Assembly: GCF_019139815.1 (NCBI RefSeq) | Contig: NZ_CP077079.1 | Span: forward strand, 2,542,001 to 2,606,000 | Direction: 5' to 3' | Source of the DNA: Pseudomonas asgharzadehiana | GTDB taxonomy: Bacteria; Pseudomonadota; Gammaproteobacteria; Pseudomonadales; Pseudomonadaceae | Length of the DNA stretch: 64,000 nt | Shown: piece by piece, positions 1 to 64,000 of the stretch | How the letters are laid out: each line of letters opens with the position of its first letter | Numbering within the stretch: position 1 is the first letter of the stretch | Program-made: the position numbers and the translations under genes | Notes under the pieces: generated by a model | The model's input: the letters and a program-made list of their open reading frames with translations, nothing else | What the model was told of the DNA's origin: nothing | Databases searched by the model: none

Positions 1-1
1 G

Positions 2-520
2 GTGCGCTTCGGCACGCTGCACGTGGTGGTCAATAACGCCGCGGTGACCAAGACCACGCCGTTGCTGCAGATCAGCCCCGAGGAGTTCGACGCCGTGGTG
101 GGCCTGAACCTGCGCAGCGTGTTCCTCGGCTGCCAGGTGTTGGGCGCGTACATGGCCGAGGCCGGCTACGGACGCATCATCAACATGGCGTCCCTGGCCG
201 GGCAGAACGGCGGTACCGCGACCGGCGCGCATTACGCCGCGAGCAAGGGCGGCATCGTCACGTTGACCAAGATCTTCGCCAAGGAATTTGCCGCGCGCGG
301 GGTGACCGTGAACGCGATCGCTCCGGGGCCGATCGAGTCGGCGGCGGTGCGCGCGGCGATCCCGCCCGAACGCCTGCCGGGCCTGCTGGCCAATATTCCG
401 GTGCAGCGTCTTGGCGATGCGGATTTTCTGGGTGACCTGATTGTGCAGTTGGCACGGCCCGAAGCCTATTTCACCACCGGGGCCACCTGGGACGTGAATG
501 GCGGCCTGTTCATGCGCTGA
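2..520 (+). CDS. SDR-family oxidoreductase, 5' end missing (FabG-like)
   Basis: This is the C-terminal 172 residues of a short-chain dehydrogenase/reductase; the frame is open at the left edge, so the true start and the Rossmann glycine motif lie outside. Visible are an NNAA version of the NNAG motif near residue 11, a Ser in the ASLAG stretch, the catalytic YAASK (Tyr-x3-Lys), the APGP turn after the following strand, and the C-terminal DVNGG motif. Such enzymes oxidise alcohols or reduce ketones with NAD(P). It precedes a VanB-like reductase by 50 bp on the same strand, so it may share an operon whose oxygenase or hydrolase genes lie upstream. Substrate unknown. Confidence 0.85.
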   Translation: MRFGTLHVVVNNAAVTKTTPLLQISPEEFDAVVGLNLRSVFLGCQVLGAYMAEAGYGRIINMASLAGQNGGTATGAHYAASKGGIVTLTKIFAKEFAARGVTVNAIAPGPIESAAVRAAIPPERLPGLLANIPVQRLGDADFLGDLIVQLARPEAYFTTGATWDVNGGLFMR

Positions 521-528
521 CTGATAAC

Positions 529-544
529 GGCCGCCACGGCGGCC
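529..544 (+). terminator. Intercistronic GC hairpin
   Basis: Perfect inverted repeat GGCCGCC-AC-GGCGGCC followed by only three T. It sits 9 nt after the SDR stop and 26 nt before the reductase start. The short T tract argues for a weak attenuator or an mRNA 3'-end stabiliser rather than a full terminator. Confidence 0.4.
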
Positions 545-570
545 TTTGCGAACTCCATGGAATAACGGCC

Positions 571-1530
571 ATGACTGAACAACTGTTGGACGTAGTCGTG
601 CGCAAGCGCGAGCTGCAAGGGGACGGCGTTGTCGTCCTGGACCTGACCCGTCGTGACGGCGCGCCGCTGCCGCTGTTCGATGCCGGTGCGCATGTCGACA
701 TCCATATCGGCCCGGGGCTGGTGCGCCAGTATTCGCTGTGCAGCGACCCCGCCGACCCGAGCCTGTATCGCCTGGGCGTGCTCAAAGACCCGGCCTCGCG
801 CGGCGGTTCGGTGGGGGTGCACGACACCCTGTTCGAAGGCCGCGAAGTGCAGATCAGCACACCGCGCAACCTGTTCCCGCTGGCGGCGCAGGCGCGGCGT
901 TCGCTGCTGCTGGGCGGCGGCATAGGCATCACGCCGATGATCGCCATGGCCTACGCCCTGCACGCGGCCGGCAAGTCATTCGAACTGCATTACTGCGGGC
1001 GTGAGCGCGGCCGCAGTGCCTTTCTCGCAGAGTTGGCCGGCGCGCCGTTTGCTGCGCAGGTGTTCACTCACTTCGATGATGAAGGCGCCGAACAGAAGCT
1101 CGACCTGGCCAAGGTGCTGGGCCGTGGCGAGGCCGGCGTGCACCTGTACACCTGCGGCCCCGCCGGTTTCATGGACTGGGTGATCCAGGGCGCGCGCGAC
1201 CGGGGCTACACCGAGGCGCACATCCACAGGGAGTATTTCCAGGTGGACGTGGACAGCTCGGGCGGCAGTTTCGAAGTGGTGGCCGCCCGCAGTGGCAAGA
1301 CCGTACAGGTGGCGCAAGGGCAGAGCATTCTCGCCGCGCTGGCGCAGGTCGGCATCAAGATCGAGATTTCCTGCGAGCAGGGCGTGTGCGGTACCTGCCT
1401 GTGCGATGTGCTTGAAGGCGAGCCGGACCATCGGGACGTGTACCTCACGGACGAGGAGAAGGCCGGGAATGATCAAATTCTAGTGTGCTGTTCACGCGCC
1501 AAATCCAAAAAACTCGTGCTGGATATCTAA
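571..1530 (+). CDS. VanB-like ferredoxin-NAD(P)H oxidoreductase
   Basis: A 319-aa reductase of the phthalate dioxygenase reductase family, which passes electrons from NAD(P)H through flavin to a C-terminal plant-type [2Fe-2S] ferredoxin domain. The FMN-binding RQYSLCSD stretch is near residue 50, the nucleotide-binding GGGIGITPM near 115 and YTCGPAGFM near 195. The cluster ligands are Cys268, Cys273, Cys276 and Cys306. It is a clear paralogue of VanB at 22356-23306, with the same C-terminal CCSRA and LVLDI end. No Rieske oxygenase alpha subunit lies next to it inside the window; its partner is probably upstream of base 1. An 11-nt gap separates it from the flavin reductase. Confidence 0.88.
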   Translation: MTEQLLDVVVRKRELQGDGVVVLDLTRRDGAPLPLFDAGAHVDIHIGPGLVRQYSLCSDPADPSLYRLGVLKDPASRGGSVGVHDTLFEGREVQISTPRNLFPLAAQARRSLLLGGGIGITPMIAMAYALHAAGKSFELHYCGRERGRSAFLAELAGAPFAAQVFTHFDDEGAEQKLDLAKVLGRGEAGVHLYTCGPAGFMDWVIQGARDRGYTEAHIHREYFQVDVDSSGGSFEVVAARSGKTVQVAQGQSILAALAQVGIKIEISCEQGVCGTCLCDVLEGEPDHRDVYLTDEEKAGNDQILVCCSRAKSKKLVLDI

Positions 1531-1541
1531 GGGGAACGACC

Positions 1542-2039
1542 ATGGTAGACGTAGGCAGCTTTCGCAATGCAATGGCCATGCTGGGCGGTGCCGTGTCGGT
1601 GATCACCACCGACGGCGTGGCGGGTCGGTTCGGCTTTACCGCCTCGGCGGTGTGCAGCGTGACCGATTCACCGCCCACGCTGTTGGTGTGCATGAACCGT
1701 TCCTCGCATTCCAACGAGCATTTCAAGCGTAACGGTTCGGTGTGCGTGAACACCTTGTGTGGTGATCATCAGCACCTGTCCGGCGCGTTTGCCGACCGCA
1801 CGCTGACAATGGATGAACGGTTTGCCGTCACCGAGTGGACCACGCTGGAAAGCGGCGCGCCGGTGATGCTCCAAGCGCTGGTGAATTTCGACTGCCGTAT
1901 CGTGCAGGTACACGAGGTGGGGTCTCACAGTATTTTTTACTGCCAGATCCAGACCATTCGCCAGAGCGGCGCCGACGAGGGGCTGGTGTATTTCAACCGT
2001 GCCTACCACCGTCTGGGCCACGCGTCGAAGGCCTGCTGA
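1542..2039 (+). CDS. Flavin reductase domain protein (HpaC-like)
   Basis: A 165-aa protein of the flavin reductase-like FMN-binding split-barrel family, which reduces free FMN or FAD with NAD(P)H for a flavin-dependent monooxygenase. Family features are the N-terminal FRNAMAMLGGAVSVITT strand, the FGFTASAVCSVTDSPPTLLVC stretch and a conserved C-terminal YFNRAYHRL. The start is the ATG at 1542 behind AAGGGGAA; a longer reading from 1485 would overlap the reductase and lacks a ribosome site. It ends the first operon. Having a VanB-like reductase and a flavin reductase side by side is unusual, because they normally serve different oxygenase classes. Confidence 0.85.
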   Translation: MVDVGSFRNAMAMLGGAVSVITTDGVAGRFGFTASAVCSVTDSPPTLLVCMNRSSHSNEHFKRNGSVCVNTLCGDHQHLSGAFADRTLTMDERFAVTEWTTLESGAPVMLQALVNFDCRIVQVHEVGSHSIFYCQIQTIRQSGADEGLVYFNRAYHRLGHASKAC

Positions 2040-2075
2040 CGGCATTGTTCGAAGGCTGAAAGTTGTGAGTGTCGG

Positions 2076-2116
2076 TAAAATATTTTATTGACTAAAGAAT
2101 AATGCCTGGTTAATGA
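2076..2116 (+). promoter_or_regulatory. Candidate sigma-70 promoter with palindrome
   Basis: TTGACT (2088-2093), 17 nt, then TAATGA (2111-2116) lies upstream of the serine hydrolase gene. A perfect 12-bp palindrome TAAAATATTTTA (2076-2087) abuts the -35 box and could be an operator. Read by eye only. Confidence 0.4.
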
Positions 2117-2162
2117 TTGCGGCGCATCTGCTCAAACGCAGAGTCATTTCCAGGGTTATGCC

Positions 2163-3425
2163 ATGGGTCAGAAAATCACGCCGTCACTCGCCAGCCTGTA
2201 TGCCCAGGCTGCGCAATCCTTAGCCGAGCCTCGCTTGGCACCATTACTGATGCAGGGCTTCCCGGCAGAGCCGAATCAGCGGGTAACGTGGGGCAACTGG
2301 ATGCGCTCGCCCTACAGCCAATGGGGGTTTCGCAACCTGGCGCGCCTGCGCCCCACCATTGATGTGCAGGCCGGCGCGGCGCCTGCCGGTCCACTCAAGG
2401 ACGCGCCCACGGCACTGGATGCGTTGTACTTCGACAGTGAATGCGGGTTGAGCATCCGTGTCATCGATCATTTGCTGGCCAGCCAGACCGACGCTTTCTT
2501 GGTGATGCAGGGCGACACGGTGTTGTTCGAGCGTTACTTCAATGGCCAGCGCGCAGGTGACCGGCACATCATGTTCTCGGTGACCAAGTCGCTGATCGGT
2601 ACCCTGGGTGAGCAACTGGTCACCCAGGGCGCGCTCAAGCCCCACTTGCCTGCCGCGTACTACGTGCCTGAATTGGCGGGCAGCGCGTTTGGCGATGCCA
2701 CGGTGCGTCAGCTGTTTGATATGGCGGTGGGCATCGACTACAGCGAGGTGTATGACGATCCCGCTTCAGAGAGCTCGCAATACGGCTATGCCTGCGGCTT
2801 CCAACCGGCACCGGCGCAATACACGCGGTACGAGTCCTTGTATCAGTACCTGCCGTCGTTGCAAAAGCGCGGCGCTCATGGGGGCTTTTTCCATTACGTG
2901 ACCGCGACCACCGAGGCCTTGGCCTGGGTCATGGAGCGCGCTTCGGGCCAGGCGTGCAGCCAGATGCTGGAACAGATCTGGGAGCGCCTGGGTTGCGAGC
3001 GCGACGGCTATTTCATGGCCGACCCGTGGGGGCGCAATGTCGCCGGGGCGGGGTTCAGCGCGACCTTGAGAGACATGGCGCGTTTCGGCCGTCTGCTGGC
3101 CAATGACGGGCGTCATGAAGGGGTTGAGCTGCTCTCGCCACACACCGTGGCACGTATCGCCGCCGGGGCCGATCCGGCGATCTACGCGCAAAATACCGAG
3201 TTCTCCCGCTGGACGCCGGGTGCGTCCTATCGAAGCCAGTGGTACGTATTCAACGACCACAGCCAGGCCTTGATGGCCGGTGGGATCCACGGCCAATACC
3301 TGTTCATCGACAAACCGTCCGGCGTGGTGATCGTCAAGCAATCCTCGCTGACCGAGGCGGTCAGCCCGTTCGATGGCGACAGCGTGCGCATGCTGCGCAG
3401 CATCGCCGCCCACCTGAGCCACTGA
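2163..3425 (+). CDS. Serine hydrolase of the beta-lactamase/esterase fold (class C type)
   Basis: A 420-aa protein of the beta-lactamase-like transpeptidase superfamily that includes EstB esterases and 6-aminohexanoate-dimer hydrolase. The nucleophile motif S-x-x-K is Ser139-Val-Thr-Lys142 in the FSVTKSLIGT stretch; a Tyr-Ser-Glu around residue 205 occupies the place of the YxN motif; GGIHGQYLFID near the C-terminus fits the third active-site strand. No signal peptide is evident, so it is probably cytoplasmic. It likely hydrolyses an ester or amide. Its own promoter candidate and the 123-bp gap suggest separate transcription from the reductases. The substrate cannot be told from sequence. Confidence 0.82.
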   Translation: MGQKITPSLASLYAQAAQSLAEPRLAPLLMQGFPAEPNQRVTWGNWMRSPYSQWGFRNLARLRPTIDVQAGAAPAGPLKDAPTALDALYFDSECGLSIRVIDHLLASQTDAFLVMQGDTVLFERYFNGQRAGDRHIMFSVTKSLIGTLGEQLVTQGALKPHLPAAYYVPELAGSAFGDATVRQLFDMAVGIDYSEVYDDPASESSQYGYACGFQPAPAQYTRYESLYQYLPSLQKRGAHGGFFHYVTATTEALAWVMERASGQACSQMLEQIWERLGCERDGYFMADPWGRNVAGAGFSATLRDMARFGRLLANDGRHEGVELLSPHTVARIAAGADPAIYAQNTEFSRWTPGASYRSQWYVFNDHSQALMAGGIHGQYLFIDKPSGVVIVKQSSLTEAVSPFDGDSVRMLRSIAAHLSH

Positions 3426-3513
3426 TACACGCCAAACAATAAGAGTCTTGCGTTCTATTCACCTGGCTTGGCCAGGTGTTGGCGGCGCGCTGCGTCGCCA
3501 TTGACTGCCCTGT

Positions 3514-3524
3514 AACAACAATAA
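3514..3524 (+). promoter_or_regulatory. Crc/Hfq CA motif in the porin leader
   Basis: AACAACAATAA contains two overlapping AANAANAA matches and ends 6 nt before the AGGAG ribosome site of the porin at 3542, where Hfq/Crc binding would block translation. Confidence 0.5.
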
Positions 3525-3541
3525 TTCCACAGGAGCTTCTT

Positions 3542-4879
3542 ATGGTTTTCACCCAGCGTTTCTCTCGAGCGCTCTTAGCGTTCGGCTTACCCTTGACCAC
3601 CCATGTCGCGTGGGCGGGCTACACCTTTGAGGACGGTAACCTCAAGGGTGAAGTCAATCTCACGGCGGGCGGCGCGACGTTGTCTACCCGTGGCGTCAAC
3701 TTCGGCAGTGGCCGTGTCGATGGGCGCAACGGCAAAAATGGCGGCACCCGGATCAACTGGCAAGAGTTCTACGTAAAGCCGGGGGTGAAGCTCGAGTATG
3801 CGTTGCAACCCGATTTCAGCCTGCTGGCCGGCGGTTCCCTGGTGGCGGCCACCACCTTCGGCGACGGCGATGCAGGCGGCTTCACCCGCAGCTCCGACGG
3901 CAAGGTCGCCGCCGAAGAACTCTATGCAGGCGTGCGCGCCGGCGAATGGACCTTCACCGCCGGGCGCCAGAACTACATGATCGGTACGGGGTTCATCGTC
4001 ATGGATGGCAACCTCGACCAGTTCAAGGACGCCGCCTACTGGCTGGGCCCGCGCACGGCCTTCGAGGATTCGGCGATCCTGGCCTGGAACCACGGCGCGC
4101 TGAAGTCGCAGGTGTTCACCTTGCGCACCGATGATGACCTGGGCGATTTCCGCATGACCGGCGTCAACCTCGATTACAACCTCGCTGACCAGGTTACGCT
4201 GGGCGCCATGGCCATGAAGGTCAACGCCCTGGGGCCCAAAGGCAGCACGCTGCCGCGTCGTCGCGACGGGATGCAGGTGTACAACCTGCGGGCGCTCAAT
4301 GCCAAGGTGCCCGGTGTTCAGGCATTGACGTTGAATGCCGAATACGCCCTTGAGCGCGGCAGCGGCGAGGGTGTCGATTACGCTGCCAACGCCTGGTACG
4401 GCCAGGCCGACTATGCCTTCAACACGTTGCCGCTGACGCCGGTGATCGGCTATCGCTACGCGAGTTTTTCCGGTGACGACAACCTGGCCGATAACCGCCA
4501 GAAAGCCTGGGACCCGCTGAGCAAAGGCTTCGTCGATTGGAGCACGTGGCTGGTCGGTGACGTGGTCGGCAACTACTTGCTGTTCAACAGCAACGAAAAT
4601 GTCCAGCAGTTCTCGCTCAAGACCCACCTCAACGAAACCCTGACCCTCGGCGCGATTCACTACCAGTTCTGGCTGGATGAAAAAAACTACATGGGCGCGG
4701 CGGTCAGTGACCGGCGCTTTGCCGACGAGAGCGTGATATTCCTCGACTGGACGCCCACGCCGTCGTTCTATACGTCGCTGTCGTATAACTGGGTCAAGCC
4801 ACTGGCCGCTGCCAGGCAGGTATTCGGCAACGACCAGAAGTTCAGTGCGTTGGAGCTGTATTTCACCTATCGCTATTAA
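3542..4879 (+). CDS. Outer membrane beta-barrel porin
   Basis: A 445-aa exported protein. Residues 1-22 form a signal peptide ending in AWA before GYTFEDG; the rest shows alternating amphipathic strands and an aromatic C-terminal residue (YRY) typical of BAM substrates. The start is the ATG at 3542, 6 nt behind AGGAG. It resembles the 28577-29905 porin: both have a conserved stretch near residue 340 of the form (K/S)WDPL..G-W-x-GdVvGNY, which suggests the alginate-export/aromatic porin superfamily. It probably admits the small organic substrate of the adjoining hydrolase or binding protein. The gene lies 40 bp ahead of the PotF-like gene, so the two are likely co-transcribed. Confidence 0.8.
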   Translation: MVFTQRFSRALLAFGLPLTTHVAWAGYTFEDGNLKGEVNLTAGGATLSTRGVNFGSGRVDGRNGKNGGTRINWQEFYVKPGVKLEYALQPDFSLLAGGSLVAATTFGDGDAGGFTRSSDGKVAAEELYAGVRAGEWTFTAGRQNYMIGTGFIVMDGNLDQFKDAAYWLGPRTAFEDSAILAWNHGALKSQVFTLRTDDDLGDFRMTGVNLDYNLADQVTLGAMAMKVNALGPKGSTLPRRRDGMQVYNLRALNAKVPGVQALTLNAEYALERGSGEGVDYAANAWYGQADYAFNTLPLTPVIGYRYASFSGDDNLADNRQKAWDPLSKGFVDWSTWLVGDVVGNYLLFNSNENVQQFSLKTHLNETLTLGAIHYQFWLDEKNYMGAAVSDRRFADESVIFLDWTPTPSFYTSLSYNWVKPLAAARQVFGNDQKFSALELYFTYRY

Positions 4880-4919
4880 GTGCTGCGAGCCATCGCGGCC
4901 GCGCTGGAGTGTTTTCATC

Positions 4920-6023
4920 ATGAATGGTTTTTTGCGTAACACCTTGCTGGGCACGCTTGCTTCGCTGTTGATCAGCGGTTTTTGCCTGGCCGAAGAACGA
5001 ACCGTGCGCATCTACAACTGGATCGAATACCTGCCGCCTGACGTACTCAAGAGCTTCCAGGAAGAAACCGGTATTCGCCCGATTTATGACGTGTTCGACA
5101 GTGCCGAAACCATGGAGTCCAAGCTGCTGACGGGCAACTCGGGATATGACGTGGTGTTCCCCGGCACCGCCAACCTGGGGCACTTGATCAAGGCCGGTGC
5201 CGTGCAACCGCTGGACCGCCGGCAGTTGCCGAACTGGCAGCATCTGGACCCGCAGTTCATGCAATCCCTGGAGGTGGTGGGCGACACCGGCAATCGTTAT
5301 GCCGCGCCCTACCTGTGGGGCACCACGCTGATCGGCTACAACGTCGACAAAGTGCGCAAGGCGTTGGGGCCGGACGTGCAGATGAACAGCTGGGACATCA
5401 TTTTCAAGGAAGAAAACCTCGCCAAGCTCGCCAGTTGCGGCGTGGGCTTTCTCGATGCCGGTAATGAAATCCTGCCGATTGCCCTGCACTACAAAGGCCT
5501 GGACCCCAACAGCCAGAAACGTGAGGACTACCCCCAGGCCCAGGCCTTGATGATGAAGATCCGGCCCTACGTGACCTACTTCAACTCGTCGCGCTACGGC
5601 ATGGACCTGGCCAATGGCGATATCTGTATCGGCGTGGGCTGGTCCGGCGGTGTGGCCCTGGCCACGCGCTTGGCCGATGCCGCCGGCAAGGGCGTCAAGG
5701 TCGCGATGGCGCTGCCCAAGGAAGGCGCGCCGATGTGGTCGGACGTGATGATGATCCCGGCCAATGCGCCCGACACTGCCGAGGCCCACGTGTTCATCAA
5801 TTACATCCTGCGCCCGGACGTGATTGCGCGCATCAGCAACCAGATCGGCTACCCCAACCCGAACAAGGACGCCACCGCGTTGGTGGATGCCGGCATTCGC
5901 AACAATCCCAACATGTACGTGCCGCAAGAGGCCCGCAAGACCCTGTTCGCCCTGGAGCCGGTGCCCTCCGCGGTGGAGCGCATCCGCAACCGTACCTGGA
6001 CCGCCATCAAGACCAACCGCTGA
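4920..6023 (+). CDS. PotF-like periplasmic polyamine-binding protein
   Basis: A 367-aa solute-binding protein of the spermidine/putrescine family. Residues 1-24 are a signal peptide with a hydrophobic core; the mature N-terminus EERTVRIYNWIEYLPPDVL and the following DVFDSAETMESKLL and DVVFPG motifs are characteristic of PotF/PotD. The start at 4920 comes just after the porin stop; the longer upstream frame overlaps the porin and lacks a signal. No ABC permease or ATPase is beside it, so it is an orphan receptor that must share a transporter encoded elsewhere or work in sensing. Ligand inferred to be a di- or polyamine. Confidence 0.85.
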   Translation: MNGFLRNTLLGTLASLLISGFCLAEERTVRIYNWIEYLPPDVLKSFQEETGIRPIYDVFDSAETMESKLLTGNSGYDVVFPGTANLGHLIKAGAVQPLDRRQLPNWQHLDPQFMQSLEVVGDTGNRYAAPYLWGTTLIGYNVDKVRKALGPDVQMNSWDIIFKEENLAKLASCGVGFLDAGNEILPIALHYKGLDPNSQKREDYPQAQALMMKIRPYVTYFNSSRYGMDLANGDICIGVGWSGGVALATRLADAAGKGVKVAMALPKEGAPMWSDVMMIPANAPDTAEAHVFINYILRPDVIARISNQIGYPNPNKDATALVDAGIRNNPNMYVPQEARKTLFALEPVPSAVERIRNRTWTAIKTNR

Positions 6024-6155
6024 GCAGCGCGGCTGACGGGGTGGGTCGCGGATTCATCCATGTAGGAGGGGGGGCTGTGGTGGTCAGGGACGGCCGAGCA
6101 GGTGGCTTATGGCGTACCTGCACCGCTGAGCCCCCAGAAACAGCACAAGTTAAAT

Positions 6156-6182
6156 GTGGGAGGGGGGCTTGCTCCCGATAGC
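6156..6182. repeat. REP palindrome, single arm
   Basis: One copy of the Pseudomonas REP arm (GTGGGAGG...CTTGCTCCC GATAGC). The oppositely oriented mate is only a degenerate trace around 6212-6230. The gap 6024-6227 holds nothing else I can call. Confidence 0.75.
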
Positions 6183-6227
6183 AATGGGTCAGTCAGTACA
6201 TGGGTCACTGACCTACCGCTACCGGTA

Positions 6228-6839
6228 TCAGGCCTGCATGCCATAAAACAGCAACTCGGTGATGCGCCTGACCTGCAAGGAGTGCGCCTCGATATCCGGC
6301 TGTTCCTGGTTGACCAGCCTGAACAGTTGCAGGTGTGAGTAGTCGTTCAACAGGAACGCGGCCAGTTCCACATCCAGTTGCGGGCGCAGTTTGCCGGCTT
6401 GCTGCAGTTCCCGGAGCAATTGGCTGATTTCGGCCCTGAGCGCATCGTTCATGGCCCTATAGCCTGCGGGCAATTCATTGCTGCCACCGAACAGGATCAG
6501 CGGCAGCAGTTCGCGCCAGAGGCTGGGGTGCATGACCTCCAAGGCGTAACCGGTCAACAGCCGCTCCAAATGGCACATCGCATCGACCGGGTCCTGGATG
6601 TCCTGGATCAGGCTGCGGGTGTCGCTGATGGCGCGCTGGTCGGCGTTGTGCAGGATTTCGAGGATGATTTCCTGCTTGTTGCCGAAGTACTTGAACACCG
6701 TGGGCGGCGACACGCCGGCCTGGCTGGCGATCTGTTCGATGGTGGTGTTCTGGAAACCCTGGCGCTCGAACAGTTCGATGGCTGCCTGGCTGATGGCTTG
6801 CCGTCGTTCGGCTTTCTGACGTTCACGCAGTCCGCTCAC
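6228..6839 (-). CDS. TetR/AcrR-family transcriptional regulator
   Basis: A 203-aa repressor-type protein. The N-terminal 60 residues contain the TetR helix-turn-helix (TIEQIASQAGVSPPTVFKYF) preceded by RRQAISQAAIELFERQGF; the remainder is the variable helical ligand-binding domain. It lies alone on the minus strand, convergent with the PotF-like gene across a REP and 119 bp downstream of the sigma-54 regulator, from which it is separated by a terminator. Neither ligand nor targets are visible. Confidence 0.88.
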   Translation of the reverse strand: MSGLRERQKAERRQAISQAAIELFERQGFQNTTIEQIASQAGVSPPTVFKYFGNKQEIILEILHNADQRAISDTRSLIQDIQDPVDAMCHLERLLTGYALEVMHPSLWRELLPLILFGGSNELPAGYRAMNDALRAEISQLLRELQQAGKLRPQLDVELAAFLLNDYSHLQLFRLVNQEQPDIEAHSLQVRRITELLFYGMQA

Positions 6840-6859
6840 GGGAGGTCCTTGTCACGAGG

Positions 6860-6881
6860 AAAAAGAGGGCGCTGGTCGCCC
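6860..6881 (-). terminator. Rho-independent terminator of the sigma-54 regulator
   Basis: Read on the minus strand: stem GGGCG, loop ACCAG, stem CGCCC, then a T-rich run. It follows the regulator's stop at 6959 by about 80 nt and stops only 20 nt before the TetR start, so the TetR promoter must overlap this element. Confidence 0.5.
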
Positions 6882-6958
6882 GTTACCCCAGCAAAATACT
6901 TAAATGGGTAAAGCTTTTAAAGCACTGATTGTCGGGCAGCGCGCTTGCCTGCGCAAAC

Positions 6959-8713
6959 TCAGCGGGTTTGGCGCTGATGTTTCTTCAAGCGGTAGGCAAA
7001 TTGGGCGCGGCTCAGCCCCACCAGCCGGGCGGCGGCGGCCAGGTTGCCGGCGTTGCGTTGCAGGGCTTCGTTGATCAGGCGAGATTCAAGGCCTTCGATG
7101 GAAAACCCCTGGTCCAGTTGGCCAAGGGTGTCCAGCAGTGCGGGGCACGCAACCGGGCCGCTGTTCGACAGGCTGCCGTGATCGTCCAGGCTGTACGCAG
7201 CGGCGGGCAGGGCTTCGTTGCGAAACAGGTGCACCAAGTCGATGGCTTGGCCCTCATCGCTGGCGATCAAGCCGCGCTCGATCAGGTTTTGCAGTTCGCG
7301 CACATTGCCCGCGAAGTCGTAGCGCAGCAGGACTTTCAGGGCGCGCATGGTCAAGCCTGCGTGCGTGCGTGCATATTCCTGGCAGAACCGTGTGAGGAAC
7401 GCATTAATCAACAGGGGGATGTCATCCCGGCGTTCGCGCAGTGGCGGCAGGGCGATGGGGTAGACATTCAACCGGTAGAACAGGTCTTCGCGAAACGTGC
7501 CGTCCGCCACCGCTTTACGCAGATCAATATTGGTGGCGGCCACCACCCGCACGTCTACCTTGATGCCGCGCACGCCGCCGACGCGTTCGATCTCGCGTTC
7601 CTGCAAGGCCCGCAGCAGTTTGCTTTGCCCGGCCAGGCTGAGGCTGGTGATTTCATCCAGGAACAACGTACCGCCCTGGGCGCGCTCGAAACGCCCGGGA
7701 CGCGAATGCGTGGCGCCGGTATACGCGCCGCGCTCCACACCGAAGAGCTCGGCCTCGATCAGGTTGTCGGGGATGGCCGCGCAATTGAGGGCCACGAATG
7801 GGTTGTCGCGGCGGGCGCTGAGTTGGTGCAACTGGCGCGCAAACATCTCCTTGCCCACGCCGGACTCACCGCTGATCAGTACCGTCGCCGGGGTCAGCGC
7901 GACACGTTGCAGGGCTTGGGTCGCGGCGTTGAAGGCGGCGCTGGCGCCAATCAGCGGTGGGGGCGCATCAAGCCTGCTGCCCTCATTGAGCGGTGGGGTG
8001 GGCGTGGTAACGGCGGGGCTGGTGATGGGTTGGGATACATTCAGGTAGCGCAGGTCCTGTTCCACGTCGCCCCATTGTTCGGCCGTCTTGCCGATCACCC
8101 GGCAACTGCTGTGGCCCATGCCACGGCATTGCACTTCGCGAAAAATCACCATTTGCCCGAAGAGGCCGCTGACGAAACCGATGGCATAGCCTGTTTCCGT
8201 CCAGCACACCGGGTCCTGGCCGATGCCATAGGCGCTGACATGTTCGTCGGCCTCGCACGAGTGGTGCCACAGAAACTCGCCTTCATAGAACCCCGAGTCA
8301 GCGTCGAATTTGAAGTGCAGCGGCTCTACCTTGGTCATGCCTTCCAGGGTATGCAGGTGCGTGCCGGCGCGAAACACCGCAGCGGCATCGGCCTGGGGCC
8401 AGCGTTCACGGATCAGGCGCGCATCGCGCAAGCCCGAGGCGTAACCGGTGCGTGTGAACAGGCCGCGCGCCTGCTCCAGCCCGAGTCTTTCGATGACCTC
8501 CCCGCGCAGGGTGCCGAAGGCGGAACTGTGCAGCAGCAGCATGCGTTGGTCGTTGAGCCAGATGCGTCCGTCTTCGGGCGAAAAAAACAGGCAGTCGGTC
8601 AGTTCCGCCGGCGTCGGCGAACTGTTGTCGCTGAGTTGGCGGCTGTCGCCACGCGGATGATAGGGCGCAGTGGCCGTCGGATGTTCAGGCACAGCGCCGT
8701 GGGGATTAGTCAT
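6959..8713 (-). CDS. Sigma-54-dependent activator, XylR/DmpR type, for the coniferyl alcohol operon
   Basis: A 584-aa enhancer-binding protein. An XylR_N aromatic sensor domain spans about residues 35-135 ([17 protein letters not shown]), a V4R domain about 140-200 ending in the Cys-rich [10 protein letters not shown], and the AAA+ domain about 255-490 with Walker A GESGVGKE (282-289), GAYTGA (329-334, sigma-54 contact) and Walker B GTLFLDE (348-354). A Fis-type helix-turn-helix closes the protein. The start is the ATG at 8713 behind AGGGGC; a longer reading to 8962 crosses the promoter region. It is divergent from an operon carrying a -24/-12 promoter, which it presumably activates with an aromatic alcohol or aldehyde as effector. 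Confidence 0.92.
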
Positions 8714-8759
8714 TGTTATGCCCCTGCAAAGCGAATGATCGATATGAGTAACCGCTGAG

Positions 8760-8780
8760 ATAGTTATTAAACATAACCTT
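8760..8780. promoter_or_regulatory. Imperfect copy of the ech-type ATAGTTA operator
   Basis: ATAGTTA (8760-8766), 7 nt, TAACCTT (8774-8780). The left half equals the perfect palindrome at ech (15775-15795) and the right half matches at 5 of 7 positions with identical spacing. It lies 47 bp upstream of the sigma-54 activator gene. Confidence 0.35.
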
Positions 8781-8793
8781 ATCAATTGAACAA
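8779..8793. promoter_or_regulatory. Candidate upstream activating sequence for the XylR-type activator
   Basis: TTATCAATTGAACAA resembles the TTGAnCAATTGnTCAA half-palindromic sites bound by the XylR/DmpR family. It lies about 110 bp upstream of the -24 element at 8905, a normal enhancer distance with room for DNA looping. Confidence 0.4.
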
Positions 8794-8904
8794 GTGGCAA
8801 GGCTGCGGTTTTTCTCGGCGCTGGGCGCGGCGTGCCTGGGCAGTGTGCGGCAGGCCCCGGCCTAGAGCCTTCGCCGGCGGATGCTCCGGCCGGCGCGTGC
8901 AAAC

Positions 8905-8918
8905 GGCACAGCCTTTGC
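8905..8918 (+). promoter_or_regulatory. Sigma-54 (-24/-12) promoter of the aldehyde dehydrogenase-calA operon
   Basis: GGCAC (8905-8909), 5 nt, TTGC (8915-8918), with GG at -24 and GC at -12 in correct spacing against the consensus TGGCACN5TTGC. It is 65 nt upstream of the ATG at 8983 and opposite a sigma-54 activator gene, which makes the call strong for a site read by eye. Confidence 0.7.
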
Positions 8919-8982
8919 TCAAGGCTTGAGGCGGCGTTTGCACCCTGTGCGGACGATGACAATTACAAGAACCGGAGTTGCC

Positions 8983-10458
8983 ATGTCAGTGTCTGAAACC
9001 ACCCACCTGCTACAGCGGGCCATTGAGTCCGAGTGCCTGTTCAACGGCGCTTGGATACCCGCCTCGGGGGCTGCGGTCCCTGTTATCGAGCCGGCCACCG
9101 GCGAACCCTTGATGCGTTGCGCCATGGCCAGCCCCGCCGACGTCGCCATTGCCAGCCGCAGCGCGGCCCTGGCCCAACCGGCATGGGCCGCCCTCGGCCC
9201 ACGGGAGCGCGCCGAAGTGTTTCGCAGGGCGGCCGATCTGGCCCAGCAGTCCTTTGCCGAACTGGCGCTGTATGTCGCGCGGGAAACCGGGGCGGCGCTG
9301 TTCAAGGGCGAACACGAAGTGCGCGAGGCGATTGTGCTGCTGCATCAGGCGGCGGGGCTGTTGTCCCAACCCCATGGGCTGGTGCTGCCCAGTGCGGCGG
9401 GACGCTTGTCGTATGCGCGGCGCCAACCCCATGGCGTGGTCGGGGTGATTTCCCCGTTCAACTTCCCGTTGGTGCTGTCGATGCGTTCGGTGGCGCCGGC
9501 CCTGGCCGCGGGCAATGCAGTGGTGCTCAAGCCGGACCCGCAAACCCCGGTCAGCGGCGGGTTCCTCATCGCCCGGCTGTTCGAGGAGGCTGGCCTGCCC
9601 AAGGGCCTGCTGCACGTGTTGCCGGGTGCCGCGCCGGCGGGCGAGGCACTGTGCCGCGACCCCAATGTGCGGATGATCGCGTTCACCGGCTCCACGGCGG
9701 CGGGGCGCAAAGTCGCCGAGGTGGCCGGACGACACCTGAAAAAAGTCGCGCTGGAATTGGGCGGCAAGAACCCGTTGATCATCCTCGAAGACGCCGACCT
9801 CGACCTGGCCGCGAGCAACGCCGCCTGGGGCGCCTGGCTGCACCAAGGGCAAATCTGCATGGCCACCGGGTTGATCCTGGTGCATGAATCGATTGCCGCC
9901 AGCTTCACGCGCAAGCTGGTGGACAAGGCTCGGGCCCTGACCGTGGGCAATGCCGCCCGTGGTGAAGCCGCGCTCGGCCCGTTGATCAACGCGCGCCAAT
10001 TGCAGCGTGTACACGAGATCGTCAGCGACAGCCTGCAAGCCGGTGCGCGGCTGGAAGCCGGCGGCGAATACGACCAGTTGTTTTACCAGCCCACCGTGCT
10101 CAGCGGCGTGCGGCCGGGCATGCGCGCCTTTGAAGATGAAATATTCGGCCCGGTGGCCACGCTGGTCAGTTTTGCCACGGACGAGGAGGCCATCGAGCTG
10201 GCCAACCGCACGGAATACGGCCTCTCGGCCGGCATCATCTCGCCGTCGGTGGGGCGTGCCATGGCCATCGGCGAGCGGCTTGACGTCGGCTTGCTGCACA
10301 TCAACGACCAGACCGTGGCAGACGAATGCATCAACCCCTTCGGTGGGCGCGGTGCGTCCGGCAATGGCGGCAGTGTCGGCGGGCCGGCCGACTGGGACGA
10401 GTACACCCAGTGGCAGTGGGTCACCGTGAAAAACACTGCGCCGACTTACCCTTTCTGA
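8983..10458 (+). CDS. Aromatic aldehyde dehydrogenase (benzaldehyde/coniferyl aldehyde type)
   Basis: A 491-aa NAD(P)-dependent aldehyde dehydrogenase. The catalytic Cys292 is in HQGQICMATG and the general-base Glu258 in LELGGKNP; the PFNFPL motif near 158 and FTGSTAAGR near 234 form the nucleotide site. The sequence is closest, from memory, to the XylC/AreC benzaldehyde dehydrogenase group. Being first in an operon with calA, it probably oxidises coniferyl aldehyde to ferulate, the next step after CalA, although it does not look like the CalB described from strain HR199. The start at 8983 is chosen over an upstream frame because ACCGGAG precedes it and the sigma-54 promoter lies just upstream. 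Confidence 0.88.
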   Translation: MSVSETTHLLQRAIESECLFNGAWIPASGAAVPVIEPATGEPLMRCAMASPADVAIASRSAALAQPAWAALGPRERAEVFRRAADLAQQSFAELALYVARETGAALFKGEHEVREAIVLLHQAAGLLSQPHGLVLPSAAGRLSYARRQPHGVVGVISPFNFPLVLSMRSVAPALAAGNAVVLKPDPQTPVSGGFLIARLFEEAGLPKGLLHVLPGAAPAGEALCRDPNVRMIAFTGSTAAGRKVAEVAGRHLKKVALELGGKNPLIILEDADLDLAASNAAWGAWLHQGQICMATGLILVHESIAASFTRKLVDKARALTVGNAARGEAALGPLINARQLQRVHEIVSDSLQAGARLEAGGEYDQLFYQPTVLSGVRPGMRAFEDEIFGPVATLVSFATDEEAIELANRTEYGLSAGIISPSVGRAMAIGERLDVGLLHINDQTVADECINPFGGRGASGNGGSVGGPADWDEYTQWQWVTVKNTAPTYPF

Positions 10459-10495
10459 GCCCCGGCTCGCGGTTTTGATGCACCCACGCCTATAC

Positions 10496-10503
10496 AAAAA
10501 CAA
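10496..10503 (+). promoter_or_regulatory. CA motif upstream of calA
   Basis: AAAAACAA fits AANAANAA and runs directly into the AGAGGG ribosome site of calA. Confidence 0.4.
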
Positions 10504-10515
10504 GAGGGCTTGACT

Positions 10516-11283
10516 ATGAACCTGCACAACAAAACCCTGGTCGTCACCGGCGTCGCCTCAGGCATTGGCGCCGAGTTGGCACGGCTTGCGCGCTTCCAGG
10601 GCGCCACGGTCATTGGTGTCGATCGCCATGAACCGCAGTTGACCCTGGATGGTTTTTTTAAGGCCGACCTGGGCGACCCTGCCAGCATTGATGCCTTGGT
10701 GACGCGCCTGCCGGCGCGGGTCGACGCGCTTTGCAACATTGCCGGCGTGCCCGGCACGGCACCGGTGCAAGCGGTGGCCAAGGTCAATTACCTGGGGCTG
10801 CGCCATCTCACCCAAGCGTTGTTGCCCCGCCTGCCGGTGGGCGGCAGCATCGTCAATGTCGCCTCGGTCCTCGGCGCGCAGTGGCCGCAACGGCTGGCGC
10901 AGCACAAGGCGTTGGCGGCGACTGCAAGCTACCGCGCCGGGCAGCAATGGCTCAACGACCATCCGGTCGAGCAGGCTAGCTGTTACCAGTACTTCAAGGA
11001 GGCGCTGATTGTCTGGAGCTTTGCGCAGTCCCAGGCCTGGTTCCGCGATCACGGTGTGCGCATCAACTGCGTCGCGCCGGGGCCGGTGTTCACGCCGATC
11101 CTCGGTGACTTCGTCAGCATGCTCGGCCCGGAGCGGGTGGCCCAGGACAGCCGGCGCATGACTCGCCCGGCCATGGCCGACGAGGTGGCGGCGGTGATTG
11201 CCTTCCTCTGCTCGGACGCGGCGCGCTGGGTCAACGGCGTCAACCTGCCGGTGGATGGCGGCTTGGCGGCCACCTACGTGTAG
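10516..11283 (+). CDS. calA: Coniferyl alcohol dehydrogenase
   Basis: A 255-aa SDR with the length and sequence of CalA from Pseudomonas sp. HR199, as I remember it: TGVASGIGAE cofactor loop, CNIAGVPGTA in place of NNAG, the family-specific long insertion before CYQYFKEALIVW (Tyr-x3-Lys is YQYFK), NCVAPGPVFTPIL, and the C-terminal NLPVDGGLAATYV. It oxidises coniferyl alcohol to coniferyl aldehyde with NAD. The start is the ATG at 10516, 7 nt after AGAGGG; a TTG at 10510 is less likely. It lies 57 bp after the aldehyde dehydrogenase and 81 bp before an outer membrane channel gene, all probably on one sigma-54 transcript. Confidence 0.93.
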   Translation: MNLHNKTLVVTGVASGIGAELARLARFQGATVIGVDRHEPQLTLDGFFKADLGDPASIDALVTRLPARVDALCNIAGVPGTAPVQAVAKVNYLGLRHLTQALLPRLPVGGSIVNVASVLGAQWPQRLAQHKALAATASYRAGQQWLNDHPVEQASCYQYFKEALIVWSFAQSQAWFRDHGVRINCVAPGPVFTPILGDFVSMLGPERVAQDSRRMTRPAMADEVAAVIAFLCSDAARWVNGVNLPVDGGLAATYV

Positions 11284-11335
11284 GCCTTGCCACCCCGTTA
11301 AGCCCCGGTGCGCAGCCAACGCGCCGGGGGTCTTG

Positions 11336-11349
11336 AACAACAACAAAAA
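11336..11349 (+). promoter_or_regulatory. CA motif upstream of the outer membrane channel gene
   Basis: AACAACAACAAAAA provides three overlapping AANAANAA registers, 16 nt before the ATG at 11365. Confidence 0.5.
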
Positions 11350-11364
11350 TACAGGACATACAAG

Positions 11365-12312
11365 ATGCTCAAGCCTATCTTGCGGACGGTTGCGGCCACC
11401 ACGTTTGTCGCGCTGTCGTCGACCGCATACGCCTACGACCTGCCAGGACTTAACCTGGGCAGCACCAGTTTCTATGATGGCTCGCCGGCACCCGCCGGGC
11501 CCGGTTGGTACCTTGAGGAATACCTGACGTACTCCCGGGCCAGCCGATTCAACGATGCCCACGGTAACAAGCTGGCGCTGCCCCGCCAGGACGTCGAAGT
11601 GGTGGCGCCGACCACGCAGATCATTTACGTCGGCCAACCCCTGGCCAACGGCGCGATGCCGGGCCTTACCCTGATCAATACGTCGCTGGCCCATGTGGAT
11701 GTCGATGACGGTCTGGACAATGCTGCGCTCAGTTCCCGCGCGGGGTTTGGCGATGTGGTGATCGGGCCTTTCCTGCAACTGCCGACCATGAGCCGCGCTG
11801 ACGGCAGCCCGCTGCTGACCCAGCGTGTCGAGGCCGACATCTCGGTGCCGGTGGGCGCCTATGATCGCAAGCGCTCGATCAACCCCGGCAGTAACTTCTG
11901 GTCATTCAACCCGTACTACGCAGCCACCTACTGGTTCAACCCCACGTGGTCGGCCAGTGGGCGCTTCATGTACCTGTGGAATGGCAAGAACGATGAGCCG
12001 GCGGCCGGCTTTGGCGATGTCTCCAGCACCCAGGCCGGCCAGGCGTTGCACGCCAACCTGACGTTGCAATACGCCGTGAGCCAACAGCTGAGCGTGGGGT
12101 TGAACGGCTACTGGTTGAAGCAGATCACCGACACCAAGGTTGATGGGGACGCGGTGAGCGGGCGTCGCGAAAAGGTCTGGGCCATCGGCCCAGGCCTGGT
12201 CTACGCGTTCAACAAGGAAAACGTGCTGTCAGTGAACGCCTACTTTGAGCAGCAGGCGCAAAACCGTACCCAGGGCAACAAACTGGTGCTCAACTGGCTG
12301 CATCAGTTCTAG
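11365..12312 (+). CDS. SphA/MetA-pathway family outer membrane protein
   Basis: A 315-aa exported beta-barrel protein with a 23-residue signal peptide (ends TAYA before YDLPGLN). It fits the family called putative MetA-pathway of phenol degradation: an N-terminal GLNLGSTSFYDGSPAP, central SNFWSFNPYYAATYWFNPTWSASG, and a C-terminal aromatic residue (Phe). Members are thought to be channels for hydrophobic aromatics. It closes the calA operon and would admit coniferyl-type monolignols. A paralogue lies at 49233-50165. Its last 23 nt overlap the convergent MFS gene. Confidence 0.82.
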   Translation: MLKPILRTVAATTFVALSSTAYAYDLPGLNLGSTSFYDGSPAPAGPGWYLEEYLTYSRASRFNDAHGNKLALPRQDVEVVAPTTQIIYVGQPLANGAMPGLTLINTSLAHVDVDDGLDNAALSSRAGFGDVVIGPFLQLPTMSRADGSPLLTQRVEADISVPVGAYDRKRSINPGSNFWSFNPYYAATYWFNPTWSASGRFMYLWNGKNDEPAAGFGDVSSTQAGQALHANLTLQYAVSQQLSVGLNGYWLKQITDTKVDGDAVSGRREKVWAIGPGLVYAFNKENVLSVNAYFEQQAQNRTQGNKLVLNWLHQF

Positions 12313-13522
12313 AGGTCGAGGTACCGGGCAGGTTCAGGGGCGCCGTACGCACCATCACGCTGATGATGGTGAGTGCGGCAATGACCACCCCTGGCGAAGT
12401 CGCCAGCAGCACGCCGGTGGTACCGGCGCCCGCCGCCAGTAATTGCCCGGCTGCCAGCGGCCCGGCCACCGAGCCCAATCGCCCGATGGCCACGGCCGCC
12501 CCGACACCCGTGGCGCGCACGGCAGTGGGGTAGGAGGGCGGGGCGCTGGCGTATAGCACCAGTTGCGCGGCCATCACGAACAAACCGGCGGCGAAGCCCG
12601 CGATGGCCATGGGCACGATGCCCACCGACAGGCCGACACCCGCCAGCGCGCCCAGCAAACCGACGTATACGAACACCACCACCTTGAGCGCATTGCAGCG
12701 GTCCAGCAGCACGCCGCCGAGCAGCGAGCCCAGGGCGCCGCCGATATTGAACAGCATCTGCACCATGCCCGCCTGGGGTTTGCTGAAGCCTTGTTCCAGC
12801 AACAACGACGGCAGCCAATTGAGCAGCATGTACATCACGGTCAGGGTGAAGAAATAACTGAGCCACAACGCCAGTGTGGTGCGCGCGCGACCTTCGCCGA
12901 ACAGGGCCTGGCGGGTAGAGGCGCGGGCGCCGGGCGTGGTGGGCGATTGTTGGCGAAAGGCGCTGGATTCAGGCAGCAGCAGGATCATCAACGGCACGGC
13001 CAGCAAGGGCGCGAGGCCACCGATGATAAACGTGGTTTGCCAGTGTTCACTGGAAAACATCGCCACCACCGCCGCCAATGCGCCGCCCAGCGGTACGCCG
13101 CAGTACATCACGCTGATGGCGGTGCCGCGGTTACGCTCGCTCACCGCTTCGGCGCACAGGGCGATCAGGTTGGGCAGCGCAGCACCCAGGCCCAGGCCGG
13201 TAAGGAAGCGCACCAGCAACAGGCTGCCGTAGCTGTCGACAAACGCGGTGCTCAGGGAGAACAGCCCGAACAGCAGCACCGCCATCACCAGGATTTTCTT
13301 GCGGCCGATACGGTCGGCGATCCAGCCGCCAAAGAACGCGCCCGGCAGCAGGCCGATGATCCCGACGCTGAACACCCAGCCAAGCATTTTCGGGTCGAGG
13401 GCAAAGCTGTGGCGCAACCCTGCGGCGGTGGTGCCGGCCGCTTGCAGGTCGAAGCCTTCGATCAGCGCAACGATAAAACACAGAGCGATCGTCAGCGTCG
13501 AACGACGCGATGGACTGTTCAT
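12290..13522 (-). CDS. MFS transporter, aromatic acid:H+ symporter type
   Basis: A 410-aa major facilitator with about 12 hydrophobic segments. The A-motif GGWIADRIGRKKIL lies between TM2 and TM3, and the N-terminal SSRRSTLTIALCFIVALIEGFDLQAAG matches the AAHS subfamily (PcaK, BenK, VanK), whose members carry a conserved D in TM1. The start is the ATG at 13522 behind TGAGG. It probably imports ferulate or a related hydroxycinnamate because it sits between calA and the ech operon. Its leader carries CA motifs, and an ATAGTTA half-site lies 55-75 bp upstream. Its 3' end overlaps the calA-operon channel gene tail to tail. Confidence 0.87.
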   Translation of the reverse strand: MNSPSRRSTLTIALCFIVALIEGFDLQAAGTTAAGLRHSFALDPKMLGWVFSVGIIGLLPGAFFGGWIADRIGRKKILVMAVLLFGLFSLSTAFVDSYGSLLLVRFLTGLGLGAALPNLIALCAEAVSERNRGTAISVMYCGVPLGGALAAVVAMFSSEHWQTTFIIGGLAPLLAVPLMILLLPESSAFRQQSPTTPGARASTRQALFGEGRARTTLALWLSYFFTLTVMYMLLNWLPSLLLEQGFSKPQAGMVQMLFNIGGALGSLLGGVLLDRCNALKVVVFVYVGLLGALAGVGLSVGIVPMAIAGFAAGLFVMAAQLVLYASAPPSYPTAVRATGVGAAVAIGRLGSVAGPLAAGQLLAAGAGTTGVLLATSPGVVIAALTIISVMVRTAPLNLPGTSTSRTDAAS

Positions 13523-13534
13523 GGGCAAACCTCA

Positions 13535-13550
13535 TTGTTGTTTTTGTTGT
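13535..13550 (-). promoter_or_regulatory. CA motif in the MFS leader
   Basis: On the minus strand ACAACAAAAACAACAA, about 13 nt before the MFS start codon and just before its TGAGG ribosome site. Confidence 0.5.
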
Positions 13551-13576
13551 GGCGAGCCTGGCCGGCCGCTGGCAAT

Positions 13577-13597
13577 TAAGATAACAAATATAACTAT
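13577..13597 (-). promoter_or_regulatory. Weak ech-type operator upstream of the MFS gene
   Basis: On the minus strand ATAGTTA, 7 nt, TATCTTA. The first half is identical to the ech operator; the second matches its inverted repeat at only 4 of 7 positions. Offered as a low-confidence member of a three-site set. Confidence 0.25.
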
Positions 13598-13798
13598 AAA
13601 AAGAAGGGCGGCGGATCTGCGCACGCCATCATGAAAAGAGCCGTCTACCCCGGCCGTTTGAGATTAGCGCGCGTAGGAAAATGCCAAATAGATACGTTTA
13701 TTAATGTTCGATTATCGGTCAGTGGCTGTTGACGAGTGCCGCCTGCTGTTTCCATTCTCTATTCGCGAAGCCGCTTGGACCAAGCGCGTGCCGCCCCG

Positions 13799-13815
13799 AA
13801 AACAACAACAAAAAA
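13799..13815 (+). promoter_or_regulatory. CA motif in the OprD-type porin leader
   Basis: AAAACAACAACAAAAAA, several AANAANAA registers, 12 nt before the ATG at 13828. Confidence 0.5.
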
Positions 13816-13827
13816 TGGACATCGAAC

Positions 13828-15144
13828 ATGCCGAAACTTCCCACCGGCGCCGTTGCGGCCGCCTGCTGTGTGCCTCACAGCGCTCCACGCCTGATCAGCG
13901 CGTTGCTGATGTTGAGTGCCCTGCCAGCGCCGTCCTGGGCGGCGGGCTTTATCGACGACAGCCATGGCACCCTCACGCTGCGCAATTACTACCTGGACCG
14001 TGACTACAAGGACGACGGCGCCAAGACCGCCGCGCGGGAATGGGCGCAGGCGTTCATCCTCAACCTGGAATCGGGGTATACCCCTGGCCCGCTGGGCTTT
14101 GGCCTGGATGTGCGTGGGTTGATGGGGGTCAAGCTGGACTCGTCGCCGGACCGCAGCGGCACCGAATTATTGCCGGTGTCGGCCGGCGACAAGCGTGCCG
14201 CCGATGAATATTCGCGCCTGGCGCCGACGGCCAAACTGCGGTTTGCGCAAACCACGGTGAAGGCCGGCGACGTGTCGATCTTCCTGCCGTTCGCGTTTGC
14301 CAGCCCGTCGCGCCTGCTGCCGCAAACCTTTCGCGGCACCACCTTGAGCTCCAAGGACATCGACGGCCTGACGCTTAACACCGGTTACATCGACCGCATC
14401 AACAAGCGCGACTCCACCGACTACCAGGCCATGACCATTGCCTCGCCCAACCGGCGTTTCAATGCCACGGCCACCACCTCGCACCTGGCGTATGTGGGCG
14501 GCGATTACCAGGTCAACAAGGACCTCAGCCTGCGCGCGTACCACGCCGAAGTGGCGGACCTGTACCAGCAGGACACCCTGGCGTTGCTGCACAACCTGCC
14601 GGTGGGCGATGGCGTGTTCACCAGCGACCTGCGCAGTTTCTTCAGCCGCGAGGACGGCAGCGCCAAGGCCGGCAAGGTCGACAACCGCAACCTCTCGGCG
14701 CTGTTCGGCTACCGCCTGGGCGGCCACCGGGTCAGCCTGGGCTACATGCGTTCCAGTGGGGAGACGGCCACGCCCTATATCTCCGGCACCGAATTGATGG
14801 GCATGAGCGAACTGACCATGAGTTCGGACTTTCTCAACGCCAAGGAGCGCACCTGGCAGGCCATCTATGACTATGATTTCGCCGCGTCGGGCGTGCCGGG
14901 CCTGAAGACCCGGCTGCGCTATGTGCGGGGTGACAACATTGAGCTGGCAGCCTTCAATGCCGAGGAGCGCAAGGAGCGCGAGTTCCAGATGGAACTGGGC
15001 TACGTGATCCAGAGTGGCCCGCTGAAAAACCTCGGGCTGATGGCGCGCAAGTCGATCTACCGTAACGACTTCCCTGGTGGCGCGGCGTTTCGCGATGAAA
15101 ACCAGACCCGCTTCCTGGTGCTCTACACCGTGGCGCTGTGGTAG
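13828..15144 (+). CDS. OprD-family outer membrane porin
   Basis: A 438-aa exported porin of the OprD (occD/occK) family. After a signal peptide of about 38 residues (ending SWAA), the mature protein begins GFIDDSHGTLTLRNYYLDRDYK, the classic OprD N-terminus; EWAQAFILNLESGYTPGPLGFGLDVRGLMGVKLD and RLAPTAKLRFAQT follow, and the chain ends in an aromatic (VALW). The start at 13828 begins the signal peptide; the longer frame from 13729 has none. It probably lets hydroxycinnamates across the outer membrane. Its stop is separated by one base from the convergent ferR stop. Confidence 0.9.
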   Translation: MPKLPTGAVAAACCVPHSAPRLISALLMLSALPAPSWAAGFIDDSHGTLTLRNYYLDRDYKDDGAKTAAREWAQAFILNLESGYTPGPLGFGLDVRGLMGVKLDSSPDRSGTELLPVSAGDKRAADEYSRLAPTAKLRFAQTTVKAGDVSIFLPFAFASPSRLLPQTFRGTTLSSKDIDGLTLNTGYIDRINKRDSTDYQAMTIASPNRRFNATATTSHLAYVGGDYQVNKDLSLRAYHAEVADLYQQDTLALLHNLPVGDGVFTSDLRSFFSREDGSAKAGKVDNRNLSALFGYRLGGHRVSLGYMRSSGETATPYISGTELMGMSELTMSSDFLNAKERTWQAIYDYDFAASGVPGLKTRLRYVRGDNIELAAFNAEERKEREFQMELGYVIQSGPLKNLGLMARKSIYRNDFPGGAAFRDENQTRFLVLYTVALW

Positions 15145-15145
15145 G

Positions 15146-15634
15146 TCATCCGTCCTGGTAGACCTTCTTGAGCAAGCGCAGCAGCTCTGCACGTTCCTCG
15201 ACGTCCAGGGCTGCGGTGGCGTCCAGGTCGCTTTGCGTGGCGATGTCCTTGAGTTGCTTGAGCAGCGCTTCACCGGGTTTGCTGAGGAAGATCCCGTAGG
15301 AGCGCTTGTCCGGTTTGCAACGCACGCGCACGGCGAGGGCGCGGCTTTCCAGTTTGTTCAGCAACGGCACCACCTGGGGCGGCTCGATGGCCAGGGCGCG
15401 CGCCAGGTCGGCCTGCATCAGCCCTGGGTTTTGCTCGATGATCGCCAGGGCCGAGAACTGCGCGGGGCGCAGGTCGTGGTCCGCCAGCCGGCTGATCAGG
15501 TTCTGGAACAGCTTGAGCTGGGCGCGGCGCATGGCATAACCGATCAGATCGTCCAGGGCTGAATCCAGCGGCGGCCGCCCCTCGTCGTGGTCGGGTAGGG
15601 CCTGGCTGGCGGCGATGTTGGAAGGCTTGGCCAT
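15146..15634 (-). CDS. ferR: MarR-family repressor of the ferulate operon
   Basis: A 162-aa MarR regulator with a winged helix at about residues 50-120 (LRPAQFSALAIIEQNPGLMQADLARALAIEPPQVVPLLNKLESRALAVR). It is divergent from ech and matches the FerR/FerC/HcaR type that senses hydroxycinnamoyl-CoA and releases the promoter. The start at 15634 gives a normal family length and has GAGG about 13 nt upstream; an in-frame codon at 15700 would add 22 atypical residues. The perfect palindrome across the ech -35 box is its likely operator. The symbol rests on context and family, not on a checked alignment. Confidence 0.8.
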   Translation of the reverse strand: MAKPSNIAASQALPDHDEGRPPLDSALDDLIGYAMRRAQLKLFQNLISRLADHDLRPAQFSALAIIEQNPGLMQADLARALAIEPPQVVPLLNKLESRALAVRVRCKPDKRSYGIFLSKPGEALLKQLKDIATQSDLDATAALDVEERAELLRLLKKVYQDG

Positions 15635-15774
15635 GGGCAGTGCAGTCCTCAGAAGGTGGCGGTTAAGAAGGCTATCTAGTTTGCCGGGGTTGGCGAGCAA
15701 TGGCTATGCCGGCTTTTTACGCCGCCCGAAAAAAACCTGGGTGCCGGCGCGAAAAATAGTGGTTATCTGGATTA

Positions 15775-15811
15775 ATAGTTAATTGACATAACTATATTTG
15801 CGGTTTAATTT
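15775..15811 (+). promoter_or_regulatory. ech promoter overlapped by a perfect MarR-type operator
   Basis: TTGACA (15783-15788), 17 nt, TAATTT (15806-15811). The inverted repeat ATAGTTA (15775-15781) N7 TAACTAT (15789-15795) straddles the -35 box exactly, so a bound FerR dimer would exclude RNA polymerase. The ATG of ech follows at 15848. Confidence 0.7.
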
Positions 15812-15847
15812 CGAATCATCTTCACACCAGAACAAGAGCGTACCGCC

Positions 15848-16678
15848 ATGAGCAATTACGAAGGCCGTTGGACCACCGTCAAAGTCGAGATCGAGGAAGG
15901 CATTGCCTGGGTCATTCTCAATCGTCCGGAAAAACGCAACGCCATGAGCCCGACCCTCAACCGGGAAATGATCGACGTGCTGGAGACCCTCGAGCAGGAC
16001 CCGGCCGCCGGTGTTCTGGTGCTGACCGGCGCCGGTGAAGCCTGGACCGCGGGCATGGACCTCAAGGAATACTTTCGCGAAGTGGACGCCGGCCCGGAAA
16101 TCCTCCAGGAAAAAATCCGCCGCGAAGCCTCGCAATGGCAATGGAAGTTGCTGCGCATGTACGCCAAGCCGACCATCGCCATGGTCAATGGCTGGTGCTT
16201 CGGTGGCGGCTTCAGCCCGCTGGTGGCATGCGACCTGGCGATCTGCGCCGACGAAGCCACCTTCGGCCTCTCGGAAATCAACTGGGGCATCCCGCCGGGC
16301 AACCTGGTAAGCAAGGCCATGGCCGACACCGTGGGCCATCGCCAGTCGCTGTACTACATCATGACCGGCAAGACCTTCGACGGGCGCAAAGCCGCCGAAA
16401 TGGGCCTGGTCAACGAGAGCGTACCGCTGGCCCAGCTGCGCGAAGTCACCATTGAGCTGGCGCGTAACCTGCTGGAGAAAAACCCGGTGGTGCTGCGTGC
16501 GGCCAAACATGGCTTCAAACGTTGCCGCGAACTGACCTGGGAGCAGAACGAGGATTACCTCTACGCCAAGCTCGATCAGTCGCGCTTGCTCGACACCGAG
16601 GGCGGTCGCGAGCAGGGTATGAAGCAGTTCCTCGACGACAAGAGCATCAAGCCTGGCCTGCAGGCGTATAAACGCTGA
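15848..16678 (+). CDS. ech: Feruloyl-CoA hydratase/lyase (enoyl-CoA hydratase/aldolase)
   Basis: A 276-aa crotonase-fold enzyme of exactly the length of P. fluorescens AN103 HCHL. It hydrates feruloyl-, caffeoyl- or coumaroyl-CoA and cleaves the product to vanillin (or the matching aldehyde) plus acetyl-CoA. The known active-site residues are all present at the expected numbers: Ser123, Glu143 and Tyr239; the oxyanion stretches GMDLKEYF and WCFGGGFSP are intact. First gene of ech-vdh-fcs-aat, under the operator-controlled promoter just upstream. Confidence 0.97.
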   Translation: MSNYEGRWTTVKVEIEEGIAWVILNRPEKRNAMSPTLNREMIDVLETLEQDPAAGVLVLTGAGEAWTAGMDLKEYFREVDAGPEILQEKIRREASQWQWKLLRMYAKPTIAMVNGWCFGGGFSPLVACDLAICADEATFGLSEINWGIPPGNLVSKAMADTVGHRQSLYYIMTGKTFDGRKAAEMGLVNESVPLAQLREVTIELARNLLEKNPVVLRAAKHGFKRCRELTWEQNEDYLYAKLDQSRLLDTEGGREQGMKQFLDDKSIKPGLQAYKR

Positions 16679-16682
16679 GACA

Positions 16683-16700
16683 CGCGGCCCTCGGGCCGCG
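16683..16700 (+). other. Perfect hairpin between ech and vdh
   Basis: CGCGGCCC-TC-GGGCCGCG starts 4 nt after the ech stop; it would fold as a 7-bp stem with a CUCG tetraloop. No T run follows, so it is more likely an RNA 3'-end stabiliser or processing boundary than a terminator. Confidence 0.45.
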
Positions 16701-16755
16701 CTGCTGTGACCGAAGCTGAACGTATTCCCGATAAAGATAATAAAGAGGAATCACC

Positions 16756-18204
16756 ATGCTGGACGTGCCCCTACTGATTGGCGGCCAGTCGTGCCCTGCC
16801 CGCGACGGTCGAACCTTTGAGCGTCGCAACCCGGTGACCGGTGACGTGGTCTCGCGGGTGGCCGCCGCCACCCTGGACGACGCCGACGCCGCCGTGGCCG
16901 CTGCCCAGGCCGCGTTCCCCACATGGGCGGCGCTGGCGCCCAACGAGCGCCGCACGCGTTTGCTCATTGCCGCCGAACACTTGCAGGCGCGCAGCGCCGA
17001 ATTTATCGCCGCTGCCGGCGAGACCGGCGCCATGGCCAACTGGTATGGCTTTAACGTGCGCCTGGCGGCCAACATCCTGCGCGAAGCCGCGTCGATGACC
17101 ACCCAGATCACGGGCGACGTGATCCCCTCCGATGTGCCCGGCAGTTTCGCCATGGCCTTGCGTCAGCCGTGCGGCGTGGTGCTGGGCATCGCGCCGTGGA
17201 ATGCCCCGGTCATCCTCGCCACCCGCGCCATCGCCATGCCGCTGGCCTGCGGCAACACCGTGGTGCTCAAGGCGTCGGAGTTGAGCCCGGCGGTGCACCG
17301 TCTGATCGGCCAGGTGTTGCAAGACGCCGGCCTTGGCGATGGCGTGGTCAATGTGATCAGCAATGCCCCGGCGGATGCCGCCGCCATCGTCGAACGGCTG
17401 ATCGCCAACCCGGCGGTGCGGCGGGTCAACTTCACCGGCTCCACCCATGTCGGACGGATTGTCGGCGAGCTAGCGGCACGTCACCTCAAACCGGCGTTGC
17501 TGGAACTGGGCGGTAAAGCGCCGTTGCTGGTGCTCGACGACGCTGACCTGGATGCGGCGGTAGCGGCGGCGGCCTTTGGCGCCTATTTCAATCAGGGGCA
17601 GATCTGCATGTCCACCGAACGCCTGATTGTCGACGCCAAGGTCGCTGATGCGTTTGTCGCCAAGCTGGCGGCCAAGGTCGCGACCCTGCACGCGGGCGAT
17701 CCCGCTGCGCCGGATTCTGTGCTGGGTTCCCTGGTGGATGCCAGCGCCGGAACGCGCATCAAGGCGCTGATCGACGACGCGCTGAGCAAAGGCGCACGCT
17801 TGGTGACGGGTGGGCAACTGGACGGCAGCATTCTGCAACCGACGCTGATCGATGGCGTCACCGAACACATGCGCCTGTACCGCGAAGAGTCCTTCGGCCC
17901 GGTGGCGGTGCTGCTGCGTGGTGAGGGTGATGAAGCGCTGCTGCGCCTGGCCAATGACTCCGAATTTGGCCTGTCGGCGGCGATCTTCAGCCGCGACACC
18001 GGGCGTGCCCTGGCGCTGGCGCAACGGGTGGAGTCGGGCATTTGCCACATCAACGGCCCGACCGTGCATGACGAAGCGCAGATGCCCTTCGGCGGGGTCA
18101 AGTCCAGCGGCTACGGCAGTTTCGGCGGCAAGGCTGCGATTGAACACTTTACGCAACTGCGCTGGGTGACCTTGCAGAACGGGCCACGGCACTATCCGAT
18201 CTGA
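16756..18204 (+). CDS. vdh: Vanillin dehydrogenase
   Basis: A 482-aa aldehyde dehydrogenase of the same length as AN103 Vdh. Catalytic Cys284 is in NQGQICMST and Glu250 in LELGGKAP; the PWNAPV motif near 148 and FTGSTHVGR near 226 build the NAD site. It oxidises vanillin to vanillate, and 4-hydroxybenzaldehyde or protocatechualdehyde likewise. It lies 77 bp after ech, with AGAGGAA 6 nt before the ATG. Second in the ferulate operon, it removes the toxic aldehyde formed by Ech. Confidence 0.95.
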   Translation: MLDVPLLIGGQSCPARDGRTFERRNPVTGDVVSRVAAATLDDADAAVAAAQAAFPTWAALAPNERRTRLLIAAEHLQARSAEFIAAAGETGAMANWYGFNVRLAANILREAASMTTQITGDVIPSDVPGSFAMALRQPCGVVLGIAPWNAPVILATRAIAMPLACGNTVVLKASELSPAVHRLIGQVLQDAGLGDGVVNVISNAPADAAAIVERLIANPAVRRVNFTGSTHVGRIVGELAARHLKPALLELGGKAPLLVLDDADLDAAVAAAAFGAYFNQGQICMSTERLIVDAKVADAFVAKLAAKVATLHAGDPAAPDSVLGSLVDASAGTRIKALIDDALSKGARLVTGGQLDGSILQPTLIDGVTEHMRLYREESFGPVAVLLRGEGDEALLRLANDSEFGLSAAIFSRDTGRALALAQRVESGICHINGPTVHDEAQMPFGGVKSSGYGSFGGKAAIEHFTQLRWVTLQNGPRHYPI

Positions 18205-18220
18205 GCAGGCATCGCGACCT

Positions 18221-18250
18221 AACAATAACAAGGCGGCGTTGGCCCGCCTT
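18221..18250 (+). promoter_or_regulatory. CA motif plus hairpin ahead of fcs
   Basis: AACAATAACAA (18221-18231) fits AANAANAA and runs into a stem AAGGCGG (18230-18236) / CCGCCTT (18244-18250) with a 7-nt loop. The hairpin ends 3 nt before the GGAGG of fcs, so folding and Hfq binding would both affect fcs translation. Confidence 0.45.
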
Positions 18251-18266
18251 GACGGAGGACATCCTT

Positions 18267-20150
18267 GTGAGTTCCGAATTCAGAGCGCAACCCCAGCCCG
18301 AGCAGCACCCGCCGCGATACCGCGCGGTGTCCATCGGCCATGCGCCGGTCGAGGTCACTGAAGAACAGGGCGTGCTGCATATGCGTTCCCTGGAACCCCT
18401 GGCCGAGTTGCCGCCGCGCTTACTCGACCGGCTGGTGCATTGGGCGCAGGTGCGGCCCGAGCAAACCTTTATCGCCGCACGCCAGGCCGACGGCGCGTGG
18501 CGCCGCGTCAGCTACCGGGAAATGCTCGACAGCGTGCGCGCCATTGCCCAGGGTTTACTCGGTTATGGGCTGTCGGCGCACAAGCCGTTGGCGCTGCTGT
18601 CGGGCAACGATATCGAGCATCTGCAGCTCGCGCTCGGCGCCATGTATGCCGGTATTCCCTATTGCCCGGTGTCGCCCGCGTACTCATTGTTGTCCCAGGA
18701 TTTCGCCAAGCTGCGGCATGTGTGCGACCTGCTGCAGCCGGGGCTGGTGTTCGTCAGTGATGCGCTGGCATACCAGCGCGCGATCGACGCCGTGTTGCCG
18801 GCCGACACCCCGCTGATCTGCGTGCGCGGCCAAGTGTCGGGGCGCAGCCAGGCAAGCTTTGCGAGCCTGCTGCAAACGCCGGGTGGCGCCGAGGCCGAGG
18901 CGGCGTTTGACGCCACCGGGCCGGACAGCATCGCCAAATTTCTCTTCACCTCCGGCTCGACCAAGTTGCCCAAGGCGGTGGTCACCACCCAACGCATGCT
19001 CTGCGCCAACCAGCAGATGCTGTTGCAGACGTTTCCGGTGTTTGGCGAGGAACCGCCGGTGCTGGTGGACTGGCTGCCGTGGAATCACACCTTTGGCGGC
19101 AGCCACAACGTCGGCATCGTGCTCTACAACGGCGGCACGTTTTACCTGGACAATGGCAAACCCACCGCCCAGGGCATTGCCGAGACCCTGCGCAATCTCA
19201 AGGAGATTTCGCCCACCGCCTACCTGACCGTGCCCAAGGGCTGGGAAGAGCTGGTCACGGCCCTGGAACAGGACGCCGAGTTGCGCGAGCGCTTTTTTGC
19301 GCGAATGAAGCTGTTCTTTTTTGCGGCCGCCGGTCTCTCGCAACGGGTCTGGGACCGCCTCGACCGAGTGGCCGAGCAGCACTGTGGCGAGCGCATCCGC
19401 ATGATGGCCGGGCTGGGCATGACCGAAGCCGCGCCGTCCTGCACCTTCACCACCGGGCCATTGTCGATGGCCGGTTACATCGGTTTGCCGGCACCGGGGT
19501 GCGAGGTGCGCCTGGTGCCGCTGGACGGTAAGTTCGAAGGGCGCTTTCGCGGGCCGCACATCATGCCGGGCTACTGGCGGGCGCCCGAGCAAACCGCCGA
19601 AGTATTCGATGAGCAGGGTTTTTACTGTTCGGGCGATGCGATCAAGCTCGCCGACCCTGAGCGGCCGCAACTGGGGCTGATGTTCGACGGGCGCATGGCC
19701 GAGGACTTCAAGCTGTCTTCCGGGGTGTTTGTCAGCGTCGGCCCGTTGCGCAATCGCGCGGTGCTCGAAGGCTCGCCGTACGTGCAGGACCTGGTGATCG
19801 CCGCGCCGGACCGTGAATGCCTGGGGGCCCTGGTTTTTCCCAGGCCCTACGAATGCCGTCGCCTGGCGGGCTTGAGCGTTGATGCCAGTGACGCCGAGGT
19901 ACTGGCCAGCGCGCCGGTGCGCCAGTGGTTCGGCGACTGGTTGCAGCGCCTCAACCGCGAAGCCACCGGCAATGCCAGCCGCCTGGAGTGGATTGCCGTG
20001 CTCGACGAACCGGCGTCCATCGACCGTGGCGAAATCACCGACAAAGGCTCGATCAACCAGCGCGCAGTGCTGCAATGGCGCGCGGCCAAGGTCGAGGCGT
20101 TGTATCGCGGTGAAGACCCGACGATCCTGCGCGCCGAGCCCAAGGCGTGA
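18267..20150 (+). CDS. fcs: Feruloyl-CoA synthetase
   Basis: A 627-aa adenylate-forming ligase that activates ferulate, caffeate or 4-coumarate to the CoA thioester, the entry step for Ech. The P-loop is FTSGSTKLPKAV near residue 222, with AGLGMTEAAPSCTF and FYCSGDAIKL further on. The start is the GTG at 18267, 8 nt after a perfect GGAGG; a TTG at 18249 would have no ribosome site. Third gene of the operon; its stop overlaps the thiolase start by 4 nt (GTGA), which implies translational coupling. Confidence 0.94.
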   Translation: MSSEFRAQPQPEQHPPRYRAVSIGHAPVEVTEEQGVLHMRSLEPLAELPPRLLDRLVHWAQVRPEQTFIAARQADGAWRRVSYREMLDSVRAIAQGLLGYGLSAHKPLALLSGNDIEHLQLALGAMYAGIPYCPVSPAYSLLSQDFAKLRHVCDLLQPGLVFVSDALAYQRAIDAVLPADTPLICVRGQVSGRSQASFASLLQTPGGAEAEAAFDATGPDSIAKFLFTSGSTKLPKAVVTTQRMLCANQQMLLQTFPVFGEEPPVLVDWLPWNHTFGGSHNVGIVLYNGGTFYLDNGKPTAQGIAETLRNLKEISPTAYLTVPKGWEELVTALEQDAELRERFFARMKLFFFAAAGLSQRVWDRLDRVAEQHCGERIRMMAGLGMTEAAPSCTFTTGPLSMAGYIGLPAPGCEVRLVPLDGKFEGRFRGPHIMPGYWRAPEQTAEVFDEQGFYCSGDAIKLADPERPQLGLMFDGRMAEDFKLSSGVFVSVGPLRNRAVLEGSPYVQDLVIAAPDRECLGALVFPRPYECRRLAGLSVDASDAEVLASAPVRQWFGDWLQRLNREATGNASRLEWIAVLDEPASIDRGEITDKGSINQRAVLQWRAAKVEALYRGEDPTILRAEPKA

Positions 20151-21388
20151 GCGGCGCCGGGCAGTACGCGGCGTTTGCCGATGTAGCGATTTTCGACGCG
20201 GTGCGCACGCCCTGGGTCGACCTTGGCGGGGCGCTGTCGCAAGTGTCGCCGATCGACCTGGGCATCAAGGTCGGCCGCGAGGTGCTGGCCCGCGCCGGCA
20301 TCGAAGCGCAGGCGGTGGACAGCGTACTGGCCGGCTCCATGGCCCAGGCCAGTTTCGATGCCTACTTGCTGCCACGGCATATCGGGTTGTACAGCGGTGT
20401 GGCGCAAGCGGTCCCGGCGCTGGGGGTGCAGCGCATCTGCGCCACCGGTTTCGAGCTGTTGCGCCAGGCCGCCGGGCAACTGCGCGATGGGACGCAACTG
20501 GCGTTGTGCGTGGCGGCTGAGTCGATGTCGCGCAACCCGATTGCCGCCTACACCCACCGGGGCGGGTTTCGCCTGGGGGGCGAGGTGCAATTCAAGGATT
20601 TCCTCTGGGAGGCGCTGTACGACCCGGCCCCGGCGGTGGACATGATCGCCACCGCCGACAACCTGGCGCGCCGATACGGCTTGAGCCGCGAGGCGGTGGA
20701 TCGGTATGCCTGCGACAGTCATCAGCGCGCATTGCAGGCGCAACGTGATGGGGCCTGGGTGGAAGAGATCGTGGCGGTGGAGAGCCAGGTATTCGAACTT
20801 GAGGGGTACCAGCCGAGGGGGATCAGCCTGGCGCGCCAGGCCGGTACGGTCAGCGTGGACAGCCACCCACGGCCTACCGACCTGGGCGCCCTGGCGCGTT
20901 TGCGCGCGATTCATGCCGACGGTGTGCAAACCGCCGGCAACAGTTGTGCGGTGGTCGACGGCGCGGCGGCGGCGCTGGTAGGGCGAGCCTGCGACAGCAC
21001 GCGCCCGGCGCTGGCCCGGCTGGTGGCCAGTGCGGTGGTGGGGGTGGCCCCGGAGTTCATGGGCATCGGCCCGGCCCCGGCGATTCGCCTGCTGTTGCAA
21101 CGCAGCGGGCTGAGCCAGGGCGATATCGGCCGCTTCGAGATCAACGAGGCCCAGGCCGCGCAGGTGCTGGCGGTGGCCCAGGCGCTGGAACTGGACAGCA
21201 CACGGCTTAACGTCGAGGGCGGCTCCCTTGCGCTCGGGCATCCGTTGGCCGCCACCGGGCTGCGGCTGGTCATGAGCCTGGCTCGGCAACTGCGTCGGCA
21301 CCATTTGCGTTATGGGATTGCGGCTGCGTGCGTGGGGGGCGGGCAGGGGATGGCGTTGTTGATCGAAAACCCGGCCTGGCACCCGTGA
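20147..21388 (+). CDS. aat: Acetyl-CoA acyltransferase (beta-ketothiolase) of the ferulate operon
   Basis: A 413-aa thiolase-fold protein beginning with the GTG that overlaps the fcs stop. The nucleophile Cys is in QRICATGFELL near residue 98, and the C-terminal motifs NVEGGSLALGHPLAATG (His) and AACVGGGQGMALL (Cys) complete the triad. In Pseudomonas ferulate clusters this gene is conserved, although the CoA-dependent non-beta-oxidative route through Ech and Vdh does not need it; it may support an alternative beta-oxidation of the side chain. Last gene of the operon; dispersed repeats begin right at its stop. Confidence 0.87.
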   Translation: MSGAGQYAAFADVAIFDAVRTPWVDLGGALSQVSPIDLGIKVGREVLARAGIEAQAVDSVLAGSMAQASFDAYLLPRHIGLYSGVAQAVPALGVQRICATGFELLRQAAGQLRDGTQLALCVAAESMSRNPIAAYTHRGGFRLGGEVQFKDFLWEALYDPAPAVDMIATADNLARRYGLSREAVDRYACDSHQRALQAQRDGAWVEEIVAVESQVFELEGYQPRGISLARQAGTVSVDSHPRPTDLGALARLRAIHADGVQTAGNSCAVVDGAAAALVGRACDSTRPALARLVASAVVGVAPEFMGIGPAPAIRLLLQRSGLSQGDIGRFEINEAQAAQVLAVAQALELDSTRLNVEGGSLALGHPLAATGLRLVMSLARQLRRHHLRYGIAAACVGGGQGMALLIENPAWHP

Positions 21389-21430
21389 CGGCTCGGGAGC
21401 CGGCAACTATCTGACTGACATCGCGCGATC
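21388..21430. repeat. Dispersed ACGGCTCGGG repeat
   Basis: A block beginning ACGGCTCGGGAGC followed by GGCAACTA and an ACTGA element. Related copies occur at 33362-33413 (+) and about 60384-60444 (minus). All three are non-coding, and two of them adjoin REP arms. Confidence 0.45.
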
Positions 21431-21431
21431 T

Positions 21432-21526
21432 AAATGTGAGAGGGGGCTTGCTCCCGATAGCGGTGCATCAATCACTCAGTGGTCGGCTGACAGACTGCCA
21501 TCGGGGGCAAGCCCCTGCCACATTTT
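21432..21526. repeat. REP pair (inverted arms)
   Basis: Arms at 21432-21461 and 21497-21526 face each other (AAATGTGAG...GATAGC against GCCATCGGG...CACATTT) around a 35-bp centre. The element fills most of the gap between aat and vanR. Confidence 0.75.
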
Positions 21527-21635
21527 GATCTCCATACATCAGGTAGACCTCCGTCTGTTCTGGCTCTGGCGTTCGTCTGACGGCACCGCAGGCTTGCGGT
21601 ACTATGGCGGCCCACGTTTTCTGGAAGTTGCCTGG

Positions 21636-22349
21636 ATGAGTAAGCCCGGTCAATTGGTGCTGGTTGCGCTGCGCAAGATGATTGCCAGCGGCGAGTTGGC
21701 GGCAGGCGAGCGCTTGATGGAGATCCCCACGGCGCAACGCTTTGGTGTGTCGCGCATGCCGGTACGCATGGCGTTCCGTACCCTGGAGCAGGAAGGGTTG
21801 CTGGTGCCGTTTGGCGGGCGCGGGTATCAGGTGCGTTCGGTCAGCCCCGACGATATTGCCGGGGCGGTCGAAGTGCGCGGTGTGCTTGAAGGCCTGGCGG
21901 CGCGCCAGACCGCTGAGCGGGGCTTGTCCGACGAGGCGCGCAGGGTGCTTGAGCGTTGCCTGGTCGAAGGCGATCAACTGTTCGACAAGGGCTACGTCAC
22001 CGAGGACGACCTGGAGGTCTACCACGACCTGAACATGCGTTTTCACCAGGTCATCGTCGAAGGCAGCCACAACCCGGCGATTGCCGATGCGCTGGCGCGC
22101 AACGATCACCTGCCGTTCGCCTCGGTGACGGCGCTGGCGGTGGACCGTGAGGACATGGCCCGCGAATACCGGCGCTTCAACTATGCCCACATGCAACACC
22201 ATTCGGTGTTCGACGCCCTGGTCAATCGCCAGGGCGCCCGGGCCGAAGCCATCATGCGCGAACACGCCAATGCAACCTTGCGCTACGCCGAGATCTTCAG
22301 CAGCGCCACCGCCGATGCACGCATGAAGGTGATCTTGCCCGCGTCGTGA
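21636..22349 (+). CDS. vanR: GntR-family repressor of vanAB
   Basis: A 237-aa FadR-type regulator: N-terminal winged helix (residues 5-70, ERLMEIPTAQRFGVSRMPVRMAFRTLEQEGLL) and a C-terminal FCD domain (about 85-220) that binds an aromatic acid, usually vanillate. The start at 21636 is the first ATG giving a normal N-terminus. It is tail to tail with vanB (6-bp gap), the vanA-vanB-vanR order seen in P. putida. The TGGATCCA sites in front of vanA match the VanR operator core known from Caulobacter, which supports the symbol. Confidence 0.85.
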   Translation: MSKPGQLVLVALRKMIASGELAAGERLMEIPTAQRFGVSRMPVRMAFRTLEQEGLLVPFGGRGYQVRSVSPDDIAGAVEVRGVLEGLAARQTAERGLSDEARRVLERCLVEGDQLFDKGYVTEDDLEVYHDLNMRFHQVIVEGSHNPAIADALARNDHLPFASVTALAVDREDMAREYRRFNYAHMQHHSVFDALVNRQGARAEAIMREHANATLRYAEIFSSATADARMKVILPAS

Positions 22350-22355
22350 CGCGGT

Positions 22356-23306
22356 TCAGATATCGAGCACCAGCAGCGCGGTTTTTGCGCGTGAGCAGCA
22401 CGGCGTGAACTGGTCATTCAGGGCTTGTTCCTGCTCGGTGAGAAACAGGTCGCGGTGTTCCGGTATGCCTTCCAGCACGCGGGTCAGGCAGGTGCCGCAG
22501 ATGCCTTGTTCGCAGGACACGGCAATCTCGATGCCGTGGTGTTCCAACACCTGGACCACGCTCTTGTCGGCCGGTACCTCATAGACTTGGCCGCTGCTGG
22601 CGATCCGTACCGAAAAGCTGCCGTCCAGGCTGTTGTCCACCGGCGCCGCCGAGAAGTATTCGCGGTGCAGGCAGTCCTCCTGCCAGCCCTGGGCGCGGGC
22701 GCTGTCGAGCACATGCTGCATGAAGCCGCCGGGGCCGCAGACATACAGGTGCACGTCGTCCGCCGGTGCCGCCAGTACCTGGGCGGTATTGAGCGCCGTG
22801 TCGGGTTGCTCATCGAAATGCAGGAATACCCGCTCGGCAAACGACGAATCCTTGAGGCGCTGCACAAACGCCGCGCGTTCACTGGCGCGGGCGCAGTAAT
22901 GCAATTGGAAGTCGGCCCCGCCCTGGGCCAGGCGTTCGGCCATGCACAATATCGGCGTGATGCCGATGCCACCGGCGAACAACAGGCTGCGCCGGGCTTC
23001 ATGGACCAACGGGAACAGGTTGCGCGGTTCGCTGATGGTCAGGCGGGCGCCTTCATGCACCTGTTCGTGCAGGCTGCGCGAGCCGCCCCGCGAGGCAGGG
23101 TCATTGAGCACGCCGATCAGGTAGCGATGGCGTTCCTCAGGGTGATTACACAGGGAATACTGGCGGGTCAGCCCATCGGGCAGGTGCACATCGATATGCG
23201 CCCCGGCACTGAACGGCGGCAAGGGTGCGCCATCGACACGGGCCAGTTCATAGCTGCAAATGTCCAGCGCCTCGACGCGCCGCGACGTCACCACCACCTC
23301 GATCAT
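22356..23306 (-). CDS. vanB: Vanillate O-demethylase reductase subunit
   Basis: A 316-aa phthalate-dioxygenase-reductase-family protein: FMN domain with RQYSLCNHP near residue 47, NAD-binding [12 protein letters not shown] near 110 and YVCGPGGFM near 192, and a C-terminal [2Fe-2S] domain with Cys265, Cys270, Cys273 and Cys303. It transfers electrons from NADH to VanA for oxidative demethylation of vanillate to protocatechuate and formaldehyde. Its ATG overlaps the vanA stop by 4 nt, so the pair is translationally coupled. Confidence 0.95.
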
Positions 23307-24343
23307 GATGGCGCTCCGGCGCGTTCGCGCGCGATCAGGCGCTCCAGGACCTTGCGCGACTGCACGCCACCAGCGTCGATATTCAGCTTGAGCAGGTTGC
23401 GCGTCGGGTGAGCGAGCAGGTTCTGTTGCTGGCGTTCGAGCATCTCCAGGTCTTCGCTGAAAATCTTGCCCTGGCCTTCGCGAATGCTGGCGGTGAGTGC
23501 TTCATCACGAGGGTTGAAATTGCGCGCCATGCCCCAGAAGTACCAGATCGACGTGTCGGTCTGCGGGGTGATGAAATCCACCACAATGCTCGCCGCCTTG
23601 TGTTCGGGCGCGGCGTGGTAACCGCCCTTGCCGGCATGGGCCACGCCGACTTCGATCAGCACATGGCTGGGCGGGGTAAAGCGACAGATCTGCCAGCGAT
23701 CCACCGGCACGTCATCGGCCAGGTTATTGCCGCGCAGGGCCATGCGCCAGAACGGCGGCGCCATGATGTTTTCCATATGCCGGGCGGTGACCACTTCGTC
23801 GCCTTCCACCGTGGTCACGGGCGGCGCCTCGTCGATTTCCTTCTGGCCGATGCTGGAGGCATGCACGTAGGTTTCGTGGGTCAGGTCCATCAGGTTGTCG
23901 ATCATCAGGCGGTAATCGCACTGGATATCGAACAGCCCGCCGCCATACGCCCACTCGTCACTCACGGCCCATTCCAAGTGATGAATCAGCGCAGGGTCGG
24001 CCTGGGCCTGATCACCCGGCCATACCCAGATAAAGCCGTAGCGCTCAACCGCCGCGAAGGTCTTGTTGCAGGGAAAACCGCGTACCCGCTGGCCAGGCAT
24101 CTCAACCGTCTTGCCATCGCAGCCCATCACCAGGCCGTGATAGCCGCACACCAGGTTGCCGTTCTCGACATAGCCCAACGACAACGGCGCGCCACGATGG
24201 GGGCAGAAGTCCTCGACCGCCACCACCGCGCCTTCCAGGCCACGATAAAACACCATTTTTTCACCGCAGATCTGCCTGCCCAGCGGCTTGTGCGCGATTT
24301 CATCGGGGGTGCAGGCGACATACCACGTGTTCTTGGGGTACAT
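23303..24343 (-). CDS. vanA: Vanillate O-demethylase oxygenase subunit
   Basis: A 346-aa Rieske non-heme iron oxygenase. The Rieske ligands are Cys47-x-His49 and Cys66-x2-His69; the mononuclear iron site is Asn150-x2-Asp153-x2-His156-x4-His161. The opening [16 protein letters not shown] is typical of VanA. With VanB it demethylates vanillate to protocatechuate, finishing the ferulate route present in this window; the protocatechuate ring-cleavage genes are not here. The ATG at 24343 follows GGAGAGTCACC. Control lies in the operator-rich region upstream. Confidence 0.96.
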
Positions 24344-24364
24344 GGTGACTCTCCAGGCAATGGA

Positions 24365-24375
24365 TTATTTTTATT
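24365..24375 (-). promoter_or_regulatory. CA motif in the vanA leader
   Basis: On the minus strand AATAAAAATAA offers two overlapping AANAANAA registers about 21 nt before the vanA ATG. Confidence 0.4.
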
Positions 24376-24377
24376 TG

Positions 24378-24414
24378 TTGGATCCATTAGATTGGAGGGG
24401 TAGGGGGTAGTCAA
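24378..24414 (-). promoter_or_regulatory. vanA promoter with proximal VanR operator
   Basis: Minus strand: TTGACT (24409-24414), 17 nt, TCTAAT (24386-24391). The palindrome TGGATCCA (24379-24386) touches the -10 box, so VanR would sit on the start point. TGGATCCA is the core of ATTGGATCCAAT, the Caulobacter VanR site. Confidence 0.65.
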
Positions 24415-24463
24415 GCTGTGAAAGGGGGTTTAATGGGCGATTATCGAACAGCCTATTAATTAG

Positions 24464-24471
24464 TGGATCCA
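24464..24471. promoter_or_regulatory. Distal VanR operator
   Basis: A second TGGATCCA, again followed by TTAG as in the proximal copy, centred exactly 85 bp upstream of the first. Two sites eight helical turns apart would permit looping by two dimers. Confidence 0.55.
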
Positions 24472-24483
24472 TTAGTGAGGTCC

Positions 24484-24574
24484 ATGTGGGAGGGGGCTTG
24501 CTCCCGATAGCAGTGGGTCAGTGACAGATCCATTGACTGACACACCGCTATCGGGAGCAAGCCCCCTCCTACAT
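24484..24574. repeat. Near-perfect REP pair
   Basis: Arms 24484-24511 and 24547-24574 are inverted copies with one mismatch in the outer part, and the centre itself contains GTCAGT...ACTGAC. The whole element could extrude as a cruciform. It separates the vanA control region from the end of the feaB-like gene. Confidence 0.8.
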
Positions 24575-24601
24575 TTGGTTCCCGGTATAGCCGGATTATC
24601 G

Positions 24602-26089
24602 TCAGTAACGAATCATCACCGACTTCAACTCGGTGTACTCCTCGATAAACGCGCCGCCAAACTCCCGGCCCACCCCCGAGCACTTGCTGCCCCCAAACGG
24701 CACCGCCGGGTCCAGCAACGTATGCATATTCACCCACACCGTACCCGCTTCAATGGCCGGCACCATCCGCAGCGCCTTGCCCAAATCATTAGTCCACAGG
24801 CTGGCGCTCAAGCCATAGGGCGTGTTGTTCATCAACGCCAGCAGTTCCTCCTCAGTGTCATACGGCAAAAACGTAGCGATCGGGCCAAAGGTCTCTTCGT
24901 TGAGCAAGGTGTCGTTGACCCCATTGGCCAGGATGATCGTCGGTTCGACGTAGCAACCCGGCCGGTCAAGCAGCCTGCCGCCGTGCACGATGCGGTTGTT
25001 TTGCGCTCGTGCCTTGTCAAAGAACGCGCCCAGTTTGAGTTGATGCTGACGGTTGGCGACCGGGCCGAACTCGGTGCGCTCATCCAGCGGCGAACCGATG
25101 TTCAGCGCGCTCAAGCGCTGCGCCAGTTTGTCCATGACCGCGTCGATCTGCGAGCGATGCACAAAGAAGCGTTCGGCCGCGGCGCAGATTTGCCCGGAGT
25201 GCAAAAAGCCCGCCTCGATGATGCCGTTGACCGCCGTTTCCAGGTCCACATCGGGCAGGAACCCCGCCGAGTTTTTCCCGCCCAGTTCCAGGGTGGCGCG
25301 GGTCAGCCCGGCGCCCATGGCGCTCTGGCCCACGGCAATGCCGGTGGGCACCGAGCCGGTAAACGACACCTTGTTGGTGCCGGGGTGTTCGACCAGCCCT
25401 TTGCCCACCAGGCCAGCACCGGTCAATACGTTGAGCGCACCCGGCGGCAGCCCGGCCTCCATCGCCAGTTCGGCGATGCGCAGGATGGTCAGCGGCGTGA
25501 ACTCACTGGGCTTGATAATGATGCTGCAACCGGTCACCAGCGCCGAAGCGAGTTTCCACAGCGCGATCATGGTGGAGAAATTCCACGGCACGATCCCCAC
25601 CACCACCCCGACCGGCTCGCGCAGGGTGAAGGCGGTGTAGCGTTCACCGGCGAACGAGGGCAGTGAGGGAGTGATGGTCTGCCCGGTGATTTTGCTGGCC
25701 CAGCCGGCGTAGTAGCGCAAAAAATGCGCGGCCTGGTCGACTTCGAAGGCGCGGGAAATCTGGATGATCTTGCCCGATTGGCAGGTTTCGATCTGCGCCA
25801 GTTCTTCGCGGTGCTGCTCTAGCAGGTCGGCCAGTTTGAACAACACCGTGCCGCGTGTCGCCGGGGCGACCTGGGACCATTGTTTGAAACCACGGCGCGC
25901 GGAGGCCACGGCTGCGTCGATGTCGGCCGCGTCGGCGTCGGCGACCTGGGCGATGACTTGGCCGGTGGCCGGGTTGATCACCTCCAACGTCTGGCCGCAG
26001 TGGCTCTGTACGTAGCCACCGTCGATAAACAGCGCGTGTTGTCGACGCAAAAACGCTTCGACCTGAGGCAGCAGTGGAATATCGCTCAT
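24602..26089 (-). CDS. feaB: Phenylacetaldehyde-type aldehyde dehydrogenase
   Basis: A 495-aa NAD-dependent aldehyde dehydrogenase. Catalytic Cys is in HSGQICAAAERF and Glu in LELGGKNSA; PWNFSTMIALWK and FTGSVPTG are intact, and the C-terminal KCSGVGREFGGAFIEEYTELKSV is typical of the FeaB/PadA/StyD phenylacetaldehyde group. It would convert phenylacetaldehyde or 4-hydroxyphenylacetaldehyde, released from phenylethylamine or tyramine, to the arylacetate. The start at 26089 follows AGGAAAA. It is divergent from the 4-hydroxyphenylacetate hydroxylase genes, and a FeaR-type regulator lies 6 kb away, both fitting this role. The exact substrate is inferred. Confidence 0.82.
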   Translation of the reverse strand: MSDIPLLPQVEAFLRRQHALFIDGGYVQSHCGQTLEVINPATGQVIAQVADADAADIDAAVASARRGFKQWSQVAPATRGTVLFKLADLLEQHREELAQIETCQSGKIIQISRAFEVDQAAHFLRYYAGWASKITGQTITPSLPSFAGERYTAFTLREPVGVVVGIVPWNFSTMIALWKLASALVTGCSIIIKPSEFTPLTILRIAELAMEAGLPPGALNVLTGAGLVGKGLVEHPGTNKVSFTGSVPTGIAVGQSAMGAGLTRATLELGGKNSAGFLPDVDLETAVNGIIEAGFLHSGQICAAAERFFVHRSQIDAVMDKLAQRLSALNIGSPLDERTEFGPVANRQHQLKLGAFFDKARAQNNRIVHGGRLLDRPGCYVEPTIILANGVNDTLLNEETFGPIATFLPYDTEEELLALMNNTPYGLSASLWTNDLGKALRMVPAIEAGTVWVNMHTLLDPAVPFGGSKCSGVGREFGGAFIEEYTELKSVMIRY

Positions 26090-26142
26090 GGGGTTTTCCT
26101 GGTCGTGAACAAAGAAAACCCCGAGGTTAAGCCACCGCTTCA

Positions 26143-26199
26143 TGCCAGGCTTGACTGTGCCTGCCGCGTGCTATGTCTGTGGCTGCCAGGCCTATGAAA
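26143..26199. promoter_or_regulatory. Repeated TGCCAGGC sites, FeaR-like
   Basis: TGCCAGGC occurs at 26143-26150 and 26184-26191, 41 bp apart (about four helical turns). The second reads TGCCA-N8-AAA, the form I recall for FeaR sites in E. coli (TGNCA-N8-AAA). They lie between the divergent feaB-like and hydroxylase genes, where a FeaR-type activator would act. Confidence 0.35.
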
Positions 26200-26305
26200 A
26201 GTGCAATCTTGGCTGTGGAACGTGCATTTTATGCCCCAGGGGCGCCCGCCATACTGGCCCTGCATCCGGCGCCCCGCCTCGATTCCTGTGGTTGTCCGGA
26301 CATCC

Positions 26306-26313
26306 AATAATAA
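26306..26313 (+). promoter_or_regulatory. CA motif in the hydroxylase oxygenase leader
   Basis: AATAATAA fits AANAANAA and ends 12 nt before the ATG at 26326, directly preceding the CAGGG ribosome site. Confidence 0.4.
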
Positions 26314-26325
26314 GCAGGGCCATCC

Positions 26326-27495
26326 ATGAAAAAGCCAAACCCGCTCCTTGAAGACCTCAAGTCCATCCTGCCGACCATCGCGGCCAATGCTGCGCAGGCT
26401 GAACAGCACCGCCAGGTGCCCGCCGAGAATATGGCGTTGCTCAAGGGCATCGGCCTGCATCGTGCGTTCCAGCCCAAGGCGTTCGGCGGCATGGAGTTGT
26501 CGCTGCCACAGTTTGCCGACTGCATCGCCGCGCTCGCCGGGGCATGTGCCAGTACCGCCTGGGCCATGAGCTTGTTGTGCACCCACAGCCATCAGCTGGC
26601 GCTGTTCTCGGCCACCCTGCAACAGGAAGTCTGGGGCACCGACCCGAACGCCACGGCGAGCAGCAGCATCGCGCCCTTTGGGCGTACCGAAGAGGTCGAG
26701 GGCGGCGTGCTGTTCAGCGGTGAGATGGGCTGGAGCAGCGGCTGCGACCATGCCGAGTGGGCGATTGTCGGTTTCCGCCGGCCCAATGCCGAAGGCACGC
26801 AGGACTATTGCTTCGCCGTGCTGCCGCGCAGTGACTATCAGATCCGCGACGACTGGTTTGCCGCCGGCATGAAAGGTAGCGGCACCAAGACCCTGCTCAT
26901 CGACAAGGCCTGGGTGCCGGAGCACCGTATCCAGAAGGCCAAGGACATGATGGAGGGCAAGTCCGCGGGCTTTGGCTTGTACCCCGACAGCAAGGTGTTC
27001 TACTCGCCGTACCGTCCGTATTTTGCCAGCGGCTTTTCCACCGTGAGCCTGGGCGTCGCCGAGCGCATGCTCGATGTGTTCCGCGAAAAGACCAAGACCC
27101 GCGTGCGCGCCTACACCGGGGCGGCGGTCGGCGCGGCCACGCCGGCGTTGATGCGGCTGGCCGAGTCGACGCATCAAGTGGGCGCCGCGCGTGCGTTTCT
27201 TGAAAAGACCTGGGCCGATCATGCCGAGCACAGTGAGCAGCAGCGCTACCCCAGCCGCGAAACCCTGGCGTTCTGGCGCACCAACCAGGCGTACGCCACC
27301 AAGATGTGCATCCAGGCGGTGGATCGCCTGTTTGAAGCCGCCGGCGGCAATGCCTGGTTCGAACACAACGAGATGCAGCGCCTGTTCCGTGACTCGCACA
27401 TGACCGGCGCCCATGCCTACACCGACTACGACGTGTGCGCGCAGATCCTCGGCCGCGAGCTGATGGGCCTGGAGCCCGACCCGAGCATGATCTGA
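26326..27495 (+). CDS. 4-hydroxyphenylacetate 3-hydroxylase, oxygenase component (C2 type)
   Basis: A 389-aa flavin-dependent monooxygenase with the acyl-CoA dehydrogenase fold, resembling the C2 component of Acinetobacter baumannii p-hydroxyphenylacetate hydroxylase. Family stretches include the N-terminal helices ending in QPKAFGGMELSLPQFAD, the flavin-binding WSSGCDHAEWAIVGF, GMKGSGTKTLLIDKAWVPEHR and the C-terminal GGNAWFEHNEMQRLFRD. It uses reduced FMN or FAD from the next gene's product to make 3,4-dihydroxyphenylacetate, the substrate of HpaD. It is not homologous in look to the enteric HpaB. The gene lies 12 kb from the hpa operon. Confidence 0.82.
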   Translation: MKKPNPLLEDLKSILPTIAANAAQAEQHRQVPAENMALLKGIGLHRAFQPKAFGGMELSLPQFADCIAALAGACASTAWAMSLLCTHSHQLALFSATLQQEVWGTDPNATASSSIAPFGRTEEVEGGVLFSGEMGWSSGCDHAEWAIVGFRRPNAEGTQDYCFAVLPRSDYQIRDDWFAAGMKGSGTKTLLIDKAWVPEHRIQKAKDMMEGKSAGFGLYPDSKVFYSPYRPYFASGFSTVSLGVAERMLDVFREKTKTRVRAYTGAAVGAATPALMRLAESTHQVGAARAFLEKTWADHAEHSEQQRYPSRETLAFWRTNQAYATKMCIQAVDRLFEAAGGNAWFEHNEMQRLFRDSHMTGAHAYTDYDVCAQILGRELMGLEPDPSMI

Positions 27496-27508
27496 ACCCG
27501 TCTTTGAT

Positions 27509-27540
27509 AACAACAATCAGGGCTGCGCCTGACGCAGCCC
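27509..27540 (+). promoter_or_regulatory. CA motif and perfect hairpin between the two hydroxylase genes
   Basis: AACAACAA (27509-27516) is followed at once by a perfect 8-bp stem GGGCTGCG (27520-27527) / CGCAGCCC (27533-27540) with a CCTGA loop. The stem ends 11 nt before the reductase ATG and has no T tract, so it would tune rather than end expression. Confidence 0.5.
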
Positions 27541-27551
27541 GGGAGTCTTGC

Positions 27552-28484
27552 ATGTCTGAATCGACCTTCGACCCACGCGCCTTTCGCCGCGCCTTGGGCA
27601 ACTTTGCCACCGGCGTGACCGTGGTCACCGCCGCCGACGCCAGCGGGCGCAAGGTGGGCGTCACCGCTAACAGCTTCAACTCCGTGTCGCTCGACCCACC
27701 GTTGGTGTTATGGAGTATCGACAAACGCTCCAACAGCCATGAAGTGTTCGAGCAGGCCAGTCATTTCGCGGTCAACGTGCTCGCGGCGGACCAGATCGAC
27801 CTGTCGAACAATTTTGCCCGGCCCAAGGACGATCGCTTCGCCGAGATCGAGTACCAGCCAGGCGAGGGTGGCGCGCCGGTGTTCGCCGATTGTTCGGCGC
27901 GGTTTCACTGTGAGAACTACCAGCAGGTGGACGGCGGCGATCACTGGATCATGATCGGCAAGGTGGTGGCGTTCGATGACTTCGGGCGTGCGCCGCTGCT
28001 CTATCACCAGGGCGCCTACTCGATGGTCCTACCCCACACGCGCATGACCAAGCGTGACGACAGCCAGCCGCCGAGCAGCCATTTCCAGGGGCGCCTGAGC
28101 CACAACCTGTATTACCTGATGACCCAGGCGGTGCGCGCCTACCAATCGGCCTACCAACCCCGGCAACTGTCCACCGGCCTGCGCACCAACGAGGCGCGCA
28201 TGCTGATGGTGCTGGAGAACGACGCCCGGCTGAGCGCCGGCGACCTGCTACGCGAGGTGGCTATGCCGGTGCGCGAAATCGACGAAGCCGTGGCCAACCT
28301 CAAGCGCAAGGGGCTGGTGAGCGACGACGACAGCGGCGTGCGCCTGACCGCTGCGGGCGTGGAGCAAACCGAAGACCTGTGGGCGATTGCGCGCGAACAG
28401 CAGGACAAGGTATTCGCTGAGTTCACTGAGGCGCAGATCGAAACGTTCAAGACGGTATTGAAGCAACTGATCCGTCATTGCTGA
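27552..28484 (+). CDS. 4-hydroxyphenylacetate 3-hydroxylase, flavin reductase component with MarR-like tail (C1 type)
   Basis: A 310-aa two-domain protein. Residues 1-165 are an HpaC-like flavin reductase (FRRALGNFATGVTVVTA, GVTANSFNSVSLDPPLVLWSI). Residues about 190-310 form a MarR-like winged-helix region (ARMLMVLENDARLSAGDLLREVAMPVREIDEAVANLKRKGLVS). This is the architecture of the Acinetobacter C1 reductase, whose tail inhibits the enzyme until 4-hydroxyphenylacetate binds. It feeds reduced flavin to the upstream oxygenase. The start at 27552 lies behind GGGAG; a frame from 27435 overlaps the oxygenase gene and is not credible. Confidence 0.88.
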   Translation: MSESTFDPRAFRRALGNFATGVTVVTAADASGRKVGVTANSFNSVSLDPPLVLWSIDKRSNSHEVFEQASHFAVNVLAADQIDLSNNFARPKDDRFAEIEYQPGEGGAPVFADCSARFHCENYQQVDGGDHWIMIGKVVAFDDFGRAPLLYHQGAYSMVLPHTRMTKRDDSQPPSSHFQGRLSHNLYYLMTQAVRAYQSAYQPRQLSTGLRTNEARMLMVLENDARLSAGDLLREVAMPVREIDEAVANLKRKGLVSDDDSGVRLTAAGVEQTEDLWAIAREQQDKVFAEFTEAQIETFKTVLKQLIRHC

Positions 28485-28545
28485 TTGCTGATTGCTGCAT
28501 GTGGCAAGGGAGCATGCTGCATCAGCACACACCCTAGCGTGCCGC

Positions 28546-28568
28546 AGGCGCTGCGCGGGGCAGCGCCT
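28546..28568. terminator. Hairpin between convergent genes
   Basis: Perfect 9-bp stem AGGCGCTGC / GCAGCGCCT with a GCGGG loop. It lies between the reductase stop (28484) and the convergent porin stop (28577) and could end transcription from both sides, although T tracts are poor. Confidence 0.5.
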
Positions 28569-28576
28569 GAAAGGGC

Positions 28577-29905
28577 TCAGAAGGGTACGGCCACGGTCAG
28601 TTGGCTGTAAAGGTTGGTGCCGTTGCCACCGACTTGGTTGCCGCCGGTGTCAGCGCCCTTTTTCGGTTGGTAGAGGCCCACCAGCGGGCTGATGATCAGG
28701 TGGCTGTTGACGGCCCATTCGGCGTAGAGGTCCAACTCGCGAGCGTCCAGGTTCAGCGCATCGTGCTTGCGCAGGGTATTGAAATCGAAGTACAGCGCCG
28801 CAATCGTCAGGTTTTCCAATGGCGTGGCTTTGAGGCCGACATGGTGGACCCCGGTGTTGCTGTTGAACGGGCCGGCGTAATTGCCGGCCACTTCACCTTG
28901 GATCCAGGTGCCGTAGCCGGTGCTGAGTCCGGTGAACAGCGGGTCCCATTTTTGCGAATAACGGGTGTAGCGATAGGTCAGTTTCGGTGCCCAACTGACG
29001 TCGGCGAAGGTGTAGCCGGCTTCGCCGTACCAGGCTTTTTCCGGCCCGGCGTCCTTGTCCTGCCAAGCGTATTCGAAGGCGAAACTGGCGTTGTCGATGC
29101 CCGCGCTGCCTTCGCCGCGCAGGCTGTAGGTGTTCATGCCGTCGCGCTGTTTCTGGAAGTCGCTGGCCCATGGGTCGGTGACGCCCATGCCGTGAACCCA
29201 GGTCAACCCCAGCGTACCGGCCGCCGCCGTGTAGTCGAGGGTGCCCGCCGCCAGCTCGGTTTCGGCCTGGGCGCGGTTGTCGGATTTGAGCCACAGCACC
29301 GAACCATGCAGGCCATCCTGCCCGCCCAGGCGCAGGACCGCCGTGCGGTCGAAGGCGTGGCGGGCGCCGAGGTAGAAACCGCCCCCGCGGTTCAACGTAC
29401 CGTCAGCCGGGCCCTTGCCCAGGTTGGGGCCGTCGTCGTTGATCAAAAAACCACGGCCAACCTTGACCACCTGGCGGCCGATGGAAAAATCCACCCCGTC
29501 CTTGCCCAGTGCCGGGAACAGCTCGGCCGAGCGCCACCCGAGGTACGCGTCTTCGATTTTTGTGGTGCGTTCCGAACCCACGGTATTGCCCCCCGCATCG
29601 CCGTCGCCCCAGGTGCCGGAGCTGACCCAATTGAGGGCGCCATAACCGGTACCGTACCCGGCCAGGCCCTGATCGCCGCTGACCCCGTACTTGATGAACC
29701 CTTCGCGCCAGGTGGAGCCGCCCGGCATGCCATTGTAGTTGTGGCGGCTGTTGAACATCCCGTAGACCGCCAGGAAGTCGGCGTTGAGGTGGGTGTCTTC
29801 GTCGGCGTACAGCGCGTAGGCCTGGGCCGACGAATGGGTGATCAAGAGCGCGATGCCCAGGCCGACAGCCTTGGACAACGTGCGGGTTTTGAGTGTGTGC
29901 TCCAT
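28577..29905 (-). CDS. Outer membrane porin (aromatic/alginate-export superfamily)
   Basis: A 442-aa exported beta-barrel. The signal peptide (residues 1-30, ending QAYA) starts at the ATG 29905; the chain ends in PF with a terminal aromatic residue as BAM substrates do. Conserved patches include FSIGRQVVKVGRGFLINDDGPN, GRDMNTYSLR-like repeats and KWDPLFTG...WIQGEVAGNY, the last shared with the porin at 3542. It is divergent from the permease across 289 bp and probably brings aromatic amines or acids through the outer membrane. Confidence 0.8.
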   Translation of the reverse strand: MEHTLKTRTLSKAVGLGIALLITHSSAQAYALYADEDTHLNADFLAVYGMFNSRHNYNGMPGGSTWREGFIKYGVSGDQGLAGYGTGYGALNWVSSGTWGDGDAGGNTVGSERTTKIEDAYLGWRSAELFPALGKDGVDFSIGRQVVKVGRGFLINDDGPNLGKGPADGTLNRGGGFYLGARHAFDRTAVLRLGGQDGLHGSVLWLKSDNRAQAETELAAGTLDYTAAAGTLGLTWVHGMGVTDPWASDFQKQRDGMNTYSLRGEGSAGIDNASFAFEYAWQDKDAGPEKAWYGEAGYTFADVSWAPKLTYRYTRYSQKWDPLFTGLSTGYGTWIQGEVAGNYAGPFNSNTGVHHVGLKATPLENLTIAALYFDFNTLRKHDALNLDARELDLYAEWAVNSHLIISPLVGLYQPKKGADTGGNQVGGNGTNLYSQLTVAVPF

Positions 29906-30194
29906 TTTTATAATCCCCAGCATGGTTAGGTGGAGGGCGCATTAAGTGGCTGGGAGCGGGGGAAGTCTTTCATCTGCGTGCCAGGTAATTGATCCTGCCC
30001 GCCAAGCGGTGTGCCGTGGCAGACAGCAACAAAAGTGACGGCACACATGGGCAAGACGCTCGGCGCGTTGGAGGCGCACAGTGATTTTCGCTCGAGGCCG
30101 TTTCGATCAGGGACTGGCTGGGGAGGGCTTCAACGCCGGCTCCTTGTACGGCTCGATGCATCCAATCAGAAATCCGCTTTCGAGGATCCGCACC

Positions 30195-31694
30195 ATGTCG
30201 ATCAATGACCGGCTCACGCAGCATTTGAAACGAGGCAGCGTCGGCTTTCCGACCGCGCTGGCCAGCACCATTGGCCTGATCATGGCCAGCCCGGTGATTC
30301 TCACCGCGACCATGGGTTTCGGGATCGGCGGCAGCGCCTTTGCGGTGGCCATGCTGATTGCGGTGGTGATGATGCTGGCGCAGGCGACCACCTTCGCCGA
30401 AGCCGCCGCGATCCTGCCGACCACCGGCTCGGTCTACGACTACATCAATTGCGGCATGGGCCGTTTTTTTGCGATCACCGGCACCTTGTCGGCGTACCTG
30501 ATCGTGCATGTGTTTGCCGGTACCGCTGAAACCATTCTGTCCGGGGTCATGGCGCTGGTGAACTTCGAGCACCTCAACACCCTGGCGGAATCCGCCGGGG
30601 GCTCGTGGTTGCTCGGGGTCGGCTTCGTGGTGGTGTTCGGCATCTTGAATGCCTTTGGCGTCAGCGCCTTCGGCAGGGCCGAGATCATCCTGACCTTCGG
30701 CATGTGGACCACGTTGATGGTGTTCGGCGTGCTGGGCCTGATCGCGGCGCCGGCGGTGCAACTGGAGGGCTGGTTCGGTGTGTCACTGGTGGGCACCGAC
30801 GTGGTCACCGTCCTGTCATTGGTAGGCATGGCGATGTTCATGTTTGTCGGTTGCGAGTTCGTCACGCCGTTGGCTCCGGACTTGCGCAATTCGGCCAGGG
30901 TGATGCCCAAGGCCATGCTGTTGGGCTTGCTCAGCGTGGCCACCTGTATGTTTATCTACGGCGCGGCGATGAAGCGCCAGGTCGAAAACGTGTTGCTGGA
31001 TGCCGCCACCGGCGTGCACCTGCTGGACACGCCGATGGCGATTCCGCGCTTTGCCGAGCAGGTCATGGGGCAGGTCGGCCCGCTGTGGCTGGGCATCGGT
31101 TTTTTGTTTGCCGGTGCCGCCACCATCAACACGCTGATGGCGGGCGTGCCGCGCATCCTCTATGGCATGGCCGTGGACGGCGCGCTGCCCAAGGTGTTCA
31201 CCTACCTGCACCCACGCTTCAAGACGCCGTTGCTGTGCATCCTGGTGGCGATGCTGATTCCGTGCCTGCACGCCCTGTGGTTGGGCGGCAACGCTGACAA
31301 CATCATGCATCTGGTGCTGGCGGCGGTGTGTGCCTGGAGTTTCTCGTACCTGCTGGTGACGCTGTCGGTGGTGATCCTGCGCATTCGCCGTCCTGATCTG
31401 CCACGGGCCTATCGCTCGCCGTTCTTCCCGTTGCCACAAATCCTGTCCAGCATCGGCATCTTGCTCGGGATGTGGTTCATCACCCCGCCGGGCATGAACC
31501 CCGCCGACATCTACGTGCCGTTCGGCGTGATGCTGGCGATTACCGCTGCCTACGCGCTGTTCTGGACATTGGTGGTGCAAAAGGTCAATCCATTCAAGCC
31601 GGCGTCGGTCGAAGACGTGCTGGCCAAGGAGTTTTCCCATGAGCCTGGCAACCTTTACAACGAGCCTTTCGAGCATGCTGCAAAAGCTGTCTGA
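30195..31694 (+). CDS. APC-superfamily amine/amino acid permease
   Basis: A 499-aa integral membrane protein with about 12 hydrophobic segments of the amino acid-polyamine-organocation superfamily. N-terminal GFPTALASTIGLIMASPVILTATMGFGIGGSAF and the following AEAAAILPTTGSVYDYINCGMG are family landmarks for the TM1-TM2 region. The start at 30195 follows GAGGATCCG; upstream frame codons give no membrane topology. Its place between the hydroxylase porin and feaR suggests uptake of an aromatic amine such as tyramine or phenylethylamine. The last 56 nt overlap the following gene. Confidence 0.85.
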   Translation: MSINDRLTQHLKRGSVGFPTALASTIGLIMASPVILTATMGFGIGGSAFAVAMLIAVVMMLAQATTFAEAAAILPTTGSVYDYINCGMGRFFAITGTLSAYLIVHVFAGTAETILSGVMALVNFEHLNTLAESAGGSWLLGVGFVVVFGILNAFGVSAFGRAEIILTFGMWTTLMVFGVLGLIAAPAVQLEGWFGVSLVGTDVVTVLSLVGMAMFMFVGCEFVTPLAPDLRNSARVMPKAMLLGLLSVATCMFIYGAAMKRQVENVLLDAATGVHLLDTPMAIPRFAEQVMGQVGPLWLGIGFLFAGAATINTLMAGVPRILYGMAVDGALPKVFTYLHPRFKTPLLCILVAMLIPCLHALWLGGNADNIMHLVLAAVCAWSFSYLLVTLSVVILRIRRPDLPRAYRSPFFPLPQILSSIGILLGMWFITPPGMNPADIYVPFGVMLAITAAYALFWTLVVQKVNPFKPASVEDVLAKEFSHEPGNLYNEPFEHAAKAV

Positions 31695-32259
31695 GCTGTT
31701 CAGTGCGCAACGCGCCCCGGCCGGCTATCGGCCCGGGGTCACGCTTGAATACCTGCGGCGCAACCTTGGCCTGGCAAGTTTTACCTCCACCGGGCCGGCC
31801 AGTGCGGTGTTCAGCCTGGACGCCAGTGGCCTTGAGGTGACGATTGTCGAGCGCACCGAAGCGCAACTGCTGATGCACCTGGTGATGACCGAGTTCAGGA
31901 TTCAGTTGCCCGCTTCACAGCAGGGCAGCGCACGCTGGGACCTGCACCACCGCGGGTCGATTCGGCGCACGGGGCTGGCGTGTCGGCAACGGGCGGGCGA
32001 AGCGACTTTGCTGGCCCGGCTGGAGGCTGCGTTGGCGGGTGATGCGTCGTTGCACGAAGCCCTGATGGCGCTGGATTTCAAGCACCTGCGCATCGAGTTG
32101 CAGGCACAGCAATGGCGCGTCCGGCTGGAGCACATGGGCGGCAGCGAAGTGGTCAACCGCATGCCGGCGTTTCGTCGTTACATCGCCCTGAGCCCAGCCC
32201 AGCGCGCCAGTCTGTTCACGGTGCTGGCGGGCTTGCAGCGAGTGCTGAGCGGGTTGTGA
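31639..32259 (+). CDS. Unknown protein overlapping the permease (DUF3156-like)
   Basis: A 206-aa soluble protein with no signal peptide, membrane segment or cofactor motif. It begins inside the permease gene (56-nt overlap), preceded by AAGGAGTTTTCCC, a good ribosome site. Conserved-looking parts are PGVTLEYLRRNLGLASF near residue 30 and a basic middle (HHRGSIRRTGLACRQRAGE). I associate it tentatively with a family of unknown function found beside amine permeases. Such tight coupling suggests it helps the permease or acts on the imported amine; no function can be assigned. Confidence 0.75.
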   Translation: MSLATFTTSLSSMLQKLSELFSAQRAPAGYRPGVTLEYLRRNLGLASFTSTGPASAVFSLDASGLEVTIVERTEAQLLMHLVMTEFRIQLPASQQGSARWDLHHRGSIRRTGLACRQRAGEATLLARLEAALAGDASLHEALMALDFKHLRIELQAQQWRVRLEHMGGSEVVNRMPAFRRYIALSPAQRASLFTVLAGLQRVLSGL

Positions 32260-32323
32260 TGAGTTGGCATCATTAGTGCTTTTACAGTTGGGATGCTGTG
32301 CTTGTTGCGCCTATATAGATAAC

Positions 32324-32353
32324 ATGTTAACTATTGGCCGACAAAAACAATAA
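32324..32353 (+). promoter_or_regulatory. TGTTAACTA operator and CA motifs before feaR
   Basis: ATGTTAACTAT (32324-32334) is identical to an 11-mer in the hpaG1/hpaA control region (46402-46412). Overlapping CA matches AAAAACAA and AACAATAA (32343-32353) follow in the leader, ending 17 nt before the ATG. Confidence 0.5.
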
Positions 32354-32370
32354 GCCACTGTGGAGTTGCC

Positions 32371-33333
32371 ATGAGCACCTATCAATCTGCGCACCATGGA
32401 TTGGAAACCTGGACTCGGGATTTGCGCGCGGCCTGCGGCCATTTCGACACGGAACTGGCGTTTAACCGCTCACTGTTTATCGGTGAGGTGTCCAAGCGCG
32501 AGCGCGGTGGCCTGTCACTGGCCAACCTGCGCACCAATGCCGGGCTGATCAAGCGCGAACGACCCAACGCCGATCACGATAGGGACCAGCATTGTTTTCT
32601 CGTCAGCCAACGCAGTGGCTATTGCCAGATCACCCAGAACGGCCAGGTGGTGCAACTGGCCCCCGGCGACATGCTGCTGATGGACTCCACGGGCTCGATC
32701 GAGATCAGCCCGTTTGGCCTGATCGAACACGCCTCGCTGTCACTCTCGCGCAATGAAGTGTGCAAGCAACTGGGTGGCGCCGCGAAAACCTTCGGCAAGA
32801 TCTCGTCGAGCAAGGCCTGTGGCCGCATGCTCCATGTGCTGATGGACCAACTGTGCCGGGAAGGGTTGGGCGACCAGGACCCGAACGAGGAGGCGCAGGC
32901 CCTGCAAGCGGCGTTTGTATCCTTGCTCGGTTCCGCCTTCGAAGCGCATGACGCGCCCGGTGAGGGCATGGCCTGCCTGCAGGGCAACAACCTGCGCAGC
33001 TATGTGCAGAAAGTCATCGACGAGTCGCTGACCCAGCCCGGCCTGAGCCCCGTGGGCCTGGCCAGTCGCTTGAATATCTCGGTGCGGCATTTGTACCGTT
33101 TGTTCGAAGAACAGGACGACAGTGTCTGCCGCTACATCCAGCGTGCGCGGCTCAAGCGCAGCGCGGATGACTTGACCAACCCGTTCCTCAAGAGCGAGTC
33201 GATCACCTCGATTGCCTACAAGTGGGGCTTCACCGACTCGGCGCACTTCAGTCGCTCGTTCAAGAAGCAATTCGAGCTGTCGCCCAAGGATTTTCGTTCG
33301 ACCCATCTGCAACAGGCGGTGGGCGCGGTTTAG
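32371..33333 (+). CDS. feaR: AraC-family activator, FeaR type
   Basis: A 320-aa regulator with an N-terminal AraC_binding_2 sensor domain (RDQHCFLVSQRSGYCQITQNGQ, then the cupin-like APGDMLLMDSTGSIEIS) and a C-terminal double helix-turn-helix (about residues 215-315: LASRLNISVRHLYRLFEEQ and ITSIAYKWGFTDSAHFSRSFKKQFELSPKDFR). In enteric bacteria FeaR activates feaB and tynA in response to aromatic aldehydes from amines. The feaB-like gene and amine permease nearby match that job. No tynA-type copper amine oxidase is in the window. Confidence 0.83.
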   Translation: MSTYQSAHHGLETWTRDLRAACGHFDTELAFNRSLFIGEVSKRERGGLSLANLRTNAGLIKRERPNADHDRDQHCFLVSQRSGYCQITQNGQVVQLAPGDMLLMDSTGSIEISPFGLIEHASLSLSRNEVCKQLGGAAKTFGKISSSKACGRMLHVLMDQLCREGLGDQDPNEEAQALQAAFVSLLGSAFEAHDAPGEGMACLQGNNLRSYVQKVIDESLTQPGLSPVGLASRLNISVRHLYRLFEEQDDSVCRYIQRARLKRSADDLTNPFLKSESITSIAYKWGFTDSAHFSRSFKKQFELSPKDFRSTHLQQAVGAV

Positions 33334-33361
33334 GTGGCCTTGTTTCACCTCAGGCAACATC

Positions 33362-33413
33362 ACGGCTCGGGAGCAGGCAACTACCCAACTGATGCCCGCG
33401 ATCCAACTGTGGG
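33362..33413 (+). repeat. Dispersed ACGGCTCGGG repeat, second copy
   Basis: ACGGCTCGGGAGC, then AGGCAACTA, ACTGATG and CCGCGATC, aligning by eye over about 45 nt with 21388-21430. It occupies the gap between feaR and the convergent SDR. Confidence 0.4.
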
Positions 33414-33429
33414 TTATGCCTGACAGGCC

Positions 33430-34200
33430 TTACTTCACTTCGGGCAACGTCGACCCGCCATCCACAATGATGGTCTGCCCGGTGATGTAGCTCGCCAGGT
33501 CCGAGGCCAGAAACAGCATGGCCCCGGCAATGTCCTGCGGCGCGCCGAGGCGGCCGAGTGGCACGCGGCTGGCGATGTCGGCGTTGACCTGAGCATCGCC
33601 CAGGTTGCCCATGGCCGGCGTGGCGATCATCCCCGGTTCCACGCCGTTGACCCTTACCCGGTTGCCGGCCAGTTCCAGTGCGGCACTGCGGATAAACCCG
33701 TTGACCCCGGCCTTTGACGCGGCGTAGTGGCTCAGCCCCGGATAGGCGACCCGTGGCCCGGTGACCGATGAGGTGACCAGCACGCAACCGCCGCCTTGAC
33801 GCTGAAACATCGGCAAGGCGGCCTGGGTCAGCCAGAACAGCGCCGAGAGGTTGACCGCCAGCGTGCGCTCCAGCACGGCCGGGGTGATCTGCTCGAACGC
33901 GGTCAACGGAAAATAGCCAGCGTTGTGCACCAGGATGTCCAGGCGGCCCCAGTCGCGCTCGATGCCTTTGATCCCGTCGAACACCGCCGTCGCCTCGGCC
34001 AGATCGAGTTCGATGGCTTGGACCCTGCACCCCCGCGCAGCCAATTCGTCGGCCAACGCCTGGGCTTGCGCCCGACGCAGGTCAACGATCATCACGCGCG
34101 CGCCACGCAGCGCAAACGCTTCGACAACGGCCCGGCCGATGCCTTGCGCGCCGCCGGTGACCAGCACGCTTTTGCCGCTGAAATCGAGGTCTTCAGACAT
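33430..34200 (-). CDS. SDR-family oxidoreductase of the moa-like cluster (second SDR)
   Basis: A 256-aa classical SDR: cofactor loop TGGAQGIGR near residue 14, an acidic VDLR after the second strand (NAD preference), VHNAGYFP, catalytic Ser in VTSSVTG, YAASK, and a C-terminal IIVDGGSTLPEVK. The start at 34200 overlaps the preceding SDR stop by 8 nt. It would oxidise a secondary alcohol to a ketone or the reverse. Its neighbours suggest a side-chain alcohol of an aromatic amine, such as the beta-hydroxyl of octopamine or synephrine, but this is a guess from context. Confidence 0.85.
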   Translation of the reverse strand: MSEDLDFSGKSVLVTGGAQGIGRAVVEAFALRGARVMIVDLRRAQAQALADELAARGCRVQAIELDLAEATAVFDGIKGIERDWGRLDILVHNAGYFPLTAFEQITPAVLERTLAVNLSALFWLTQAALPMFQRQGGGCVLVTSSVTGPRVAYPGLSHYAASKAGVNGFIRSAALELAGNRVRVNGVEPGMIATPAMGNLGDAQVNADIASRVPLGRLGAPQDIAGAMLFLASDLASYITGQTIIVDGGSTLPEVK

Positions 34201-34993
34201 AGGGCTGCTCCATATGGGCGTAGGCCAGGGTCGGTACATCGACGATGCTCGAACCACCGTCGGCGACCACGCTGGCACCGGTGATGATCGAGGCGTCGGG
34301 GCCGGCCAGGAAGCGGCATACCCTGGCAATTTCTTCGGCGCTGGCGGGACGCCGCAACGGTACGTCGGCGCACACACGGGCGTAGGCCTGCTGCAGCGTA
34401 TCGCCGTGGAAGTTCATCAAGGGCTGCATCTCCTCGTCGGCCATCGGCGTGGTGACCCAGCCAGGGCACACGGCGTTCACTCGCACGCCACGCGGCCCGT
34501 AGTCCCGCGCCAGTGAGCGGTTAAGCCCGAGCAGTGCGTGTTTGGCGGTGGTGTAGCCGCACACCTCGGGCCCGGCGGCCAACGACGCGATGGAGCCCAG
34601 CAGCACGATGCACCCGGCGCTCTCGATCAGCAGCGGCAGGCAGGCGCGGGCGCTGTAGAACGCGCTGTCCAGGTTGCTGCGCAGCGCCGCTACCCAGGTG
34701 GCCGGGCTGGTTTGGCTGGCGCTGCCCACGCCATGCCCACCGGCACAGGCCAGCAGCACATCGAGTCGGCCATGGTGTGCGCGAATCTGTGCGACGAACC
34801 TGTCCCACGTATCCGGGCAGGCCGCGTCGCCGACCAGCACCAGGCCACCGGTTTGTGCGGCGACCTGCTCCAATGGCTCGCGACGCCGGCCGATCAGCAC
34901 CAGGTTGGCGCCTTCGGCAGCATACAGCCGCGCGCAGGCGGCACCGATGCCCGTGCCGGCACCGGTGATGACCACGGTTCGGGCGTCAGGCAT
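34193..34993 (-). CDS. SDR-family oxidoreductase of the moa-like cluster (MoaE-like position)
   Basis: A 266-aa SDR with TGAGTGIGAA at residue 10, the basic GRRR after the second strand (possible NADP preference), ACAGGHGVG in the NNAG position, Ser in LLGSIAS, and YTTAK as Tyr-x3-Lys. In Klebsiella the moaE-moaF pair of the monoamine regulon has a reductase-like gene with MoaF, and this gene directly follows MoaF with an 8-nt overlap on each side, so MoaF, this SDR and the next are one coupled unit. It is not a close copy of the second SDR. Confidence 0.85.
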   Translation of the reverse strand: MPDARTVVITGAGTGIGAACARLYAAEGANLVLIGRRREPLEQVAAQTGGLVLVGDAACPDTWDRFVAQIRAHHGRLDVLLACAGGHGVGSASQTSPATWVAALRSNLDSAFYSARACLPLLIESAGCIVLLGSIASLAAGPEVCGYTTAKHALLGLNRSLARDYGPRGVRVNAVCPGWVTTPMADEEMQPLMNFHGDTLQQAYARVCADVPLRRPASAEEIARVCRFLAGPDASIITGASVVADGGSSIVDVPTLAYAHMEQPYV

Positions 34994-35807
34994 CGGGATA
35001 CTCCGTATGGTTGAGGACCTGGCAGTAGGAACTGACCGGAAAGTTCGACAGCTCATCGAAGGACGCACCGGCGTAGCCGAAAATCTTGCCGTCGCTGCGG
35101 TGCTGTTGCAGATCGATCAACACCAGGCCGAGGGTCGGGATGATCTTTTCGCGCCAGACGAACAGGTACAACTGGTCGGCAATCTTGTAGTAGTGGCAGC
35201 GATCGGTATCGCACAGGCCCTGTTCGACACCCTTGATGCACTGCCAGGAGTAGAACTGATCGTTCAGGTAAATGTGCTCGTAGACCTCGCTGGGGCTGTA
35301 GCGGTACAGGTTGCGCAAGCCGGTCAGTTCCTGGGTCGGTGCGTGCGGGCACTGGCCAGCCTGCCAGGGTTGATTCAGGCTGCCCTGTAGAAATTCCACG
35401 TGCACCGAGGTCAGGGCCTTGCCGGCCAGCGCGCGGCTGTACAGACCTTGTTCGGTTTGCTCGCGGCTCGGCATGCTGCCGATCACGGCGGTGAACGACG
35501 ACGTGGCGGTATCCAGCACCAGGCTGATCGACCAGGCTTGCCCGGCTTCGTGCTTGATGAAATCGACCAGGTACAGGCCCGGACGCACCGAGGTGGCGCG
35601 GTAGGCGGCCGCACCGCTGGAGTGACCATCGGCGGCGTTCCAGTGCAGCGTGTCGGTTTCAAAGCGGTGCTCGATCTGCCAGCCGTTGGCGAAGTACAGC
35701 GTGAACGTCTTGCCGTTGAGGTCGGCCAGGTTGGGCAGGATAAAGGCTTCAGGGGCGAAACCGTCGGCAAGGGCGCCTACGGTGATCCAGTCGGATGGGG
35801 TGGTCAT
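34986..35807 (-). CDS. moaF: MoaF-family protein (monoamine regulon)
   Basis: A 273-aa soluble protein whose two halves look alike, each with a lipocalin-like strand pattern: N-terminal LNGKTFTLYFANGWQIEHRF...YLVDFIKHEAGQAWSISLVLD and C-terminal YRYSPSEVYEHIYLNDQFYSWQCIKGVEQGLCDTDRCHYYKIADQLYLFVWREKIIPTLGLVLID. This matches the MoaF family, first found in the Klebsiella monoamine regulon and of unknown biochemistry; a calycin-type ligand pocket is likely. The start at 35807 is chosen because the upstream frame lacks family features. It heads the MoaF-SDR-SDR unit downstream of a LuxR regulator. Confidence 0.72.
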   Translation of the reverse strand: MTTPSDWITVGALADGFAPEAFILPNLADLNGKTFTLYFANGWQIEHRFETDTLHWNAADGHSSGAAAYRATSVRPGLYLVDFIKHEAGQAWSISLVLDTATSSFTAVIGSMPSREQTEQGLYSRALAGKALTSVHVEFLQGSLNQPWQAGQCPHAPTQELTGLRNLYRYSPSEVYEHIYLNDQFYSWQCIKGVEQGLCDTDRCHYYKIADQLYLFVWREKIIPTLGLVLIDLQQHRSDGKIFGYAGASFDELSNFPVSSYCQVLNHTEYPDA

Positions 35808-35892
35808 TGCATGGCTCCACGGGGTTGAGTTGACAACCCGGAGCATGCGGTGGGGAAGGGCGCGCGCCTATCAACCGAATGGTTGACCCCGC

Positions 35893-36552
35893 TTAAAGAA
35901 ACAGCGCCGCCACCAGTTCGGTGCGGCTGCTGACGCCTGTTTTGCGAAACAGGTGAATCAGGTGGGTCTTGATGGTGGGCAGGCCGACGTCCAGCGCCTG
36001 GGCCAATTGTTTGTTGCTCGCGCCTTGGCGAAGCAACCAGGCGATCTGGCGCTCCTTGGGGGTAAGCCCGGCCAACCCGTCGTCTGTGGGCTGCATGTTA
36101 GCCACGGCCATTTGCAGCATCACCTGCAAGGCATTCAACTGGGCCAACTGGTCGAGGGTGAACACCCCTTGTTCAGCCGTGCGCAGCAGCGAGATGGCGG
36201 CCTGGGGCTGGTCGGCGCGATGGGCGACGATCTCCACCACATCGACCACCCCGTAGCGCGCCAGAAAGTCGCGGTAGCGGCGGCTGTCACGCAGCGGCTG
36301 CCGGGCCATGGCCAGCCCCAGCGGCACCACGGTGAGCCCGGTGGACAGGCAGTTGCGCGGCTGCAACGGATCGAATTGGCGGTAGTTGTCCAGGTAATCG
36401 CGGTGCATCTCACCGCTCATGCCCAGCAGCCTGAAATCACGGGCTTGCAGGTGGCGGTCGACGCAATAGAACGCCGCCTGGCTGGCGGGTACGAGTTGGG
36501 TGAAAGCCTGCAGGCAGTGGCCGGCGACTTCCTGGGCGGGGATGGCGTGCAT
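35893..36552 (-). CDS. LuxR-type regulator of the moa-like cluster
   Basis: A 219-aa protein with a C-terminal LuxR/FixJ helix-turn-helix (residues about 155-215: GLTPKERQIAWLLRQGASNKQLAQALDVGLPTIKTHLIHLFRKTGVSSRTEL) and a 150-residue N-terminal sensor that shows neither a receiver aspartate nor the usual autoinducer-binding tryptophans. MoaR, activator of the Klebsiella monoamine regulon, is also LuxR type, and this gene sits directly upstream of moaF (85 bp), so it is a good candidate for the same role. A strong terminator ahead of it isolates it from the cupin gene. Confidence 0.8.
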   Translation of the reverse strand: MHAIPAQEVAGHCLQAFTQLVPASQAAFYCVDRHLQARDFRLLGMSGEMHRDYLDNYRQFDPLQPRNCLSTGLTVVPLGLAMARQPLRDSRRYRDFLARYGVVDVVEIVAHRADQPQAAISLLRTAEQGVFTLDQLAQLNALQVMLQMAVANMQPTDDGLAGLTPKERQIAWLLRQGASNKQLAQALDVGLPTIKTHLIHLFRKTGVSSRTELVAALFL

Positions 36553-36571
36553 GGTCGGTTACCTGCGCCGG

Positions 36572-36601
36572 AAAAAACGCTGCCGGCACACGCCGGCAGC
36601 G
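36572..36601 (-). terminator. Strong Rho-independent terminator after the cupin gene
   Basis: Minus strand: perfect 10-bp stem CGCTGCCGGC / GCCGGCAGCG around a 4-nt loop, followed by six T (36577-36572). It is 8 nt after the cupin stop (36609) and 20 nt before the LuxR start, so the oxidase-cupin transcript ends here. Confidence 0.85.
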
Positions 36602-36608
36602 GGAGCGA

Positions 36609-36974
36609 TCAGCCTACCGCAAAATAGTGCTTCACGAAGCTCTCGCTGACCACGTCCCACAGCACCGGTGTGCCTTTGGTCACGAACCAGCTGTCGCCGG
36701 CCTTGTAGCGGGTGCTCTGGCCGGTGCTTTCGTCGGTCAGTACCACTTCGCCGGTGACCACGGTGGCCTGTTCGGCGAACGGGTAGACCATGCGGAACTT
36801 GCCTTGGGTGGTGCCGAAATAGGCACTGCTGACCGGGTCGGTCGGGGCGCCGAAGGTCATCTTGCCGAAGGCCTTGACCTCGCCTTCGAGGATCTCGGAG
36901 CCGAGGTCGGCAACCGTGCCCCAGGGGTCGAGCTCCGATAATTGAATGTCTTTCTTCAGGGGGGTAACGGGCAT
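36609..36974 (-). CDS. Small cupin-domain protein (EutQ-like)
   Basis: A 121-aa single-domain cupin of the cupin_3 group that includes EutQ-type and ureidoglycine-related proteins. The conserved core is PFAEQATVVTGEVVLTDESTGQSTRYKAGDSWFVTKGTPVLWDV; His ligands of classical metal cupins are largely replaced, so catalysis is doubtful. The start at 36974 follows AGGAGAACCGCC. It lies 32 bp after the FAD oxidase and is followed by the terminator, so the two form a bicistronic unit; such oxidase-cupin pairs are common in amine catabolism. Confidence 0.82.
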   Translation of the reverse strand: MPVTPLKKDIQLSELDPWGTVADLGSEILEGEVKAFGKMTFGAPTDPVSSAYFGTTQGKFRMVYPFAEQATVVTGEVVLTDESTGQSTRYKAGDSWFVTKGTPVLWDVVSESFVKHYFAVG

Positions 36975-37006
36975 GGCGGTTCTCCTGTGAATGAAACAGC
37001 GGGGGC

Positions 37007-38305
37007 TCAACGGCGACCGTTGAAGTAGCCCGACAGTTGGTGAAGGCTTTTGCCGGCGGTGAGCAGCAGCGGGCGGATATGGTCTTTGCCGAGGATCTGT
37101 GCGTGTTTGACCGAGCTGATCAGGTCATAGCGCGAAGAGCCTTCGCTCATGCCCTCGGCCAATACCTTGCAGATAATGTGGCTGGGCGTGACCCCGAAGC
37201 CGGCGTAGCCCTGCACGTAAAACGCGTTGGGGCGACCGCTGAGCGTGCCGATCTGCGGGAACAGGTTGGCCCCGGTCGCCATCGGCCCGCCCCAGGCCAG
37301 GTCGATCCTCACGTCCTTGAGGTACGGGAAAATCTTCAACATCAGGTTGCGGTTCCAGGCCTTGAGGTCCAGCGGGATGTGCTCGACAAAAGGCGTGGCG
37401 GCGCCGAACAGCAGGCGGTTTTCGCGGGTGACGCGGTAGTAGTCGATCACCGGGCGAATGTCGCTGTAGGCCCCGCGTATAGGGCTGATACGGTTGATCA
37501 TCTCGTCCGACAGCGGTTCGGTCATCAGTTGGAAGGCGTAGGTGTTGACGGTGGTCTGGTGCAACTCGGGTTCAAGCTTGTTGAGGAAACTGTCGCAGGC
37601 CCACAGCAACTTGGCGGCCCTGACCGAACCACGGCCGGTGCGCACGGTGATGCGCTCGCCATAGCTGATTTCCAGGGCCGGGCTGTGCTCGAAGATGCGC
37701 ACGCCATGCCCGGCCAACGCCTTGGCTTCGCCCAGCAACAGGTTGAGCGAGTGCACATGCCCGCCGCCCATGTGCAGCAACGCGCTGCTGTAGGCGTCGG
37801 AACCAATGATCTGCTTGACCTCGGACCCCGCCATGAAGCGGATTTCGTCCTTGGTGTTGATGGATTTGAAGTCCTTCTCCCAGGCGCGCAGGGTTTTTTC
37901 CTGGCGGGCATTGAAGCCCATGTAGCCGTAGCCGTGGCAGAAGTCGGCGTCGATGGAATATTTGGCGATGCGGTCCTTGATGATGCCGGCGCCCAGCTCG
38001 CTGATTTCAAAGATCTGGCGCAGGCCTTCGTCACCGACTTGCTGCTTGATCTTTTCCAGGTCATGGCCGATCCCCGCCATGATTTGCCCGCCATTGCGGC
38101 CCGTGCCACCGAAGCCCAGGTAGCGCGCCTCAAGCACCACGATGTTGGTGATGCCTTTTTCGGCGAGTTCCAGCGCGGTGTTGATGCCGGAGAAACCACC
38201 ACCAATCACCACCACGTCGGCGTCTACGTCCTGTTCGAGGGTCGGGAAGCTGAGGTTGTATTTTTTGGTGGCCGAATAGTAGGTGGGCGTTTCGATATTA
38301 ATCAT
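37007..38305 (-). CDS. FAD-dependent amine oxidoreductase (DAO/PuuB family)
   Basis: A 432-aa flavoprotein with the FAD-binding VVIGGGFSGINTALELAEKGITNIVVLEA at residues 29-57, the GGTGRNGGQI segment that positions the isoalloxazine, and a C-terminal GYAGFGVTPSHIICKVLAEG. It belongs to the DAO superfamily near gamma-glutamylputrescine oxidase, which deaminates amines to aldehydes with peroxide release. Here it could supply the arylacetaldehyde for the feaB product, or remove an N-methyl group. The start at 38305 is the first giving the N-terminus typical of this group. It is divergent from hpaR paralogue 1 across a TGTTAACTA site. Confidence 0.85.
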   Translation of the reverse strand: MINIETPTYYSATKKYNLSFPTLEQDVDADVVVIGGGFSGINTALELAEKGITNIVVLEARYLGFGGTGRNGGQIMAGIGHDLEKIKQQVGDEGLRQIFEISELGAGIIKDRIAKYSIDADFCHGYGYMGFNARQEKTLRAWEKDFKSINTKDEIRFMAGSEVKQIIGSDAYSSALLHMGGGHVHSLNLLLGEAKALAGHGVRIFEHSPALEISYGERITVRTGRGSVRAAKLLWACDSFLNKLEPELHQTTVNTYAFQLMTEPLSDEMINRISPIRGAYSDIRPVIDYYRVTRENRLLFGAATPFVEHIPLDLKAWNRNLMLKIFPYLKDVRIDLAWGGPMATGANLFPQIGTLSGRPNAFYVQGYAGFGVTPSHIICKVLAEGMSEGSSRYDLISSVKHAQILGKDHIRPLLLTAGKSLHQLSGYFNGRR

Positions 38306-38500
38306 TGCGCAGCCTGGAAAAGTGAAGGGGAACTCACTGCAGAGCCGGGTTTGAGCTCTATGCTTGTTGGCTGCTATTAGGTGCCTTCCGCGCGTTAGGT
38401 GTCTTGATTCTGTGTGCCGCCGCGCTTGACCGTGGCTGCCACTGAAGCCTGCGTAAGGGTAAAGCTGCACACGGGGGACCGGTGCCGATGCTAGAATCTT

Positions 38501-38516
38501 GTTAATCTGTTAACTA
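38501..38516. promoter_or_regulatory. HpaR-type operator between the FAD oxidase and hpaR paralogue 1
   Basis: GTTAATCTGTTAACTA. The core GTTAATsTGTTAAC recurs at 46375-46388, and TGTTAACTA recurs at 32325-32333 and 46403-46411. The site is 21 nt before the hpaR start, so autoregulation and control of the oxidase are both possible. Confidence 0.55.
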
Positions 38517-38536
38517 AATATGACGTCGACCTTTAT

Positions 38537-38959
38537 ATGCCTCAATTGCGCCAATCCCTGACCCTCAGTTTGCTCCATGCGCGGGAAGCCGCCATGGGGT
38601 TTTTTCGTCCTTCATTGAACCAGCACGGGTTGACCGAGCAGCAATGGCGGGTCATCCGGATCTTGAGCCAGCATCCAGAGCTGGAGATCAATCGCCTGGC
38701 CGAGTTGGCCTGCATCCTCAAGCCAAGCATGACGGGGGTGCTGGTACGCATGGAGGCGGCGGGCATGGTCGAGCGGCGCAAGGCGCACCAGGATCAACGG
38801 CGCGTGCTGGTGCGGCTGGCCGAGAAGGGGCACGCTTGTTTTGCTTCGATGAGCCAGTGCATGGAGGCCAATTATCAGCGCTTGCAAGCGGGGTTTGGCG
38901 AGGAGAAGTTGCAGACGCTTCTGGGTTTGCTCAATGAGCTCAAAACCCTGAAGCGTTGA
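38537..38959 (+). CDS. hpaR: MarR-family repressor, HpaR paralogue 1
   Basis: A 140-aa MarR regulator of the homoprotocatechuate-operon repressor type. The opening SLTLSLLHAREAAMGFFRPSLNQHGLTEQQWRVIRIL and the DNA-recognition CILKPSMTGVLVRMEAAGMVERRKAHQDQRR are diagnostic. An ungapped hand alignment gives about 64% identity to the second copy at 47586. It is convergent with hpaI and divergent from the FAD oxidase, so it may in fact govern the amine cluster while the other governs the hpa operon. No clear ribosome site precedes the ATG. Confidence 0.88.
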   Translation: MPQLRQSLTLSLLHAREAAMGFFRPSLNQHGLTEQQWRVIRILSQHPELEINRLAELACILKPSMTGVLVRMEAAGMVERRKAHQDQRRVLVRLAEKGHACFASMSQCMEANYQRLQAGFGEEKLQTLLGLLNELKTLKR

Positions 38960-38995
38960 GCCGAGACTGCAACTGTTAGGACAGTCTGATACACC

Positions 38996-39022
38996 GCTAT
39001 CGGGAGCAAGCCCCCTCCCACA
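38996..39022. repeat. REP palindrome, single arm
   Basis: GCTATCGGGAGCAAGCCCCC followed by TCCCACA, the reverse arm of the same REP family, in the 136-bp gap between the convergent hpaR and hpaI genes. Confidence 0.75.
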
Positions 39023-39095
39023 GGGGATCTCCATTTATCTTGAGATCTTGCCGGGGCTTTAGGCCGAACACCTCAACCCCTCGCTATCGCACGCT

Positions 39096-39899
39096 CTAGT
39101 AAATAGCTCCCGCCGCGTTGGCGGGCGCCGCTGAACCCTTGAACGCTGCCGCCAGGCTTTGCAGCCCACGCATCAGCACCGTGGTGTCCACGCCCACCGC
39201 GACGAACGCCGCGCCCAGTTCGATGTAGCGCCTGGCCAATGCCGGGTCGGCACTGAGAATGCCGGCTGCCTTGCCGGCCTGGCGGATGCGGGCGATGGCG
39301 TCTTCAATCGCCGCCTGCACCTCGGGGTGCCCGGGGTTGCCGCGATGGCCCATTGAGGCGCTCAGGTCGGCCGGCCCGATGAACACGCCGTCGACGCCTT
39401 CCACGGCCGCGATGGCGTCCAGGTTGGCCAGGCCTTCGCGGCTTTCGATCTGCACCAGCAGGCACATTTGCGCATCGGCCTGGTCGAGGTAACCGGCGAT
39501 GCTGTTCCAGCGCGATGCCCGTGCCAGCGCACTGCCGACGCCGCGCACCCCGTTGGGCGGGTAATGGATGGCGTTCACCAGTGCTTGCGCCTGCGCTGCA
39601 CTTTCGACCATCGGCACCAGCAAGGTCTGCGCACCGATGTCCAGTACTTGCTTGATCAAGGCGGTATCGCCGATCACCGGCCGGATCACCGGGTGGCTGG
39701 GGTAAGGCGCTACGGCCTGGAGCTGGCCGAGCATGCCGCGCAGGTCGTTGGGCGCGTGTTCGCCGTCGATCAGCAGCCAATCGAAGCCGGCGTTGGCGGC
39801 CAGTTCCGCGCAGTAGGCATCGGCCAGTCCCAGCCACAGGCCGATCTGCGTTTCGCCGCTGCGCAGGCGTTGTTTGAAGGTGTTCACAGGCATATCCAT
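39096..39899 (-). CDS. hpaI: 4-hydroxy-2-oxoheptane-1,7-dioate aldolase
   Basis: A 267-aa class II pyruvate aldolase, last enzyme of the pathway: it splits 4-hydroxy-2-oxoheptanedioate into pyruvate and succinic semialdehyde. The E. coli HpaI active-site residues are all found with a constant +3 offset: Asp45, His48, Arg73, Glu152 and Asp178. The start at 39899 gives [12 protein letters not shown], typical for the family. It ends the hpa operon 15 bp after hpaH. Confidence 0.95.
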
Positions 39900-39914
39900 C
39901 GAGCAATCCTCCAC

Positions 39915-40718
39915 TTACACAAAACGGCAGGCAATCGAGCCGAGCATGTCGTAGTCGACATGGAAGGTATCGCCGGGGTTGGCCGCCACCGGGCGGGTGA
40001 AGGAGCCGCCCAGGATGATTTGCCCAGGTTGCAGGGTGACGTCGTAGGCGGCCAGTTTGTTGGCGAGCCAGGCTACGCCCTTGGCCGGGTGGTTGAGTAC
40101 GGCGGCCGATACGCCGGACTCTTCGATCACGCCGTTGCGGTACAACACGGCGGGCACCTTGCGCAGGTCGATCTCGGTGGGGCGCACGGCGCGTCCGCCC
40201 ATCACCACGCCGGCGTTGGCCGCGTTATCGGAAATGGTGTCGAACACCTTGCGGGTCGCCTGGGTGTGCGGGTCGACCTGCTGGATGCGCGCGTCGATGA
40301 TCTCCAGCGCCGGGATCACCCATTCGGTGGCGTCCAGCACGTCGAATACGGTCACATTCGGGCCTTTGAGCGGCTTGCCCAGGATGAACGCCAATTCGAC
40401 CTCGACGCGCGGCACGATAAAGCGCTCGAAGGGAATATCGCTGCCTTCGTCGAAGAACATGTCGTCGAGCAGCGCACCGTAATCCGGCTCGCTGATGTTG
40501 GAAGACACCTGCATGGCGCGTGAGGTCAGGCCGATCTTGTGGCCGACCAGCTTGCGCCCGTCGCGGATTTTTTGCGCGACCCACGCACGCTGAATGGCGT
40601 AGGCGTCGTCAAGGGTGATTGCCGGGTGCTCCAGGGAAAACTGGCGCACCTGCTCGCGGGAGCGTTCCGCCTGGTCGAGGCGGGCGGCGGCTTGCTGGAT
40701 AAGCGGTTGATCGAGCAT
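39915..40718 (-). CDS. hpaH: 2-oxohept-4-ene-1,7-dioate hydratase
   Basis: A 267-aa hydratase of the FAH-related MhpD/HpcG family, adding water to 2-oxohept-4-enedioate. The metal ligands Glu106, Glu108 (VEVEL) and Glu139 (ALEI) occur at exactly the HpcG numbers. The leading [33 protein letters not shown] is standard. It lies 12 bp after the hpaX permease gene and 15 bp before hpaI. Confidence 0.95.
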
Positions 40719-40730
40719 GACAAGGGTCTC

Positions 40731-42035
40731 TTAGTGAGGGTTGACGATGGCCGCCTGGGTGCGCAGCACCAGCACGCCACCGAGTGCAATCAGCAATGCC
40801 AGGGCGTACAGGGCCAGGCTGGCGCTGTGGGTGGTGTCGCGCATCCAGCCGATCAGGTAGGGCGCGAAGAACGAAGCGATGCTGCCCAAGGAGCTGATCA
40901 AGGCAATGCCGGCGGCCTGGGTGTGGTTGGACAGGAACGCTGGCGGTAGCTGCCAGAACATCGGCAACGCCGCGCTGGCGCCCATGCCGGCGATGATCAG
41001 GCCGCCCAGCACCAGGGCCGGGTTGGCCGGGGCGAGCCCGGCGATGGCGATGCCGCCCGCCGCCATCAGCAACGGCACGCACAGGTGCCAGCGGCGTTCA
41101 CGGTGCCGGTCGGACGAGCGCCCGCAGCCGATCATGAAAAAACAACCGGCCAGGTACGGCACCGCACTGAGCAACCCGACCTTGCCGTCGCTGCCGACCC
41201 CGGCGCCGTGGATCAGCGTCGGCATCCAGAACGCCAAGGTGTTGACCGCCAGCATCACCGCGAAATACACCGCCACCAGCAACCACACCTGGCGGTTGTG
41301 CAGGATGGCGGAGAACGAGGTGATGGATTTGCGTTGTTCTTCGCCGTGCAGTTGCTCGCGCAGTTGTTGTTTTTGCGCAGGCGTCAGCCAGGTAACGGTC
41401 TCGAAACTGTCCGGCAGGCATTTGAGCACCACCAGCCCGAGCAGGATGACCGGCGCGCCCTCGATCACGAACATCCACTGCCAGCCGCGCAGGCCGCCCA
41501 GGTCATGAAAATGTTCGAGGATGCCGCCCGAGAGCGGCCCGCCGATCACCCCGGCCATCGGCACCGCAATCGCGAACAAGGCGGTGATTTGCGCACGCTG
41601 GCCTGCCGGGTACCAACGGTTCAGGAACACCAGGATGCCCGGAAAGAAACCCGCCTCGGCCACCCCGAGTAAAAAGCGCAGCACATAAAAGCCCATCGCG
41701 CTGTCGACCAGGAACATGCAGGTCGACAGCGCGCCCCACACCACCATCAGCGTGGCAATCCAGCGGCGCGGGCCGACACGGTCCAGGGCCATGTTGCTCG
41801 GCACGCCGAACAGCGCATAGGCGATGAAGAACAGACCGGCACCGAAGCCATAGACGGTGTCGCTGAAGTTCAGGTCGGTACTCATCTGCATCTTGGCGAA
41901 GCCGATGTTGATGCGGTCGAGGTGTGCGAACAGATAACAGATCAACAACAGCGGCATCAGCCGCCAGGTGATGAGGCCGTGTGTGCGGTCGCGGGCGATG
42001 GTGGCCGGTGTGTCGGCGGTATTGGCTGTGCTCAT
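40731..42035 (-). CDS. hpaX: 4-hydroxyphenylacetate permease, MFS
   Basis: A 434-aa major facilitator of the anion:cation symporter (phthalate permease/HpaX) group with 12 predicted TM segments. The N-terminal LITWRLMPLLLICYLFAHLDRINIGFAKMQM is the family signature; the cytoplasmic-loop motif ALDRVGPRRWI lies near residue 85. It probably imports 4-hydroxyphenylacetate. It is embedded in the operon between hpaF (51 bp) and hpaH (12 bp), whereas in E. coli hpaX follows hpaA. Confidence 0.88.
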   Translation of the reverse strand: MSTANTADTPATIARDRTHGLITWRLMPLLLICYLFAHLDRINIGFAKMQMSTDLNFSDTVYGFGAGLFFIAYALFGVPSNMALDRVGPRRWIATLMVVWGALSTCMFLVDSAMGFYVLRFLLGVAEAGFFPGILVFLNRWYPAGQRAQITALFAIAVPMAGVIGGPLSGGILEHFHDLGGLRGWQWMFVIEGAPVILLGLVVLKCLPDSFETVTWLTPAQKQQLREQLHGEEQRKSITSFSAILHNRQVWLLVAVYFAVMLAVNTLAFWMPTLIHGAGVGSDGKVGLLSAVPYLAGCFFMIGCGRSSDRHRERRWHLCVPLLMAAGGIAIAGLAPANPALVLGGLIIAGMGASAALPMFWQLPPAFLSNHTQAAGIALISSLGSIASFFAPYLIGWMRDTTHSASLALYALALLIALGGVLVLRTQAAIVNPH

Positions 42036-42086
42036 GGTTTTATACTTTTTGTCTGAGAGGCCGATGGAACGAACGGGCAGGGCGGG

Positions 42087-42479
42087 TTAGCCCACCTGTG
42101 CCTTGAGGAAAGCGTGCACATTGTTCTGCTTGAAATTGAGCTGTTCGTGCAGTTCGACCATTTCAAACGACAAGGCCAGCAGGCGTTGGGCTTGCAGCGC
42201 GGCGAAGTGCGCGGTGATCACCTCGAAGAGTTTTTCGGCGACCTTCTGCCGGGTTGCCAGGTCGCGGCCATGGCCGACTTTCAGGGTCATGTGCACGAAG
42301 GCGTAGTCGTGCTTGCCGTCAGCCATGCGCCAGGTGTCCAGGCGCACGCCACGGCTGCGGATGCCGCCCAGCGGGAACACGCCGCTGTCACCCAGGGTGG
42401 CGTGGACTTTTTCGAACAGGCCGGGCAGGTCCGCCTGCTGTTCGAGGTTGTCGGTGTACTCAGCGATGAAGTGGGGCAT
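42087..42479 (-). CDS. hpaF: 5-carboxymethyl-2-hydroxymuconate delta-isomerase
   Basis: A 130-aa tautomerase-superfamily enzyme that isomerises 5-carboxymethyl-2-hydroxymuconate. The N-terminal Pro2 (MPHFIAEYT) is the catalytic base, so the ATG at 42479, 7 nt behind AGGAG, must be the start; a longer frame reaching 42926 would bury this proline. GIRSRGVRLDTWRMADG and HMTLKVGHGRDLATRQ are conserved. Confidence 0.95.
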   Translation of the reverse strand: MPHFIAEYTDNLEQQADLPGLFEKVHATLGDSGVFPLGGIRSRGVRLDTWRMADGKHDYAFVHMTLKVGHGRDLATRQKVAEKLFEVITAHFAALQAQRLLALSFEMVELHEQLNFKQNNVHAFLKAQVG

Positions 42480-42523
42480 GGTGGCTCCTTCTGGCCGCGC
42501 GGGGATGCCGGGCGGCCATGCGG

Positions 42524-43381
42524 TCAAACAGGGAAAATGGCGTTGATCTGCCCGGTGCCCGAGCTGCCGAAGGGTTCGGTGATGATCTCGGCGGGCTGGG
42601 TGTAATCCGGCCCGCCAAGCAACCCCAGAAGCATCGCGGTGTCGTGCATCTTGCCTTCGCCAAAACAGTGCTCGGCGTAGTCGGGGAGCATGGCGCAGAA
42701 TTCTTTCCAGCGACCCTGGCGCCACAGCTCCACCACATGCAGGTCGACCTGCTTGTCGAACTCGCGCGTCCAGTTGTGGATATTGGCTTCGGCGTTGCGG
42801 TCGTCGCTGAAGCGGTGCGACAGCGACCCCGAGGCCAGCACCACGACTTTGCGATCGCTCTTTTCGATGGCCCGGCGTACGGCGGCGCCGAAGGTGAAGC
42901 TGTCTTGCAGGCGGTGCCAGGCGCACCAGGCGGCAATCGAGACCACGTTGAGTTTCTGATCGTCCGGCACGCCCATGTGCATGTAGCGCATCGGCACCAG
43001 CGTGCCGTATTCCAGCTCCAGGCTCGGAATGTTGTGGGCCAGGGTACGCACGTCGGCGGCGTTGGCCTCCAGCGCGATCAGCTCGCCCAGCTCCGGGCAG
43101 CCCGGGTACTCGTACTCCATGTTCTTGATGAAGTGCGGCAGTTCGTTGCTGGTGTAGATACCCTTGAAGTGCTCGCCGCTGTTGACGTGATAGGCGCTGT
43201 TGACCAGCCAGTGCACATCGAACACCACGGCGGTATCGGCGCCCAGTTCGCGGGCACGCCGGCCGATTTCCTTGTGGCCGGCAATCGCCGCCTCACGGCA
43301 GCCATGGTGTTTGCCGGGCAGCTCCGACAAATACATCGAGGGGACGTGGCAGATTTTCGCGGCCAGGACGACTTCGCCCAT
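42524..43381 (-). CDS. hpaD: 3,4-dihydroxyphenylacetate 2,3-dioxygenase
   Basis: A 285-aa extradiol ring-cleavage dioxygenase of the type III (LigB/DODA) superfamily that opens homoprotocatechuate to 5-carboxymethyl-2-hydroxymuconate semialdehyde. Characteristic are the N-terminal AAKICHVPSMYLSELPGKHHGCREAAI with metal-ligand histidines, VVFDVHWLVN, and SGSLSHRFSD. The ATG at 43381 follows AGGAGAATC. A CA motif in its leader makes it a point of Crc/Hfq control inside the operon. Confidence 0.95.
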   Translation of the reverse strand: MGEVVLAAKICHVPSMYLSELPGKHHGCREAAIAGHKEIGRRARELGADTAVVFDVHWLVNSAYHVNSGEHFKGIYTSNELPHFIKNMEYEYPGCPELGELIALEANAADVRTLAHNIPSLELEYGTLVPMRYMHMGVPDDQKLNVVSIAAWCAWHRLQDSFTFGAAVRRAIEKSDRKVVVLASGSLSHRFSDDRNAEANIHNWTREFDKQVDLHVVELWRQGRWKEFCAMLPDYAEHCFGEGKMHDTAMLLGLLGGPDYTQPAEIITEPFGSSGTGQINAIFPV

Positions 43382-43397
43382 GATGATTCTCCTGAAA

Positions 43398-43410
43398 TTG
43401 TTGTTGTTGT
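43398..43410 (-). promoter_or_regulatory. CA motif before hpaD
   Basis: Minus strand ACAACAACAACAA, overlapping AANAANAA matches, 16 nt before the hpaD ATG, in the 50-bp gap after hpaE. Confidence 0.5.
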
Positions 43411-43431
43411 CTTAGGGGATTTTGGTGTTGC

Positions 43432-44892
43432 TCAGACGCCCCAGCGTGGAATGTGATGACTGCCCATCGAGATGCACACGTTCTTGATTTCGGCGAACAC
43501 CTCGAAGCTGTACTGGCCGCCTTCACGGCCGGTGCCGGAACCTTTCACCCCGCCGAACGGCTGGCGCAGGTCGCGCACGTTCTGGCTGTTGATGAATACC
43601 ATGCCGGCTTCGATGCCATGGGCCAGACGATGCGCCTTGCCGATGTCCTGGGTCCAGATGTAAGACGCCAGGCCGTATTCGGTATCGTTGGCCAGTTGCA
43701 GGGCGCTGGCTTCGTCCTTGAACGGAATCAGGCAGACCACCGGGCCGAAGATTTCTTCCTGGGCAATGCGCATGTTGTTGTTCACATCGGCAAACACCGT
43801 CGGCTGGATGAACTGGCCTTTGCTCAAGTGCGCCGCCAGGTTGGCCGGGCGCTCCAGGCCGCCGGCGAGCAGGGTGGCGCCTTCTTCGAGGCCGATCTTG
43901 ATGTAGCCGGTGACCTTGTCGTAGTGGGCCTGGGTGATCATCGAGCCGACCTGGGTCTTCGGGTCTTGCGGGTCGCCGACAATCAGGCGTTTGGCGCGCG
44001 CGGCAAACTCGGCGACGAACTGCGGGTAAACGCTTTCCTGGATAAAGATCCGGCTGCCGGCGGTGCAACGTTCGCCGTTGAGCGAAAAAATCGTAAACAG
44101 CGCCGCGTCGAGGGCACGCTCAAGGTCGGCGTCTTCGAAGATCAGCACCGGCGATTTGCCGCCCAGTTCCATGGAGTACTTTTTCAGCCCGGCGGTCTGC
44201 ATGATCTTCTTGCCGGTGGCGGTGCCGCCGGTGAACGAAATCGCGCGCACGTCCGGGTGGCGCACCAATGCATCGCCGGCGGTGGCGCCGTAACCCTGGA
44301 TCACGTTCAGCACGCCATTGGGGATGCCGGCTTCGACGGCCAGGCGCCCCAGTTCGTTGGCGGTCAGCGGTGACAGCTCGGACATCTTCAGCACGGCGGT
44401 ATTGCCCAGCGCCAGGCATGGCGCGGTCTTCCAGGTGGCGGTCATGAACGGCACGTTCCATGGCGAGACCAATGCGCAAACCCCTACCGGTTGGTACAGG
44501 GTGTAGTTGAGCATTTGGTCATCGACCGGGTAGCTGTGACCGTCCATGCGCGTGCAGACTTCGGCGAAGAAATCGAAGTTGTGTGATGCACGTGGAATCA
44601 ACACGTTTTTGGTCTGGTGAATCGGCAGGCCCGTGTCCAGGGTTTCGAGTTCAGCCAGGCGCGGTACGTTCTGTTCGATCAGCTCGCCGAGCCTGCGCAT
44701 CAGGCGCGCGCGTTCTTTGGCGGGGGTGCCGGCCCATTTCGGAAAGGCTTCCTTGGCCGCCGCCACCGCCTGCGCCACTTCCTCGGCGCCGCCGCTGGCG
44801 ACTTCACCGATGGCGTCACCGGTGGCCGGGTTGTAGTTGACGAACACGTCTTTGCTTTCGACCTCACGGCCGTTGATCCAATGGTTGATCAT
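43432..44892 (-). CDS. hpaE: 5-carboxymethyl-2-hydroxymuconate semialdehyde dehydrogenase
   Basis: A 486-aa NAD-dependent aldehyde dehydrogenase. Catalytic Cys is in NGERCTAGSRIF and Glu in MELGGKSPV; PWNVPFMTATWK and FTGGTATGKK form the cofactor site. It oxidises the HpaD ring-cleavage product to the muconate. The start is the ATG at 44892 (AGAGG 10 nt upstream); a TTG three codons before is less likely. It comes 5 bp after hpaG2. Confidence 0.95.
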   Translation of the reverse strand: MINHWINGREVESKDVFVNYNPATGDAIGEVASGGAEEVAQAVAAAKEAFPKWAGTPAKERARLMRRLGELIEQNVPRLAELETLDTGLPIHQTKNVLIPRASHNFDFFAEVCTRMDGHSYPVDDQMLNYTLYQPVGVCALVSPWNVPFMTATWKTAPCLALGNTAVLKMSELSPLTANELGRLAVEAGIPNGVLNVIQGYGATAGDALVRHPDVRAISFTGGTATGKKIMQTAGLKKYSMELGGKSPVLIFEDADLERALDAALFTIFSLNGERCTAGSRIFIQESVYPQFVAEFAARAKRLIVGDPQDPKTQVGSMITQAHYDKVTGYIKIGLEEGATLLAGGLERPANLAAHLSKGQFIQPTVFADVNNNMRIAQEEIFGPVVCLIPFKDEASALQLANDTEYGLASYIWTQDIGKAHRLAHGIEAGMVFINSQNVRDLRQPFGGVKGSGTGREGGQYSFEVFAEIKNVCISMGSHHIPRWGV

Positions 44893-44897
44893 GCTGT

Positions 44898-45668
44898 TCA
44901 AGCCTCTTTACGGGCGTTGAAGAACGCCGCTTCGCTGACAATTCGATTGACCAGGCGGCCTACGCCTTCGACTTCCACCACCACTTCATCGCCGGGCACG
45001 ACGTCGGCCAGGCCTTCTGGCGTACCCGTGGCGATCATGTCGCCGGGCTGCAAGGTCATGAAGCTGGACAGGTATTCGATCAGGTAGGGGATGTCGAAAA
45101 TCATGTCCTTTGTGCTGCCTTCCTGGCGCAGCTCACCGTTGATCCAGGTGCGCAGCCTCAGGTTGCTCGGGTCGGGCACATCGGCCACGTCGATGAGCCA
45201 CGGGCCGACAGGCGTGGTGGCGTCGCGGTTTTTCACGCGCAGGTTGGGGCGGTAGTAGTTTTCCAGGTAGTCACGAATGGCGTAGTCGTTGCACACCGTG
45301 TAGCCGGCCACGTAGTCCAGGGCGTGTTCGCGCTTGACGTTGCGCGCAGGTTTACCGATGACGGCCACCAGTTCGCACTCGTAGTGCATGTAGGCGACGT
45401 TATCCGGGCGCCAGGTCACCTGGTTGTGGCCGGTGTAGGTGCCGGGGGACTTGATGAAGGCCAGCGGCTCGGTGGGCGGCTTGAACGCCAGTTCGGCGGC
45501 GTGGTCGGCGTAGTTCAGGCCCAGGGCGAACATGCTGCCGGTGGCCGGTGGCAGCCACTGGACCTGGTCCTCGGCCAGCAGCCGACCATCGGCCAGGCGC
45601 ACGGCGTTGTTGTCTTCGACATGGGCGAGGTGGACTTCGCCTTCAAATTGGATACGGGCGTGTTTCAT
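44898..45668 (-). CDS. hpaG2: Homoprotocatechuate pathway isomerase/decarboxylase, HpaG2 subunit
   Basis: A 256-aa FAH-fold protein equal to the C-terminal half of enteric HpaG/HpcE. It carries the metal-binding acids Glu97 and Glu99 (HYECEL) and Asp128 (CNDYAIRD). It takes part in decarboxylation of 5-oxopent-3-ene-1,2,5-tricarboxylate and isomerisation of the product. In Pseudomonas the two halves are separate genes, as here: hpaG1 lies 11 bp upstream. Confidence 0.93.
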   Translation of the reverse strand: MKHARIQFEGEVHLAHVEDNNAVRLADGRLLAEDQVQWLPPATGSMFALGLNYADHAAELAFKPPTEPLAFIKSPGTYTGHNQVTWRPDNVAYMHYECELVAVIGKPARNVKREHALDYVAGYTVCNDYAIRDYLENYYRPNLRVKNRDATTPVGPWLIDVADVPDPSNLRLRTWINGELRQEGSTKDMIFDIPYLIEYLSSFMTLQPGDMIATGTPEGLADVVPGDEVVVEVEGVGRLVNRIVSEAAFFNARKEA

Positions 45669-45679
45669 GCAAGCTCCTG

Positions 45680-46339
45680 TTACTCGGCCACGACGTGGTT
45701 GGCGAGGCGGCCCAAACCGCTGATTTCAACTTCGATGGTGTCGCCCGGCTGCACATCGACACGACCTTGCGGGGTGCCGGTGATCAACACGTCGCCGGCG
45801 TGCAGGGTCATGAACTCGCTGATTTCGGCGATCAGCAAAGGAATGTTGCGCACGAAGTTGGCGGTGGTGTCTTGCTGGCGAACCTCACCGTTGACGTACA
45901 GCGTGATCGCCAGGCTATGGGGGTCGGTGACTTGCGCGGTGGGGATCAACTCGGGCCCCACGGCACAAAAACCATCACGGCATTTGGCTTTGACGGCAGG
46001 GCGGTAGTAGCTGTCTTCGGGCAAGCTGAACTCATTGACGATGGTGTAGCCGGCGACGTAGTCGAGGGCTTCGGCGGCGCTTACACGGCTGGCGCTTTTG
46101 CCCATCACCACGCCCAGCGCCGGGCCAGGTTGCAAGCGTTGGCCCTGGCCTGGATGTACCACCGCGGCGCCGTGCCGATTGCGCGTGTTGGGCGTCTTGA
46201 TAAACAGCACCGGTTTGATCGGCGGCGTTTGATACGGCGGCTGTTCGAATTCGCCAAGGCGCTGTTTGAGCAGCCCCTGGTAGTTCAGCGCGACACCGAA
46301 CAGGGTGCCGGTCGCGACGTCATGCAAGGCACGGCTCAT
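45680..46339 (-). CDS. hpaG1: Homoprotocatechuate pathway isomerase/decarboxylase, HpaG1 subunit
   Basis: A 219-aa FAH-fold protein equal to the N-terminal half of HpaG. The start at 46339 is set by AGGAG 8 nt upstream. At the place of the two metal-binding glutamates of HpaG2 it has Gly72 and Ala74 (GPALGVVMGK), so it cannot bind metal in the same way; this also seems true of the N-half in enteric HpcE. It probably pairs with HpaG2. First gene of the hpa operon, expressed from a promoter framed by TTAAC operators. Confidence 0.9.
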   Translation of the reverse strand: MSRALHDVATGTLFGVALNYQGLLKQRLGEFEQPPYQTPPIKPVLFIKTPNTRNRHGAAVVHPGQGQRLQPGPALGVVMGKSASRVSAAEALDYVAGYTIVNEFSLPEDSYYRPAVKAKCRDGFCAVGPELIPTAQVTDPHSLAITLYVNGEVRQQDTTANFVRNIPLLIAEISEFMTLHAGDVLITGTPQGRVDVQPGDTIEVEISGLGRLANHVVAE

Positions 46340-46374
46340 GCTTTCTCCTGGCAGAGCCATGGGTGGCTCCGTTT

Positions 46375-46418
46375 GTTAATGTGTTAACAGTTATAATTAA
46401 GATGTTAACTATCGTCAA
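46375..46418 (-). promoter_or_regulatory. hpa operon promoter with three TTAA operator elements
   Basis: Minus strand: TTGACG (46413-46418), 17 nt, TATAAC (46390-46395). GTTAAC lies in the spacer (46404-46409) and again just downstream of the -10 (46383-46388), with GTTAAT next to it (46375-46380). HpaR bound here would cover the promoter completely. The same motifs occur at the other hpaR copy and before feaR. Confidence 0.65.
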
Positions 46419-46487
46419 GCGTGGCAAACGTTCTTCACGGTGGTTGCGCTGCGCGATTCGGTGCAGGATGGGCGCCACGGCAATCAC

Positions 46488-46495
46488 AATAAAAA
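46488..46495 (+). promoter_or_regulatory. CA motif before hpaA
   Basis: AATAAAAA fits AANAANAA 13 nt before the hpaA ATG. Confidence 0.35.
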
Positions 46496-46508
46496 CGAGT
46501 AGCGTGCG

Positions 46509-47414
46509 ATGACTGACCGCCAACCCATCCCCAACATCAACATTGGCCAGGTGTACGACCAGCGCTACCGCGACGCGCAGGTGCATTACGACCGGCTGGC
46601 CAACCTGGCGGGTTTCTTCGGACGCAACATGCCGGTGCACCGGCATGACCGGTTCTTCCAGGTGCACTACGTCAAGAGCGGCACCGTGCGCGTGTACCTG
46701 GACGACCAGCAGTACGTCGAGTCCGGGCCGATGTTTTTCCTCACGCCGCCTACCGTGCCGCACTCCTTCGTCACCGAGGCCGACAGCGATGGGCACGTGC
46801 TGACGGTGCGCCAGCAGTTGGTCTGGCAACTGATCGAGACCGACCCCAGCCTGGCGCCGGCCGGTGCGCAATTGCCGGCGGCGTGCGTCGCGCTGGCACA
46901 CCTGGGCCCGCACTACGCGAGTGAAATACGCCGGCTGGATTTTTTGTTCGATGAGTTGAGCGAAGAGGTGGACGCCCGTCGCCCAGGGCATGGCGCGGCC
47001 CTGGACAGCTTGACGCGCTTGATCATGGTCAGCCTGTTGCGGCTGTGCTCCCATTCGTTGAAAGCCACGCCCGCGCGGCACGAAGACTTGAAGATCTTCC
47101 ACCGTTTCAACGAACTGATCGAAGCGCACTACCTGCAACACTGGCCGTTGTCGCGGTATGCGCAAGGCATCGGCGTGACAGAGGCGCGCCTCAACGATGT
47201 GTGCCGACGCATCGCCGACCTGCCGTCCAAGCGCCTGATCCTGGAGCGCCTGATGCAGGAGGCCAAGCGCCTGCTGTTGTTCACCGGCAGCTCCGCCAAC
47301 GAAATCTGCTACCAGCTCGGGTTCAAGGACCCGGCCTATTTCAGTCGTTTTTTCCAGCGCTACGCACAGCTCACGCCGGGGGAGTATCGCCAGCGGCAAT
47401 TGGGTTTGCGTTGA
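46509..47414 (+). CDS. hpaA: AraC-family activator of 4-hydroxyphenylacetate catabolism
   Basis: A 301-aa regulator with a cupin-type N-terminal sensor (NMPVHRHDRFFQVHYVKSGTVRVYLDDQ...FFLTPPTVPHSF) and a C-terminal AraC DNA-binding domain (SRYAQGIGVTEARLNDVCRRIADLPSKRLILERLMQEAKRLLLF and ICYQLGFKDPAYFSRFFQRYAQLTPGEYR). This is the HpaA type that activates the hydroxylase genes in response to 4-hydroxyphenylacetate. It is divergent from hpaG1 with the shared operator region between. Confidence 0.9.
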   Translation: MTDRQPIPNINIGQVYDQRYRDAQVHYDRLANLAGFFGRNMPVHRHDRFFQVHYVKSGTVRVYLDDQQYVESGPMFFLTPPTVPHSFVTEADSDGHVLTVRQQLVWQLIETDPSLAPAGAQLPAACVALAHLGPHYASEIRRLDFLFDELSEEVDARRPGHGAALDSLTRLIMVSLLRLCSHSLKATPARHEDLKIFHRFNELIEAHYLQHWPLSRYAQGIGVTEARLNDVCRRIADLPSKRLILERLMQEAKRLLLFTGSSANEICYQLGFKDPAYFSRFFQRYAQLTPGEYRQRQLGLR

Positions 47415-47585
47415 GCCAGGCATGGGCCGTTGCGCCTTGGTCTTGTTGATTTCGTCGGGTCAGCATGACCAGCGCGGCGCTCGCACAGAATGGCTTTTAC
47501 ACGGAACCGATTGCACTTTTCACAGGCTTGCGTGCGCCGGGCGGCGACACTAAGCTGCCGACTCGATCATCCACGTGGTGCCGAT

Positions 47586-48008
47586 ATGGCCAACCCCAGA
47601 CCTTCGCTGACCCTGACCCTGCTGCAAGCCCGTGAAGCCGCCATGGCGTTTTTCCGGCCGGCGCTGAACAAGCATGAACTGACCGAACAGCAGTGGCGGG
47701 TGATTCGCATCCTGCGCCAGCAGGGCGAATTGGAAAGCCATCAACTTGCCCAGCAGGCCTGCATCCTGAAACCCAGCATGACCGGCGTATTGACCCGCCT
47801 GGAGCGCGATGGCCTGGTGCGTCGGCAAAAGTCCAGCCAGGACCAGCGGCGCGTATTCGTCGGCCTCACCGAACGCGGCCAGCAGTGTTTTGTGTCGATG
47901 AGCGAAGGCATGGAAAGCAACTACCGCAAGATCGAAGAACAGTTTGGCGCGGAAAAAATGGAGCAGTTGCTGGGCCTGCTCAACGAGCTGAAAAATATAA
48001 AGCCGTGA
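47586..48008 (+). CDS. hpaR: MarR-family repressor, HpaR paralogue 2
   Basis: A 140-aa HpaR protein of the same length and layout as paralogue 1 (SLTLTLLQAREAAMAFFRPALNKHELTEQQWRVIRIL; CILKPSMTGVLTRLERDGLVRRQKSSQDQRR). It follows hpaA by 171 bp on the same strand and is the one next to the hpa operon promoter, so it is the better candidate for the classical repressor of meta-cleavage genes, released by 4-hydroxyphenylacetate derivatives. The ATG at 47586 begins the conserved region; upstream frame codons are spurious. Confidence 0.9.
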   Translation: MANPRPSLTLTLLQAREAAMAFFRPALNKHELTEQQWRVIRILRQQGELESHQLAQQACILKPSMTGVLTRLERDGLVRRQKSSQDQRRVFVGLTERGQQCFVSMSEGMESNYRKIEEQFGAEKMEQLLGLLNELKNIKP

Positions 48009-48172
48009 TGCGCAAAAAATCGTTAACAGATGAACGTATTGGCCCGCGGGCGACCTGTGTTGGTCCCGCGCACTATCCCTTTTCGGCACAAATGCGCGAC
48101 CTGTCCTGAGTTCGGAATGGAACTTGCCTTGTAGGTGACCCGTAAGCCTTGCAACTGAAAAAGGTCGGGTCC

Positions 48173-49165
48173 ATGAACAACAATAATGAGCGGATGCCCG
48201 CGGTTTCGAAGACGGTGCGGTCTATGCCGCCCCTCCAGCGCTTCCTGACGAGTGACATCGATGAGCACGCCCGCAATATGCAGGGCTGGCAAGTTCGCTA
48301 CGATCAGTTATCGCCGGGTGCCTTTGAAGGCGAGCTGATTGAGTTCCGCTCGGGCTGGATGCAACTGGCCCGCGACCGCTCTAATCAAGCCATGATCAAG
48401 AGCGGAGAAGCCTGGGACGGTGCGATCACCTTCAGCTTGCCGCTGAGTGCGCATGGGCCGGTGTACTGTGCCGGGCACCCGATTCACGACCCCAGCCTGC
48501 TGGTTGCCCACGGGCGCAACCTGCCCGAGCTGCATACGCCCCAGCACCTTGACCTGCTCAGCGTGGCGATTGACGAGCACGTGCTGCAACACATTCTGGA
48601 ACGACAGGGCAGCCCCTTTCGAATTACCGATCTTCCCAAGTGTTACCGTTTGGGCGACTCACCGGTGCAACAGGCACTCTCGTCCTTGTTCGACGCACTG
48701 GCAGGGTGCGAGCAAAAGCGTGACGCGCTGTTCGGGCATGACGCGATCCGTCGCGGCATCCGCGATACGGTGATGCTGCACGTACTGGAGCTGATTGCGC
48801 CGGACCAGGCGCCACCCCTGAACCCCACGGCGCGTAAACGAATGGTCGACCGCGCCCGCGAGTACGCGCTCAGTCATCTCGATGAGCCGCTGTCGATCCT
48901 CGACCTGTGCAACCACATCGGCGCCAGCCGGCGCAAACTCCAGTACTGCTTCCAGGAAACCCTGGGGATCAACCCGGTGGCCTATTTGCGTGCATTGCGC
49001 CTCAACGCGGTGCGTCGCGAACTGCGTATGAGCATGCCGCCGCAAGGGGTCCAGGCCGTGGCGGCGCGCTGGGGTTTCTGGCACCTGAGCCGGTTCTCGG
49101 GCGATTACCGCACCATGTTTGGCGAAAGCCCTTCGCAGACCCTGCGACGCGCTCAACTCTGCTGA
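48173..49165 (+). CDS. AraC-family regulator of the amidase module
   Basis: A 330-aa protein. Residues 20-200 are an AraC-binding-like sensor region (LTSDIDEHARNMQGWQVRYDQLSPGAFEGELIEFRSGWMQLARDRSNQ); residues about 225-330 hold the double helix-turn-helix (LDLCNHIGASRRKLQYCFQETLGINPVAYLRALRLNAVRREL and VAARWGFWHLSRFSGDYRTMFGESPSQTLRR). The layout resembles regulators of small-amide or ethanolamine genes. It precedes the channel-MFS-amidase genes by 67 bp and is most likely their activator. A CA motif (AACAACAATAA, 48176-48186) begins right at codon 2, and a GTTAAC site lies at 48022-48027. Confidence 0.85.
   Translation: MNNNNERMPAVSKTVRSMPPLQRFLTSDIDEHARNMQGWQVRYDQLSPGAFEGELIEFRSGWMQLARDRSNQAMIKSGEAWDGAITFSLPLSAHGPVYCAGHPIHDPSLLVAHGRNLPELHTPQHLDLLSVAIDEHVLQHILERQGSPFRITDLPKCYRLGDSPVQQALSSLFDALAGCEQKRDALFGHDAIRRGIRDTVMLHVLELIAPDQAPPLNPTARKRMVDRAREYALSHLDEPLSILDLCNHIGASRRKLQYCFQETLGINPVAYLRALRLNAVRRELRMSMPPQGVQAVAARWGFWHLSRFSGDYRTMFGESPSQTLRRAQLC
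48176..48186 (+). promoter_or_regulatory. CA motif at the start of the AraC gene
   Basis: AACAACAATAA immediately after the ATG encodes Asn-Asn-Asn-Asn and fits AANAANAA twice; Hfq/Crc bound here would cover the initiation region. Confidence 0.4.
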
Positions 49166-49232
49166 AAACGGATAACCCGCCCCCAGCGCTGCTCAATACG
49201 ATGGCCCACACCACTTGATGGGAGGGCATTCG

Positions 49233-50165
49233 ATGAGCAACAACAATAACGCAAGCGCCGCACGCATGACGCTGTTCACCCTGGGGTTGCTCGGCTGCTG
49301 CGCCGCGGCCCAGGCTACCGAGAACGGTGCGCCGACCACGGCGGTCGGGGTGTATGACTTCGGCGCGGGGATGATGCCGCCGGCCACGCCGTTCGGCACG
49401 CTGGGGCTGCGAACGGCGTTCTATTCGGCCAACGTGCAGAAGGATCGCCACGGGCGCTCCGTCGACAACCACTTCTCACTGGATGTGTTGTCCATCGGCG
49501 TCGCCTACATGCGCATGACGGATCACACCGTGCTGGGCGCCAACTACGGCTACGGGGTGGTGGTGCCGTTCTTCAAGATGGACGCTTCCGTCAAGGTGCC
49601 GACGCCGGTCGGGCCCTTGCATCTGGAAGCCGATCCGTTCCGAATGGCCGACATGCAATTTCTGCCGCTGATCCTGCAGTGGAACCTGTCGCCGAACCTG
49701 TTCATCAACACCCAGTTGCAGATCCAGGCACCCACCGGCGACTACGACAAGAATCGCTTGATTTCCCCGGGGCTCAACCACTGGACGTTCTCGCCGATCG
49801 TCAACGCCACCTACATCACCGACAGTGGCTTTGAGGTGTCTTCAAGCTTTGAAGTCGACGTCAACACGCGCAACCCCGCGACCGACTACAAAAACGGTGT
49901 CGAGTACCGCCACGAATTTGCCGTGGGCCAGCATGTGGGTCCCTGGACCCTGGGCCTGGGCGGTTACTACTACCGCCAGTTCAGCGATGACGACGCGCCG
50001 GGGCTGCAATCGGGCAATCGCGCACGAGTGTTGGCGGTGGGGCCGGCGGTGAGCTACTTCAAGCCCGGCCTGCCACCCATCTGGCTGCATGCCTACAAGG
50101 AAACCGACGCCCGCAACCGGGCCGAAGGCTACACCGTGGCGCTGCGTATTTCTCAAAGCTTTTAA
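49233..50165 (+). CDS. SphA/MetA-pathway family outer membrane protein, second copy
   Basis: A 310-aa exported beta-barrel (signal peptide to about residue 28, ending AAQA) of the same family as the calA-operon channel: MMPPATPFGTLGLRTAFYSA, PFRMADMQFLPLILQWNL, SPGLNHWTFSPIVNATYI, and a terminal Phe (RISQSF). The ATG at 49233 has GGAGGG 6 nt upstream; the TTG at 49215 and ATG at 49218 have none. Codons 3-6 again contain an AACAACAATAA CA motif (49239-49249). It would pass the amide or ester substrate through the outer membrane. Confidence 0.82.
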   Translation: MSNNNNASAARMTLFTLGLLGCCAAAQATENGAPTTAVGVYDFGAGMMPPATPFGTLGLRTAFYSANVQKDRHGRSVDNHFSLDVLSIGVAYMRMTDHTVLGANYGYGVVVPFFKMDASVKVPTPVGPLHLEADPFRMADMQFLPLILQWNLSPNLFINTQLQIQAPTGDYDKNRLISPGLNHWTFSPIVNATYITDSGFEVSSSFEVDVNTRNPATDYKNGVEYRHEFAVGQHVGPWTLGLGGYYYRQFSDDDAPGLQSGNRARVLAVGPAVSYFKPGLPPIWLHAYKETDARNRAEGYTVALRISQSF

Positions 50166-50175
50166 GGGGCTGGCC

Positions 50176-51408
50176 ATGAACCCATTACGTTCTGATAGCG
50201 CATCACCCCGTCAAGCCACCGGGCGCCGCGAAGGGCTGGTGCTGATGCTGGGCAGTAGCCTGACCATCATGGGCGCGGTCATGGTGGCGCCGGTGCTGCC
50301 CAAGCTCGGCGCCGAGTTCGGCCCGCTGCAATCGCATGCCGACATGCTGGTGCCGCTGGTGGTTACCGGGCCGGCATTGGCGATTGCAGTGTGCGCGCCC
50401 CTGGCCGGCTGGTTGGCCGACCGGGTCGGGCGCAAAAACTTGCTGATCCTCGCTACCTTGCTCTACGCCGTGCTCGGCGCGTTGCCGGCGGTACTGGACA
50501 ATTTGCCGACCATTGTGGGGATACGCCTGTTGTTCGGTGCCGCCGAAGCGGCGGTCATGACCTGTTGCGCCACGCTGATCGCCGACTATTGGCACGGCGA
50601 GGAACGCATGCGCTACATCAACCGGCAAGTGGTGACCATCGGCCTGGTGGGCGCGCTGTTCTTCGTAGTGGGCGGGGCGATGGGCGAGCATTCCTGGCGC
50701 CAACCGTTCCTGCTGTACCTGCTGCCATTGTTGCTGGTGCCGGTGATGATGAAAGTGCTGTGGGAGCCCGCGGCCAGCCGACAGCCCGTCGATAGGCCTG
50801 AAGAGGGGCGGGTGGCGATCCTGCCCGTGGTGATCGGTTACCTGCTGATTCTGTGCGGCATGATCCTGAGTTTTGTGGTGCCGATCCAGGCGCCGATTCT
50901 GCTGGTCGGCCTGGGCGTAACGTCGAGCACGATGATCGGGCTGTCAGCGGGGTTGAGCCTGCTGGCGACCCTCGGCGGTTCGCTGGCCTGGCCGTTGCTG
51001 CGCCGCCGCATCGGTATCGCCGGCTGCAACGCGTTGCTGCTGACGTTGCTGGGGTTGGGGCTGTGGCTGCTGATGCGCGGGCAAAGCTACAACGCAGTAC
51101 TGCTGGCGGTGCTGATTCATGGCCTGGGCGCCGGGCTGCTGGTGCCCAACGCGATGGCGCCGGTGATGAATGCCCTCAGCGCCAGAACCCGTGGGCGCGG
51201 CCTGGGCGGGTTCACCTCTTGCCTGTATTTCGGCCAGTTCGTCAGCCCGTTGGTGGTGGCACTGCTCAGTGCCCGCTCTGGCGACCTGCGCCTTTCCATT
51301 CAGTGGCTGGCGTTCGCCAGTGTGGTCTCCGCCCTGGTCTGGGCGCTGGCCGGCCTGCAAGCGCGACGCAAGGCGGCGACCCGAACGTTCGGCTCAAGTC
51401 ATTCGTAA
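50176..51408 (+). CDS. MFS transporter of the amidase module
   Basis: A 410-aa major facilitator with about 12 TM segments (LVLMLGSSLTIMGAVMVAPVLPKLGAEF in TM1; APLAGWLADRVGRKNLLI as the conserved loop 2-3 motif). It lies 10 bp after the channel gene and 16 bp before the amidase. The subfamily looks like drug/metabolite symporters, so direction is uncertain, but in this setting uptake of the amidase substrate is the simpler reading. Confidence 0.85.
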   Translation: MNPLRSDSASPRQATGRREGLVLMLGSSLTIMGAVMVAPVLPKLGAEFGPLQSHADMLVPLVVTGPALAIAVCAPLAGWLADRVGRKNLLILATLLYAVLGALPAVLDNLPTIVGIRLLFGAAEAAVMTCCATLIADYWHGEERMRYINRQVVTIGLVGALFFVVGGAMGEHSWRQPFLLYLLPLLLVPVMMKVLWEPAASRQPVDRPEEGRVAILPVVIGYLLILCGMILSFVVPIQAPILLVGLGVTSSTMIGLSAGLSLLATLGGSLAWPLLRRRIGIAGCNALLLTLLGLGLWLLMRGQSYNAVLLAVLIHGLGAGLLVPNAMAPVMNALSARTRGRGLGGFTSCLYFGQFVSPLVVALLSARSGDLRLSIQWLAFASVVSALVWALAGLQARRKAATRTFGSSHS

Positions 51409-51424
51409 TCAAGAGGACATGCAC

Positions 51425-52876
51425 ATGGACATCCACAACCTGCTGGACACCGAAGACGCCACCGGCTTGGCCGAGTGGCTGCGGCGCGGCGAGCTGCAAC
51501 CCGGCGAGCTGCTGGAGGCGGTCATCGACCGCATCGAGCTGGTCGAGCCGCAGCTCAATGCCGTGGCCGAGCGCCTGTACGATTCGGCCCGTGAAGCCGC
51601 TCGCACCCTGCAGCCCGGTGCCGGGGTGTTTGCCGGCGTGCCGACGTTGATCAAGGACCTGTTCTCGCCGGTCAACGGCGCGGCCATGACCAATGGTTCC
51701 CAGGCGCTGGGAGGGTTTCGCGCCGACTTCGACGCTGAGCTCGTGACCCGTCTGCGCCGAGCCGGTTGCGTGATTGCCGGTACCAGCACCTCGCCCGAAT
51801 TCGGCACCTCGTACTCCACCGAGTCCAACCGCTTTGGTGCCACGCGCAACCCTTGGAACATCAGCCACAGCGCGGGCGGTTCCAGCGGCGGCGCGGCGGC
51901 CCTGGTGGCGGCGCGCGTGGTGCCGTTTGCCCATGGCAACGATGGCGGTGGTTCGCTGCGCGTGCCGGCCTCCTGCTGCGGGGTGTTTGGCCTCAAGCCG
52001 AGTCGCGGGTTGTTACCTTCGGGGCCGATGATTGGCGAAGGGTGGGCGGGGATGGGCACGCCCCACGCCATCACCTTGTCGGTACGCGACAGTGCCGCGT
52101 TGCTGGATGCGACGGCGGGTATCGACCTTGGGGCGCCATACGCCGCGCCCTTGCAGGCGCAGCCCTATGTCTCGGCGCTGCAACGTGATCCACGGCCGCT
52201 GCGGATTGCACTGGTGGAGCAACTCGGGCCGTGGGCGACATCCAGCGAAGCGGTCGAATCCGTGCGCGCGGCGGCCAGGCTGTGCGAATCCCTGGGTCAC
52301 CATGTCGAGCCGGTGAAGCTGCCGGTGGCGCTGCCGGAGTTTCTCGATCAGGTGTTTACCATCATTGGCGCCAGCACCCGTCATTACCTCGACGTATTGG
52401 GCCAGATGCGCGGCTTTGCGGTGCAGCCCGAGGAGCTGGAGGCGCGTACGCGGATCATCTTGCGCAGCAAGGGCGAGGTCAGTGGTGCGCAGTACGCCGG
52501 CGCGGTGGAATGGATCCATACCTTGGGCCGTCAACTGGCGGTGTTCATGCAGAACTACGACTTGATCCTCACGCCGACCCTGGCCCGTGCGCCGGTACCG
52601 ATCGGTGAGCTGGACCTGCAGGACGACCGCCTGAGCCTGGATGAGTTGATCGAGCGCTTCCACAGCTACTCGCCGTTCACCGCACTGTTCAATGCCAGCG
52701 GGCAACCGGCGATGTCGGTACCGTTGCACTGGAGCGCGGCCGGCCTGCCGATGGGGGCGCATTTTGCTGCGCGTTTTGGCGAAGAAAGTACCTTGTTCGC
52801 GCTTGCTGCACAGTTGGAGCGGGCGCAGCCGTGGCGGGGGCGGGTACCGCCGATCAATGCCTGTGCCGCGCGCTAA
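51425..52876 (+). CDS. Amidase-signature hydrolase
   Basis: A 483-aa enzyme of the amidase signature family with the complete Ser-cisSer-Lys triad: Lys77 (PTLIKDLF), Ser153 in GGSSGG, and nucleophile Ser177 in GNDGGGSLRVP. It hydrolyses an amide, perhaps an aromatic or acyl amide, to acid plus ammonia or amine. The ATG at 51425 is 7 nt after AGAGGA; the one at 51419 is too close to the ribosome site. It ends the module, with its TAA sharing bases with the convergent ddpF stop (CTAA). Confidence 0.9.
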   Translation: MDIHNLLDTEDATGLAEWLRRGELQPGELLEAVIDRIELVEPQLNAVAERLYDSAREAARTLQPGAGVFAGVPTLIKDLFSPVNGAAMTNGSQALGGFRADFDAELVTRLRRAGCVIAGTSTSPEFGTSYSTESNRFGATRNPWNISHSAGGSSGGAAALVAARVVPFAHGNDGGGSLRVPASCCGVFGLKPSRGLLPSGPMIGEGWAGMGTPHAITLSVRDSAALLDATAGIDLGAPYAAPLQAQPYVSALQRDPRPLRIALVEQLGPWATSSEAVESVRAAARLCESLGHHVEPVKLPVALPEFLDQVFTIIGASTRHYLDVLGQMRGFAVQPEELEARTRIILRSKGEVSGAQYAGAVEWIHTLGRQLAVFMQNYDLILTPTLARAPVPIGELDLQDDRLSLDELIERFHSYSPFTALFNASGQPAMSVPLHWSAAGLPMGAHFAARFGEESTLFALAAQLERAQPWRGRVPPINACAAR

Positions 52877-53880
52877 CCGGCCGGTTGGGTTGGCAGCCCT
52901 TGCTCGGCTGACGCCAGGTGGCATCTGACTTGCTCAGTGCCACTGGAGCGGCTGGCCGGCAGTAACGCTTGAGGTCGTTCACAGCCAACCGTCGCCTGCG
53001 GGCAGCGATCACGGAAAAAGCAGCCTTTGGGCAAGTTGCGATTGCCGGGCAACTCGGTCGGTGCCGAGACATGCGCATCGTCCACGGGGGCTCCCAGACG
53101 GGGAACGGCTTCGAGCAACAAGCGCGTATAGGGATGGCGCGGATGCTCCAGCACCTGAGCCGCAGAACCCAGCTCCACCACCTGTCCCAGGTACATGACG
53201 GCCACCCGGTCCGCCATATGGCGCACCACCGATACGTTGTGGGAAATGAGGATATAGGTCAGTTGCCGAGCGCGCTGCAGCTCACTCAACAGATTGAGGA
53301 TTTGCGCCTGTACCGAAATGTCCAGCGCGGAGGTGGGCTCGTCCAGGACGATAATGTCCGGGTTCGACGACAGTGCCCGCGCGATCGCGATGCGTTGGCG
53401 CTGCCCACCGGAAAACTGGTGAGGGTAGCGGTCGAGGTACTCAGCCCGGATGCCGACCTGCGCGGCGACTTTGGCGGCGATGTCGCGCATATTCTGGCGG
53501 GGAGCGCTACGTTGTACGTAGAGCGGTTCAGTGATGATTTTCCAGATCGGCAGGCGCGGGTCCAACGAGGACTGCGGGTCCTGGAAGACGATCTGCACAT
53601 GGCTGCTGCGCTCGCTGTCGGTGTTGTATACCCAGTCGAGCCGGCCCGACGTCGGTTTGATCAAACCCATCAACAGTTGCGCCAGGGTGCTCTTGCCGCA
53701 GCCTGATTCGCCGACGATGCCCAGGGTTTCACCGGCCTGCACCTGCAGGTCAATGCCATTGAGCGCGTGTGCCACGGCTTTGGGTCTTCCCAACCAGTCA
53801 GTGCCCATCGGGTAGTGCACCCTGACGTCCTGCAAGCCCAGGATGGGCGGGCGGGTGGCGAGCGTGGCGATGTCATTCAT
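52873..53880 (-). CDS. ddpF: Dipeptide ABC transporter ATP-binding protein DdpF
   Basis: A 335-aa ABC ATPase: Walker A GESGCGKST near residue 53, Q-loop FQDPQSSLDPR, signature FSGGQRQR, Walker B IIVLDEPTSALD and H-loop ISHN. The C-terminal Cys-rich tail (GCFFRDRCPQATVGCERP) is typical of dipeptide/oligopeptide transporter ATPases. It pairs with DdpD. The order X-A-B-C-D-F is that of the E. coli D-alanyl-D-alanine transporter, on which the symbol rests. It overlaps ddpD by 4 nt. Confidence 0.85.
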   Translation of the reverse strand: MNDIATLATRPPILGLQDVRVHYPMGTDWLGRPKAVAHALNGIDLQVQAGETLGIVGESGCGKSTLAQLLMGLIKPTSGRLDWVYNTDSERSSHVQIVFQDPQSSLDPRLPIWKIITEPLYVQRSAPRQNMRDIAAKVAAQVGIRAEYLDRYPHQFSGGQRQRIAIARALSSNPDIIVLDEPTSALDISVQAQILNLLSELQRARQLTYILISHNVSVVRHMADRVAVMYLGQVVELGSAAQVLEHPRHPYTRLLLEAVPRLGAPVDDAHVSAPTELPGNRNLPKGCFFRDRCPQATVGCERPQALLPASRSSGTEQVRCHLASAEQGLPTQPAG

Positions 53881-54917
53881 GAGTGCAACTCCAGGGATGA
53901 GGGGGAGGGCGCCTCGACCAACCAACACGCGCTTTGGTGGCCGGTTCGGGCATCGACGGACTGCATCGGCGGGCGCTCGGCACATCGCGCCATGGCATGG
54001 GGGCAGCGCTCGCGAAACGTGCAGCCTTCGGGCAAGGCGGCCAGGTTGGGCACCTGGCCTGGGATGGTCATCAGGTCCTGACCTGGCTCGACCTGTTCCG
54101 GCAAGCCGCAGAGCAACCCCTTCGTGTAGGGATGACGGGGATCAGCCATTACCTGGGCGGTCATGCCTTGCTCGACCACCGCGCCGGTGTACATCACGTA
54201 CACCCGGTCGCAAAACTGCGAGACCAGAGCCATGTCATGGGTAATCAGCAGGATCGCCGTGCCCCGTTGGCGAGCCTTTTCGCGCAGCAGCAACAAGACC
54301 TGGCGCTGCACGGTGACGTCGAGCGCGGTGGTCGGCTCGTCGGCGATCAACAATTGCGGATCGCAGGAGAACGCCAAGGCGATCATGACCCGCTGGCGCA
54401 TGCCGCCGGACAGTTCGAACGGGTAACTGTGCATGACCTGCTCGGGGTCGGCGATGTGCATGTCGCGCAGCAAGGCGATGGCTTTGGCGCGGGCTGCGCA
54501 CGTGCTCAGCTTTTGGTGATGAATGATCACATCGAGCATCTGCCGGCCGATACGCCGGGTCGGGTTGAGTGCGGTCATCGGCTCTTGAAAAATCATCGCG
54601 ACGTCTTTGCCACGCACCTTGAGCAGATCTTTTTCCAAGGCGCCCAGCATGTCTCGTCCCAGAATGCGCAGCGCCCCGCTTTTGACCGCGTAGGCGCGTT
54701 CCGGCAGCAAGCGCATGCTCAGCATGGCGGTCACCGATTTTCCCGAGCCCGACTCACCGATCACGCCGACAATTTCGCCGGCCTTGACCTCCAGGGAGAC
54801 ACCGTTGAGCGCTTTTACGGTGCTGCGGTATGCCGGGAATTCAATCCGCAGGTTGTCGATGGACAGCACGGGTTCGCGTGAATGGGCAGTGACCTGTGGC
54901 TGGATAGGCATGCTCAT
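53877..54917 (-). CDS. ddpD: Dipeptide ABC transporter ATP-binding protein DdpD
   Basis: A 346-aa ABC ATPase with Walker A GESGSGKSV, Q-loop FQEPMTALNP, signature LSGGMRQR, Walker B LLIADEPTTALD and H-loop ITHD, and the Cys-rich tail GCTFRERCPHAMARC. The start is put at 54917, where ATGA overlaps the ddpC stop; an ATG two codons later (54911) has better spacing from the AGGGG ribosome site and is the alternative. Confidence 0.85.
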   Translation of the reverse strand: MSMPIQPQVTAHSREPVLSIDNLRIEFPAYRSTVKALNGVSLEVKAGEIVGVIGESGSGKSVTAMLSMRLLPERAYAVKSGALRILGRDMLGALEKDLLKVRGKDVAMIFQEPMTALNPTRRIGRQMLDVIIHHQKLSTCAARAKAIALLRDMHIADPEQVMHSYPFELSGGMRQRVMIALAFSCDPQLLIADEPTTALDVTVQRQVLLLLREKARQRGTAILLITHDMALVSQFCDRVYVMYTGAVVEQGMTAQVMADPRHPYTKGLLCGLPEQVEPGQDLMTIPGQVPNLAALPEGCTFRERCPHAMARCAERPPMQSVDARTGHQSACWLVEAPSPSSLELHS

Positions 54918-55813
54918 TTCCCCTGCTGGCGTGGGTCGAGCAGGTCGCGTACGCCGTCGCCCAATAAGTTGAACCCGGTCGCGGTGATCAAGATTGCGAC
55001 CCCTGGAAAGGTGGAGTACCACCACTGGTCAAGAATGTAGTTGCGTCCGGTTGAGACCATGGCGCCCCATTCGGCGGTCGGTTGCTGCGCACCCAGGCCG
55101 ATGAAGCCCAAGGCGGAGGCCATCAGGATCGCGCTGCCGATATCCAGGCTCAGTTGCACCAGCAGGGGCGGCATGGCGTTACGGGCGACGTGCCAGCTCA
55201 CCATGTGCCAGCGCCCAGCGCCGAAGGTTTCGGCGGCTTTCACGTAGCCCATCTGCCGAATGCTCAGGGCCTGGCCACGCGCCAGGCGCACATAGAACGG
55301 AACCCGCACCAGGGTAATCGCCAGCATCGCATTGAACAGGCTGGGGCCCAACGCGGCGGCCAGCGCCATGATCAGCACCAGCGACGGCACCGACAGCATG
55401 ATGTCCATCACACGCATCACCAGGCGGTCGAAGCGCCCGCCAATGATCCCGGACATGCAACCGAGCAAGCCACCGGCCAGGCACGACGTGAAGGCCACGA
55501 ACAGGCCGACGCCCACCGATTGCCGGCTGCCGTACAGCACCCGGCTGAACAGGTCACGCCCGACTTCATCGGTGCCGAACCAATGCTGCGCCGAAGGCGC
55601 CGCCAGCCGCTGCGCCAGGTTCAATGCGTTGGGGTCATGGGGCGCGAGCCACGGTGCGAACAGCATCACCAGCAGCACCGCGAGGGTGATCAGCAGCCCG
55701 GCCATGGTCAGCGGGCTGCGCCTTAGCTGGTGGGCCAAGTACGCGAGCTTGTCCTGCCAGCGGTTCATTTTCGGCAGCGGTTTGACGGCAGGTGCAACCA
55801 GGGAATCAGACAT
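54914..55813 (-). CDS. ddpC: Dipeptide ABC transporter permease DdpC
   Basis: A 299-aa inner membrane permease of the OppC/DppC type. An N-terminal TM segment (MAGLLITLAVLLVMLFAPWLAP) is followed by HDPNALNLAQRLAAPSAQHWFGTDEVGRDLFSRVLYGSR, the OppC hallmark, and the EAA loop around GAGRWHMVSWHVARNAMPPLL. Two base pairs separate it from ddpB. Confidence 0.88.
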   Translation of the reverse strand: MSDSLVAPAVKPLPKMNRWQDKLAYLAHQLRRSPLTMAGLLITLAVLLVMLFAPWLAPHDPNALNLAQRLAAPSAQHWFGTDEVGRDLFSRVLYGSRQSVGVGLFVAFTSCLAGGLLGCMSGIIGGRFDRLVMRVMDIMLSVPSLVLIMALAAALGPSLFNAMLAITLVRVPFYVRLARGQALSIRQMGYVKAAETFGAGRWHMVSWHVARNAMPPLLVQLSLDIGSAILMASALGFIGLGAQQPTAEWGAMVSTGRNYILDQWWYSTFPGVAILITATGFNLLGDGVRDLLDPRQQGK

Positions 55814-55815
55814 TG

Positions 55816-56832
55816 TCAGTTAACCTCGCCAATGCGCGGGTCGATCACGCGATACAACAGATCGATGGTCATGTTGAGCAGTACGTAGATGAACGACACC
55901 AGGATGGCGAAGCCCATGACGGCCGGGAAATCCAGCGATTGGATTGACTTGACGACGTAGGCGCCCATGCCCGGCCAGGCGAACACCGTTTCGGTCAGCA
56001 CCGCGCCATACAGCAGGTCGCCGAGGGTCAAGCCCAGCACCGTGATGGAAGGAATCAGTGCATTGGGCAGCGCATGGCGAAGGATCACGGTCCACTTCGA
56101 CAACCCGTAGGCGCGTGCCGTGCGTATGTAGTCTTCGCCGAGCTGATCCAGCATCGCCGAGCGGATCTGCCGCGCGATAACCCCCAGGTTGACGAACCCC
56201 AGGGTGACGGCGGGCAGGATCAGGTGTTTGAGTGCGTTGCAAAACAGCGCCATGTCGCCGGCAATCAGTGAATCGATCAGGTAGAAGCCGGTAAACGTCG
56301 GCGGTGGGGTCAAGCCTTCATCGAGTCGCCCGCTGCCGGGCAGCCAGTTCAGATGACCGTAGAAGACGACGATCAGCCCCAGGCCCAGCCAGAAGGCGGG
56401 GGTGGAGATGCCGGTTACCGCCAGGGTCCTGGCGATCTGGTCGATAAGGCGATTGTGGTAGACCGCCGACAACACACCGAGCGGCACGCCCACCAGGATC
56501 GACAATGTCAGCGCGGCGAAGGCCAGCTCCAGGGTGGCCGGGAAAAACGCCTGCAAGTCTTCAAGCACCGGGCGGCTGGTTCGGATCGAGGTGCCCAGGT
56601 CGCCATGAAACAGGTCAAGCATGTAACGCCCGTATTGCTGGTACAGCGGCAGGTCCAGGCCCAATTGATGCCGAATATGCTCGACAATCGCATCCGTGGC
56701 GCGGTCGCCCGCGATCAGGCGCGCCGGATCGCCGGGGATAAGATGGGAAATCGAAAAGGTGATCAGCGAAACCCCGAACACCACCAGAAGGAGGCCGCCG
56801 AGACGTTTTCGCACTGTATTCAGGAAGGCCAT
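55816..56832 (-). CDS. ddpB: Dipeptide ABC transporter permease DdpB
   Basis: A 338-aa inner membrane permease of the OppB/DppB type: N-terminal RLGGLLLVVFGVSLITFSISHLIPGDPAR, the periplasmic GLDLPLYQQYGRYMLDLFHGDLGTSIRTSRPV, and the EAA loop ARAYGLSKWTVILRHALPNALIP. It forms the channel together with DdpC. It follows ddpA by 106 bp. Confidence 0.88.
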   Translation of the reverse strand: MAFLNTVRKRLGGLLLVVFGVSLITFSISHLIPGDPARLIAGDRATDAIVEHIRHQLGLDLPLYQQYGRYMLDLFHGDLGTSIRTSRPVLEDLQAFFPATLELAFAALTLSILVGVPLGVLSAVYHNRLIDQIARTLAVTGISTPAFWLGLGLIVVFYGHLNWLPGSGRLDEGLTPPPTFTGFYLIDSLIAGDMALFCNALKHLILPAVTLGFVNLGVIARQIRSAMLDQLGEDYIRTARAYGLSKWTVILRHALPNALIPSITVLGLTLGDLLYGAVLTETVFAWPGMGAYVVKSIQSLDFPAVMGFAILVSFIYVLLNMTIDLLYRVIDPRIGEVN

Positions 56833-56938
56833 AGGGCACCTCGGTCACTCTATAAAGGGGGGCAGGGCCAGGCTGCTCGCGGGCATGGCGTGGCAGCGGG
56901 CTCGCGTGAGCCGCGAGGCCGCTGCCGCCCGCCGTGGC

Positions 56939-58495
56939 TTACTTGGTGATCGTGCCGATGTTGAAGACTTGCTCAAGCATCGGGTTGAACACATACCCCT
57001 TGACCTTGTCGCTCATCGGCAAGGTGTAGGCCTTTTGGTAGAGATAGGCGTAGACGCTGTCATTGAGCACGATCTTCTGCGCCTGCTGATACAGCTCGAC
57101 ACGCTTGGCCATGTCGTTGGTGGTGGCCGATTCACGAATCAGTTTGTCGACCGCCGGGTTGTCGTACAGGGAACGGTTGCCCGCCAGCCCCTTGAGCTTG
57201 GAGTCGAAAAAGAAATTCATGAACATGTAGGGGTCGGCAAAATCCGGGCTCCATGAGCCGATGGCGACGTCGAAATCCCCCGTGCCCAAGCGTTCACGCA
57301 TGCTGGCGTTGGCCAGTTTTTCCATCTTCAGGTTGACGCCGATCGATTGCAGGCCGGCTTGCAAGGTCAAGCCGATGGGTTCCCAGTTCGGGTCTTTGTC
57401 GGAATACATGAAGGTCAGGTTACTGACTTTTGGCGAGACCCTGGCCAGGTCCGCCTTGGCTTTGCTCAGGTCCTGCTTGAGCGCCGGCAGCTTTTCGTCA
57501 TACGCCCACATGCCCTGTGGAATCGGGCCGTTCAATGGTTTTGCCTTGCCGCCCAGGATGCCTTGGATAATCCCGTTGTAGTCGACCGACTCAATGATTG
57601 CGCGGCGGGCATCCGGGTTGTTCAGCGGCGCTTTCTGCGTGTTCAGGTAGAGCATCGTCACCCGCAGCGAGGGGTAATCACCGATCACAATCCCGGGTTT
57701 TTTCGCCAGGGCCTGGAGCTGGTCCTCCGGCATGTCTTCGATGATGTCCAGGTCGCCATGTTCCAGTTGCAGGCGGCGTACCGAGGCCTCGCCGATGATC
57801 TTGACGACGACCTTGTTCAGGGTCGGCTTGGGGCCGGCGTAGTAGCTGTTCTGTTCCATGGTCAGGGCCTGGCCTTTCTGCCAGTTGATCAGTTTGAACG
57901 CCCCGGAGCCGGCGGTATGCGTCGACAGATAGGTCTCGGCACCTTCAGGCTTCTTGGCCACGGCGGGGTTCACGATAGCGGCGCCGTTGTGCGCCAGCGT
58001 CGACAGAAACGGTGCATAGGGCGCTTTGAGGGTAAAGCGCACCGTCATTGGGTCGACCATGCTGACGTCCATATCTTCAGGGAACGCTCCCGAAGGCCCT
58101 TGTTTGAGTTTCATCACGCGATCAAAGGAAAACTTGACCGCCTCGGCATTCACCTCGGAGCCGTCATCGAACTTGTTGCCGGGCTTGAGCTTGAATTCCC
58201 AGGTGAGGTTGTCCGGTGAGGTCGACCAACTGGCGGCAAGTTCGCCTTGCACTTCGGTGCTGCCTTTGCCGTTTTCGACCTTGTACGTCACCAGGCGCTG
58301 ATAAGCCGGGTAGGTAATGGCCCAGTCGTTGTTATCGATGGTCACCGCCGGGTCGAGCGTTTGAGGATCGGACGGTTTACCGATCATCAAGGTGTCCTGG
58401 GGTACGGCCGCACTGGCCGCCTGAAATGAGCCGAGGCCCATTGCGCTGAAGAAAACAGCCATCGCCAGATGACGAGGTTCAACGATTGATTTCAT
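56939..58495 (-). CDS. ddpA: Periplasmic dipeptide-binding protein DdpA
   Basis: A 518-aa solute-binding protein of the DppA/OppA (SBP_bac_5) family, with a signal peptide of about 29 residues (ending ASAA) and the family pattern TLDPAVTIDNNDWAITYPAYQRLVTY. The later LRVTMLYLNTQKAPLNNPDARRAI is the conserved strand of peptide binders. It delivers the dipeptide to DdpBCDF. A 153-bp gap with no visible gene separates it from ddpX and may hold an internal promoter or an attenuating structure, but I see no clear one. Confidence 0.87.
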   Translation of the reverse strand: MKSIVEPRHLAMAVFFSAMGLGSFQAASAAVPQDTLMIGKPSDPQTLDPAVTIDNNDWAITYPAYQRLVTYKVENGKGSTEVQGELAASWSTSPDNLTWEFKLKPGNKFDDGSEVNAEAVKFSFDRVMKLKQGPSGAFPEDMDVSMVDPMTVRFTLKAPYAPFLSTLAHNGAAIVNPAVAKKPEGAETYLSTHTAGSGAFKLINWQKGQALTMEQNSYYAGPKPTLNKVVVKIIGEASVRRLQLEHGDLDIIEDMPEDQLQALAKKPGIVIGDYPSLRVTMLYLNTQKAPLNNPDARRAIIESVDYNGIIQGILGGKAKPLNGPIPQGMWAYDEKLPALKQDLSKAKADLARVSPKVSNLTFMYSDKDPNWEPIGLTLQAGLQSIGVNLKMEKLANASMRERLGTGDFDVAIGSWSPDFADPYMFMNFFFDSKLKGLAGNRSLYDNPAVDKLIRESATTNDMAKRVELYQQAQKIVLNDSVYAYLYQKAYTLPMSDKVKGYVFNPMLEQVFNIGTITK

Positions 58496-58648
58496 GCCGG
58501 TTCCTTTATCGTTCGATGTATGGAATTTTTCAGGTTTTTTATTGGTGCTTTACCGGGCAGTAAACGGGCTGCGTCAGGGCAACCCAGTGTTGCTGTTGTT
58601 CTACGCCGGGATTTATAGAGGCCCCGGTCGGGTGTCACGGTCATTGGA

Positions 58649-59206
58649 TCAAGGGGCGGGCGCGACTGACGGGTCGTCAATCAGTGGGTACTGCTGTGCA
58701 TCAGGTAATTCGTAATGCCACCACTCGCTGTCTATGTAGGTGAATCCGGACGCGAGCATGATCCCTAGCAGGATCAAGCGGTTCTGTTGCACCTGGGGAG
58801 GAAGATCAACATAGAACTGGTGCGACTTTTCGCGCATGTCGTCAAACCCGGTGCCCATATCCAATGCCTTGCCATTGGCATCGATCAGCGTGAGATCGAC
58901 GGCCACGCCGCGACTGTGATGCGAGCCCAGGGCGGGGTCGCGAACGTATTCGGCATTGGGCAGCGCGGCCCACAACAGGTATTGAGCGTACGGCGGCCGG
59001 TAGGCGTCGAGAATGCGCAGGCTCAAACCCGCCTGGTGGGCCAGTTGGCAGGCCTTGCGCAGGCAGGCGTGAGCGTCGGGGTGTAACAGGCAGCGCGGGT
59101 CCTGATAGATCTGTTTGCCGGCCAGGTTATCGGCCCTGGCGTACACCAGGTCGACCTCGATTTTCAACGCCTGGGCATCCACTTCGATGAGGGGGTTGTT
59201 ATTCAC
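58649..59206 (-). CDS. ddpX: D-alanyl-D-alanine dipeptidase (VanX/DdpX family)
   Basis: A 185-aa zinc peptidase. Zinc ligands by the SxHxxGxAxD motif are His97 and Asp104, with His164 in EWWH; Glu161 is the catalytic base and Arg70 matches VanX Arg71. It splits D-Ala-D-Ala, or similar dipeptides, for use as carbon and nitrogen. The start is the GTG at 59206 with GGAG 7 nt upstream; the longer ATG at 59254 would overlap rpiR and has no ribosome site. No signal peptide, so it is cytoplasmic like E. coli DdpX. Confidence 0.88.
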   Translation of the reverse strand: MNNNPLIEVDAQALKIEVDLVYARADNLAGKQIYQDPRCLLHPDAHACLRKACQLAHQAGLSLRILDAYRPPYAQYLLWAALPNAEYVRDPALGSHHSRGVAVDLTLIDANGKALDMGTGFDDMREKSHQFYVDLPPQVQQNRLILLGIMLASGFTYIDSEWWHYELPDAQQYPLIDDPSVAPAP

Positions 59207-59250
59207 TTCAAGGCTCCAGCACAGACGTTGAATGGGGCATCGCCACGTGA

Positions 59251-60102
59251 TCAATCAAATTGACCGAACAGTTGTTGCAACTCGCGGTTCCTTGCCAGGC
59301 GTTCATCCAGGCTGTCGCCCAGTTGCTCGGCCACTGCGGAAACGATCAGGTTGAGCAGGCAGGAAAGCGGCGCCAGCGAGTCCCAGAATTGCCCCACGTC
59401 CGAATCCAGTTGAAGCAGGTCATGCGGATAATCCCGTGCCCAGGGGCACTGAAAATCGGTAATGAAGGCCAGCGGCAGGTGCTGTTGGTGGGCGACATCG
59501 CAGAAGGTCCGCGCCACGGCTGAATACATACGAAAATCCGCAATCACTGCGTAGGGGTTTTCGAATTGAGAATTCAACGACTCCGCATAGGTGCCCGACA
59601 GGCCATCCACGTAATAGACCTTGGGCCTGATGTACTCCAGGTGGCTGAAGAAGGCATTCAGAATGCCACGCGTCGACTGGATGCCGACGATAAACACCGC
59701 ATCGGCGGTGCACAGCCGGTCGACGATCCGCGCGAACGTGGGCCCACGCGCCAGCGCATACACGCGCTGGATGGCTTCGACTTCACGCTTCATTGACCGC
59801 TCAAGCGTATCGCCATGGACCTTTTCCTCACGAAACGCCCCCAGCCTGTCAGTGATGACCCAGGCGCTGTCGTCATCGTCACGCAGGCTTTTTTTCACAT
59901 CGTCAATGTTGCGATAACCCAGCGAGCGCAAGAATCGGCCGACCGATATGCCGGTGGTATCCGTCTGCTGCGCAATGCTGTCCGCGGTCTCGAACGGCAG
60001 TTTCTGCGGGTTGGCCAGCAGGTAGCCGGCAATCCGTTTACCGGTCGGCGTGAGGTCGGCGAACCGGCTGTCCAGCATGTCCAGGAAACCTGTTTTGTCC
60101 AT
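59251..60102 (-). CDS. RpiR/MurR-family regulator of the ddp operon
   Basis: A 283-aa regulator with the N-terminal RpiR helix-turn-helix (residues 1-77; ADSIAQQTDTTGISVGRFLRSLGYRNIDDVKK) and a SIS sugar-phosphate-binding domain (about 120-260; VDRLCTADAVFIVGIQSTRGILNAFFSHLEYI). MurR-type relatives sense cell-wall sugar phosphates, which would fit a gene set for D-Ala-D-Ala scavenging. First gene of the operon, 44 bp before ddpX. A perfect palindrome 66 bp upstream is a likely binding site and implies autoregulation. Confidence 0.87.
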   Translation of the reverse strand: MDKTGFLDMLDSRFADLTPTGKRIAGYLLANPQKLPFETADSIAQQTDTTGISVGRFLRSLGYRNIDDVKKSLRDDDDSAWVITDRLGAFREEKVHGDTLERSMKREVEAIQRVYALARGPTFARIVDRLCTADAVFIVGIQSTRGILNAFFSHLEYIRPKVYYVDGLSGTYAESLNSQFENPYAVIADFRMYSAVARTFCDVAHQQHLPLAFITDFQCPWARDYPHDLLQLDSDVGQFWDSLAPLSCLLNLIVSAVAEQLGDSLDERLARNRELQQLFGQFD

Positions 60103-60167
60103 GAGAAGCCCGCAGCGGTATCAAAAAGTCTGGCCAAAATGTTATCGAAGGATCATTTGTGGCGTTT

Positions 60168-60185
60168 GTGTTATCAACATAACAC
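60168..60185. promoter_or_regulatory. Perfect palindrome upstream of rpiR
   Basis: GTGTTAT-CAAC-ATAACAC, 7-bp arms and a 4-nt centre, 66 bp before the rpiR ATG. Best candidate for the RpiR operator of the ddp operon. A partial copy (TGTTATCGA) lies at 60140-60148. Confidence 0.6.
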
Positions 60186-60383
60186 GGCGAAATTTCGCTG
60201 TCCCCAGGTTTTTTCAACGATTTTATCGGGCGGTTTCAACGTGCCTCATGGCAGTGCGTGGGCATGGCGGATGGGCCTGCGAGGTGCAAAAGAAACTGGA
60301 TATCGAACGAAGCACGGGGGCGCGATGGCGTTTCGTTGTCGTGAGGTTGCTCACGTGACGGCCGGACAGCGGGTAGACATCTA

Positions 60384-60471
60384 CTTGATGCGCCGCGACC
60401 TAAATGTGGGGTGTCAGTTAGGTCGTCGTTTGTCCCCGAGCCGTCACGGGGGGAGCAAGCTCCCTCATTCC
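60384..60471 (-). repeat. Degenerate dispersed repeat plus REP remnant
   Basis: On the minus strand it contains ACGGCTCGGGG (60434-60444), CTAACTGACA and ACATTTAGGTCGC, paralleling 21388-21440. A GGGGGGAGCAAGCTCCC remnant follows at about 60448-60465. Confidence 0.45.
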
Positions 60472-60556
60472 AGGTTCAGGCCCACCCCAACGTCGTGTAG
60501 ACACCCAGGCCCGAATGGACCCGCTTGCCGGCGTGGCGTTGCGCGCAATACCCGGC

Positions 60557-61120
60557 TCAAGGCAGCGACTTGATGGCCTGCACGAGCGCGTTGACGAGGG
60601 TCCTGGTAATGACGCGGCGCTGAGTGCGCTCCATCAACGGGTTCAACCAGGCGGGCAGGCTGTTGAGCATGGGCAGGATGACCGTGAGCGCACCCTCGCG
60701 CAAAGGGCCGCCAGGTCCTTGGCCGAGCTGTTCGACCAAACTCAGTATTTCTGCCTCATAGGCCTCTCTCGCTCGCCGGACACTGTCTTGCATCGACGCG
60801 CTCAGGCAGCCGGCGTCCATGACGGCCAGCTTGAAGTGCGCGTGCATGTGTTCGTGCAATTGAAGATGGCACTCGATCAGTTTTGTCAGGCGTTGCGCGG
60901 GCGTCAGTCGGCGTTTCCTGATCTGCTCAACGTGCGACAGCAACGCCTGGTACAGCTCCATCAACCACTGGAACAGCAGCGCTTCCTTGCTCTCGACATG
61001 GTGATAAATCGCGCCCGGGCTGATGCCCACGTGAGCCGCCAGTTCGCGCATGCTGACCTGGCTGAAGCTGCGGGCCTGGAACAACTCCAGCGCTCGGTGC
61101 TGGAATTCCTCCTGTGTCAT
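60557..61120 (-). CDS. TetR-family regulator coupled to an acyl-CoA synthetase
   Basis: A 187-aa TetR protein: helix-turn-helix at residues 20-50 (SMRELAAHVGISPGAIYHHVESKEALLF) after EEFQHRALELFQARSFSQV, then a helical effector domain. Its ATG overlaps the stop of the acyl-CoA synthetase by 4 nt, so it is made from the same transcript and probably controls it, with an acyl-CoA or acid as ligand. Confidence 0.88.
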   Translation of the reverse strand: MTQEEFQHRALELFQARSFSQVSMRELAAHVGISPGAIYHHVESKEALLFQWLMELYQALLSHVEQIRKRRLTPAQRLTKLIECHLQLHEHMHAHFKLAVMDAGCLSASMQDSVRRAREAYEAEILSLVEQLGQGPGGPLREGALTVILPMLNSLPAWLNPLMERTQRRVITRTLVNALVQAIKSLP

Positions 61121-62757
61121 GCGTCGAGCGCCTGTTGTTTGGCGATTTCCTGGTTGCGCAGAATGAACCGCTGCAGCTTGCCACTAGGCGTCTTGGGCAA
61201 CTGTTCGACGAACTCGATTTCGCGCGGATAAGCATGGGCGGCCAGGCGCTCCCGCACGTGCAGGCGCAGGGTTTCCGCCAACTCGGCGCCTGGCGGGTAC
61301 TGGGTATTGAGTACGACAAACGCTTTGATCAGCTCGGTGCGTTGCGGGTCGGGCTTGCCGATCACGGCGGCTTCGACCACCGCCGGGTGTTCGATCAGCG
61401 CGCTTTCGACATCGAAAGGCCCGACGCGGTAGCCGGACGTGGTGATCACGTCGTCGTTACGGCCGACGAAGCTGATACTGCCGTCGTCATTGAACTCCAC
61501 GATGTCGCCGCTCAAGTAATAACGGCCGACGAAGGCCTTGGTGGGCATCTCGAAGTAGCCGTTGAACCAGCACAATGGCGAGTGCTCGCGATCCACCGCC
61601 AGCACGCCTGGCCGGCCCTTCGGCAATTCACGGGCGGCCTCGTCCAGCACGACAATCCGGTACCCGGGTACCGCATAACCGGCCGAGCCCTCACGTATCG
61701 GGTGGCGCAGGCCGTGATGATTGCACAGCACCATGCCGATTTCAGTCTGGCCATAATGGTCGTGGATAACCACGCCGAGCTGTTCGGCGAACCAACGGAT
61801 GACTTGCGGGTTGAGCGGCTCGCCGGCGCTGCTGACCGCGCGCAAGTGGCCACGCACGGCGCTGGCGAACTCGGCCCCTGCCGCGATCAACAAGCGGTAG
61901 GCGGTGGGCGAACCCGCCAGGTTGCTGATCGCGTACTTGGCGATGATCTGGCAGGTGCTGTCCACCGTGAACGGGCCGTCATAGAACAGCGTGGCATGGC
62001 CGCACGCCAAAGGGCCGGTCACCGCGTAATACAGACCATAGGCCCAACCGGGGTCGGCCAGGTTCCAGAAGCGATCGTCCTCACGCAGGTCAATCGCATC
62101 ACGCATATAACCCTTGAAGGCCAGAATGGCCCTCAGCGGTACTTCCAGCGGCTTGGCCGGCCCCGTGGTGCCCGACGTGCACATCAGCAAAAAGGGCGCG
62201 TCGGCGTCCAGCATCTCGGGGGGGCACTCAGCCGGCTGGCGCTCCAGCATGCTCCAGAAATCGTAATCGCTTGAGAGCCTTGCGTGGCCGCCGGTGACGA
62301 GGATGCGGGGGCAGTCGGGAATGTCGTCCAGCTTGGGACGGTTGTGCGCATCGGTCACGATCCAGCGTGTCCCGGAGCAGCCCAGGCGCTGCTCGATCGC
62401 CTTGGGCCCGAAGGCGGTAAACAGGGGCTGGTACACCGCGCCGATGCGCCAGGTGCCCAAAATGGCGATCAACAGTTCAACCGTGCGGGGCATCAGGCCC
62501 GCCACACGGTCGCCCGGCTTGACCCCTTGCTCGCGCAAGAAATTGCCGAAGCGCGCCGCGTACGCCTGCAACTCGCTGAAGGTGTAGCGCGTGGCGCGGC
62601 CATCGCGCGTTTCGCAGTACAACGCCACGGCATTGCCGTGGGCGTGCCGGTCGCAGCATTCGATGCAGGCGTTCAAGGCATTCAGTTTGCCGTGCAAGTC
62701 CTGGGCAGCCAGTTGCAGATAGTCGAAGGAGGTCACTGCTGAGTCGTAATCGCGCAT
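61117..62757 (-). CDS. AMP-forming acyl-CoA synthetase (short/medium-chain type)
   Basis: A 546-aa adenylate-forming ligase with P-loop TSGTTGPAKPLE near residue 195, the YGQTEIGMV motif near 345, YLSGDIVEF near 425 and the catalytic lysine in KTPSGKLQRF near the C-terminus. The WNLADPGWAYGLYYAVTGPL stretch is typical of acetyl/propionyl- and medium-chain synthetases. It activates an organic acid to its CoA ester; no other pathway genes adjoin, so the acid is unknown. Its leader has a CA motif, so it probably is subject to catabolite repression. Confidence 0.87.
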   Translation of the reverse strand: MRDYDSAVTSFDYLQLAAQDLHGKLNALNACIECCDRHAHGNAVALYCETRDGRATRYTFSELQAYAARFGNFLREQGVKPGDRVAGLMPRTVELLIAILGTWRIGAVYQPLFTAFGPKAIEQRLGCSGTRWIVTDAHNRPKLDDIPDCPRILVTGGHARLSSDYDFWSMLERQPAECPPEMLDADAPFLLMCTSGTTGPAKPLEVPLRAILAFKGYMRDAIDLREDDRFWNLADPGWAYGLYYAVTGPLACGHATLFYDGPFTVDSTCQIIAKYAISNLAGSPTAYRLLIAAGAEFASAVRGHLRAVSSAGEPLNPQVIRWFAEQLGVVIHDHYGQTEIGMVLCNHHGLRHPIREGSAGYAVPGYRIVVLDEAARELPKGRPGVLAVDREHSPLCWFNGYFEMPTKAFVGRYYLSGDIVEFNDDGSISFVGRNDDVITTSGYRVGPFDVESALIEHPAVVEAAVIGKPDPQRTELIKAFVVLNTQYPPGAELAETLRLHVRERLAAHAYPREIEFVEQLPKTPSGKLQRFILRNQEIAKQQALDA

Positions 62758-62768
62758 AACGTACCTGA

Positions 62769-62780
62769 TTGTTATTGTTG
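62769..62780 (-). promoter_or_regulatory. CA motif before the acyl-CoA synthetase
   Basis: Minus strand CAACAATAACAA, which includes AACAATAA, 11 nt before the ATG at 62757, overlapping the place of a weak ribosome site (TCAGG). Confidence 0.45.
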
Positions 62781-62824
62781 GAATGTGTTGTGTGCCCGCG
62801 TCGAGCGAAGGCGTGTCGATCCGG

Positions 62825-64000
62825 CTAGTTGTCCATCATCTCGGCCGCTTGCCGGGTCGCCTGGCTGGTTCGGGTGGCAAGCTTGCGAACCTCATCGGCG
62901 ACCACCGCAAACCCGCGCCCGGCGTCGCCTGCCCGCGCCGCCTCGATGGCGGCGTTCAACGCCAACAGGTTGGTCTGGCTGGCAATGCCCTGGATGGTGG
63001 CGACGATTTGCGTCAACTTGCTGAGGGTTTCCTGCATCACCCGATGTTGCTGTGCCTGCGCCTCGCGCATCGCGCTTTCTTCATGGTGGGCATGGATATC
63101 GGTAATGGCGCCTACCACCCTCTGCGGCGAACCGTCCGCGGCGCGGCGCGTTTGCCCACGGCCGCGGAACCAGCGGTAACTGCCATTTTTGTGTTTAAGG
63201 CGATAGTCCACGTCGAACGGCGTCTTGCCGCTGCGGTCGTCGACGTGCGCGACAAACGCTGCAATCGCCCGTGCGCTATCGTCGGGATGCAGGCGCGAGG
63301 TCCAGCTTTCCAGGGTGTTGGGGAACTCCTCGACCGTGTTGCAGCCCAGCAGCCGGCGCATTTGCGAAGACCACCAAATCGTATTTTTCGGGTTCGCCGG
63401 GTCGCCGGCCACGACTTCAATGTCCCAGAGCCCGTCGTGGAGCATTTCCCGGGCGATGTCGAAACGAGTGGCCGCCAGTTCGAGCGTCTCGTTGTGCAGG
63501 TGTTGCTCGTGGACATCACGCAGGGTCCCACCGATGGCCACAGGCAAGCCTTGCGCATCGCGCCGCGAAACACCGCTGATGCTGCACCAGCGATAGTCAC
63601 CGCCGCTTGCGGACCTCATCCGCGCCCTCAACGCAAAGGGCGTGCGCCCACTGCGGTCGGCCAGGTGCCGGCCGAGCGTCTCCAGGTGCGCTTGCCGGTC
63701 AGCCGGGTGCAGCTGTTCGCTCCAGCACGCCAACTGATCGATACCCTGGGTCTGGATCGACGTAGACCCTGTCCACTCCAGCGCACACTCCGGCGCAGGT
63801 GCAGCGCTGTCATCCAGGTCCAGCTCCCAGAACAGTTCATCCGCCCCGCGGGTGATCAATGCCCAGCGCGCTTGCAACTGCCGCAACTGGCTGTCGCTAC
63901 GGGTCAGGCGTTCGTCCAGTTGCGTCACCTCCAGCGTCAACGCGCGGGTCTGCTCGTTGAGGCTGCGCCGCTCTTGCAGCAACCGCTCGACGCCGGCCAG
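62825..64000 (-). CDS. PAS-PAS-MCP-type receptor, 5' end outside the window
   Basis: The C-terminal 391 residues of a soluble sensor; the frame is still open at base 64000. A coiled-coil-like stretch ([21 protein letters not shown]) leads into two PAS_3/PAC domains (about residues 50-165 and 175-295, each ending YRW...GV/GAITDIH-like), then a methyl-accepting chemotaxis signalling tip ([38 protein letters not shown]). The protein stops about 20 residues after the tip, so the second arm of the MCP coiled coil is missing. Short soluble forms of this kind occur in pseudomonads (BdlA-like). No membrane segment is visible in this part. Confidence 0.88.

Follow-up and report, generated by a model that had tools for sequence, protein, structure and literature searches.

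What six genes lying between feaR and hpaR in Pseudomonas asgharzadehiana, for an FAD-dependent amine oxidase, a cupin, a LuxR-type regulator, MoaF and two SDRs (SdrA and SdrB), could contribute to the breakdown of aromatic amines is the question raised by this locus. The window, i.e., the whole stretch of DNA analysed, comprises 64,000 nt of the forward strand (GCF_019139815.1, NZ_CP077079.1, positions 2,542,001-2,606,000). Our explanation is that a Pseudomonas moa module, with a MoaF dehydratase as an add-on, would feed the homoprotocatechuate pathway, and we give it as a whole a probability of about 0.45; that an aromatic-amine module feeds hpa is, taken by itself, very probable.

The six genes and their surroundings

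The six genes pointed out in an earlier note on this DNA are real and had been read correctly (Table 1). The 273-aa protein taken there for MoaF matched both MoaF profiles well above cut-off (PF10703, 4e-37; PF17409, 1e-48), the oxidase had its expected DAO-family match, and the overlaps reported between moaF and sdrA and between sdrA and sdrB are exact, 8 nt each (ATGCCTGA and ATGTCTGA). Also borne out was a strong terminator after the oxidase and cupin genes, in whose stem nine of the 10 pairs are G-C, with a loop of 4 ahead of the T6 run. It ranks strongest among six terminator-like sites in the interval 33300-38700, a count not above chance since shuffles of the same interval gave a mean of 4.1 (sd 2.2), and a scan of that interval found no sigma-70-like promoter by the terminator. 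No NCBIfam model matched the LuxR-type gene above cut-off. Neither a copper amine oxidase nor a quinohemoprotein amine dehydrogenase subunit was found in the window's genome, and the FAD oxidase is a candidate enzyme for tyramine/dopamine-type amines.

Table 1. Features of the moa locus and flanking genes (positions within the window)
Feature	Position	Strand	Basis
Aldehyde dehydrogenase, StyD/FeaB-like	24602..26092	-	best NCBIfam match StyD, under cut-off
p-Hydroxyphenylacetate 3-hydroxylase, oxygenase	26326..27495	+	NF045920 above cut-off
p-Hydroxyphenylacetate 3-hydroxylase, reductase	27549..28484	+	NF045919 above cut-off
Amino acid/amine permease	30192..31694	+	PF13520
DUF3156 protein	31639..32259	+	PF11354
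FeaR, AraC-type regulator	32371..33333	+	NF007243, 390 bits, cut-off 199
SdrB, NAD-type signature	33430..34200	-	
SdrA, MoaE counterpart, NADP-type signature	34193..34993	-	
MoaF, 273 aa, two barrels, C-terminal PAD-like	34986..35807	-	PF10703, PF17409
LuxR-type regulator, candidate MoaR counterpart	35893..36552	-	PF00196
Intrinsic terminator 3' of cupin gene	36578..36601	-	10-pair stem, T6
Cupin (EutQ-like), 121 aa	36609..36974	-	PF05899
FAD-dependent amine oxidase (DAO family), 432 aa	37007..38305	-	PF01266
HpaR-type operator box GTTAANNNNTTAAC	38501..38514	.	exact match; oxidase/hpaR promoter
HpaR, MarR-type	38537..38959	+	TIGR02337 above cut-off
HpaD, homoprotocatechuate 2,3-dioxygenase	42524..43381	-	TIGR02298 above cut-off
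HpaE	43432..44898	-	TIGR02299 above cut-off
HpaA regulator	46509..47414	+	TIGR02297 above cut-off
Second HpaR	47586..48008	+	TIGR02337 above cut-off
AraC-type regulator of amidase module	48173..49165	+	PF12833; relatives in moaF loci
Porin-like protein (Phenol_MetA_deg)	49233..50165	+	PF13557
MFS transporter	50176..51408	+	PF07690
Amidase (AS family), candidate deconjugating enzyme	51425..52876	+	PF01425

The neighbours named in the earlier note, feaR, an amine permease and the hpa genes, are present, with the models for FeaR, HpaD, HpaE, HpaA, HpaR and the 4-HPA hydroxylase all above their cut-offs. The aldehyde dehydrogenase, called feaB-type there, is present as well; its closest model is the phenylacetaldehyde dehydrogenase StyD, at 540 bits against a cut-off of 850. 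The locus interval should extend to the AraC/porin/MFS/amidase set (48173-52876), because a similar set runs collinear with moaF elsewhere; the window amidase matches at 69-74% the amidases immediately upstream of moaF in two such loci (L074, L096).

The operator box was found in two exact copies in the window, the second (46375-46388) upstream of the hpaG-side genes, and in none of 100 shuffles. It lies between oxidase and hpaR in all 38 loci in which hpaR is adjacent and divergent. Where hpaR is farther off (13 loci) or not called (another 13), no oxidase has the box within 400 bp, and in 10 of the former group the box stays at hpaR. The site that the earlier note placed before the oxidase does exist, but as the box keeps for the most part to hpaR, it gives no argument for control of the oxidase as such, and HpaR control of that gene, as what links the modules, was rejected as a general rule. 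One locus (L061) is an exception, with an exact copy some 0.6 kb upstream of its oxidase, in front of a collinear HbpS-like gene.

Distribution of the module and co-occurrence with hpaD

From 81 relatives, 80 were kept, giving 79 distinct loci, all close to the query. Conservation of the set, on which the earlier reading depended, was confirmed for moaF-sdrA-sdrB, contiguous in 76 of the 79, and cupin and moaF are collinear in 19; the gene labels behind the former figure include some fragments and contig ends affect the neighbour counts. By tblastn, which gave slightly different counts, the oxidase was recovered in 64 of these loci, feaR in 60 and the permease in 56.

Among 179 genomes of the genus, uncorrected for descent, hpaD is present in 38/38 that carry moaF and in 15/141 that do not, and the module is therefore tied to the homoprotocatechuate route; the proposed association of aromatic-amine and hpa genes is thus seen both in the neighbourhood and genome-wide. 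In the same uncorrected set, the oxidase occurs in 35 of the 38 moaF genomes and moaF is missing from 10 of the 45 with the oxidase, both genes being nested within the hpaD-positive genomes. In a second family, two of 21 moaF genomes had no hpaD match. PF17409 was found in 11/398 genomes of the phylum, 2/369 of the class (one of them the window's own), 9/149 of a Klebsiella-like family, 21/150 of the second family and 2/199 of an alphaproteobacterial order, the taxonomic groups being inferred ones.

Counts for distant loci cover 32 of 34, because the gene caller, trained on window genes, missed MoaF in two (L142 and L149); in L149, moaF and an SDR are known from the annotation. MoaF is accompanied by SdrA alone in alphaproteobacterial and Klebsiella loci, by SdrB alone in four loci (L094, L133, L135 and L136), and by neither as called, gene calling being incomplete, in seven (L095, L126, L127, L131, L139, L140 and L145). 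This varying company makes a fixed SDR-MoaF-SDR reaction sequence unlikely. The alphaproteobacterial clusters contain a GMC oxidase, a SnoaL protein and an ABC importer, and their substrate may be a different one. Of the 32 distant loci, 20 showed no deconjugating enzyme, and 15 neither an amine oxidase nor a permease, of the sorts looked for.

MoaF, its fold and the reaction proposed

The C-terminal domain of MoaF has a fold in common with the phenolic acid decarboxylases (PADs; PF05870, PadC), whose twin tyrosines and catalytic glutamate are in register in it. Among 40 aligned MoaF sequences, chosen from profile-match lists and fetched loci, Tyr168 is kept in 38, and Tyr170 and Glu220 in all. 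Unlike the PADs, MoaF is a two-barrel protein, its N-terminal barrel poorly conserved, and the essential PAD arginine (Arg49 of FDC_Es, Arg41 of PadC) is absent, its position being occupied by L, H or V in 40/40. Against PF05870, MoaF scored 13.0 bits, below the gathering score of 24.6, and in a PDB profile search a PAD came up only with an E-value of 0.9, close to that of an unrelated ligase (0.99). By hhalign, the match of the C-terminal domain to the PADs was not significant (probability 0.4%, against 0.07% and 0.15% for two SDR alignments as controls), and the whole MoaF alignment paired the PADs with the N-terminal domain (21%), in which the PAD residues have no register. Sequence alone does not prove the relation; we nevertheless hold it to be highly probable, and a shared fold by itself shows no function. 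The CrtC/AttH hydratase fold, our first-guess relative, was absent among the best 50 matches listed, which is not evidence against it. Annotations still often label MoaF as a protein of the molybdenum cofactor; among the neighbouring genes, none suggested a role in the synthesis of that cofactor.

In the pathway we propose, the permease would import phenolic amines, the FAD oxidase would deaminate those of the tyramine/dopamine type to arylacetaldehydes, and an aldehyde dehydrogenase would convert these to 4-hydroxyphenylacetate or homoprotocatechuate. The moaF-sdrA-sdrB genes would be an add-on for side chains bearing a benzylic (beta) hydroxyl, of the octopamine, noradrenaline and synephrine type. 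MoaF may strip the side-chain hydroxyl from tyramine/octopamine-like amines, with Tyr168 and Tyr170 holding the phenolate and Glu220, as acid/base, aiding loss of the benzylic hydroxyl via a p-quinone methide; 4-hydroxyphenylacetaldehyde and the amine would then arise from the resulting enamine (or enol). Its similarity to the PADs may thus be the chemical basis for turning beta-hydroxylated phenolic amines into that aldehyde. It is somewhat probable that MoaF acts on the p-hydroxyphenyl group by quinone-methide chemistry, the chances that it is a benzylic dehydratase fall slightly short of even, and we are more doubtful that it forms a new lyase branch of the PAD fold, dehydrating its substrate at the benzylic position through a quinone methide, with another residue in place of the arginine and nearby acidic residues holding an ammonium group. 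The two SDRs would supply MoaF with the correct form, the wrong enantiomer being inverted by NAD-linked oxidation (SdrB) and NADPH-linked reduction (SdrA), a stereo-inversion that we regard as rather improbable; alternatively, hydroxymandelaldehyde made by the oxidase would be reduced to an arylglycol, which MoaF would dehydrate.

Other readings give these proteins different parts. SdrB and/or SdrA could act before MoaF, turning octopamine-type amines, by oxidation of their benzylic alcohol, into an aminoketone that other enzymes would deaminate or rearrange; MoaF would then come later, acting on a phenolic intermediate as a tautomerase or C-C lyase, or would only help the SDR. The ephedrine dehydrogenases, which we take to be SDRs, lend this order some support. 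These enantiocomplementary enzymes act on similar compounds (PMC11842280). An SDR adjoins MoaF nearly always in Pseudomonas (76/79), and in three loci (L150-L152) moaF is flanked by an aminomutase-like PLP enzyme and SdrB. However, several loci have MoaF with neither SDR called, and the aminoketone route would more naturally finish in 4-hydroxybenzoate, yet the moaF genomes of the genus have hpaD without exception (38/38), and we consider this order of events unlikely. A non-catalytic MoaF, binding or sensing phenolic amines in a PAD-like pocket without chemistry, would agree with the lost arginine and the poorly conserved N-terminal barrel, but retention of the catalytic-position glutamate (40/40) and of the twin tyrosines (38/40 and 40/40) leaves it a low probability.

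The substrates themselves might be arylethanols or arylglycols (tyrosol, hydroxytyrosol, hydroxyphenylglycol), or the genes might detoxify aldehydes, with the amine genes as mere neighbours. The SDRs, the GMC oxidase and aldehyde dehydrogenase of the alphaproteobacterial loci, and the 15/32 distant loci with no called amine enzyme would fit this, but an amine oxidase, amine permease, FeaR or transaminase adjoins moaF in several lineages and the annotation of the Klebsiella regulator refers to monoamines, so that we find it distinctly improbable. Least credible is an ordinary tyramine operon, in which tyramine breakdown would be the work of oxidase, cupin and FeaR, with moaF-sdrA-sdrB carried along without any related role: moaF is indeed absent from 10/45 oxidase-positive genomes, but the oxidase occurs in 35/38 moaF genomes, both are nested in hpaD-positive genomes, and cupin and moaF are collinear in 19/79 loci.

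Comparison with known systems

Among the papers listed by the literature searches, where older papers are thinly covered, none was on the function of MoaF or on octopamine/synephrine dehydratase, and the listings for octopamine in bacteria, for FeaR and tyramine in Pseudomonas, and for arylsulfatase with monoamine gave nothing on these genes. The reference titles of one paper (PMC4640556) name tyramine oxidase, arylsulfatase and an operon of Klebsiella regulated by monoamines, and another discusses dopamine sulfate in locusts (PMC9072122). If the dehydratase reading is true, MoaF would be the missing gene for dehydration of octopamine, synephrine and noradrenaline in bacterial breakdown, and the PAD fold would gain a new natural reaction of use to biocatalysis. 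The sulfatases, deacetylases and amidases at some loci would also be explained, as they could free conjugated amines, and together with them the module would serve to salvage biogenic amines from their conjugates. The PAD-like active site makes MoaF cheaply testable, with one protein, a few amines and point mutants.

The six genes represent the Klebsiella moa locus in its Pseudomonas form. That of K. aerogenes (LR134125.1) comprises a regulator annotated 'monoamine regulon', moaE, which encodes an SDR, and moaF, with atsBA. Both loci have a LuxR-type regulator (at only 37%, so that the window's is a candidate MoaR counterpart), an SDR adjoining MoaF (SdrA, which from its 64% match corresponds to the annotated MoaE), MoaF (47%), a permease (65%), DUF3156 in the same gene order, an oxidase (66%), a cupin and an aldehyde dehydrogenase. 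The six-gene set is thus not, as had been supposed, unmatched to any described system, since K. aerogenes has oxidase, cupin, permease, SDR and MoaF together. The window differs in the addition of SdrB, the adjoining hpa cluster and the presence of an amidase module; neither an arylsulfatase nor an HDAC-type deacetylase was recognised among its ORFs listed at 24-64 kb. The aromatic amine system of E. coli, fea/tyn, works with hpa, and the window resembles it in FeaR, the aldehyde dehydrogenase and the 4-HPA pathway; unlike E. coli, its genome is without a copper amine oxidase, and it has an FAD oxidase, with MoaF and SDRs added. Octopamine dehydratase and synephrine dehydratase (EC 4.2.1.87 and 4.2.1.88) are activities to which, to our knowledge, no gene is assigned, and theirs is the reaction that we propose MoaF would catalyse.

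Gene cluster and its conservation

The six genes previously noted in the window were confirmed as real by the window ORFs and profile searches, together with the strong terminator and the successive overlaps, each of exactly 8 nt, that join the MoaF, SdrA and SdrB genes (table below). The identification of the 273-aa protein as MoaF was borne out, since it scored far above the cut-off of both MoaF models.

Features of the window discussed in the text
Feature	Position	Strand	Remarks
Gene cluster	33430-38305	minus	order: FAD oxidase, cupin, strong terminator, LuxR-type regulator, MoaF, SdrA, SdrB
SdrB	33430-34200	minus	SDR
SdrA	34193-34993	minus	SDR
MoaF	34986-35807	minus	273 aa
First flank		plus	permease, DUF3156, feaR
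Opposite flank			hpaR and hpa genes
GTTAANNNNTTAAC copies	32318; 46396; 48022		one mismatch each; 32318 near feaR
HpaR paralogues	38537-38959; 47586-48008		one region, both above the HpaR cut-off
hpaD	42524-43381		
Amidase module	48173-52876		AraC, porin, MFS, amidase
ABC transporter genes	52873-58495		oligopeptide-type, convergent to the amidase gene (ORF list reading)

The set is conserved: moaF, sdrA and sdrB are contiguous in 76 of 79 loci drawn from a species-level collection. Oxidase (67), cupin (66), feaR (58) and permease (57) were also called among these 79, although many contigs stop early and the oxidase figure takes in fragments. No luxR was found in 19/79 loci, where oxidase, cupin and moaF are collinear and the cupin match is separated from that of moaF by 15-20 bp, an arrangement which argues that the three would serve one pathway.

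In the window's genus, 38 of 179 genomes contain moaF, 45 an oxidase orthologue (at least 83% identity) and 53 hpaD. Uncorrected for descent, hpaD is present in 38/38 moaF-positive genomes versus 15/141 of the remainder, and in all 45 oxidase-positive ones; likewise uncorrected, a second family gives 19/21 moaF genomes versus 34/129 others, or 18/20 versus 35/130 once a weak match (G931) is removed. This nested distribution would make the oxidase the core amine step and moaF an addition to it. The window's own genome has a second hpaD (G000:C1:2394999-2395853), about 190 kb from the window copy and 99% identical to it, which suggests that at least some of the hpa genes were duplicated recently.

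Deaminating enzymes and possible conjugate release

The deaminating enzyme varies between loci while MoaF persists. Three moaF-positive genomes of the genus have no oxidase orthologue, two of them carrying only a 28% relative nearby; their loci (L150-L152) hold a feaR-like gene, DUF3156, permease, aldehyde dehydrogenase (in L150 closest to StyD, below the StyD cut-off), class III transaminase (family scan covering L150 and L151), luxR, moaF, a glutamate-semialdehyde-aminomutase-like enzyme and sdrB. The aminomutase-like PLP enzyme, which in L150 (7828-9210) is close to PDB 5ykr, adjoins moaF in these Pseudomonas lacking the oxidase orthologue, and another lies not far from an alphaproteobacterial moaF cluster (L100:358-1704). 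In the actinobacterium Paenarthrobacter aurescens TC1, moaF adjoins permease, copper amine oxidase and hpa genes; a search of the window's genome for copper amine oxidase and a quinohemoprotein amine dehydrogenase subunit found neither. Alphaproteobacterial loci, in which SdrA and MoaF are accompanied by a SnoaL protein, a GMC oxidase and an ABC importer of the amino-acid type, may serve a different substrate.

Arylsulfatase, HDAC-type deacetylase or amidase genes, three unrelated families, occur in 12/32 distant moaF loci and could release O-sulfated or N-acylated amines. A module of this kind is also present in the window, at 48173-52876. Homologues of its amidase and MFS genes were found in eight moaF loci (L037, L048, L053, L074, L096, L137, L138, L141), while L024 and L027 have pieces of the amidase where their contigs end. 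In L053, L074 and L096 the amidase is immediately upstream of moaF and shares its strand; one SDR separates the two in L137 and L138, and in L141 they are on opposite strands.

Regulation and mobility

The GTTAANNNNTTAAC box is statistically clear within the window and also stands beside hpaG-side genes. Across loci it mostly accompanies hpaR, L061 excepted, and not the oxidase, so the HpaR-type operator in front of the window's oxidase does not argue for HpaR control of the oxidase as a general rule. HbpS-like genes (PF03928; e.g. L075:6879-7319) lie upstream of oxidase or luxR in 12 loci, and the one in L061 has an exact HpaR-type box ahead of it. PAS-type chemoreceptor genes (e.g. L011:16446-17144) neighbour 26 loci, making chemotaxis toward amines possible. 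Plasmid-borne modules were seen in P. aeruginosa pZM21 (L148), a Klebsiella variicola plasmid (L149) and Paenarthrobacter pTC2 (L145), with transposase genes annotated nearby in L148 and L149; the moaF module may therefore move between strains.

Proposed chemistry and the Klebsiella counterpart

Ser-Tyr-Lys is retained in both SDRs. Following the second strand, SdrA carries Arg-Arg (88/88 scorable; 96 sequences) and SdrB Asp (88/88 scorable; 92 sequences), residues that usually mark NADP and NAD dependence, respectively; by this rule SdrA would be NADP-linked and SdrB NAD-linked. Such an adjacent pair would fit stereo-inversion of a benzylic alcohol, and enantiocomplementary ephedrine dehydrogenases offer a precedent with substrates of this type (PMC11842280). 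Stereo-inversion is the weakest step of the scheme, because SdrA or SdrB is absent from some other moaF loci.

The main interest of the locus is a testable chemical proposal, namely that MoaF, whose C-terminal barrel resembles phenolic acid decarboxylases (PAD), may be a benzylic dehydratase. Residues 20-148, the N-terminal barrel, also align with these decarboxylases (hhalign probability 33%), and MoaF may thus be a fused PAD-like pair with one side degenerate.

The combination of genes, formerly matched to no described pathway, has its counterpart in the K. aerogenes moa locus (LR134125.1), annotated in the order aldehyde dehydrogenase, oxidase ('puuB'), cupin, permease, DUF3156, small regulator, HDAC-type deacetylase, MFS protein, 'monoamine regulon transcriptional regulator', atsB, atsA, 'MoaE protein' and moaF. 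There, a higA-like regulator sits between the DUF3156 and deacetylase genes, and atsA is annotated in two pieces. The earlier proposal of phenolic amines channelled into the hpa route is partly supported: hpaD co-occurrence and the conserved set favour it, the operator in front of the oxidase does not argue for control of that gene, and the combination is no longer unmatched. SdrA-MoaF-SdrB adjoin hpa genes directly in four loci of the Klebsiella-like family (L124, L125, L128, L130). Identities between window and K. aerogenes are 57% for aldehyde dehydrogenase, 66% for oxidase, 44% for cupin, 65% for permease, 35% for DUF3156, 37% for the regulator, 64% for SdrA and MoaE, and 47% for MoaF. MoaE is thus an SDR, and the window carries an extended form of the moa locus in which SdrB is the additional gene relative to K. 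aerogenes.
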